Assembly (NCBI GenBank): GCA_002155895.1
Contig: MUMD01000118.1
Location: 1-35,196 of the forward strand
Length of the DNA: 35,196 bases
Source of the DNA: Streptomyces rochei
Lineage (GTDB): Bacteria > Actinomycetota > Actinomycetes > Streptomycetales > Streptomycetaceae
Reading direction: 5' to 3'
Positions 1 to 35,196 of the stretch are shown in pieces. A program made the translations under genes and the position numbers. Below the pieces are notes generated by a model, which saw only the letters and a list, made by a program, of their open reading frames with translations, did not search any database and was not told the origin of the DNA. The first letter of the stretch is position 1; every line of letters begins with the position of its first letter.

Positions 1-1
1 C

Positions 2-1513
2 GGGTCCGGCAAGTCCACCCTGCTCCGGCTCCTCGCCGGCGTCGAACGGCCCGACAGCGGCGAGATCACCGTCCAGGCGGAGGGCGGCGTCGGTTACCTC
101 CCGCAGGACGGCGTGCTGCCGCCGCACCACACCGTCCAGCAGGCCGTCGACGACGCGCTGAGCGACCTGCGCGCCATCGAGCGCCGCATGCGGGTGCTCG
201 AAGGCGCCATGTCCGGCGGCGCGGGGGACGACCGGGTCCTCACCGAGTACGGCGACCTGACGACCGCCTTCGAACTGCGCGGCGGCTACGAGGCCGACGC
301 CCGCGTCGAACGCGCCCTGCACGGCCTCGGCCTGGCCCACCTCCCACGTGACCGCGCCCTCGGCGACCTCTCCGGCGGTGAGCAGGTCCGCCTGCGTCTC
401 GCCGGACTGCTCGCCGCCTCCCCCGAGGTCCTGCTCCTCGACGAACCCACCAACCACCTCGACGCGAGCGCCCTGGACTGGCTCGAGGACCATCTGCGCA
501 CCCGGCGCGGCACCACCGTCGCGGTCTCCCACGACCGGGTGTTCCTCGACCGCGTCACCACCACCCTCCTGGAGGTCGACGCCGACCGCCGTACCGTCAC
601 CCGCTACGGCAACGGCTACTCCGGCTACCTCGCCGAGAAGGCCGCGGCCCGGCAGCGCTGGGTACAGGAACACGCCCGCTGGGAGTCCGAGGTGGAGGCC
701 CAGCGCGAAGCCGCCGCGACCACCGCCCGCCGGGTCGCCCCCGGCCGCGCCATGACCGACGGCAACAAGATGGCCTACGACCGTGCCGGTGGACGCGTCC
801 AGCAGTCCCTGGCCGGCCGGGTACGCAACGCGGAGGAGCGACTGCGGCGACTCCTCGCCGACCCCGTCCCCGTCCCGCCCGAGCCGCTGCGCTTCACGCC
901 GGTCCTGCGGTCCGGACGGCTCACCGGCACGGTCCTGGACGCCGCGGCCGTCGGCGTCACCGGCCGCCTGGCACCCACCGACCTCACCGTCGAGGCCGGC
1001 GACCGCCTCCTGATCACCGGCGGCAACGGTACCGGCAAGAGCACCCTGCTGCGCGTCCTCGCCGGCCGCCTCGCCCCCGACGAGGGCCGCGTCACCCGGC
1101 ACGGACGCATCGGACACCTGCCCCAGGAGCCGGGCCCCGGACGCCCCGGCGAGACCCTCCTCGACGCCTACGCCCGCGGCTTAACCGGCGCCCCCGAGGA
1201 CCACGCCCCCGCCCTCTTGTCCCTCGGCCTGTTCACCGAGGACCGGCTCACCGCCCGTGTCACGGAACTCTCCACGGGCCAGCGGCAGCGACTCTCCCTG
1301 GCCCGGCTGCTCAGCCGCCCCTGTGACGTCCTGCTCCTCGACGAGCCGACCAACCACCTCTCACCGGCCGTGACCGAGGACCTGGAGCAGGCCCTGGCCG
1401 CCTGGTCCGGCACCCTGCTCCTCGTCTCCCACGACCGTCGCCTGCGCGAACGCTGGCAGGGCGACCACCTCGTCCTGACGGGCCGGGGCGTGGACCGCTC
1501 CCCGGCCCGGTGA
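2..1513 (+). CDS. ABC-F ribosomal-protection-type ATPase (5' end outside window)
   Basis: ABC-F proteins have two ATPase domains and no membrane part; resistance members bind the ribosome and dislodge macrolide, lincosamide or streptogramin drugs. The first visible codons read GSGKSTLL, the tail of the first Walker A, so the gene starts upstream. About 503 residues are visible. Domain 1 has signature LSGGEQ and Walker B VLLLDEPTNHLD. A short charged linker (about positions 620-890) resembles the OleB/TlrC group. Domain 2 has GGNGTGKST, signature LSTGQRQ and LLLDEPTNHLS, followed by the SHDR switch. A rare TTA leucine codon lies at 1181-1183, which in Streptomyces makes translation depend on the bldA tRNA. 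Family assignment is firm; the drug specificity is inferred and cannot be read from the sequence. Confidence 0.93.
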   Translation, partial: GSGKSTLLRLLAGVERPDSGEITVQAEGGVGYLPQDGVLPPHHTVQQAVDDALSDLRAIERRMRVLEGAMSGGAGDDRVLTEYGDLTTAFELRGGYEADARVERALHGLGLAHLPRDRALGDLSGGEQVRLRLAGLLAASPEVLLLDEPTNHLDASALDWLEDHLRTRRGTTVAVSHDRVFLDRVTTTLLEVDADRRTVTRYGNGYSGYLAEKAAARQRWVQEHARWESEVEAQREAAATTARRVAPGRAMTDGNKMAYDRAGGRVQQSLAGRVRNAEERLRRLLADPVPVPPEPLRFTPVLRSGRLTGTVLDAAAVGVTGRLAPTDLTVEAGDRLLITGGNGTGKSTLLRVLAGRLAPDEGRVTRHGRIGHLPQEPGPGRPGETLLDAYARGLTGAPEDHAPALLSLGLFTEDRLTARVTELSTGQRQRLSLARLLSRPCDVLLLDEPTNHLSPAVTEDLEQALAAWSGTLLLVSHDRRLRERWQGDHLVLTGRGVDRSPAR

Positions 1514-1592
1514 AGCGCTCGGGGCGCGACCACCGCCGGGTCGCGCCACACCGGATTTCCCTGCCCACCCCCTACCGCACCGGAGGAACACG

Positions 1593-1811
1593 ATGACCGA
1601 GACCCCGCAGGACAACACGCCGGAGACGGAGCCCGAGACGGAGACCCCCGAGGCTCCCGAGACCGACACCAAGAGGAAGTTCGAGGAAGCACTGGCGCGC
1701 AAGGCCCGCATGGGCCGGGCTCAGCAGGCTCACCAGGACGGACGGCAGAAGATCAAGGGGCTCAACGGCCCCAAGGGCCAGACCCGCAACTTCCGCCGCA
1801 AGTCCGGCTGA
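1593..1811 (+). CDS. small DUF5302-like protein
   Basis: A 72-residue protein with an acidic, Thr/Pro/Glu-rich N-terminal third (residues 1-27) followed by a basic half containing TKRKFEEALARK and ending in RNFRRKSG. This acidic-then-basic layout and the KRKF-EAL-RK core match the actinobacterial DUF5302 family, which has no known function. The ATG is preceded by GGAGG at 1582-1586. It sits 79 bases after the ABC-F stop on the same strand, so it may be read from the same transcript, and a strong hairpin follows it. No signal peptide or membrane segment is visible. The family call rests on recognition of the layout rather than on an alignment. Confidence 0.8.
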   Translation: MTETPQDNTPETEPETETPEAPETDTKRKFEEALARKARMGRAQQAHQDGRQKIKGLNGPKGQTRNFRRKSG

Positions 1812-1820
1812 GCGAAGCTC

Positions 1821-1872
1821 CGCACCGGCCGCCCGCTCCGTACATCCGCACCGGCCGCCCGCTCCGTACATC
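1821..1872. repeat. two tandem copies of a 26-bp unit
   Basis: Two identical 26-base copies (1821-1846 and 1847-1872), starting CGCACCGGCCGCCCG and containing CTCCGTACATC, are followed by a partial, diverged third copy in which the G/C block becomes CGGGCGGCC. The second copy supplies the left arm of the hairpin at 1852-1887. They lie just after the DUF5302 stop and look like local slippage duplication of a terminator arm. Confidence 0.85.
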
Positions 1873-1887
1873 CGGACCGGGCGGCCG
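1852..1887. terminator. hairpin terminator between convergent genes
   Basis: CGGCCGCCCG (1852-1861) pairs perfectly with CGGGCGGCCG (1878-1887). Inside, TCCG (1863-1866) pairs with CGGA (1873-1876), leaving a 6-base loop. There is no T tract, as is usual for Streptomyces terminators. It separates the rightward DUF5302 gene from the leftward GH43 gene and can serve both. Confidence 0.75.
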
Positions 1888-1925
1888 TTCCGCCGGTGGG
1901 CCCTTGTCCGGGCCGTTCAGGAGCG

Positions 1926-3461
1926 TCAGGCCGGCGGCGTGGAGGCGGGGACGTACTCGAACCAGTCGAAGGCGACCGCGCCCTCGGTGGCGTACATGCC
2001 GATCACACGGCCGGTGAAGCCGCAGGCGACCTCCGTCGACAGGTAGCGCCCGTCCAGTTCGGCGAGCGGCCGGCTGTCCGGGGCGTCGGGATCGCCGAGC
2101 CAGAAGGCGAGGGTGTCGGGTCCCGTCGTCCCGCCGTCGGTGAGTTCGGGAGACGCGGGAACGAGACCGGACGTACGGCACGTCACGGTGAGGCGCAGCG
2201 GCCCCGCCGGGACCGGCAGGCGGGCCACCGTCTGGCGCAGCGGTCCGATCCGGGCGACGACGCTTGCCTCCCCGGCCCCGGTCTCCACTTCGTAGTGGTG
2301 GGCCTCGTCCAGGCGCACGCACAGACCACCGCGTCCCGCGCCCGGGTCGATCAGGGCGGTGACGCGGCAGTCGTGGTGCTGCTGACGCCGGCCGACGAAG
2401 GTGTACCCGGGACGGTCGAGGGTGGGGCCGGTGGCCCTGAGGACCAGTGAGCCGGGGCGTTCGGTGAGCGACCAGGAGCCCTCCGGCCGGGCGAACGGCG
2501 AGATCCAGTGCGGTGCGAGAACCGGCCCGTCGAAGTCGTCGCGGGCGGCCGGGGCCGGGACGGGGTGCCAGGCGCCACCCGGTGCCGCATGGCGCTCGGG
2601 AACGGGCGCGACGACGGGCCAGCCGTCCGGGCCCCACTCCACGGGGGTCAGGAACGTCTCGCGACCGAGCACGTGCACGTCGGGTGTGAAGCCGCGGGGA
2701 CGGACGCCGAGCAGCACCATCCACCAACTGCCGTCGACGGCCTCCACCAGGTCGGCGTGGCCGGTGTTCTGGATGGTGCGGGCGGTACCGCTGTGGGACA
2801 GCAGGGGATTGGCGGGTGCGGCCTCCCACGGGCCGCGCGGCGAGCGGCTGCGGGCCATGGACACGCTGTGACCGCGTTCCGTTCCGCCTTCCGCGATCAG
2901 CAGGTACCACCACGCACCGATGCGGTACAGGTGCGGCGCCTCGGGATACTTGAGGCCGCTGCCCGACCAGGTGGGGAACGGCCCCTCCAGCACCTTGCCC
3001 TGGACCGGGTCGATCCTGGCCATGTTGACGCCGCCTCGGGGGCCGGAGAAGGCGCACCAGCAGGTGCCGTCCTCCTCCCACGCCAGGTCGGGGTCGATCC
3101 CGCTCAGATCGATCCACACCGGATCGCTCCAGGGTCCCTCGGGCCGTTCGGCCGAGACGATGAAGTTGCCGCCGCCGTCGACGTTGGTGTTGATGACCCA
3201 GTAGCGGCCGTCGTGGTGGCGGATGGTCGGGGCGTAGAGGCCCCCCGACGCCTTGGCGCCGGGAAGGGGCAGCGGCAACTGCCCCGGCCGGTCGAGTACG
3301 TTGCCGATCTGCTCCCAGTGCACGAGGTCCTCGCTGTGGAAGAGCGGCAGCCCGGGGAAGTACTCGAAGCTGGAGCACACCAGGTAGTAGTCGTCACCGA
3401 CCCGGCACACGCTCGGATCGGGGTGGAACCCGCTGATCACAGGGTTGTCGTACTGGTGCAC
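1926..3461 (-). CDS. GH43 family beta-xylosidase / alpha-L-arabinofuranosidase
   Basis: A 511-residue glycoside hydrolase of family 43, predicted to remove xylose or arabinose from xylo-/arabino-oligosaccharides. The five-bladed propeller opens with NPVISGFHPDPS. The three expected acidic residues are visible: base Asp15 in HPDPS, pKa-modulating Asp123 in SGIDPD, and acid Glu174 in KYPEAPHLY. From about residue 305 there is a beta-sandwich (RDDFDGP...PHWISPF) like the C-terminal concanavalin-like domain of GH43 xylosidases. No signal peptide is present, so it should act in the cytoplasm on imported oligosaccharides. The GTG start is preceded by GGGGAGA about 8 bases upstream. It stands alone; no transporter gene adjoins it. 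Exact substrate is uncertain. Confidence 0.93.
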   Translation of the reverse strand: MHQYDNPVISGFHPDPSVCRVGDDYYLVCSSFEYFPGLPLFHSEDLVHWEQIGNVLDRPGQLPLPLPGAKASGGLYAPTIRHHDGRYWVINTNVDGGGNFIVSAERPEGPWSDPVWIDLSGIDPDLAWEEDGTCWCAFSGPRGGVNMARIDPVQGKVLEGPFPTWSGSGLKYPEAPHLYRIGAWWYLLIAEGGTERGHSVSMARSRSPRGPWEAAPANPLLSHSGTARTIQNTGHADLVEAVDGSWWMVLLGVRPRGFTPDVHVLGRETFLTPVEWGPDGWPVVAPVPERHAAPGGAWHPVPAPAARDDFDGPVLAPHWISPFARPEGSWSLTERPGSLVLRATGPTLDRPGYTFVGRRQQHHDCRVTALIDPGAGRGGLCVRLDEAHHYEVETGAGEASVVARIGPLRQTVARLPVPAGPLRLTVTCRTSGLVPASPELTDGGTTGPDTLAFWLGDPDAPDSRPLAELDGRYLSTEVACGFTGRVIGMYATEGAVAFDWFEYVPASTPPA

Positions 3462-3501
3462 GGAAATGTCTCCCCTTCGCGCGGCCGGGCGCCGTGCGGC
3501 G

Positions 3502-3507
3502 AGTCTA
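3502..3507 (-). promoter_or_regulatory. possible -10 element of the GH43 gene
   Basis: On the minus strand TAGACT fits the streptomycete -10 pattern TANNNT about 40 bases before the GH43 GTG. No convincing -35 lies 17-18 bases upstream. I see no LacI-type palindrome in the 151-base gap 3462-3612. Confidence 0.3.
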
Positions 3508-3612
3508 GGGGTGTGTTCGGTTCTCGGTCGCCCGTTCGCGCCGGCCCGTGTGGCGCGCCGCCGCCCCCGCGCCCGCTGCTTCGCCGGCGGGGTGCCGACG
3601 GGAACGGGACCA

Positions 3613-4578
3613 CTACTTGGACTCGACCCGGCCCACTGCCCGGGGGCCGGTCGTCAGTGCCTCGCACGCGCTCTGCCAGGTGGGGGCGTCGGGATGAAGC
3701 CGGGTGTGGAGGTAGGCCGCGCTGAGCCGGGCGAGGGCGGCGACCCGCTCGGGGCTCTCGTCGGTGGTCTCGGCGGCGTCGTATCCGGCGATCCCGCCGA
3801 GTCCGTGCTCCGCGTCGAAGAGGGTGAGCAGGGTCTTGGGGCCGGGAGCGAGGGTGTAGGGGTCGGCGTGCCAGTCCGGTCCCATGTCCGTGAAGTGCCG
3901 GGAGTCGTCCTTGTCGCCGGCGACGACCAGCGCGGGTGCGGTCATGGTGGAGAAGTCGACGGCCCCGATGACCGGCCATTGTCGGGCCATGGGTCCGTTG
4001 AAGACGTCGCCGCCTCTGCCGGGCGCGGCGAGCAGGACGCCTGCCCTGATCCGGGGCTCGACCAGATGCACCGTGTCGCCGGTGTCGGGGTCCCGGAGCC
4101 CGGCGCCGAGCAGGAGGGCGGCGGTGAAGCCGCCGAGCGAGTGCCCGGCGACGGCGACCTTGCCGGGATCGAGCCGTCCCGCGAGCTGCGGCACGGTGCG
4201 TTCGATGACGTCGATCCGGTCGAGGATGTGGGTCATGTCCTCGGCGCGGGAGCGCCAGAAGTCGGGTGCGCCGGGCGCGTCGGCGACCAGGTGGCTCAGT
4301 GTCCTGGAGGTGAGGTGGGTGGGCTGGACGACGGCGAATCCCTGAGCGGCCCAGTGATGGGCGAGGGGCGCGTAGCCGTTGAGCGAGGAGAGGTTGTTCG
4401 AGGGGCCGTGACCGTGGGAGAGGAGGATGACGGGGAGGCCGGTACCGGTCGCGGGAGCGGTGACGCGCACCTGCAGGTCGACCGGGCGTCCGGGGACGGA
4501 GAGGACCACGGGACTGAAGGAGAGGACCGGGACGGGCGTGCTCGGGGTGTCGGCACGGGTGGCCGTGGAGGCGCTCAC
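3613..4578 (-). CDS. alpha/beta hydrolase (chlorophyllase/lipase-like)
   Basis: A 321-residue serine hydrolase. The oxyanion segment LLSHGHGPSNN is at about residues 52-62, the nucleophile elbow GHSLGG puts the catalytic Ser at 147, AGDKDD late in the chain supplies a candidate Asp, and FDAEHGLGG a candidate His. The pattern resembles chlorophyllase-type or PET-hydrolase-type alpha/beta hydrolases. There is no signal peptide, so a cytoplasmic esterase is likely and the substrate is unknown. The GTG at 4578 is chosen because AAAGGA lies about 10 bases upstream; a longer reading from ATG 4671 lacks a ribosome site and adds a non-conserved, proline-rich 31 residues. Its promoter carries a palindromic operator (4694-4723), so a repressor encoded elsewhere probably controls it. 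Confidence 0.85.
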   Translation of the reverse strand: MSASTATRADTPSTPVPVLSFSPVVLSVPGRPVDLQVRVTAPATGTGLPVILLSHGHGPSNNLSSLNGYAPLAHHWAAQGFAVVQPTHLTSRTLSHLVADAPGAPDFWRSRAEDMTHILDRIDVIERTVPQLAGRLDPGKVAVAGHSLGGFTAALLLGAGLRDPDTGDTVHLVEPRIRAGVLLAAPGRGGDVFNGPMARQWPVIGAVDFSTMTAPALVVAGDKDDSRHFTDMGPDWHADPYTLAPGPKTLLTLFDAEHGLGGIAGYDAAETTDESPERVAALARLSAAYLHTRLHPDAPTWQSACEALTTGPRAVGRVESK

Positions 4579-4693
4579 GAGGGGATTTCCTTTCGGCGGT
4601 ACCTGTCCGCTGGTCTCCGGACCGGCGACCGGTGGCGGACAGGAGGAAGGGAGGCGTCCACTCCGGAGCATGAAACGGAGCGGCGTCCCGTTT

Positions 4694-4723
4694 AGTATCC
4701 GGAACGCCGTTCCGTTTTGTCAA
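4694..4723 (-). promoter_or_regulatory. hydrolase promoter with palindromic operator in the spacer
   Basis: On the minus strand a perfect -35 TTGACA (4718-4723) and a -10 GATACT (4694-4699) are separated by 18 bases. The perfect inverted repeat CGGAACgccGTTCCG (4700-4714) fills the spacer. A second, looser repeat AAACGG-N9-CCGTTT lies at 4673-4693, just after the start of transcription. This architecture is typical of TetR-type repression; no intact tetR gene is adjacent. Confidence 0.72.
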
Positions 4724-4778
4724 TCGACAAGGAAGGGCGCTGCGGTGCGGACGCCCTTCCCGCGTCTCGCCGACCGTC

Positions 4779-5214
4779 CTACCGGGCGTCGGCGGCCGTC
4801 CTCGCGGCCAGGCGCGTGCGCACGGCGGACAGATGACGGCGCAGCGGCTGCGGCGGCGTCGGCGGCAGCACGCGCGAGTCGCCCCGTGCGTAGTGCCGCT
4901 CGATGTAGTAGAGACTCGCGCTGAGCACGCTCGTGACCGCGATGTACGGTGAGGGTCGGACCGAGCAGGTTGCCCGTCTTGACGGAGACGGACTCCGGAC
5001 AGAACGGAATACCGAGACCGAGCGTCGGGTAAGGTCGCCGATGTTGAACCAGAACAGCAGCTGGATCAGCAGGGGAGTGGAGGAAGATCCACACATAACC
5101 CCAACTCGGCCTGCGAAGCACGGGCTTGCCCGAAAGACGCATCACCGCCAGCGCGGTGCCCAGCAGAAAGCCGAGCGCCATGACCGCTGCGGTCAGCCAC
5201 AGGGTCGGCAGTAG
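4779..5214 (-). pseudogene. remnant of a polar amino-acid ABC transporter permease
   Basis: Minus-strand translation shows pieces of a HisM/GlnP-type permease spread over two frames. First comes LLPTLWLTAAVMALGF and LGTALAVMRLSGKPV with YVWIF (5214 to about 5090). Then STPLLIQLLFWFNIGDL appears after a frame change, then YPTLGLGIPF with SVKTGNLLGPTLT back in the first frame. Last are VTSVLSASLYYIERHYARG and LPPTPPQPLRRHLS, the usual C-terminal end. The central part carrying the EAA loop that contacts the ATPase is missing altogether. With several frameshifts and a core deletion it cannot make a permease. No binding-protein or ATPase gene survives beside it. Confidence 0.8.
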
Positions 5215-5452
5215 TCGGCCACGGCCCCGTCTGTGGGCGTACGCACAGGCCCTGACGGCGCACCCCGCCTTCGGCGCCCACCTCGATCTGGACGGCCTCG
5301 CTCGCAGGCACCACGTCCACTGCCGGGGTGAGGAGGCGGCGGGCGCGGCGATGCAGATCGTGGACTGGGCGGCGTACGCCGCGGAATCGGCCTTCGGCTG
5401 AGGCAGGGTTCCGCTGGTGTGCGTGTCATCCGGACCGGGGCGAGCGGGCGGA
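5215..5452. other. non-coding stretch upstream of the permease remnant
   Basis: No gene with sensible start, ribosome site and codon use is visible. It may hold the eroded 5' end of the permease or a neighbouring transporter gene, but I recognise nothing. A perfect 14-base palindrome GCGGCGTACGCCGC lies at 5369-5382. Confidence 0.5.
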
Positions 5453-6043
5453 TCAGCTCTCCCCGACCGGTTCGCCCACGTTCTCCTCGAACCGGCCGAC
5501 GACGTTCCCCGCGGGGTGGTAACTGCAGACGATGTACGTCTGGTACGCGTCCTGGTCGTCCCGCCGGCCGGCAGCCCTGCCGCACCCGAGCGTGTCGGTC
5601 GCCTTCCATACGACCTGAGTGAAGGAGGCGGTGTCGGGGGTGTAGCCGGGCCGGTCCCAGTCGTAGCCGCCCGTCCAGCGCTGCTCGTACCAGAGCCGCA
5701 CCGCCTCCTCGCACGTGGCCGGCTCGTGCTCGTAGCCGGCGAACCAGAAGCGGTTCTCCCCCCAGCCCCGCGCACCTGGCGGCAGCGCGCCCCCCTCCTG
5801 GGCCGACGCCTCCCGGGCGCGGCGCACGGCGTACGCGACGGCCGCGTCGTCCAGTCGCAGCGGGGCGGCGCCGTGGCGGGCTCGGTAGCGGTTGTGGGCG
5901 GCGAGGCAGTCCTCGTTGAACGCCTCGTCCGTCCGGTCGGACAACGGCGGCCACTCGTCCGCCGCTTGCACGGGCTGCACCGTGACAGCCGCGGTCAACA
6001 TCGCCGCCGCGACCGTCAGAACACCGGATGCGAAACGGCCCAT
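5453..6043 (-). CDS. secreted CAP/SCP-domain (PR-1-like) protein
   Basis: A 196-residue exported protein. Residues 1-28 form a Sec signal peptide (MGRFASG, then a hydrophobic run ending VQPVQA before ADEWPP). The rest is one CAP domain: CLAAHNRYRARHG near the start, WGENRFWFAG, EAVRLWYEQ, FTQVVWKATDTLGCG and CSYHPAGNVVGRFEENV. These are the conserved signatures of the CAP superfamily. Four cysteines could form two disulfides. Bacterial CAP proteins are of largely unknown function; some bind lipids. Start ATG 6043 has AGGAGG about 7 bases before it; in-frame codons further upstream add only low-complexity sequence. Just upstream is a palindrome, CGTACgccGTACG (6054-6066). It is divergent from the GntR regulator. 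Confidence 0.9.
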   Translation of the reverse strand: MGRFASGVLTVAAAMLTAAVTVQPVQAADEWPPLSDRTDEAFNEDCLAAHNRYRARHGAAPLRLDDAAVAYAVRRAREASAQEGGALPPGARGWGENRFWFAGYEHEPATCEEAVRLWYEQRWTGGYDWDRPGYTPDTASFTQVVWKATDTLGCGRAAGRRDDQDAYQTYIVCSYHPAGNVVGRFEENVGEPVGES

Positions 6044-6224
6044 GGGTCCTCCTCGTACGCCGTACGTTCCCGGCGATCGGACGAGCGCCGGACAACGCCC
6101 ATGGAAGGGGTCCGCGCGCTGCGCCACACCACCGTCTCCCGCCCGGCCACCCGTTCGCAGCAACGCCGACGCCCGTAAGCGTGAGCGTCTGGGGGGAGGG
6201 GGAGAGAGATACCTGGGTGTTTTT

Positions 6225-6253
6225 TATTCATATTTAATGTCGGGCGCTATCAT
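6225..6253 (+). promoter_or_regulatory. GntR-regulator promoter with operator copy 1
   Basis: The 13-base AT-rich motif ATTCATATTTAAT (6226-6238) stands out in otherwise G+C-rich DNA. A good -10, TATCAT (6248-6253), lies so that the 17-base spacer and a weak -35 (6225-6230) coincide with the motif. A protein bound here would block RNA polymerase. The same motif recurs at 7140-7152 and, with one change, at 18124-18136, so it is taken as the binding site of the regulator encoded at 6327 (autoregulation). Confidence 0.7.
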
Positions 6254-6326
6254 GGGCCCGCGCTCGCGCGCCCGCGGCGCCTCACCCGCGCGCCCCCGGC
6301 GTGCCCGACGTCAAGGAGATGACGGC

Positions 6327-7067
6327 ATGGCGGCCTACAGCACCCGAGGCGTGCACGGACAGGTGGTCCAGTCGCTCGGAGCGCGCATCGTGGGCGGCGC
6401 GGTCCCCGAAGGGGCGACCCTGGACGTGCGGGCGCTGGGGGAGGAGCTCGACGTCAGTCTGACCGTGATGCGCGAGTCGCTGAAGGTCCTGGCCGGCAAG
6501 GGTCTGGTGGACGCGCGGCAGAAGCGGGGCACGTTCGTCCGGGAGCGCAGGCACTGGAACCTCCTCGATGCCGACGTCATCCGCTGGCGTGTCGAAGGAG
6601 GTGGCGGCGGGGAGTTGATGCGGGACCTCGCCGACGTCCGCTCCATCATCGAGCCGGCCGCCGCGCGCCGCGCCGCCCTTCACCGTACGGACGCCGACCT
6701 GGAGGCGTTGGAGGCCGCGCTGGACTCCATGCGGCGCGCCCAGGGTGACTCGGCGGACGCCGCGGAGGCCGACGCGGCCTTCCACCGCGCCCTGCTGGCG
6801 GCCACCGGGAACGAGATGCTGACGCGCATGGACCTGTTCCTCGAGCCCGGCCTGCGGGAGCGCGACCGCCTCGTCCACGCCCATGCCGCCGCCGGCGACC
6901 CCGTGCCCAGCCATCGTGCCGTCCTGGACGCCGTGCGCGACGGGGACCCGGTCCGGGCCGAACTCGCCATGCTCGACCTGCTGGCCAAGGCCGTCGAGGA
7001 CGTGGACCGGCTCACCGGGCGCTCGGCCGCCCCGACGGACTCCCGCTCCTCCGGTCGGGCCCGCTGA
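6327..7067 (+). CDS. DgoR-like GntR/FadR-family transcriptional regulator
   Basis: A 246-residue regulator. Residues 8-75 form the winged helix of the GntR family (GARIVGGAVPEGATL, MRESLKVLAGKGLV, QKRGTFV). Residues 76-225 form an FCD ligand domain with candidate metal ligands Asp149 and His153 in ADAAFHRALL and His196 in SHRAVLDAV. The junction HWNLLDADVIRW closely resembles E. coli DgoR (QWNYLDTDVLQW), the galactonate-responsive repressor of the dgo operon. AAGGAG ends 8 bases before the ATG. The gene heads the galactonate operon and its own promoter carries the shared operator. Ligand (galactonate or a keto-deoxy derivative) is inferred from context. A decayed paralogue is at 18200-18290. 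Confidence 0.92.
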   Translation: MAAYSTRGVHGQVVQSLGARIVGGAVPEGATLDVRALGEELDVSLTVMRESLKVLAGKGLVDARQKRGTFVRERRHWNLLDADVIRWRVEGGGGGELMRDLADVRSIIEPAAARRAALHRTDADLEALEAALDSMRRAQGDSADAAEADAAFHRALLAATGNEMLTRMDLFLEPGLRERDRLVHAHAAAGDPVPSHRAVLDAVRDGDPVRAELAMLDLLAKAVEDVDRLTGRSAAPTDSRSSGRAR

Positions 7068-7123
7068 CCGGGCCGGGTGTCGCTCCGCGATCGTGCTGTG
7101 ACCTGCGCCTCAAGCGTGGCGTC

Positions 7124-7152
7124 TTGGCGGGCCTCAATAATTCATATTTAAT
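7124..7152 (+). promoter_or_regulatory. promoter of the galactonate operon with operator copy 2
   Basis: -35 TTGGCG (7124-7129), a 17-base spacer and -10 TTTAAT (7147-7152). The operator ATTCATATTTAAT (7140-7152) covers the whole -10 and is identical to the copy before the regulator gene. Occupancy would exclude RNA polymerase. The leader to the SDR start is roughly 90 bases. Confidence 0.7.
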
Positions 7153-7247
7153 AATACCGGCAGGTCGGCCGCATCCCGGCCGGCCGTCCCGCCCGCCCAC
7201 TCGTCCGCTCGCTCAGTCCGTTCGCGTCGCAGCCTCCGGAGCCGCCC

Positions 7248-8033
7248 ATGTCGTCCTCGTATCCGCAGCGTCCCCAGGCGGCGCCCCGTTTCCAGGGGCG
7301 CGTGGCCGTCGTCACGGGAGCGGCCGGCGGCATCGGCGCCGCGACCGCGCGGCGGCTCGCGGACGAGGGAGCCCGCGTCCTCGTCGCCGACATCGACACC
7401 GCGGAGGGCGAGCGCACGGTGCGCGCGATCCGGGACGCCGGCGGCCAGGCGCTCTTCCACCGCACCGACGTCAGCGACGAGGCGTCCTGGGCGTCGGCCC
7501 TGGACACCGTGCGCGAGGCGTACGGTCCGGTCTCCGCCCTCGTCTCCAACGCCTACGCCGTGCGCGTCGCCCCCGCCCACGCCACGACGCTCGACCAGTG
7601 GAACCAGCAGCTCGGCGTCACCCTCACCGGAGCCTTCCTCGGCTTCAGGGCATGCCTGGAGGACCTGCGCGCCACCCGGGGCGGCGCCGTCCTGATCTCC
7701 TCCGTACACGCCCTCGTCGGACTTCCGGGCCGCCCCGCCTACGCATCCGCCAAGGCCGGACTCACCGGCCTGGCACGCCAGTTGGCCGTCGAGTACGGAC
7801 CGGACGTCCGGGTGAACGCCCTGCTGCCCGGTCCCGTCCTCACCCGTGCCTGGGACGGCATCGGTGAGGAGGACCGACGTGCCAGCGCGGAACAGACCGT
7901 GGCCGGCCGGCTCGGCCGACCCGAGGAGGTGGCCGGCGCCACCGCCTTCCTGCTGAGCGACGACGCCTCCTTCGTGACCGGCGCCTCGCTGGTCGTGGAC
8001 GGCGGCTGGAGTGCGTACAAGACCTCGTCCTGA
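7248..8033 (+). CDS. SDR-family dehydrogenase, candidate galactose dehydrogenase
   Basis: A 261-residue classical short-chain dehydrogenase: nucleotide motif TGAAGGIG (residues 23-30), acidic VADID at the end of beta-2 suggesting NAD preference, SNAY in place of NNAG, and the catalytic triad Ser152, Tyr165, Lys169 (YASAK). The C-terminus has the usual GASLVVDGGW. It is the first gene after the operator-bearing promoter and is followed by dgoD, an aldolase and a kinase, so oxidation of D-galactose to galactono-lactone is the most economical role. SDR sequence alone does not fix the substrate; oxidation of another aldose is possible. A CGGAG lies about 9 bases before the ATG. Confidence 0.88.
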   Translation: MSSSYPQRPQAAPRFQGRVAVVTGAAGGIGAATARRLADEGARVLVADIDTAEGERTVRAIRDAGGQALFHRTDVSDEASWASALDTVREAYGPVSALVSNAYAVRVAPAHATTLDQWNQQLGVTLTGAFLGFRACLEDLRATRGGAVLISSVHALVGLPGRPAYASAKAGLTGLARQLAVEYGPDVRVNALLPGPVLTRAWDGIGEEDRRASAEQTVAGRLGRPEEVAGATAFLLSDDASFVTGASLVVDGGWSAYKTSS

Positions 8034-8085
8034 GAACGCGCCCGTCCGCGGCGGGCACCCGCGCCCGGCCGCACCAAGGAGAAGC

Positions 8086-9231
8086 ATGAAGATCACCCGC
8101 GTCGAGACCTTCGCCGTGCCACCGCGCTGGCTGCTGTGCCGTGTCGAGACGGACGACGGCGTCGTCGGCTGGGGCGAGCCGATGGTCGAGGGCCGTGCGG
8201 CCACCGTCCGCACCGCCGTGCGAGAGCTGTCCGAACTCCTCGTCGGGCAGGACCCGCTGCGTATCGAGGACCACTGGCAGACCATGACCAAGGGGTCGTT
8301 CTACCGCGGCGGCCCCGTGCTCTCCAGCGCGGTCGCCGGACTCGACCAGGCCCTGTGGGACATCGCCGGCAAGGTGTACGGCGCTCCCGTGTACCAACTG
8401 CTGGGCGGCCCCGTGCGCGACCGGGTACGGGCCTACAGCTGGGTCGGCGGCGACGAGCCGGCCCAGATCGCCGAGGCCGTCCGGGAACAGGTGGAGGCCG
8501 GCTTCACCGCCGTGAAGATGAACGCGAGCGGCCGGATGAACCGGCTGGCGACCGTGCGCGACATCGACGAGGTCGTCTCCCGCGCCGCCGCCGCCCGCGA
8601 AGCCCTCGGCGACGACCGGGACTTCGCCGTCGACTTCCACGGCAGGTTCACCGTCGCCAACGCCGCCAAGCTGCTGCCGCACCTCGCCCCGTACAACCCG
8701 CTGTTCGTCGAGGAACCCCTGCTCCCCGAGTACACCCACCGGTTGCGCGACCTGACCGCGTCCTCCCCCGTACCGCTGGCCCTCGGGGAGCGCCTCTACT
8801 CACGCACCGACGTCCTGCCCGCCCTCACCGCCGGAGTGGCCGTCCTCCAGCCCGACCTCTCGCACGCCGGCGGCGTCTCCGAGGTCCGCCGGATCGCCGC
8901 GCTCGCCGAGACCTTCGACGTACTGCTGGCCCCGCACTGCCCGCTGGGGCCCGTCTCGCTCGCCGCCAGCCTCCAGGTCGCCTTCACCACCCCGAACTTC
9001 CTCATCCAGGAACAGAGCGTCGGCATCCACTACAACGTGGGCGCCGGCCCGCTGGACTACCTGCTCGACACCACGCCGCTGCGCTTCCACGACGGACACC
9101 TGCTGCGCACCACCGCCCCCGGCCTCGGCATCGAGGTGGACGAGAAGGCGGTACGCGCCGCCGACGACACCGTCGAGGACTGGCACAACCCGCTGTGGCG
9201 GCACACCGACGGCTCCTTCGCCGAATGGTGA
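8086..9231 (+). CDS. dgoD: D-galactonate dehydratase
   Basis: A 381-residue enolase-superfamily dehydratase that converts D-galactonate to 2-keto-3-deoxygalactonate. Similarity to E. coli DgoD runs end to end: MKITRVETF, VGWGEP, FYRGGP, AYSWVGGD, ILQPDLSHAGG-like segment, LAPHCPLGP, EQSVGIHYN and the C-terminal NPLWRH...AEW. The metal ligands fall at Asp183, Glu209 and Glu235 and the acid/base residues at His185 (DFHGR) and His284 (APHCPLGP), the same positions as in the E. coli enzyme within one residue. AAGGAG lies just before the ATG. It follows the SDR gene by 52 bases and precedes the aldolase gene by 47, forming one operon. This is the gene that best identifies the pathway. Confidence 0.95.
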   Translation: MKITRVETFAVPPRWLLCRVETDDGVVGWGEPMVEGRAATVRTAVRELSELLVGQDPLRIEDHWQTMTKGSFYRGGPVLSSAVAGLDQALWDIAGKVYGAPVYQLLGGPVRDRVRAYSWVGGDEPAQIAEAVREQVEAGFTAVKMNASGRMNRLATVRDIDEVVSRAAAAREALGDDRDFAVDFHGRFTVANAAKLLPHLAPYNPLFVEEPLLPEYTHRLRDLTASSPVPLALGERLYSRTDVLPALTAGVAVLQPDLSHAGGVSEVRRIAALAETFDVLLAPHCPLGPVSLAASLQVAFTTPNFLIQEQSVGIHYNVGAGPLDYLLDTTPLRFHDGHLLRTTAPGLGIEVDEKAVRAADDTVEDWHNPLWRHTDGSFAEW

Positions 9232-9278
9232 TCCCGCCCGCAGACCCCCGCTCGACCCCGACCCTTCCGGACGTGACC

Positions 9279-9947
9279 ATGAACGCCCCGCAGTCCCGCG
9301 CCACCGACAGCTTCTCCGCCGTGCTGCGCCGCACCCGGCTGGCCGCCATCGTGCGCGGACCGGACGCCGGCGCAGCGCTGCGCACCGTCCTGACCCTGCT
9401 CGACGAGGGCGTGTCCCTCGTCGAGGTCTCGCTCAACACCGCCGACGCCCTCGGCGTCATCCGCCGGGCCGTCGCCGAGGCCGGTCCCTCGGCCTTCGTC
9501 GGCGCGGGCACCGTGCTGACCGAGGACGACGTCGCCCGCGCCCGGGAGGCCGGCGCGAGCTGGATCGTGACCCCCGCCCTCACGGAGTCCCTGGCCGCCT
9601 CGGTCCGCGTCGGACTGCCGGTGCTGGCCGGGGCGCTCACCCCGACCGAGGCCGTCGCCGCCCGGCGTGCCGGAGCCGACGCCGTCAAGCTGTTCCCCGC
9701 CTCGGCCGGCGGCCCCGCCTACCTCAAGGCTCTCCGCGATCCCTTCCCGGACCTGCCGTTCGTGCCGGTCGGCGGGGTGGACCTGACCGGTGCCGAGCAG
9801 TACCTCGCGTACGGCGCCGTCGCGGTCGGCGTCGGCTCCCCGCTGGTGGGCGACGCCGCGCGCGGCGGTGACCTGGCGGCCCTGCGCGAACGCGCTCGCC
9901 GCTTCGTCGCCCTCTGCGCCGGCGACACCCCGCGGGGGCGGGCATGA
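9279..9947 (+). CDS. 2-dehydro-3-deoxy-6-phosphogalactonate/gluconate aldolase
   Basis: A 222-residue class I aldolase of the KDPG/KDPGal family, cleaving the 6-phospho keto-deoxy sugar acid to pyruvate and glyceraldehyde 3-phosphate. Visible features: IVRG near the start, Glu49 in LVEVSLNT, GAGTVL for phosphate binding, Schiff-base Lys137 in DAVKLFPAS, and the second phosphate loop VPVGGVD. Sequence alone does not separate the gluconate and galactonate stereoisomers; the dgoD neighbour favours galactonate. Start is uncertain: ATG 9279 gives the usual family length, but GTG 9273 or an ATG at 9225 overlapping the dgoD stop are possible and none has a strong ribosome site. The end overlaps the kinase start by 4 bases (ATGA). 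Confidence 0.9.
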   Translation: MNAPQSRATDSFSAVLRRTRLAAIVRGPDAGAALRTVLTLLDEGVSLVEVSLNTADALGVIRRAVAEAGPSAFVGAGTVLTEDDVARAREAGASWIVTPALTESLAASVRVGLPVLAGALTPTEAVAARRAGADAVKLFPASAGGPAYLKALRDPFPDLPFVPVGGVDLTGAEQYLAYGAVAVGVGSPLVGDAARGGDLAALRERARRFVALCAGDTPRGRA

Positions 9948-10933
9948 GCACCGGCCCGCACACGGGGCAGGCGGCCGCCGACGTCCTGACGTTCGGCGAG
10001 ACCATGCTCGCCGCGCAACTGCCCGGACCGCTCGCGGTCGGCGCCGAGGCTCGCACCACCATCGCCGGTGCCGAGTCCAACGTGGCCATCGGCCTGGCCC
10101 GGCTGGGCCACCGGGCCGTCTGGGCGGGCCTGGTCGGCGACGACGAACCCGGCCGGCTGATCCTGCGCACGCTGCGCGGCGAAGGCGTCGACACCTCCCA
10201 CGCCGGCGTCCGCCCCGAGGCGCCCACCGGCGGCATGCTCCGGGAGCGACGCGTCGCCGACCTGGTCCGCGTCCACTACTGGCGCCGCCACTCCGCCGCC
10301 TCCCTGCTCGCCCCGCCCGACCTCGCGCCCGCTCTGCGCGCCGGCGCCCGCGTCCTGCACCTGACCGGCATCACCTGCGCCCTCGGCACCGGCCCGCTGG
10401 AGGCGGTGCGCGAGGCGGCCGCACACGCGCACGCCCACGGCTGGACCGTCGTCCTGGACGTCAACCACCGGCACCGCCTGTGGACGGGCGAGGAGGCCGG
10501 CCGGGCACTTCTGCCACTGCTGGAGCACGTCACCGTCCTGATCGCCTCCGACGACGAACTCCCCGTCGTCACCGGGGCCTTCGCCGAGCGGCCGCGGGGG
10601 GAGGAAGCCGCCGTCGACGCGCTGCTGGCGGCCGGGGTGCGGGAAGTGGTCGTCAAACGCGGGGGAGAGGGAGCCGCCTTCCGCGACGGCGACGGTTCCC
10701 GGCACACGGTCCCGGCCCTGCGGGTGCCCGTACGGGACACCGTGGGAGCGGGCGACGCGTTCTGTGCCGGCTATCTCTCCGGACTGCTCGACGGACTGCC
10801 CCCGGAGCGGCGCCTCGACCGCGCCAACACCCTCGGCGCGTTCGCCGTCGCCTCGGATGGCGACTGGGAGGGCCTGCCCCGCCGAGACGAACTGGGCCTG
10901 CTCGCCGCCGCCCCGGGGACCACGATCCGCTGA
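9944..10933 (+). CDS. PfkB-family 2-keto-3-deoxy-sugar-acid kinase
   Basis: A 329-residue ribokinase/PfkB-fold kinase predicted to phosphorylate 2-keto-3-deoxygalactonate (or gluconate) at C6. N-terminal FGETMLAAQ and AGAESNVAIGLARLG are characteristic of KDG kinases; VLDVNHRHRLW matches the DxNxRxxLW segment of that group; DTVGAGDAFCAGY carries the anion hole and catalytic base Asp271. The ATG overlaps the aldolase TGA, implying translational coupling. E. coli uses an unrelated kinase (DgoK) at this step, so the operon has a non-homologous replacement. It is the last gene of the rightward arm and converges on the leftward operon. Confidence 0.91.
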   Translation: MSTGPHTGQAAADVLTFGETMLAAQLPGPLAVGAEARTTIAGAESNVAIGLARLGHRAVWAGLVGDDEPGRLILRTLRGEGVDTSHAGVRPEAPTGGMLRERRVADLVRVHYWRRHSAASLLAPPDLAPALRAGARVLHLTGITCALGTGPLEAVREAAAHAHAHGWTVVLDVNHRHRLWTGEEAGRALLPLLEHVTVLIASDDELPVVTGAFAERPRGEEAAVDALLAAGVREVVVKRGGEGAAFRDGDGSRHTVPALRVPVRDTVGAGDAFCAGYLSGLLDGLPPERRLDRANTLGAFAVASDGDWEGLPRRDELGLLAAAPGTTIR

Positions 10934-11205
10934 CCGGTCCGGGATTCACCGACTCCTCGGATCACTGATCCCTCCGATCACTCCCCCCGAGCCCCCTGAG
11001 TCCCTCGAACACCGAGGCCCCGACCACTGGAAGCGCCCCACCACCAGTTCCGACCGGAAGGAGAAGTCAGGGGCCGTGGTGTCGACCATCGGACGGGTGC
11101 AACAGGCATCCTTGGCGGCGAAGGAGCCGGTCGCCGCCCATCGCGACCAGCCCCAGGGAGAGCCAGAAGGTGCCGTAAGCGCCGACCGGGCGGCCCGGCG
11201 GGACG
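10934..11205. other. gap between the two convergent galactoside operons
   Basis: No gene is evident. A short repeat GGATCactGATCC (10959-10971) is the only hairpin near the kinase end and is too weak to call a terminator with confidence. On the minus strand 11070-11186 reads VGAYGTFWLSLGLVAMGGD in an open stretch ending at a stop. This faintly resembles the YGxFWLSL segment of acetate-uptake (SatP/AceTr) transporters and may be a tiny gene relic. Confidence 0.4.
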
Positions 11206-12474
11206 TCAGCCGCGCAGCAGGGCGTTGCACTCCCGCTGCAGGGCGACGTCCTGCCACATCGGGTGGTGAGGGGCCGCGTTGGAGCACACGACCGCGCCCC
11301 AGGCTCCCCGGCGTGCCGCCTCGGCCACGGCGCGCCGGCACCAGGCCGCGCCGACCGGCCCCTCCTCGAACGTGCCGTGCAGCGGGGTGTAGCCGATCCA
11401 GCCCTCGCCGAAGACGAGCGGGATCCTCCGCATCGCGGCCCAGTCCGCGGCCGCGGCGATCCAGTCGGTGAGCTTCTGCTCCATGGCCGGGCGGTGGGTG
11501 GCGTAGCGCTCGTACAGCCAGGCGTCCCACGCCCGCGCGTCGCACCAGTCGTGGACGTAGACCTCGCGCGGCCCCACGACGGTGGCCTCGGTGCGCCAGC
11601 GGTCCGCCTCGGGCGGTGCCCACTCCGCCGGCTCCGGAGCGTCCTCGCGCAGCAGCTCCCGTCGGGCACGCTCCCGCGGGAAGGGCCGGGAGGCGTCGCG
11701 CAGGGCGAAGGTGTCCAGCAGCTCGTCCAGGACGCCGTAGAGATAGGGGTGGAAGACGGCGACGTCCATGCCGTCCGGCAGGGCGTGCAGGGACCCCACG
11801 GGCACCTGGGCGTAGTTGACGGTGACCGGCCGGCCGGGGTGGCGTGCGCGGAAGCGGGCCAGACCGCGTTCCAGGCGCGGCGTCAGCGCGGCGACCGTGT
11901 CGTCGCCGGTGAGCCGGTCGGTCAGCCGGCCGGCCTGGACCTCGTTGTGGAGTTCGGTGAAGGCGACCCGGTCGTCCAGACCGTCGTGGGCCGCCAGGAA
12001 GTCGATCAGGTCGGCCAGGGCGTCGGCGAGTGCTTCGGCCCGGTCCTCGGGGTCGATGGCCATGATGGCGTCGAACCACGTCCGGTCACCGGAGAAGGAA
12101 GGGCTCTGCTGGTACTCCCAGCTGGAGAGGATGACGTACACGTCGTGGCGGCGGGCGGCCTCGAACAGCGCCAGCAGGTGGGCCCGCGGGTCGGGCAGGG
12201 TGGTGGTGGCGCGCACGTCGTACCAGCGCACGCCCTGGCCGTACCGGCCGCCCAGAGGGCCGAGGGTGAGCGGTCCGCGTGGGCTGCCCGGCCCGAACAG
12301 CAGCAGGGGCATGGCGCAGACACGGACGGTGTTGTAGCCGCGTGCGACGGTCTGGGCGAACGCCTCGTCGAGATCGGCGAAGGGTTCGCCGGGCCCGGTG
12401 CGCGTGTACCAGCTGAAGTCCCACAGGCAGATGGTGAGGGTGTCGGGCAGGTGGGCGGGGGGTGCTACGGGCAT
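11206..12474 (-). CDS. 'cellulase-like' clan GH-A glycoside hydrolase
   Basis: A 422-residue protein with a predicted TIM barrel. TELHNEVQ puts an acid/base Glu at 178 at the end of strand 4 and VFGEGWIGY a nucleophile Glu at 357 near strand 7. This is the arrangement of clan GH-A retaining hydrolases (GH5, GH35, GH53 and relatives). ICLWDFSWYTR at the start and HPYLYGVLD are typical of proteins annotated 'cellulase-like family'. No signal peptide or carbohydrate-binding module is present, so despite the name it should act in the cytoplasm on an imported oligosaccharide. It is the last gene of the beta-galactosidase/transporter operon, 59 bases after the permease stop. ATG 12474 has AAAGG about 12 bases upstream. 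Substrate unknown; a galactoside is suggested only by context. Confidence 0.8.
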   Translation of the reverse strand: MPVAPPAHLPDTLTICLWDFSWYTRTGPGEPFADLDEAFAQTVARGYNTVRVCAMPLLLFGPGSPRGPLTLGPLGGRYGQGVRWYDVRATTTLPDPRAHLLALFEAARRHDVYVILSSWEYQQSPSFSGDRTWFDAIMAIDPEDRAEALADALADLIDFLAAHDGLDDRVAFTELHNEVQAGRLTDRLTGDDTVAALTPRLERGLARFRARHPGRPVTVNYAQVPVGSLHALPDGMDVAVFHPYLYGVLDELLDTFALRDASRPFPRERARRELLREDAPEPAEWAPPEADRWRTEATVVGPREVYVHDWCDARAWDAWLYERYATHRPAMEQKLTDWIAAAADWAAMRRIPLVFGEGWIGYTPLHGTFEEGPVGAAWCRRAVAEAARRGAWGAVVCSNAAPHHPMWQDVALQRECNALLRG

Positions 12475-12533
12475 GCGGAAGGAAGCCTTTCGACGGGAAG
12501 GGCGTGGGCGTGGCCGGGGGGCGTCCGGGCCGG

Positions 12534-13400
12534 TCAGCTCTTGACGGCGCCCGCGGTGAGCCCTTCGAGCAATTGTTTGCGCAGGACGAAGAAGACGATC
12601 AGGCTCGGGACGGCGGCGAGGACGGCACCCGCCAGGACCAGGTCGTACTGGCGTCCGGTGGCGCCGAACAGGGCCTGGATGCCGAGCGGGAGGGTGTAGT
12701 CGCCGGGTTCGCTGACCACGACCAGCGGCCACAGCAGGCTGTTGTAGCTGTTGAGGAACGACCACACGCCCAGGGCACCGAGGGCCGGGCGCAGCAGGGG
12801 CAGCACGATACGGCGGAAGAGCCCGAACTCGGTGCAGCCGTCCACACGGGCGGCGTCCAGCAGGGCGTCGGGGACGGACTGCTCGGTGAACTGGCGCATC
12901 ATGAAGATGCCGAACGCGGGTGCCACCCAGGGCACGACCAGCGCGAAGTACGGGGTGGTCAGGTGCGCCTTGGCGACCATGATGAACAGGGGCACGACGA
13001 TGACCGCGAACGGGACGGCCAGCGAGCTGAACATGATGTCGAACAGCAGGTTCTTGCCGCGGAAGCGGTACTTGGCGAAGGCGAACCCGGCGAGCGCGCA
13101 CAGCACGACGGAAGCGAGGGTGGAGATGACGGCCACCACGGTGCTGATCAGCAGCCAGCTCCAGAAGGGGTTGCCGTCCAGCAGCCCGCGGTAGTTGTCC
13201 AGGGTGCCCGGGTCGGGCAGCAGCTCGGGCGGGTGGGCGAAGATCTCGCTCCGGTCCTTGAAGGAGGACGACAAGGCCCACAGCAGGGGCAGGGCGAACA
13301 CCAGCAGCAGGGCGGTCAGGAAGGCGTAGAGCAGCACGCGGCCGGCGCTGCGGCGGGCGCGGACCGGGGCTCGGGCACCCGTCGTCTCGAACGTCGTCAT
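12534..13400 (-). CDS. carbohydrate ABC transporter permease, MalG type
   Basis: A 288-residue inner-membrane permease with six predicted transmembrane helices, the first at about residues 22-42 (VLLYAFLTALLLVFALPLLW). The ATPase-docking EAA loop reads DAARVDGCTEFGLFRRIVLP and the C-terminal LLEGLTAGAVKS is the classic end of MalG-type sugar permeases. It pairs with the upstream MalF-type permease, overlapping its stop by 4 bases (ATGA). No ATP-binding gene is in the cluster; Streptomyces sugar importers commonly share the MsiK ATPase encoded elsewhere. Likely cargo is a galactose-containing oligosaccharide, inferred from the GH35 gene. Confidence 0.94.
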   Translation of the reverse strand: MTTFETTGARAPVRARRSAGRVLLYAFLTALLLVFALPLLWALSSSFKDRSEIFAHPPELLPDPGTLDNYRGLLDGNPFWSWLLISTVVAVISTLASVVLCALAGFAFAKYRFRGKNLLFDIMFSSLAVPFAVIVVPLFIMVAKAHLTTPYFALVVPWVAPAFGIFMMRQFTEQSVPDALLDAARVDGCTEFGLFRRIVLPLLRPALGALGVWSFLNSYNSLLWPLVVVSEPGDYTLPLGIQALFGATGRQYDLVLAGAVLAAVPSLIVFFVLRKQLLEGLTAGAVKS

Positions 13401-14356
13401 CGGTCGTCTCTCCCCACTCCCAGCAGCCGCATGGCGAGGCGGCCCAGGACGAACACGGCGACGAAGAGCAGCACGCCGGCCGCCGCGGCGTAGCCGAGCT
13501 GCTGGCGCTGGAATCCGGCGCGGAAGATGAACATGGCCACCGACAGGGTCGACTCGCCCGGGCCGCCCTGAGCGAGCAGGAACGGCTCGTCGAAGATCTG
13601 CGCGGTGCTGACCAGGACGGTCACCGCGACGAACGCGGTGACCGGGCGCAGACTGGGCAGGGTGACGTTGCGGAAGCGGCTGATCGGCCCGGCGCCGTCG
13701 AGGGCGGCCGCCTCGTACAGTTCCTTGGGGACGTTCTGCAGTCCGGCCAGGAAGAATATGGTCAGGTAGCCGGTCCAGCGCCACAGCACGAGGACGACGA
13801 CGGTGACGCGCGCCCAGCCGGGGGAGCCCAGCCAGTCGATGCCGCCGAAGCCGAAGAGCGCCTGCCCCACCGCGTTGAGGAGGCCGAACTCGGTGTCGAA
13901 GAACAGACCGAAGACCAGGGTGATGACGATGGGTGAGATCACCACGGGCATGAAGTAGGTCAGCCGGAACAGGTCGCGTCCGCGCAGGCCGCGGGCGTTG
14001 AGGGCTTGGGCGATGAGCAGCGAGGCGGGAAGGACGACGCACAGCGTGAAGACGATGTACAGGCCGGTGTTGGCGACGGCGGTCCAGAAGCTGTGATCAC
14101 CCGACAGGTCCCGGTAGTTGCGCAGTCCCACCCAGCGGGGCGTGCCGAGCCCGGCCCACTCCGTGCAGCTGAGATACAGCCCGATCAGGATCGGCACCAG
14201 CAGGAAGAGCCCGTACAGCACGTAGAACGGGGAGATGAACACATAGGGGGCCCAGCCGCGCTGGCGGCGCGACCACCAGGACCGTGACGGCGCGGGGGTG
14301 AGGGGGAGCCGCGCCGAGGCGGTGGCGGGTGCGCGGGTCGGAGGCGGAGCGGTCAT
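13397..14356 (-). CDS. carbohydrate ABC transporter permease, MalF type
   Basis: A 319-residue membrane protein of the CUT1 sugar-importer class. After a Pro/Ala-rich cytoplasmic tail (residues 1-32), helices begin at YVFISPFYVLYGLFLLVPIL. The periplasm-side loop contains LRNYRDLSGD, the EAA loop reads EAAALDGAGPISRFRNVTLP, and the segment FDEPFLLAQGGP is the usual late MalF-like motif. Both ends overlap neighbouring genes by 4 bases (ATGA), so binding protein, MalF and MalG are translationally coupled. It forms the channel with the product at 12534-13400. Confidence 0.94.
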   Translation of the reverse strand: MTAPPPTRAPATASARLPLTPAPSRSWWSRRQRGWAPYVFISPFYVLYGLFLLVPILIGLYLSCTEWAGLGTPRWVGLRNYRDLSGDHSFWTAVANTGLYIVFTLCVVLPASLLIAQALNARGLRGRDLFRLTYFMPVVISPIVITLVFGLFFDTEFGLLNAVGQALFGFGGIDWLGSPGWARVTVVVLVLWRWTGYLTIFFLAGLQNVPKELYEAAALDGAGPISRFRNVTLPSLRPVTAFVAVTVLVSTAQIFDEPFLLAQGGPGESTLSVAMFIFRAGFQRQQLGYAAAAGVLLFVAVFVLGRLAMRLLGVGRDDR

Positions 14357-15681
14357 CGTTTCACCTGCTGTCGGTAGGCCCGCAGGCCGGCCTGGAGTGC
14401 GGCGTCGGGCGAGGTGCGTCCCTTGAGCACGTCCAGGACCGGGCCGCCCAGCACGTCGGCGAGGATCTGCATCCCCGGGGCCTGGTAGAAGAGGGGGAGG
14501 TCGGCGGCGGCCTCGCCGTACACGTCGAAGACCGGCTGACCGCCGAGGTAGGCGTCCTCGGTGGCGACGAGTTCGGGGTCCTGGTACAGGTGCTTGAGCG
14601 TGGGCAGGAAGCCGCCCGACTTGTAGCGCAGTATCTGGCCTTCGCGGCTGAGGTAGACGCGTCGGAGCAGTTCCAGGGCGGCCTGGGAGTGGGGCTTGTC
14701 CTTCAGCACCGCGAAGGCGGTGCCGCCCAGGGTCGAGCCGATGTGCCCGCCGCCGGCGAAGCGGGGCAGGGTCCGCATCCGCCAACGGCCTTTCTGGTCC
14801 GGCACGTTGGCCTGGAGGCCGTAGGCGTTGTACCAGTTCGGCATGGCCGTGGCGGCGAGCCGTCCGGACTTCAGCGCGGCCGCGCAGGCGCTTCCGTAGG
14901 GGTCGGGCAGGGCCAGCAGCGCGCCCGAGCGCACCCCGCGGGCCATGAACCGGAGCACCTCGAGTGCCTCGGGCGAGTCGAGGACGAGGTGGCCGGCTTC
15001 GTCGAAGAACCCGCCGCCGCGCTGCAGCAGGAACTGCAGGAAGCCGTTGACGATGGACCCGTTGTCGCCGGTGGAGACCATGCCGACGCTGACCTCGTGG
15101 TCCTTGCTGAGGCGCTCGCCGTGTTCGAGGAACTCCTCCCAGGTGGCCACCTGCTCGGGGACCCGGTACTTCTCGAACAGGTCCTGCCGGTAGTACAGGA
15201 CGGTGATCGAGTTGTCGGAGTCCAGCCCGTAGGGAACGCCGTCGACGGTGTACGGGACCAGTTTGAGCAGGTCGTCGCCGAAGGGGCGGACGGTGTCGCC
15301 GAGGTCGACGAACAGGTTCCGCGCGATGGAGGAGCCCATGACCCGGGGGAACTGGTCGATGACCAGACCGGCCAGGTCGGGGGTGTTCCCGTCGGCGACC
15401 GCCTGGGCGATCATGCGGGTCATCACGTCGCCGGGTGCCGCACTGGTGACCTTCAGCCCGTAGTCGAACCTCGACCCGCGCATCAGGCCGGTGTCCCGGA
15501 TCGCGGTCCGGAACGTCTTGATGTACCCGGGGTCATGGGTCCACAGGCTGATGCGGACGCGCCCGGAGCGCACCGGCGCGGCCGAGGAGGCTCCGCACGC
15601 GGCGAGCGCCGGGACGGTCAGCAGACCCGCTCCCGCCCCGACGCCGGCGCGCAGCACGCTTCTGCGGCTGAGGTCAGACAC
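14353..15681 (-). CDS. sugar-binding lipoprotein of the ABC importer
   Basis: A 442-residue extracellular solute-binding protein, family 1 type. The N-terminus SRRSVLRAG followed by a hydrophobic stretch and the lipobox ALAAC (Cys29) marks a Tat-compatible lipoprotein signal. The mature part has the two-lobe pattern of CUT1 binding proteins: ISLWTHDPG, DLAGLVIDQFPRV, VPYGLDSDNSITVLYYR, and ATAMPNWYNAYG in the ligand cleft. The GTG start overlaps the end of the GH35 gene by 8 bases. It is predicted to capture a beta-galactoside outside the membrane and pass it to the two permeases; the ligand is inferred. Confidence 0.93.
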   Translation of the reverse strand: MSDLSRRSVLRAGVGAGAGLLTVPALAACGASSAAPVRSGRVRISLWTHDPGYIKTFRTAIRDTGLMRGSRFDYGLKVTSAAPGDVMTRMIAQAVADGNTPDLAGLVIDQFPRVMGSSIARNLFVDLGDTVRPFGDDLLKLVPYTVDGVPYGLDSDNSITVLYYRQDLFEKYRVPEQVATWEEFLEHGERLSKDHEVSVGMVSTGDNGSIVNGFLQFLLQRGGGFFDEAGHLVLDSPEALEVLRFMARGVRSGALLALPDPYGSACAAALKSGRLAATAMPNWYNAYGLQANVPDQKGRWRMRTLPRFAGGGHIGSTLGGTAFAVLKDKPHSQAALELLRRVYLSREGQILRYKSGGFLPTLKHLYQDPELVATEDAYLGGQPVFDVYGEAAADLPLFYQAPGMQILADVLGGPVLDVLKGRTSPDAALQAGLRAYRQQVKR

Positions 15682-18049
15682 GTCCCTCTCCCTCGGCGGT
15701 CAGGCTCACCCGGGGCACGGCCACCAGCGCGGCGGACTCGACGGCGGCGCGGGTGACGGCGGCGTCGAACCGGGGTCGCACCGAGGCGTCGACGTAGACG
15801 CGGGCGACGGGATCGCGGGGCAGGACACGGATCTCCAGACCGTGCCGGACCACCGCGTCGGCGAACCGGCGCAGCCCGATCTCCCAGTCGGGCCCGTACC
15901 AGAAGTGGTCGGCGACCAGCCGCCCGTCGAGGTAGGCGCGGGCGGCGTCACCGGTGCAGCGCAGCCTCAGCAGTACCTCGCCGTCGCCGTCGAGGGCGGA
16001 GGCGGGAACGGTGAGACGGAAGACGGCGGCCTTGTCCCAGTCCGCCTCGCGGGGTGCCGAGGCGCGGTCGTGGGACCCGCCGGTACGCGCGGGCGCGGCG
16101 ACGGCCTGCTCCCGCACGGTCTCCAGGACCGGCTGCGGCAGTCGGGGAGCCCGCGCCAGCGGCCAGCGGGTGAAGACGCCGTCGGCCACCGGTTCCCCGA
16201 CACCGCTTCCGACCAGGGAGGCCGGGGCCGGCAGCAGGGCGACCGACGGGGTGTCGGAGGCGATGTGCAGACGCAGCCGGTCGCCGTCGGCGAAGACCAC
16301 GTCGTCGCTGAGGACGAGCCGGTCCTGCCCGAAGACCCGCGTCCGGTTCAGTCGGAGCGCGTGCTCGGGGGAGAGCACCAGGACGCGGGCCCGGCCGGCG
16401 GGACCGGTGAGGGTGAGCAGTGCCGAGGTGCCCGGTTCGGTCACGGTGACCAGCGTGGTCCCCTCCGCGGTGTCCACCCGGGCCGGGCCCTGGATCTCCA
16501 CGTCCGCCGCCAGCGCCAGCGTCGCAGGGACGCCGTCGGTCGCCGCGAGCACGGTCAGCGGGAGCCCGTCGACCTCGAGTCGGGTGACCGGCTCGGCGCC
16601 GGCCCACTCCAGCCGCAGACCGGCGCCGAGGTCCAGCCCGATCGGCCAGACGAAGTGGGCGCCGGACGGGATGCGCACGGGGTGTGCCGGCACGGCGACC
16701 GTACGGCCGCTGGGGAGGGTGACGCCGAAGCGCACGCCGTCGTGGTCGGGCAGCGTCTCGTGCGGCTGGTGGTTGTTGACGAACAGGAAGCCCTGGTCAC
16801 CCGCCGAGCGAACGGCCCAGCGCAGTGTGGACCGGTCGTCCAGTGAAGCCGGTTCCCGGTCGGGCAGGTGCAGCGGCATCCGCGCGAGCTCCGTACCGTA
16901 GGCGTGCAGGAACAGGTGCTGTCGGCGCAGCGCGTGGAAGGCCGGCCGGACCTGTCCGTACTCGCCCAGCGGAGCCTGGAAGTCGTAGGTGACTGTCGGC
17001 AGGTCGTTGGGGTAACCGGTGTCGTGGCTCTCCTGGTTCGGCTCCTTGAGGTCCACCCGCTGCGAACAGCCGTGGTACAGGTAGTAGCCCTGCCACACCG
17101 AACCGCTGCCGAGCTTGGTCAGCGCCAGCGAGGTGATGTCCGCGGCCGGCACGAGCGGCCTGCGGTGGTAGGCGATCGCCATGCCGCCGCCCAACTCGCA
17201 GGTGGCGTACGGATAGCGGCGCGCGTCCGGGCCGGTGCCGGTCGGGGCGCTGGAGCGCAGGTCGGCGCCGATGGCGTGGTCGTCGCGGATCGGCGTGAAG
17301 AAGTAGTGCCGGCGCATGTCGCGGGCCCACCCGTCGTGCGCGTCCTCCCAGAAGGCCTCTGGATAGCCGCCGTACAGCGGCAGGAGGGTGCCGGCCGGGA
17401 TGTCGGCGGCGCCCCAGCCGGTCGCCGTCCACAGCGGCGCGCGGATGCCGGCCTCCTCGGCCATGCGTCGCAGCGTGGCCAGGTGCTCGGGCTGGTCGTA
17501 CAGTTCGTTCTCCACCTGCACGGCCACGATCGGGCCGCCGTCCTCGTGGAAGAGGCCGCGCAGCTCGTGCGAGATGCGCCGGTAATAGGGCGCGACCAGG
17601 GCGAGGTACGCGGGATCGTCGGTGCGCGGCGCGCAGTCGACGTCCTCCAGCCAGTCGGGGAAGCCGCCGTTGCGGCATTCGCCGTGGGACCAGGGGCCGA
17701 TGCGGACGGCCACGGCCAGGTCCAGTTCCGCGCACAACGTGACGAACCCGCGTACGTCGAGGTCACCGTCGAAGCGGTAGGTGCCGCGGTCGTTCTCGTG
17801 CTGGTTCCAGAACAGGTAGGTGGCGAGCAGATCGACGCCGCCCGCCTTGATCTTGAGGAGCTCTTCGCGCCACTCGGCGGCGGGGCAGCGGCTGAAGTGG
17901 AACTCCCCCATGACCGGGATCCACCTGCGGCCGTCGCGCGACAGGCTCCGACTGTCGACCGTCACGGGGGAGGGGGTGCCGGCGGGGCTGCCCAGGGGCA
18001 GATGCCCGGCCAGGGGCACGGAAGGGTCGTGGGCATGCAGAGACAACAT
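15674..18049 (-). CDS. GH35 beta-galactosidase
   Basis: A 791-residue glycoside hydrolase of family 35. The family signature GGPIVAVQVENELY carries the acid/base Glu182, and YATCELGGGM the nucleophile Glu285. The barrel (about residues 30-385) begins with FHFSRCPAAEW and is followed by several beta-rich domains; a jelly-roll near the C-terminus contains ARAYLDGRLVADHFWYG. There is no signal peptide, so the enzyme hydrolyses imported beta-galactosides in the cytoplasm. ATG 18049 is chosen because CAGGAG lies 9 bases upstream; ATG 18070 lacks a ribosome site. It leads the operon GH35-binding protein-permease-permease-GH. The promoter at 18092-18120 has operator copy 3 immediately upstream. Confidence 0.94.
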   Translation of the reverse strand: MLSLHAHDPSVPLAGHLPLGSPAGTPSPVTVDSRSLSRDGRRWIPVMGEFHFSRCPAAEWREELLKIKAGGVDLLATYLFWNQHENDRGTYRFDGDLDVRGFVTLCAELDLAVAVRIGPWSHGECRNGGFPDWLEDVDCAPRTDDPAYLALVAPYYRRISHELRGLFHEDGGPIVAVQVENELYDQPEHLATLRRMAEEAGIRAPLWTATGWGAADIPAGTLLPLYGGYPEAFWEDAHDGWARDMRRHYFFTPIRDDHAIGADLRSSAPTGTGPDARRYPYATCELGGGMAIAYHRRPLVPAADITSLALTKLGSGSVWQGYYLYHGCSQRVDLKEPNQESHDTGYPNDLPTVTYDFQAPLGEYGQVRPAFHALRRQHLFLHAYGTELARMPLHLPDREPASLDDRSTLRWAVRSAGDQGFLFVNNHQPHETLPDHDGVRFGVTLPSGRTVAVPAHPVRIPSGAHFVWPIGLDLGAGLRLEWAGAEPVTRLEVDGLPLTVLAATDGVPATLALAADVEIQGPARVDTAEGTTLVTVTEPGTSALLTLTGPAGRARVLVLSPEHALRLNRTRVFGQDRLVLSDDVVFADGDRLRLHIASDTPSVALLPAPASLVGSGVGEPVADGVFTRWPLARAPRLPQPVLETVREQAVAAPARTGGSHDRASAPREADWDKAAVFRLTVPASALDGDGEVLLRLRCTGDAARAYLDGRLVADHFWYGPDWEIGLRRFADAVVRHGLEIRVLPRDPVARVYVDASVRPRFDAAVTRAAVESAALVAVPRVSLTAEGEGRV

Positions 18050-18091
18050 GACAGGCGGCTCCTGCGGCATGACTCAGTGAAGTGGGTTCAT

Positions 18092-18136
18092 CGTGGGTGG
18101 GGCCGGAAAGCCTGTCAAGATGTATTCATAATTAAT
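18092..18136 (-). promoter_or_regulatory. beta-galactosidase operon promoter with operator copy 3
   Basis: On the minus strand a perfect -35 TTGACA (18115-18120) and -10 CACGAT (18092-18097) are spaced by 17 bases, giving a leader of about 36 bases to ATG 18049. Three bases upstream of the -35 is ATTCATAATTAAT as read on the plus strand (18124-18136), which differs at one position from the copies at 6226 and 7140. The motif lies between this operon and the remnant of a second GntR gene, as expected for a divergent regulator/target pair. Confidence 0.7.
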
Positions 18137-18199
18137 AACCACGGCGGGAAGGGTGTCGCACCGCAAGAGGCGGCCCCGCGCATCCCCTGGAGTACCTGA

Positions 18200-18290
18200 A
18201 TGGCGTCCTGCACCGGCCGAGGTGTGCACGGACAGGTCGTCCACGCCCTGCCAAGGCCGTCCACGACTTCGACCAGGTGACGCGCCGGTG
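18200..18290 (+). pseudogene. internally deleted second GntR/FadR regulator
   Basis: ATG 18200, with GGAG 7 bases upstream, opens MASCTGRGVHGQVVHAL. This aligns with the first residues of the regulator at 6327 (MAAYSTRGVHGQVVQSL). After about 17 codons the DNA jumps, with a frame change, to sequence reading AKAVHDFDQVTRR, which matches that regulator's C-terminal AKAVEDVDRLTGR. Roughly 600 bases coding for most of the DNA-binding and all of the ligand domain are gone, so only N- and C-terminal stubs remain. The intact ancestor would have been divergent from the beta-galactosidase operon across operator copy 3. The relic abuts the end of the Clp gene. Confidence 0.82.
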
Positions 18291-18308
18291 CGCCGTCGTC
18301 GTCGCCCG

Positions 18309-20858
<2,550 letters not shown>

Positions 20859-20980
20859 GGCGACTCCTGGTGCCGGATGGCTTTCCTCCAGCCAAGCGCG
20901 AGGGGTGCACTGCTGCAAGCGGGCCGTGTCGTGAGGAGCCGGGCGTGCGCGCGGGCCGACGGGCGCGGCGCGGGTGCGGG

Positions 20981-21265
20981 TCAGGGCGTCCAGCGGTGGC
21001 GGGCACGCGCCATGCCCACGCGTGCCCCGCGCATCGGCGTCGCCTCGGCGTCGAGAAGGTCCGGCGCGCGCCCGTCGTGGCAGGAGGGCGGTGTACCGTC
21101 CGCGTACACGACCCGCCACCAGGGCACCGTCTCGTCGAGCAGGCTCATGGCCCGCCCCACCTGACGTGGACCGACACCGACCCGTCGGCCCACGTCACCG
21201 TAGGAGGCCACGGAGCCCGCCGGTATCGCGCGCACGGCTTCCCGGACGTCGTCGACGAAGGTCAT
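20981..21265 (-). CDS. alkyltransferase-like (ATL) DNA-damage protein
   Basis: A 94-residue protein equal to the DNA-binding domain of O6-alkylguanine-DNA alkyltransferase: [28 protein letters not shown] forms the helix-turn-helix with the flipping arginine. The alkyl-acceptor motif PCHR is replaced by PWWR (residues 48-51), with Trp instead of Cys. It therefore cannot accept alkyl groups. ATL proteins bind O6-alkylguanine and channel it to nucleotide-excision repair. Family members usually have PWHR, so Trp in place of His is a small departure. It is 7 bases after the Hva1-type gene and 122 bases before the Clp gene, all on the minus strand. Confidence 0.87.
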
Positions 21266-21272
21266 GGCGTGG

Positions 21273-21506
21273 CTAGTCCCCGTCGCGCCTCGGCCCCCGC
21301 GTCTTCGTCAGTGCTCCGCCCTTGTGCATGGCGACATGGTCGGTCTTGTCGCTCCGGATCTCGTACTGCGGGTCGTCCTCGGAGCAGTGACGTGTACGAC
21401 CCTTGAAGGTCACGTCGTGCGTGTGCTTCTCGATGATGACGCCTTCGACGTGACCGGCTTCGGAATTCCAGCGCACGTGGTCTCCCACGGAGAAGTCGCT
21501 CGCCAT
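21273..21506 (-). CDS. Hva1/TUDOR (DUF2945) protein
   Basis: A 77-residue protein with the DUF2945/Hva1-TUDOR pattern: FSVGDHVRWNSEAGHVEGVIIEKHTHDVTFKGRTRHCSEDDPQYEIRSDKTDHVAMHKGGALTK in overlapping short motifs (GDHVRWNSEAG, YEIRSDKT, AMHKGGAL). The domain is a small beta barrel with no proven bacterial function. GGAGGG lies about 8 bases before ATG 21506. The 7-base gap to the ATL gene indicates co-transcription, which places it in a small stress or DNA-damage unit. Confidence 0.88.
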   Translation of the reverse strand: MASDFSVGDHVRWNSEAGHVEGVIIEKHTHDVTFKGRTRHCSEDDPQYEIRSDKTDHVAMHKGGALTKTRGPRRDGD

Positions 21507-21844
21507 GCACGGTCCCTCCGTCGCGCAGCTCGGATTCTCACGACTTCCAGCGTCTCACGCGGCCCGGGGTGACGGTCGCCCGGCCGGCGCGCCGCCGAGG
21601 CGTCGAGCCGGGGGCCGTCCTGACGTGGGCGAACAACGTGGCCACCGAGTCGGGTCCGGCTCGGGGGCCGAGGTGTCACGGGAATGCTCCGACGGTGAAG
21701 AAGCGTGCATGCGATATCCGCGGGATCACCGGCGATCGTCGACCGGATCGTGAGGGTGCGTGGCGTGATTGCCGCCGTTGACCGCCTTGTCCGCACCGTG
21801 TCACCTTCGGGCGTCGAAGCAGTCGGCCACGGGAGGGGCACACG
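21507..21844. other. divergent intergenic region
   Basis: These 338 bases separate the leftward Hva1/ATL unit from the rightward secreted-protein gene. I see no gene: open frames here lack ribosome sites and biased codon use. TTGACC near 21778 is a possible rightward -35 without a clear -10. Confidence 0.5.
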
Positions 21845-22330
21845 GTGATCACAGGCAGCGGGCACAGAAGAGGCGGCGGCACCAGGATCGCGGTCACGCT
21901 CACGGCGATCCTGGTCGCGACGGCCATGGCGGGACCGGCCGCGGCAGCCGCCGGCGGTCCGCCGCCCGGCGCGCCGGTGACCGCGCAGTCCCGCGCGATG
22001 AGCGACCCCACCCCCGACGAGCAGGAACAGTTGCGGGCCGTCGCCGGTGCCATCTGGACGCCGGAGCTGGCGGCCGGCTGGAACATGAACGCGGAGGTGG
22101 CCGACGTACTGTCCACGGCCACCGGCGAGATCCTCAAATGCAGCGAGGCGTTCGCCCTCGTGCCGCGTCCGGCCGGATTCGTGCCCGGTCTCGGCTATCT
22201 GGTCAACTACTGGAAGAACCTTCGCGACTACTTCCTGGCCGTGAAGAGCGACCGGACGTATCGCGCCTGCGTGGTCACCGCCGCGGGCAACTACCGCTCA
22301 CCCATCGAAATGGCCTCCATGGGCATCTGA
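21845..22330 (+). CDS. small secreted protein of unknown function
   Basis: A 161-residue protein with a Sec signal peptide (basic GSGHRRGGGTR, then hydrophobic IAVTLTAILVATAMAG and an Ala-rich cleavage region near residues 32-36). The mature part begins with a Pro/Gly/Ala stretch and continues into a helical domain with two cysteines (ILKCSEAF and YRACVV) that could form a disulfide. YLVNYWKNLRDYFLAVKSDR is its most distinctive segment. I do not recognise the family. GTG start with GGGAGGGG about 8 bases upstream. It stands alone and ends at a strong hairpin. Confidence 0.75.
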   Translation: MITGSGHRRGGGTRIAVTLTAILVATAMAGPAAAAAGGPPPGAPVTAQSRAMSDPTPDEQEQLRAVAGAIWTPELAAGWNMNAEVADVLSTATGEILKCSEAFALVPRPAGFVPGLGYLVNYWKNLRDYFLAVKSDRTYRACVVTAAGNYRSPIEMASMGI

Positions 22331-22406
22331 CCCGCCCGCCCGGCCGACGGAACGCGGGCCGCCCGCGATGCGTGGCGCGCGCTCCTGTCGGCCGGTCCCC
22401 TTGCCC

Positions 22407-22438
22407 TCCGCCGAGGGCCGTCAGCGTCCCTCGGCGGA
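22407..22438. terminator. hairpin terminator between convergent genes
   Basis: TCCGCCGAGGG (22407-22417) pairs perfectly with CCCTCGGCGGA (22428-22438) across a 10-base loop. An outer pair, GCCGGTCC (22391-22398) with GGACCGGC (22440-22447), can extend it. It lies between the rightward secreted-protein gene and the leftward DUF6493 gene. Confidence 0.8.
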
Positions 22439-22451
22439 CGGACCGGCGGTC

Positions 22452-25094
22452 TCAGCGCAGGACGTCCCGCAGCAGCCTGGCGTGCTTCACCGTCTGGCTC
22501 GACCCGGTGCGCGCGGCCACCACCTCTACCTCGGAGATGGGGCCCTCGGCCGCGCAGCGCGATGCGCACTCGACCGCGAGCGCGAGGAACGCCCCGGCTT
22601 CCCGGACCGGTGTGCCGCGCAGCAGCGCGGGCAGGGCGGCCTCCAGTACGGACCAGACCGTGGCGTACGCCCCGGTCCCGGCCGCCGCGCGCAGTGCGTC
22701 GACCACGCGCTTGGGCGAGCTGGACCGGTTGCGTATCAACGCCTGCAACTGCCCCGCGAGCAGTCGGCCGTCCAACTGTCCCTGGGCGGCGAGCACGAGC
22801 AGGGCGTCCACCGCCGAGTCACGGTCCTCGCCGAGCCGGCAGGCGATCTGCCAGTGGAGGGCGTATCCCGCGGGGCCGCCCGCTTCGGCCAGCAGCGCGA
22901 GCATGCGTCCGTCGACGCAGCTCTTGGCGTACGCGGCCACCTCGTCGCGGTGATGCGGCAGCTGAGCCACCCAGTACGGTGCGGCGTACGCGTCGTAAAG
23001 GCTGTAGCCGCCTCCGGGGGACCGGCCCCGTTCGTACGTACCGCACACGGCCGCGGCGACCGGCGGAAGCGGAACACCGTGATCGGGCCCGGGGGACACG
23101 GGCTCCCACAGTCCGGGCGGGGCATCGGTCGGATCGGCGACCGGCCACTGCTCCGGAGTCGAGTCCTGGTGCGGCAGACCGCCCTCGCGCAGCCAGCGCG
23201 CCAGCCGCCGGCCGGCCTCCGACCGCAGGCCGCCCGCGGCACGCAGGACCCGCTCGTCCGAGGTGAGGGTCACGCGCAGCAGGGCCTGCGCCAGATCGAC
23301 CGGTGCCGGTTCGACCCGCGCGCGCTCCAATTCGGCGACGCGCTCCACCAGTACGCCCGCGTCCACCGCGCCGGTGGCGTGGGTCGGCAGGGCCAGCAGG
23401 AACGGCTGCGCGCCGGACTCGATCACGTCGAGGGCCTCGATCAGACGCGCCATGAGCAACTTCCCGGGCGGGGAGATCGCCTCTCCGTGACTGATCCGGC
23501 GGTGGGGACGGCCGTACAGTCTCCTCGGCTCGTCACCCCGCACGGCCGCCGCCACGTCGTACAGGTCGCTCTGGCCGCAGTCGCGGTGGACGCCCGGTGC
23601 TCTGCGCATGACCGGTTCGAGCGCCCGGGACAGCGCCTCACGGTCGAGCCGGGCCTGTCGGACCAGCCCGTCCAGCGCGCGCTCGAACGCCACCACGTCG
23701 TCGTCGGCGAGGACCACGGCGAGCTCCTGGGCGACCTCGACGGCCGTCCCCACGGGACCCGGTACCGGCCGGAGCCCGGGCAGGTGGGGCAGCACCTCGG
23801 CCTCGGTGACCCGCTCGGTGCCGGTGTCGTGCTCGGCACCGGGCGCCTCCGCGCCGAGCAGCTGAGCGGCGCGTGCGGCCAGCGCCGGTCCGAGCGACGC
23901 GGCGGCGGCCGTCCGCAGTTGCGCCCGCACCGGGTCTCCGGCGTTCTTGAGGTGGCGGGCGACGAGGTTGAGGGCGCGTTCCTGCACGGACACGTCCGGG
24001 TGCCCGAAGGCGAGCGCCGCGCAGACCGATATCCGGCCCGCGCGTGCGGGCTCCCGGCGTGCCACCCGGTCGAGCCAGGAGAGCTGGGCGCGTACCAGCT
24101 TCTTCTCCGGGCGCAGCAGCACGCGTTCGCACGCCTCGCTCAGCACGTCCTCCTCCAACAGCCCCGCCTCGTCCAGCTCGCGCAGGACCTCCTGGCCGTA
24201 GGCGGCCACCGGGGACGACAGGTCGAGCAGAGCCACGTGGTGCCGGAGGAAAGGGGCCTGCTCCGCCGGAGTGAGGGCCAGTGCCCGCAGGAACGTCATG
24301 ACGGGTGTGACCGTCTTGGGCGCACCGTCCTGGAGGAGGCGTGTGAGCAGCTTTTCGGCCAGGGCAGTCCGCTCGGGTGCCGTCCGGGCGTGCTCGTCGC
24401 CGGTGAGGGGGACGGCCTGCCAGTAGGGGAGGGCGGCGGTCGGATGCGCGTCGGCCACGATCGCGAAGGTGCGGCGGACGAGCGCGGCACGGTCCACCGT
24501 GCCCTCGGCGGCGAAGGCGCACAGGGCGGACAGCAACTGGGGGGTGAAAGGAAGGGACGACCGTTCCAGGACGAGGGGGAGAAGCTTGGGGGCCAAGGGG
24601 TCCTCGCGCAGCCGCTCCAGGACACCCTCCGACGTGGCTCTGTGGTGCGAACTCAGCCAGCCCGAGAGGAAGTAGTCGGACTCCGGCATCGGGCAGCCGG
24701 TGGTGCGGACGATGTGGTCGACGACGAGGTGGAGGCGTTGGGAACCGCTGCGCTCACGCACCTGCTCGTCGAGCCGCGCCACGAGTTCGGTCCGCCAGGC
24801 GACGGGGAACAGCTCCACTACGTCGACCATCCAGTCGTCGTGCGGGGGCACGTAGCGTCCGCCGTGGTGGAGGTGACGGGCCGCGGCCTCCGAGGTCGGC
24901 TGGCAGCCCAGCCGCGCGCCGGCCAGGGCCACACGCTGTTCCACGGTGAGTTCCAGCCAGCCCGAGAAGCCCAGCTCCTCGTAGCGGGCGTCGAGTTCCG
25001 GCAACTGGGCCGCGCGTTGCTCCGTGCCGAGTTCGCCCAGGGCCCGCAGGACGCCGGGGACGTCACCGGCTTCCACGAGTGCCATCAGTCTCAC
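22452..25094 (-). CDS. large DUF6493-type helical-repeat protein
   Basis: An 880-residue, almost entirely alpha-helical protein rich in Leu/Ala/Arg with HEAT-like repeats through the middle (for example PVAAYGQEVLRELDEAGLL and VSVQERALNLVARHLKNAG). Segments such as LPYWQAVPLTGDEH and the C-terminal third resemble proteins annotated DUF6493, regularly found beside SWIM zinc-finger genes in Streptomyces. No enzymatic motif, signal peptide or membrane helix is visible. GTG 25094 overlaps the SWIM gene's TGA by 4 bases (GTGA) and has GGAG 8 bases upstream, so the two are translationally coupled and probably work together. Function unknown. Confidence 0.85.
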   Translation of the reverse strand: MRLMALVEAGDVPGVLRALGELGTEQRAAQLPELDARYEELGFSGWLELTVEQRVALAGARLGCQPTSEAAARHLHHGGRYVPPHDDWMVDVVELFPVAWRTELVARLDEQVRERSGSQRLHLVVDHIVRTTGCPMPESDYFLSGWLSSHHRATSEGVLERLREDPLAPKLLPLVLERSSLPFTPQLLSALCAFAAEGTVDRAALVRRTFAIVADAHPTAALPYWQAVPLTGDEHARTAPERTALAEKLLTRLLQDGAPKTVTPVMTFLRALALTPAEQAPFLRHHVALLDLSSPVAAYGQEVLRELDEAGLLEEDVLSEACERVLLRPEKKLVRAQLSWLDRVARREPARAGRISVCAALAFGHPDVSVQERALNLVARHLKNAGDPVRAQLRTAAAASLGPALAARAAQLLGAEAPGAEHDTGTERVTEAEVLPHLPGLRPVPGPVGTAVEVAQELAVVLADDDVVAFERALDGLVRQARLDREALSRALEPVMRRAPGVHRDCGQSDLYDVAAAVRGDEPRRLYGRPHRRISHGEAISPPGKLLMARLIEALDVIESGAQPFLLALPTHATGAVDAGVLVERVAELERARVEPAPVDLAQALLRVTLTSDERVLRAAGGLRSEAGRRLARWLREGGLPHQDSTPEQWPVADPTDAPPGLWEPVSPGPDHGVPLPPVAAAVCGTYERGRSPGGGYSLYDAYAAPYWVAQLPHHRDEVAAYAKSCVDGRMLALLAEAGGPAGYALHWQIACRLGEDRDSAVDALLVLAAQGQLDGRLLAGQLQALIRNRSSSPKRVVDALRAAAGTGAYATVWSVLEAALPALLRGTPVREAGAFLALAVECASRCAAEGPISEVEVVAARTGSSQTVKHARLLRDVLR

Positions 25095-26497
25095 CGTGCC
25101 GACTCCTTCTTCTCGTTCAGGACCGAGCGGGTGGCGAGTACGTGCTTGCACGGTCCGCGACCACCCCGGTACTTCGCCCACCACGGGCAGGTGCAGCTCA
25201 TCCGCTCGCCGTCCTCGATGCGGACCGGATAGGCGTGCTCGTCCTTTCCCACCCACGCCAGCGCGCCGTCGACGCGGACCAGGCCCTGGGAGACCAGGGC
25301 CTTCGCCCCGCGCAGCCGCGGGTTGCGGGCCTCGGCGGCGCCCGCGATGTAGGGCAGGTGCCGGTGGTAGTACGCCTCTTCCGCGAGGTCGTAGCCGATC
25401 TGCCCCGATGTCCCCAGCACCGTCAGGACCGCGCGGACGCGTTCCGGCTCCAGACCGGACTGCGCGGACAGGTCGGCCACGTCGATCGTCGGCTCCCAGG
25501 CCAGCAGCTCGGCCACCCGGTCCGTGTCCCGCTCCGCCGGCCCGTCGGCGAGGTCGTCGAGTACGCCGCCCTCGCCGGAGAAGCCGCGTGAGGCGTGTGG
25601 GGAGAGCAGGAGCGTCAGACGCATGCCGGGCAGCGTGGCCTCCCACGCGACGGGCGCGGTCCGGTCCTGGTGGGCCCGGCCCTGCTCGTCATGGCTCCGC
25701 CCGGGCCGCGGGGCGTAGACCCGGACCGTCGACGCGTGTCGCAGTACATGCTGGAGGCTCAGCAGTCGCTCGCAGCCGGGCAGGCACACGGCACCGGGCG
25801 CGGGCCTGGTCGACGGGCGCAGGGTGCGGCCCGAGGGAACCACCCAGCGTGTCGTGTGCGCGCCGGACCGCTGGGTCGGCCGCGGCAGCGACCGCAGGAG
25901 GGCGGCCGCCTCCGCGGCGGGTATCTCGGCCCTCGGGACGAGGCCCGCCGCGATCACCTGGGCCTCCGCGAAGCCGCGCAGCCAGCGCTCCGGCAAGGGG
26001 ACCTTCTTCTCCACGAACCGGCCGTCGAAGGTGGTGGCCTCCAGCCCCTCCGGCCCCACCCGCAGGTGCAGCGGGTCCAGGCCACCGATCCTGGCGAGGG
26101 CCAGGCGCAGCGGTGTGTTGATGTCGACGTTGGTGGTGCCGTGGCCGACGTCGTCACCGTCGAGGCCGGGGGCGAGGACGTCGAGGCGCGCGTGGACACC
26201 GCAGCAGGCGGAGAAGGACTCCAGGCGCAACCGGTCGCCGCCGGCCGTGATGACCGGGTCCAGGAAGGCCGACGGTCGCGGCCGGTAGTAGCGGCCGGCG
26301 GCTACGTCGGCGACCGCGAGCAGTGCCGTCGCGGCGGCGGCCGGTGCCGTCAGGAACCCGTCGAAGAACCGGGGGTTGGCCGCCTCGCCGTCCGGCGTGG
26401 CACCCCCCGAGGTCTCCAGGGCGAGGGAGCGGCCGGCCGGGGTCTCACGCACGGCGGACGCGTGCACGTAGGCATAAGCCTGGGTCGTTGAACTCAC
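25091..26497 (-). CDS. SWIM zinc-finger protein
   Basis: A 468-residue protein ending in a SWIM zinc finger, the CxC...CxH motif in MSCTCPWWAKYRG then GPCKHVLAT (about residues 434-458). SWIM fingers bind DNA or protein. The rest is mixed alpha/beta with no enzyme motif. SWIM genes coupled to large helical-repeat proteins recall the bacterial yeh-type MoxR/VWA/SWIM neighbourhoods, but neither MoxR ATPase nor VWA gene is present here. On the minus strand a -10-like TAGTCT (26504-26509) ends 6 bases before the GTG and no ribosome site is seen, which suggests a leaderless mRNA. Confidence 0.88.
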   Translation of the reverse strand: MSSTTQAYAYVHASAVRETPAGRSLALETSGGATPDGEAANPRFFDGFLTAPAAAATALLAVADVAAGRYYRPRPSAFLDPVITAGGDRLRLESFSACCGVHARLDVLAPGLDGDDVGHGTTNVDINTPLRLALARIGGLDPLHLRVGPEGLEATTFDGRFVEKKVPLPERWLRGFAEAQVIAAGLVPRAEIPAAEAAALLRSLPRPTQRSGAHTTRWVVPSGRTLRPSTRPAPGAVCLPGCERLLSLQHVLRHASTVRVYAPRPGRSHDEQGRAHQDRTAPVAWEATLPGMRLTLLLSPHASRGFSGEGGVLDDLADGPAERDTDRVAELLAWEPTIDVADLSAQSGLEPERVRAVLTVLGTSGQIGYDLAEEAYYHRHLPYIAGAAEARNPRLRGAKALVSQGLVRVDGALAWVGKDEHAYPVRIEDGERMSCTCPWWAKYRGGRGPCKHVLATRSVLNEKKESAR

Positions 26498-26706
26498 GTG
26501 CGAAGACTAGGGGTTGACGCTGACATCGCCCGCCGGGACACCGTCTGCGCTTCACCGAAGGTGCTCCGTCCTCGCAGGCGGATGGATACTGGTCATGAGC
26601 GTCGTCGCCGCCGGTCGGGACTTCGGTTGTGGGGTCGGTCGGAATTCGGCCGTGGGGCCGGTCGGCGAGTCGCGTGATCCTCGCGGTTCGGAGAGGGGAG
26701 CCGTTC

Positions 26707-27315
26707 ATGAGTACGGCGGAGGACCTGTTCATCACCGTCATGGACGGGGAGCGTCCCGTGGGGCGGGGCGACCTGTCCCTCGCTCTCGCCGGGGCCGAGT
26801 TGATCGATCTCATCGGTGCGGGATCGGTCACCGTGTGTGACGGTCGTATCGTGCCGGGCGGACCTGTGACGCTGGGCGACGGGCTCACGGGCGAGGCCGC
26901 GGCGGCGCTCACCCGGCAAGCACCCTATGAGTGGATCGAGGACTGGTTGTGGCGTCGGGGCAACGGCCTGTCGGACGCTTACCAGGCTGCCCTGGAGGCG
27001 AGTGGTGAGCTGCGACCTCGAGGCAGCGGTCGGTCGCCCTTCGGCGGCAGTCGACTGGAACCCGCCGATACCCCGGCGAGCCGCCGCGCGCGAGACCGCT
27101 GGAGCGAGAGGGACCCCGTTCTCGTCGCCCTCGCCACGGTCGTGGGGGTGGAGGACGAACCAGACGACCGCGACGAGGACGCCCCCGGGCTCGATGACGA
27201 GGCGGTGACGACCGTGGTGGCCGCCGTGCACGACGCGGTGACGGAGCTGGAGGCCGTGCGCCAGAGGCGCACCATCGAGAACGCGGCCTTCGCCAACCTC
27301 TGGCGCGGTCCGTGA
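26707..27315 (+). CDS. GPP34 (GOLPH3/Vps74-like) protein
   Basis: A 202-residue member of the family that contains eukaryotic GOLPH3, a PI4P-binding Golgi protein; many are encoded in actinomycetes, where their job is not established. Typical features: TAEDLFITVMDGERPVGRG at the start, LSLALAGAELIDLI as the first long helix, and late helices with TTVVAAVHDAVTELEAVRQRRT. GGGGAG lies about 8 bases before ATG 26707. It is divergent from the SWIM operon and closed by the hairpin at 27441-27475. No signal peptide or membrane segment is present. Confidence 0.88.
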   Translation: MSTAEDLFITVMDGERPVGRGDLSLALAGAELIDLIGAGSVTVCDGRIVPGGPVTLGDGLTGEAAAALTRQAPYEWIEDWLWRRGNGLSDAYQAALEASGELRPRGSGRSPFGGSRLEPADTPASRRARDRWSERDPVLVALATVVGVEDEPDDRDEDAPGLDDEAVTTVVAAVHDAVTELEAVRQRRTIENAAFANLWRGP

Positions 27316-27440
27316 GCCGCACCGGCAGCCACCCCACCGACCCGCGCGCATCAGCGGAGCGCGCCGCGTGGATCTCCTCGGCCGGCGCCGGCTCACCGGA
27401 GCCCTCACGGCTACTCATCCGCACAGTGTCCTTCGCCATC

Positions 27441-27475
27441 GCCCGCAGTGCGTCCGGGTACCCGGGCCTGCGGGC
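27441..27475. terminator. nested hairpin between convergent genes
   Basis: Outer arms GCCCGCA (27441-27447) and TGCGGGC (27469-27475) enclose the perfect palindrome CCGGGTACCCGG (27454-27465). It lies 12 bases past the end of the leftward AraC gene and 126 bases past the GPP34 gene, and can stop transcription from either side. Confidence 0.55.
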
Positions 27476-27486
27476 CGCTGAGTGCC

Positions 27487-28392
27487 TCAGGCCGCGCTCC
27501 TCGCCGCGTAGGCGGTCGGTGGGACGCCCACGGTGGTGGTGAAGTCACGGACCAGGTGGGCCTGGTCGGCATAGCCCAGCTCCGCGGCGACCCTCGCCCA
27601 GTCGGCCGCTCCGTCCGCCGCGGCTCGTTCCAGGGCGTCGAGTACCCGGTAGCGCAGCACGACCCATTTGGGACTGACCCCGACGTACGCCGCGAAGAGC
27701 CGCTGGAGTGCGCGGACCGAGAGCCCGCCCAGCTCCGCGAGACGGGCGGTGCGGCACACCGTGCGGTCGTGGCATGCCAGCTCGGCCAGCTTCACGGCGA
27801 GGGCGGCCTGCGGGTCGGGGCGCGGAGTCAGGGAGAGCAGCCAGGCGTCGACCGCGGCGGCGCGGTGGACGTCGTCGCCCTCCTCGCCGAGGAAGGCAAG
27901 CGCCTCGGTGAGCGCCGACCCGGCGCCGGTGACCTCCTCCGCCGGAAGCCGGCGCCCGGTCCATTCCGCGACGGGCACCGTGGGCGCGAACGGCCGGAAG
28001 CCACCCGGCCGGAACTGCACCCCGGCCACCCGTCCCGTACCCTCCAGTCGCTCGGTGTGTACCCGCAGCCCGACCCCGGACACCTCGCACCGGGACCGAC
28101 CGCCGCGCCACTGCAGGACGGCGTTGACCGCGGGATGCGGCAGCACCCGCGCCTCGTACGGGGCCGGCAGGTCCCAGTCGATCAGCCAGTAGTGCTCGAC
28201 GTACGGCCGAAGCGCGGGCGCCGGTGGCAGACGCCGGAAGGAGATGTGGCGCAGCAGCGCCGACGGTTCGAGGATGCCGCGGGTGTCACCACGGGGCGCG
28301 GTGCCGGAGGAGAGGCCGGGGCCGCCGGGGACAGGGGTGCGGGCGGCGTCGTCACCGGGCTGGCCCGGGCGGAGGGCGGCTGGGGGACTCAC
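27487..28392 (-). CDS. AraC-family regulator with DUF6597-type sensor domain
   Basis: A 301-residue regulator. The N-terminal half (about residues 45-185) contains FRRLPPAPALRPYVEHYWLIDWDLP and VLPHPAVNAVLQW, the signature of the DUF6597 cupin-like sensor. The C-terminal part has the paired AraC helix-turn-helices: LAELGGLSVRALQRLFAAYVG and WARVAAELGYADQAHLVRDF, ending VGVPPTAY. GTG 28392 is preferred because TAAGAT, a -10-type hexamer, ends 7 bases before it, giving a leaderless transcript. ATG 28416 is the alternative start. It is divergent from the DinB/mycothiol-type gene at 28476, and a perfect palindrome lies in its promoter, suggesting autoregulation and control of that gene. Confidence 0.88.
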   Translation of the reverse strand: MSPPAALRPGQPGDDAARTPVPGGPGLSSGTAPRGDTRGILEPSALLRHISFRRLPPAPALRPYVEHYWLIDWDLPAPYEARVLPHPAVNAVLQWRGGRSRCEVSGVGLRVHTERLEGTGRVAGVQFRPGGFRPFAPTVPVAEWTGRRLPAEEVTGAGSALTEALAFLGEEGDDVHRAAAVDAWLLSLTPRPDPQAALAVKLAELACHDRTVCRTARLAELGGLSVRALQRLFAAYVGVSPKWVVLRYRVLDALERAAADGAADWARVAAELGYADQAHLVRDFTTTVGVPPTAYAARSAA

Positions 28393-28399
28393 GGGGCCG

Positions 28400-28423
28400 A
28401 TCTTAGGACCGGGCATCCCGGTC
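28400..28423 (-). promoter_or_regulatory. AraC gene promoter with perfect palindrome
   Basis: TAAGAT (minus strand, 28400-28405) is a -10 placed for a leaderless GTG start at 28392. The perfect repeat GACCGGGcatCCCGGTC (28407-28423) occupies the spacer to the expected -35 and also lies 53 bases before the divergent ATG at 28476. It is the obvious candidate operator for this pair. Confidence 0.55.
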
Positions 28424-28462
28424 GATGTCGCGTTTCTTCAATACGACGCGCCGCCCCGTTCC

Positions 28463-28468
28463 TAGCCT
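28463..28468 (+). promoter_or_regulatory. -10 of a leaderless promoter
   Basis: TAGCCT fits TANNNT and ends 7 bases before ATG 28476, with no ribosome site between, so transcription should start at or next to the A of the start codon. The -35 region is not recognisable. Confidence 0.45.
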
Positions 28469-28475
28469 CGAAGAC

Positions 28476-29072
28476 ATGACCACCACCTCACCTACCGCCG
28501 CTCACGTCCCCGTCGCCGTCCTTCTCGACGCCGCCGCCCGCCAGGCCGTACCCGTGGTGCGCGGCATCGAGGACGACACGCTCACCGCGCCCACCCCGTG
28601 CGCCGACTACGACGTGCGGGCGCTGGTGGACCATCTGCACCACGTCGTCGTCCAGTTCCAGGAACTCGCCGCGAAGAGGGCGGCCGACTTCTCCACCACC
28701 CCGTCCGTCGTGCGTCCGGACACCGACTGGCGCGCCGCGTTCGCCCGGGAGGCCGATGCGCTGGTCGCGGCCTGGGCGGCACCCGGCGCGGAGGAGGGCA
28801 CCACCGGGCAGATGGAGATGCCCGCCCGGACCGTCGCCCACATGGCGCTGCTCGACCTGACCGTCCATGCCTGGGACCTCGCCGTGGCCACCGGTCAGTC
28901 CTACGAGGCGGACCCCTCGGTCCTCACCGAACTGGTCGGCGCGGTGGAGGCGATGGCCCCGCAGGCCCGGGAGTACGGCGTCTTCGGACCCGAGGTGCCG
29001 ACGCCCGGGCACGCGACGGAACTGGAGCGGGTGCTCGCCCTGACGGGCCGGGACCCCCGGTGGAGGGCCTGA
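28476..29072 (+). CDS. TIGR03086-type metal-binding (DinB/mycothiol-isomerase fold) protein
   Basis: A 198-residue four-helix-bundle protein. PTPCADYDVRALVDHLHHVV near the start and HMALLDLTVHAWDLAVATGQ in the middle are the TIGR03086 motifs; the histidines in DHLHH and VHAWD are candidate ligands of the single metal seen in the DinB/maleylpyruvate-isomerase fold. Relatives are mycothiol- or bacillithiol-dependent transferases, so a thiol-dependent detoxification role is plausible but unproven. The start is chosen at ATG 28476 behind a -10-like TAGCCT. It is divergent from the AraC gene, its probable regulator. Confidence 0.85.
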   Translation: MTTTSPTAAHVPVAVLLDAAARQAVPVVRGIEDDTLTAPTPCADYDVRALVDHLHHVVVQFQELAAKRAADFSTTPSVVRPDTDWRAAFAREADALVAAWAAPGAEEGTTGQMEMPARTVAHMALLDLTVHAWDLAVATGQSYEADPSVLTELVGAVEAMAPQAREYGVFGPEVPTPGHATELERVLALTGRDPRWRA

Positions 29073-29159
29073 GTACCGGGACCCGGGCGGACCGGCTCCC
29101 ATGTGCTGGGGGCCGGCCGCCGCGCCCGGGACGGAAGGTGCTGGTCAGCATGTCTCGCT

Positions 29160-29260
29160 GACGGCAGAACGGGGTCCGTGCCGACGACGGCAGAACGGGG
29201 CCCGTGCCGAGACGGCAGAACGGGGCCCGTGCCGAGACGGCAGAACGGGGCCCGTGCCGG
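29160..29260. repeat. four tandem copies of a 25-bp hairpin-forming unit
   Basis: Units at 29160-29185 (26 bases, one substitution), 29186-29210, 29211-29235 and 29236-29260 begin GACGGCAGAACGGGG and end CCCGTGCCG; a degenerate fifth start follows at 29261. Each unit contains the inverted repeat ACGGG-G-CCCGT and the flanking CGGCA/TGCCG can lengthen the stem. The array lies between converging genes (ends at 29072 and 29284), so it may act as a serial bidirectional terminator. No spacers, hence not CRISPR. Confidence 0.9.
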
Positions 29261-29283
29261 CCACGGCAGTGCGAGGGCCGTAC

Positions 29284-29898
29284 CTACTCGCTCAGCCCCA
29301 CGACGCCCCAGCCTCTGCGCGCCGCTTCGGTCAGGACACGGCCCCAGTCCTCCAGCAGGGTCCGGAAGGCCGGAAAGTCGCCGACCCATCCACCCGGAGC
29401 GGAGGCGTACGCGGCGAAGGGCTCACGTACCGTGCCGAGGTCGGCCCGCGCCCGCTCCCATACGGAGGCCAGCGCCCGGACGCTGTCCGGTGACCGCGCG
29501 AGCAGCACTCCGTAGGTCCGGGGACCGTCACCGGCGAGTGCGGATTCCACGTGCCGCGCCGCGCCGTCCGGACCGTCCCAGACGAGCCCGCTCAGCAAGG
29601 CGTCCACATCGTTGCGCAGCGCCGCCCCGACGTGGCCGCGCACGGACTCCCACCGCTGTCCGGCCCAGAAGTGCGGCTTGAACGAACCGCAGGTGTCCCG
29701 AAACTCGTACACCGCGAAGACGGCAGCGCCGGGCCCCTGCGGCCGACACCAGTCGCCTTCGACCGCCGGGGCATCGTGGTCCCACAGACCCGTCTCGTCG
29801 TCGTACCAGGCGGCCCTCAACCGCGGCAACCGCTCCCGGGGCGGGAACTGCTCCAGCCACGCGCAGTCGGTGATCAGCACCGTGATGTCCAACCCCAT
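29284..29898 (-). CDS. conserved-looking protein of unknown function
   Basis: A 204-residue soluble protein beginning MGLDITVLITDCAWLEQFP, rich in Trp (for example WYDDETGLWDHD and WVGDFPAFRTLLEDWGRVL). The segment AVYEFRDTCGSFKPHFWAGQRW is its most distinctive part. I do not recognise a family or catalytic motif and find no signal peptide. TACGCT on the minus strand ends 7 bases before ATG 29898 with no ribosome site, again consistent with a leaderless transcript. Regular codon use supports a real gene. Its downstream side faces the tandem repeat array. Confidence 0.75.
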   Translation of the reverse strand: MGLDITVLITDCAWLEQFPPRERLPRLRAAWYDDETGLWDHDAPAVEGDWCRPQGPGAAVFAVYEFRDTCGSFKPHFWAGQRWESVRGHVGAALRNDVDALLSGLVWDGPDGAARHVESALAGDGPRTYGVLLARSPDSVRALASVWERARADLGTVREPFAAYASAPGGWVGDFPAFRTLLEDWGRVLTEAARRGWGVVGLSE

Positions 29899-29947
29899 GG
29901 CCGCGAGCGTACCGACCGGTCGGCGACACCCCGGATGTGAGGCCCGG

Positions 29948-30030
29948 TCAGGCTTCGGTCCGCTTCTGCAGGCGGCTGCCGCGCGGAAGGGTGACGGACA
30001 TGATGTCGCTGGGGCCGTCCAGGGCGATGC
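29948..30030 (-). pseudogene. possible C-terminal gene fragment, unidentified
   Basis: On the minus strand a short open stretch reads IALDGPSDIMSVTLPRGS then RLQKRTEA and a stop. It has no start or upstream continuation. The codon bias looks coding, but I cannot name a family; it may be a relic like its neighbour. Confidence 0.3.
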
Positions 30031-30045
30031 GGCGCCATCGTACTC

Positions 30046-30201
30046 GGCGCCGACCCCGGAAGCTTCCCCGCCCTGGCCCACTTCGCCCGAGACGTCAGCC
30101 CTCTCGGTGCGGATCGGCAGACGGCGTTCGAAGAGATCCTCGCGGCCCAACTCGCCCACATCGAGGCCAGGGTTCCTCGGAGCGGGTCGACCGGCTCCTG
30201 A
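30046..30201 (+). pseudogene. C-terminal remnant of a TetR-family regulator
   Basis: The plus strand reads GADPGSFPALAHFARDV then SPLGADRQTAFEEILAAQLA and ends HIEARV...TGS before TGA 30199-30201. The pattern 'F..DV.PL..DRQ..F...L...L..IEARV' is the usual tail of TetR ligand domains. In frame, a stop at 30001-30003 closes it off, and no HTH domain or start codon lies upstream. Only the last 50-60 residues survive. Confidence 0.55.
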
Positions 30202-30246
30202 CCGGTGCGAAGACCGGCCGGAGCACGGTCGCCTCCTCCGCACCGA

Positions 30247-31104
30247 TCACACGGAGAGGAAGGGCTCCGTCAGATGCGGCGTCGCCAGGTGCAGCGTGGT
30301 GGTGGGCCCGCGGCGGAGCATGCGTTCCCGCGCGTGCCCGGCCGCCTCGGAGTCGCACTCGTGCGCGTAGGGGAGCCCGGGGTGAAGCAGTTGGAGCGCG
30401 TGCACCAGAAGGTCGCCGGTGATCAGCACCAGTTCGCGTCCGTCGGCGACCAGCACACTCTGGTGCCCGGGTGTGTGACCGGGCGTGGCGACCGCGCGCC
30501 CGGTGCGCAGCGGCGTGTCCCCGTCCAGGAGGCGGAGCCGGCCGGCGGCCGTGAGCGGGTCGACGAGAGTCTCGCGAAGCTGTGGGTTGAGCATGTCGAG
30601 AGCGTCGAACTCGGCGCGCTGGAGCAGGTATTCGGCGTTCGGGAAGTAGGGGCGACGGGCGCCGGGCGAAGCCTCGTCGGGTGCCGCACCGCTCCCTGAC
30701 GGGACGGCCGCCTCGGTCACGACCGCCCACCCGACATGATCGGTGTGCAGATGAGTGAGAACCACGGTGTCGACCTCGGCCGGGTCGATGCCGGCAGCGG
30801 CGAGCGAGGCGGGAAGCGCGCCGGGTACCGGCGCCCACGAGGCGGCGGGGCCGTCCGCCGGACCGATCCCGGCGTCCACGACGGTGAGACCCTTGTCGCT
30901 GCGGATCGCGTAGGCACGGAACCGGAGCCACCAGCGGCCCTCGGCATCGACCGCGCCCGGATCGTAGCGGTCGGCCTCGGCCCACTGCGCGGCCGTGGCC
31001 TGGGGGAATGCCTCGGTCCGCGGGGAGAAGAAGGGCCCCTCGGCGTCGGCGAGGGCGATGATCTCGGCCGAGCCGATGTCGATGTGAGGAACGCTGAGAG
31101 ACAT
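30247..31104 (-). CDS. MBL-fold metallo-hydrolase
   Basis: A 285-residue metallo-beta-lactamase-fold hydrolase. The zinc motif THLHTDHVGW gives His118, His120, Asp122 and His123; ATPGHTPGHQ, ITGDLLVH and LATPHL supply the remaining conserved metal ligands. The layout resembles AttM/AidC-type lactonases and other small MBL hydrolases; whether it opens homoserine or gamma-butyrolactones cannot be told from sequence. No signal peptide, so cytoplasmic. AGGA lies about 9 bases before ATG 31104. It is divergent from the multicopper oxidase gene across 333 bases. Confidence 0.9.
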   Translation of the reverse strand: MSLSVPHIDIGSAEIIALADAEGPFFSPRTEAFPQATAAQWAEADRYDPGAVDAEGRWWLRFRAYAIRSDKGLTVVDAGIGPADGPAASWAPVPGALPASLAAAGIDPAEVDTVVLTHLHTDHVGWAVVTEAAVPSGSGAAPDEASPGARRPYFPNAEYLLQRAEFDALDMLNPQLRETLVDPLTAAGRLRLLDGDTPLRTGRAVATPGHTPGHQSVLVADGRELVLITGDLLVHALQLLHPGLPYAHECDSEAAGHARERMLRRGPTTTLHLATPHLTEPFLSV

Positions 31105-31117
31105 GGCCGTGATCCTG

Positions 31118-31204
31118 ACACGCCTTCCAGCCGGGCAGCGAGTCGCCCCTCACCGCATCAACACACGCCTTCCCCGGGGCAGAGAGTCGCCCCTCACCCC
31201 GTCA
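31118..31204. repeat. imperfect direct repeat of about 43 bp
   Basis: Copies at 31118-31160 and 31163-31204 share ACACGCCTTCC, then GAGTCGCCCCTCACC, then a CATCA or CGTCA end, with a few substitutions and one indel. They sit directly upstream of the MBL gene and could be binding sites or a simple duplication. Confidence 0.75.
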
Positions 31205-31437
31205 ACCCGGTCTCCGTGGGACCGTTGCCGCTGTCGAAGACGCGCGACCGATCGAGGGCGGCCGGTGGGCGTGTTGTGCGCGCACAGCCGCGCGTTTCTC
31301 GAGGCAGGCGCGCTCGGTTCCCGACGCCGCCTCGTCGGCTCGGGGGAGTCCCTGAGGTCCGTCTCCGGGACGAATGAGGGGTCGGCCAGGGGCTTGCCCC
31401 GATGACCGGCCTCCTGACCGGCCAAGATCCTTGGGAC
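31205..31437. other. upstream region of the multicopper oxidase gene
   Basis: No gene is supported. CTTGCCCCG near 31393 and CAAGAT near 31423 are weak promoter-like elements with poor spacing. I see no palindrome of the CsoR or CueR copper-operator type. Confidence 0.4.
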
Positions 31438-32958
31438 ATGTCCCGGACGAAACGCGTACTCCTCATCTCCGGCTCGGTCCTCACCGCGCTGGCCCTCCTT
31501 GTCGGCGGGGCCTTCTTCTGGCTGTGGACGAGCGCCGACGTGACCACCGTCGGCAAGGAGTCCTTCGACAACGAGCTCGCGATACCGCCTCTCGCCGAGT
31601 CGCGCGTCGACAAGGACGGGACACGCGTCTTCGACCTGCGCATGCGTCCGGGGCGCAAGGAGTTCGTGGACGGGCGTACGACCGACACCTGGGGCTTCAA
31701 CGGCGACCATCTGGGACCGACCCTGCGCGCGCAGCGCGGCGAGAAGGTCCGTGTACGGGTCCACAACGGCCTCGACGAAGCGTCCACCGTGCACTGGCAC
31801 GGCATGCACCTGCCCGCGAAGATGGACGGAGGCCCGCACCAGATGGTGGCCGCGGGCGCCACCTGGTCCCCGCACTGGACGGTCGACCAGCCGACCGACA
31901 CCCTCTGGTACCACCCGCATCCCCACGGCGCGACGGAGAAGCACGTCCAGCGCGGGCTGGCCGGCATGTTCATCCTCGACGACCCCGCGTCCGACCGACT
32001 CGCGCTGCCGACGCGTTACGGGATCGACGACATACCCCTGATCGTGCAGGACGTCTCCTTCGACGGAGCCGCTTTCGACCACGGTCGCGGCCCGATGCAG
32101 AACGTCGGTTTCCTCGGCGAGCGGACCATGGTCAACGGCACGCTCAGCCCGTACCGGAAGGTCGCCGACGAACGGGTGCGCCTGCGCCTGCTGAACGCCT
32201 CGGCGGCCCGCACCTACGCCTTCGGGTTCTCCGACGACCGCGCCTTCGACCTGGTGGGTACCGACGGCGGCCTCCTGGAGCGGCCCGCCGCGATCGAACG
32301 GCTCCAACTCTCCCCCGGGGAGCGGGCCGAGATCGTCGTGACGATGCGCCCCGGCGAGCGGACCGTCCTGCGCAGCTACCCCCAGGACAACTACGGTGAT
32401 GCCTGGCAGCAGCGGTTCAACGGCGGTGACGACTCTTTCGACGTACTGCAACTGCGCGCCGCCGACCGCCTGCGCCCCTCGCCCGGGACACCCGCCGAAC
32501 TGGGCACACCGGAGGTGCCGGACGGCACCGAGGCCGTGAAGACCCGCCACTTCGACCTCAAGCGCTCCGGGATCAACGGCCGAGCCATGGCCATGGACCG
32601 GGTGGACGAGACCGTCACCCGGGGGACGACCGAGATCTGGACGGTGCGCAACACGAACGGCATGCCGCACAACTTCCACGTCCACGACGTCCAGTTCCGC
32701 GTGCTGGAGGTGAACGGCGAAGCACCGTCGGGAGCGCTGCGCGGCCCCAAGGACACGGTGTTCGTGCCGAACGGCACCACGATGAAACTGGCCATGCGCT
32801 TCGACGGCCCGGCCGACCCGAACACGCCGTACATGTACCACTGCCACCTGCTCTACCACGAGGACCAGGGAATGATGGGGCAGTTCGTGGTCGTCGAGAA
32901 CGGCCGACAGGCGGGCGGGCCCGGCCGGCACCAACACCAGCATCAGCACCAGCACTGA
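31438..32958 (+). CDS. multicopper oxidase (CueO/bilirubin-oxidase-like)
   Basis: A 506-residue three-domain multicopper oxidase coupling one-electron oxidation of a substrate to reduction of O2. All four copper-binding segments are present: HWHG (His119, His121), HPHPHG (His159, His161), HNFHVHD, and HCHLLYHEDQGMM (468-480), with Cys469, His474 and axial Met479 for the type 1 copper. Residues 7-30 form one hydrophobic helix after MSRTKR, either an uncleaved signal anchor or a signal peptide, so the enzyme faces outward. The C-terminus is an unusual alternating His-Gln tail (residues 498-506). ATG 31438 is chosen over GTG/ATG codons upstream because the hydrophobic segment then follows the basic start directly. 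Substrate could be Cu(I), phenolics or bilirubin-like compounds. Confidence 0.92.
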   Translation: MSRTKRVLLISGSVLTALALLVGGAFFWLWTSADVTTVGKESFDNELAIPPLAESRVDKDGTRVFDLRMRPGRKEFVDGRTTDTWGFNGDHLGPTLRAQRGEKVRVRVHNGLDEASTVHWHGMHLPAKMDGGPHQMVAAGATWSPHWTVDQPTDTLWYHPHPHGATEKHVQRGLAGMFILDDPASDRLALPTRYGIDDIPLIVQDVSFDGAAFDHGRGPMQNVGFLGERTMVNGTLSPYRKVADERVRLRLLNASAARTYAFGFSDDRAFDLVGTDGGLLERPAAIERLQLSPGERAEIVVTMRPGERTVLRSYPQDNYGDAWQQRFNGGDDSFDVLQLRAADRLRPSPGTPAELGTPEVPDGTEAVKTRHFDLKRSGINGRAMAMDRVDETVTRGTTEIWTVRNTNGMPHNFHVHDVQFRVLEVNGEAPSGALRGPKDTVFVPNGTTMKLAMRFDGPADPNTPYMYHCHLLYHEDQGMMGQFVVVENGRQAGGPGRHQHQHQHQH

Positions 32959-33132
32959 TCGGCAACGGCGGGGGCGTCGCGGTTCTCCGGGTTCCCCCAG
33001 TGAGGCGCGGGCAGTTCGACGGACGTGCTGGTGAACCCCGGTACGGCCCGTGGACCGCATCGAGTGGTTTACGCCTCCCGTCCGTGTGAGGGCACCGCCA
33101 CCGCGCCGCTCCCGCATCAAGGGTGGGACGCG

Positions 33133-35193
33133 ATGAACACTCAGAACGCGAACACCTCAGGTACCAGCACGTCGTCCGGAACGCAGGTCCCCGCGGCCGT
33201 GGCGGAGCAGCCCGCCCCGGGTGCTCAGGGCGCACCGACCCGGCCGCCGGCACCCCGCCGCACCACGCCCTCGCGGCGCTCCGTGGTCACGGCGACCGGA
33301 ACCTCCGCACTCGCGGTCGGGCTCGCCACCGCCGCCGTCACGCCCGCGACGGCGCTCGCCCCCGCGACCACGCCCGCGGTCACGCCGGCCGCCGTACCGT
33401 CCGGCACCGACCCCGAGGCGTACCGGACGGTCGCCCGCGCGGTCGTCGTCCACGACGAGAACGACAAACCCCTGGTCCCGGCCTACGTCAAGGCGGTCAA
33501 CGACGGCCTGCCCGCCAGCCGGGGGAAGGCCACCAAGCGGGTCCTGGTCGTCGGGGCCGGTCCGGCCGGACTGCTCGCCGCCGACCTGCTCAACCGGGCG
33601 GGCCACGACATCGTCGTGATCGAGGCCAACGGGAACCGGGTCGGCGGCCGCATCAAGACCTTCCGCAAGGGCGGTCACGAGAAGGGCAGGCAACCCTTCG
33701 CCGACCCCCGGCAGTACGCGGAGGGCGGAGCCATGCGGCTGCCGGAGAGCCATCCGCTCCTGATGGCCCTGCTCAAGAAGTTCGACCTCCCCCGCCAGGA
33801 GTTCTACCTGGTCGACGTCGACCCCGACGACCCGGCGAAGAAGACCAACCGCACCTGGATCCACGTCAACGGCATCCACGAGCGCCGGGCCGACTACGAG
33901 AAGAACCCGGAACGGATCAACGACACCTTCGGGGTCACCGGCGCCAACCGCGGGAAGACCGCCGCCGCCATCCTCGCCGACGCCCTCGAACCGGTACACC
34001 GGCTGATCCGGGGCAAGGAGGGGACCGCTCTCGTCGACGGGTGGGCCGAGGTCCTCAGGAAGTACGGCCACTGGTCCATGTACCGCTACCTCACCGAAGC
34101 CGCCGGCCTCGACACGCGGACCATCGACCTGATCGGAACCATCCAGAACCTGACCTCGCGGCTGCACCTGTCGTTCCTGCACAGCTTCCTGTCCAGCGCG
34201 CTCATCGACCCCAGGACCAGGTTCTGGGAGATCAAGGGCGGCACCGCGCTGCTCGCCGACGCGATGTACGCGCCGGTGAAGGGGAAGGTGCGGCTCGACC
34301 GCCGCGCCGTTCGCATCGAACGCACCGGCGGCAAGGTCCGGGTGCACACCGTCTCGGAGGACTGCCAGACGGGTGAGGGTGGCACCACAGAGGTCTTCGA
34401 AGGAGACGAGGCGATCATCACCGTGCCCTTCTCCGGGCTGCGGCACGTCGCCTTCGACCCCCCGCTGTCCTACGGCAAGCGCCGGGCCGTCACGGAGCTG
34501 CACTACGACGCCGCGACCAAGGTACTGCTGGAGTTCTCCCGGCGCTGGTGGGAGCTGACCGAGGAGCAGTGGAAGCATGCGCTCGACACCATCGAGGACG
34601 GCCTGTACGAGAAGTACCGGGCGGGCAAGGTCAGGGACGCCAGGTACCTCGGCGCGCACAAGTCCGTGAAGGCCCTCGGCGTGACCGTCCCCGATGCCTA
34701 CAAGCACTGCTTCACCGCCTTCCGGCCCGCCGGGGACGGCGAGGTCGAGGCCGCGCATGTCCGCGGCGGCGGATCCGTCAGCGACAACGCCAACCGCTTC
34801 ATGTACTTCGAGCACGCCCACCCCATGGAAGGCAGCGACGGCGGCATCGTGCTGGCCTCCTACAGCTGGTCCGACGACGCCCTCAAGTGGGACGCTTACG
34901 CCGACGAAGAGCGCTGTCTGCGTGCCCTCGCCGGAGTGCAGGCCGTCTTCGGCCGCCGCTGCGAGGTCTTCTTCACGACCAAGTGCCAGACGCAGTCGTG
35001 GATGCGCGACCACTACGCCTACGGAGAGGCATCCGTGCTCTTCCCCGGCCAGCACACGGAGCTGTTCCCGGACATTCCCACCTCGGAAGGGCCTCTGCAC
35101 TTCGCGGGGGACCACACCTCGATCAAACCCGCCTGGATCGAGGGCGCCCTCGAATCAGCCGTCCGAACGGCCCTGAAGGTACACACGGGCTGA
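33133..35193 (+). CDS. Tat-exported L-amino-acid (L-glutamate-like) oxidase
   Basis: A 686-residue flavoprotein of the L-amino-acid oxidase/monoamine oxidase family, making a 2-oxo acid, NH3 and H2O2. FAD binding is shown by [17 protein letters not shown] (residues 137-153), Glu164, and RVGGRIKTF (169-177); the C-terminal [20 protein letters not shown] closes the FAD site. [43 protein letters not shown] and ASYSWSDDA match Streptomyces L-glutamate oxidase segment by segment. The N-terminus has an extended Ser/Thr/Pro-rich stretch, then SRRSVV and a hydrophobic region ending ALA, a Tat signal suited to export of a folded flavoprotein. ATG 33133 has a GGGTGG-type site upstream; GTG 33025 would add 36 non-conserved residues. 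Substrate preference is inferred. Confidence 0.92.
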
Positions 35194-35196
35194 CCC

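Follow-up and report, generated by a model that had tools for sequence, protein, structure and literature searches.

Three predicted AT-rich operators of a GntR/FadR-type regulator probably join galactoside uptake and hydrolysis to galactose oxidation in Streptomyces rochei

Does a single GntR-type regulator of Streptomyces rochei govern two gene clusters, one for the uptake and hydrolysis of a galactoside and the other for the oxidation of galactose, through three copies of one 13-bp motif, as an earlier note on this DNA had claimed? We examined this question in the window, that is, the whole 35,196-nt stretch of contig MUMD01000118.1 (assembly GCA_002155895.1), and in genomes of the same genus. 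The two operons are indeed convergent, with 6327-10933 on the plus strand and 18070-11206 on the minus strand. The plus strand carries a GntR/FadR-type regulator (6327-7067; PF00392 at residues 12-71 and FCD domain PF07729 at residues 100-220, with the helix VSLTVMRE and Leu45), a short-chain dehydrogenase/reductase or SDR (7248-8033; PF13561/PF00106) that is a candidate galactose dehydrogenase from its inferred substrate, the galactonate dehydratase DgoD (8086-9231; NF010624 at 578 bits, cut-off 311), a KDPG/KDPGal-type aldolase (9279-9947; PF01081, with TIGR01182 at 155.1 bits, slightly below its cut-off of 156.05), and a PfkB-type sugar kinase (9944-10933; PF00294, best NCBIfam model NF040938 at 163.6 bits, below its cut-off of 400), probably a 2-keto-3-deoxygalactonate kinase. 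The minus strand carries, in order of transcription, a GH35 beta-galactosidase (15674-18070; PF01301) that matches GH35 beta-galactosidases of known structure, an ABC solute-binding protein (14353-15681; PF13416/PF01547), the ABC sugar permeases A (13397-14356) and B (12534-13400), both PF00528, and a cellulase-like putative glycoside hydrolase (11206-12474; PF12876, with a short match to 3gyc, a putative glycoside hydrolase). An alternative start of the GH35 gene at 18049 is possible.

The three predicted operators lie where they had been reported, all on the plus strand, with ATTCATATTTAAT at 6226-6238 (site 1) and 7140-7152 (site 2) and ATTCATAATTAAT at 18124-18136 (site 3), and they give the consensus ATTMATnWTTAAT, a 13-bp dyad without a GT..AC core. 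Allowing up to three mismatches, the window holds only these three sites, plus site 3 read in reverse, where shuffles expect 0.03. The whole genome (7,682,401 bases in 808 contigs) gave three matches at zero mismatches, none at one or two, and 27 at three mismatches, site 3 reversed among them, with 11 in a reversed-pattern control; these 27 are background. The rarity that the earlier note had asserted is thus borne out by the whole-genome scan it had called for, the only three near-exact copies all being in this locus, and scatter away from sugar genes, named beforehand as evidence against the regulon, was sought in this genome and not found.

Each copy had also been placed at a promoter, and these placements hold up among relatives; they rest on conservation, since a generic sigma-70 search across 6000-18400 yielded no promoter above threshold. 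At the regulator's own promoter, site 1 overlies the predicted -35/spacer, and the predicted -10 box TATCAT (6248-6253, plus strand) is likewise placed in the loci L034, L035, and L038. Among 17 regulator promoters examined in clade A of our tree, which was built from 70 of the 136 homologues, a TAnnnT box stands 9 bp past the site in 12 and 8 bp past it in three more, with none at 8-9 bp in L045 and L046. At site 2, the last six operator bases (7147-7152) are themselves the -10 box TTTAAT of the SDR-dgoD operon, 17 bp from the -35 box TTGGCG (7124-7129, plus strand), and this TTGGNN-17-TTTAAT layout recurs in all 17 SDR/dgoD-type sites compared. Site 3 is separated by 5 bp from the perfect TTGACA (18118-18113) of the GH35 promoter (18090-18118, minus strand), which continues after 17 bp with CACGAT (18095-18090); the layout is identical (-10 box C/GACGAT) in 9/10 GH35 genes compared, the exception being L051, with its site at a different distance and without the TTGACA layout. 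Base 8 of the motif is T in 17/17 SDR/dgoD sites and A in 23 of the 24 regulator/GH35-type sites, the lone T belonging to site 1 of the window itself. That count takes in 41 of 48 clade-A-type sites, leaving out three before a transporter gene in L034, L035, and L038 (all T8), those at other genes in L039, L041, and L071, and one at 13203 in L036 whose orientation is ambiguous.

The position of site 3 raises the question of the sign of regulation. At about -53 to -41, ahead of the -35 box and with the gap fixed at 5 bp in nine of ten GH35 promoters, it is placed as an activator site might be, and a dual regulator that represses its own gene and SDR-dgoD while activating GH35 from site 3 would also fit the poor -10 box CACGAT and the TCAA (the -35 box read leftwards) that stands exactly 5 nt before 22/25 clade C and 53/92 clade B motif reads, which cover both strands and count some sites twice. 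However, the perfect -35 box points to repression rather than to a need for activation, and in relatives the site covers the divergent regulator's promoter too, so that one site may serve the divergon; moreover, sugar-acid regulators of the FadR family are usually repressors, as far as PMC7674646 and PMC12288454 describe them. We regard such dual action as rather unlikely and take repression as the likelier action at site 3.

The earlier note missed a relic beside site 3. These roughly 90 bp (18200-18292, plus strand) adjoin the site and retain the first 17 codons and a 3'-end piece of a second GntR gene that ran divergently and whose middle is lost, in the place where relatives have an intact GntR gene. 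The 5' piece shares 47/51 bases with the start of the intact gene of L071 (chance maximum 32) and is nearest to the GntR genes still opposite GH35 (L071, L070); the 3' piece scores 32/44 against L071 (chance maximum 27), 31 against L036, 30 against the window's own gene, and 26 against L070, and thus does not discriminate between clades. The relic is clear only by ungapped comparison with the relatives' regulators; a gapped comparison of the DNA past site 3 with the window's own regulator was borderline (33.5 vs. a control maximum of 32.0 in 458 slices), and the 3' piece scored 24.0 where 742 control slices reached 26.0. A site-3-type operator and GH35 promoter without an intact divergent regulator occur in the window and in L036, L039, L041, and L043, with no relic found beside the GH35 site of the latter four. 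Since operator and promoter outlived the relic gene, the 6327 regulator (named after its start) probably took over site 3. It is very doubtful that site 3 is a mere leftover of the lost gene's promoter without a present role, as its direct contact with the relic might suggest, because it is intact at 13/13 bases, yet the TAnnnT box 8-9 bp on is absent and nearly all the coding part is gone, and because the same four loci keep their GH35 site without an adjoining GntR gene.

The conservation check proposed in the earlier note found the motif again in related Streptomyces loci, before regulator, GH35, and SDR genes. An exact copy occurs in 31/392 genomes of the genus, all 31 with a close homologue of the regulator, which is present in 130/392 (association P ~1e-16). 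With one mismatch allowed, 77 genomes matched, and in 15 of these no regulator reached E 1e-40, a count confined to the 7 best first-look candidates scored per genome. At up to one mismatch the site precedes the regulator gene in 18/19 clade-A loci; it lies 54-146 bp before the GH35 gene in 10/10 GH35 genes found and precedes 15 of 17 clade-A SDR genes, being absent there in L071 and L076, a total that omits two weak SDR-like matches (38% in L038 and 36% in L076). In 124/136 homologous loci, dgoD falls within the stretch fetched with the regulator. Because the regulators of a single genus share ancestry, many of these counts are not independent. Although the -10 box lies inside site 2 and site 3 adjoins a -35 box, as would suit AT-rich promoter or UP elements, this explanation is most improbable, given one 13-mer at three different promoter positions, its uniqueness in the genome, and an occurrence across the genus that tracks the regulator.

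The 6327 regulator passes both the GntR winged-helix model (PF00392, 52.1 bits, cut-off 27) and the FCD model (PF07729, 83.7 bits, cut-off 24.3), and by its sequence it is a member of the FadR/FCD subfamily of the GntR superfamily. Its best match of solved structure (E 3.6e-29) is the D-galactonate repressor DgoR of E. coli (7C7E), of the GntR/FadR family, with which it shares the winged helix, the FCD domain, and the vicinity of a dgoD-type operon. DgoR binds inverted repeats overlapping the promoter (PMC7674646). By alignment, the DgoR metal triad D146/H150/H195 is kept as D149/H153/H196. Of the four residues that bind galactonate in DgoR, R102 has a counterpart in R105, whereas W181, T191, and R224 have none, the placement of W181 and T191 being uncertain owing to nearby gaps. 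Also unlike DgoR, the putative regulon adds GH35, the ABC transporter, and the hydrolase, and Leu45 stands opposite DgoR Arg42 in our own numbering of the alignment. Residue 45, numbered on the FadR helix sequence, is Leu in 94, Gln in 21, Lys in 19, Thr in one, and Arg in one (L153) of the 136 homologues examined.

A partial likeness to the operators is found with BioR, a regulator of biotin genes. The BioR site (TTATMKATAA; PMC4494728) is likewise AT-rich and non-canonical within the FadR subfamily, but differs in sequence and length. The window sites are not of the TKGT-N3-ACMA type; given that BioR and NanR are exceptions in the subfamily too (PMC4494728), this makes the present case a variant and is no argument against membership. 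Both kinds of site are A/T-rich dyads around one unpaired central base, but FadR-type sites have G and T at -3/-2, where the window sites have M and A, and the G..C contacts are gone (Suvorova 2015, PMC4494728). The recognition-helix Arg that contacts G (FadR Arg45, AraR Arg63; PMC4494728, Table 1 for FadR numbers) is absent from the 6327 protein.

The other clades extend this comparison. Most of the 71 clade B loci lack a clade-A-type site ahead of the regulator gene, which we considered as a failure of the model and rejected, since word counts and a looser pattern gave the related motif ATTACTAATTTAT and its variants. By that pattern, the motif occurs in 18/19 loci of clade A, 56/71 of B, 15/19 of C, and 12/22 of D, and in none of the remaining loci of these clades; its reads cover both strands, so near-palindromes are counted twice in site totals. 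The clades differ at bases 4-5: clade C has CA, clade A either that pair or AA, clade D mostly GC, and clade B mostly AC, AG, or CC. This rule is not strict, since the A-type CA also turns up in four reads of clade B and three of clade D. An AT-rich stretch (at least 11 A/T of 13, within 300 bp upstream) precedes the regulator gene in 19/19 loci of clade A, 2/4 near A, 15/22 of D, 6/71 of B, and 1/19 of C, and none of 32 scored Arg45 paralogues has one of at least 11 of 13 upstream; the clades being related by descent, this contrast may amount to few evolutionary events. The paralogues were 33, from five genomes all picked for carrying a clade-A regulator, with L187 left out because no alignment was obtained. 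Most regulator genes of clades B and C come after a codirectional SDR gene and have their sites at other places. It is scarcely credible that the sites are bound by a different GntR paralogue encoded in this genome, for although two have about 40% and 35% identity, besides nine weaker matches at E 1e-5 or better, the two nearest carry Arg at position 45, no AT-rich stretch (12 of 15) lies within 5-6 kb around them, and the sites adjoin the 6327 gene.

Very likely, as these sequence comparisons suggest, one regulator and three sites co-control the genes for galactoside import, cleavage, and oxidation; uniqueness, association, and recurrence all agree with the original claim that one GntR/FCD regulator acts at three promoters and ties GH35/ABC uptake to dgoD-type oxidation. 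We propose that the 6327 regulator, a FadR-subfamily GntR protein distantly like DgoR, would bind the dyad as a dimer, repressing its own gene from site 1, shutting out RNA polymerase at the SDR-dgoD-aldolase-kinase promoter, whose -10 box is within site 2, and acting from site 3 on the GH35-ABC-hydrolase promoter. The regulator would be freed, through its metal-binding FCD domain, by an acid formed during galactose oxidation, perhaps galactonate or a related compound, so that uptake, hydrolysis, and oxidation would be induced together. Site 3 would formerly have been shared with the divergent second GntR gene and would be served today by the 6327 regulator. We consider this full mechanism, with its dimeric repressor, three sites, acid effector, and take-over of site 3, highly probable. 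As to its origin, we lean somewhat towards a DgoR-like branch that lost the helix Arg together with the GT..AC core and came to read an AT-only dyad; because operators stayed similar inside each clade, one regulator could stand in for another, and the 6327 regulator would have taken over the operator of the collapsed second regulator, joining hydrolysis and uptake to oxidation.

In titles and abstract openings, with subscription papers mostly outside the coverage, we found neither this regulon nor its motif named, and the papers holding a motif string concern other organisms, judging by their listing. The finding would give Streptomyces a galactoside regulon whose operator is defined sharply enough to trace it from genome to genome. 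The regulators and their operators would also form a natural series in which to learn how a GntR helix may read DNA without the usual arginine, and the relic beside site 3 would be a snapshot of the replacement of a regulator with its operator retained.

The three AT-rich 13-bp copies of the predicted operator, sites 1, 2, and 3, lie in the window at 6226, 7140, and 18124, all on the plus strand, just as the earlier note had read them. Across the entire assembly (808 contigs, 7,682,401 bases in total), they are the sole matches with up to two mismatches, and thus the motif is not scattered over the genome. Given this uniqueness, and the 27 further matches (one of them site 3 reversed) found at three mismatches vs. 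11 for a reversed control pattern, the three sites are distinct from the remaining genome; shuffles of the window give an expectation of 0.03 matches with up to three mismatches. The conservation scan of related genomes that the earlier note proposed also favored the regulon: all 31 of the 392 genomes of the genus bearing the exact site are among the 130 with a homologue (E 1e-40 or better, 7 first-look candidates scored per genome) of the GntR/FCD regulator encoded at 6327-7067 on the plus strand, the candidate controller of the sites (hypergeometric P 9.5e-17). With up to one mismatch, 62 of 77 site-bearing genomes have this homologue, the other 15 being misses, and the reversed control occurs in 17 of 392 genomes vs. 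77 for the motif.

The regulator gene is followed on the plus strand by an SDR (7248-8033), DgoD (8086-9231; NF010624, 578 bits over a cut-off of 311), an aldolase (9279-9947), and a PfkB kinase (9944-10933), the SDR and kinase substrates being presumed. Together, SDR, DgoD, kinase, and aldolase form a plausible oxidative route of the De Ley-Doudoroff type that would convert galactose into pyruvate and triose phosphate. These genes, from 6327 to 10933, converge, as previously claimed, toward a minus-strand operon running from 18070 down to 11206, with a GH35 beta-galactosidase first, a solute-binding protein second, then two permeases, and a cellulase-like hydrolase last. The window also encodes a CAP-domain protein (PF00188, 5453-6163, minus), upstream of and divergent from the regulator and showing no link to the regulon, and a multicopper oxidase (31402-32958, plus; PF07732, PF07731, PF00394).

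We compared 141 loci, 140 fetched stretches plus the window, of which 136 carry a regulator homologue, grouped by recognition helix and identity into clades A (19, window included, at least 73% identity by tblastn), near A (4), B (71), C (19), D (22), and other (1). Among the 19 clade A members, 18 have the site (no more than one mismatch) 67-115 bp ahead of the start of the regulator gene, the remaining one (L075) having an upstream site with two mismatches. The site also precedes all 10 GH35 genes of the 141 stretches, 54-146 bp before the matched start, and 15 of the 17 clade A SDR genes examined (at least 66% identity), being absent in L071 and L076. A third site precedes a transporter gene in L034 (14090), L035 (13677), and L038 (3772), which is MFS by HMM in L034 and near-identical at its start in the other two; ABC/GH35 relatives were not found in these three stretches, as if transport modules had been swapped under one operator. 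An additional exact site adjoins another cluster gene in both L039 (13584) and L041 (13512); near the former, one ORF (13592-15601) encodes a DUF2264 protein and another, large one (11656-13617) has hexapeptide-repeat matches only.

Each gene type has its own promoter layout, none of these promoters being called by a generic promoter scan of the window. The SDR/dgoD sites read ...ATATTTAAT, with the final six operator bases being the -10 box, and all 17 compared have TTGGNN at a distance of exactly 17 bp ahead of it; base 8 (41 of 48 sites compared) is A in 23 of 24 regulator and GH35-type sites, window site 1 being the exception, and the degeneracy W at this base arises because the SDR/dgoD operator ends as a -10 box. 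The GH35 order is operator, 5 bp, TTGACA, 17 bp, and C/GACGAT in 9 of 10; the exception is L051, where the GH35 and SDR genes diverge from a single site of SDR layout (10706) that may control the two of them. At the regulator, the operator covers the -35/spacer; among 17 such promoters examined, a TAnnnT box stands 9 bp after it in 12, 8 bp in three, and at neither distance in L045 and L046. Except at its center base, the ATTAATAATTAAT variant present in L034, L035, and L038 has perfect dyad symmetry, which fits binding by a dimer.

Which regulator serves site 3 is illuminated by intact GntR genes divergent from GH35, with the site in between, in L070, L071, L044, and L074, or from the solute-binding gene in L040 and L042. 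Window positions 18200-18250 match the start of the L071 gene at 47 of 51 bases, L070 at 45, and the window's own regulator at 40 (chance maximum 32 across 67,892 placements). The 3' piece, 18249-18292, matches L071 in register at 32 of 44, L036 at 31, and the window's own gene at 30 (chance maximum 27 across 67,906 placements), and because these scores are nearly equal, it marks the end of a GntR gene, not which one. A second regulator gene has thus shrunk to ~90 bp in the window; a Clp-type AAA+ ATPase gene (18309-20858, minus) adjoins this relic. Since site 3 remains intact beside it (13/13) with the GH35 promoter retained, four other stretches (L036, L039, L041, L043) keep the GH35 site without an adjoining GntR gene, and the nearest other regulators of this genome are only ~40% and ~35% identical, site 3 is probably under the control of the 6327 regulator today. 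Such sharing is plausible because genomes G355 (L038, L040) and G360 (L034, L075) each have two clade A regulators whose operators are of one kind.

FadR-type sites carry TKGT/ACMA boxes whose G is contacted by a recognition-helix Arg (PMC4494728). The operators of the present regulon have no such GT..AC core. In our alignment, DgoR Arg42 corresponds to Leu45 of the 6327 regulator; Leu, Lys, Gln, or Thr occupies this position in 135 of 136 homologues, and Arg in all 32 scored of 33 more distant paralogues from five genomes. An A/T stretch (at least 11 of 13) within 300 bp upstream occurs in none of these 32 Arg paralogues and in 19 of 19 clade A members. It is found in just 6 of 71 clade B and 1 of 19 clade C regulators, whose sites, where found, lie elsewhere in the locus, and this weakens a simple rule joining helix residue and AT stretch. 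Few evolutionary events may be involved, since in the tree (70 of 136 rows) A, B, and C are each a single group and D is two. Operator bases 4-5 vary by clade, with exceptions. A related but distinct dyad (ATTACTAATTTAT, ATTAGTAATTAAT) occurs in 56 of 71 clade B loci, e.g., L077 13723-13739 and L163 612-628, with TCAA 5 nt before 53 of 92 reads, like clade A GH35 promoters.

The nearest solved relative of the 6327 regulator is DgoR (7C7E, E 3.6e-29; runner-up 3.2e-12), with its metal residues retained (D149, H153, H196) and its R102 as R105. In contrast, DgoR W181, T191, and R224, required there for galactonate binding (PMC7674646), are not retained as aligned. The effector is likely a sugar acid, with galactonate itself not assured. 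Judging from these genomic comparisons, the predicted regulon of the 6327 regulator is very likely real, and what is new here with respect to the known DgoR would be a DgoR-like branch whose operator is AT-only and whose regulon is wider.
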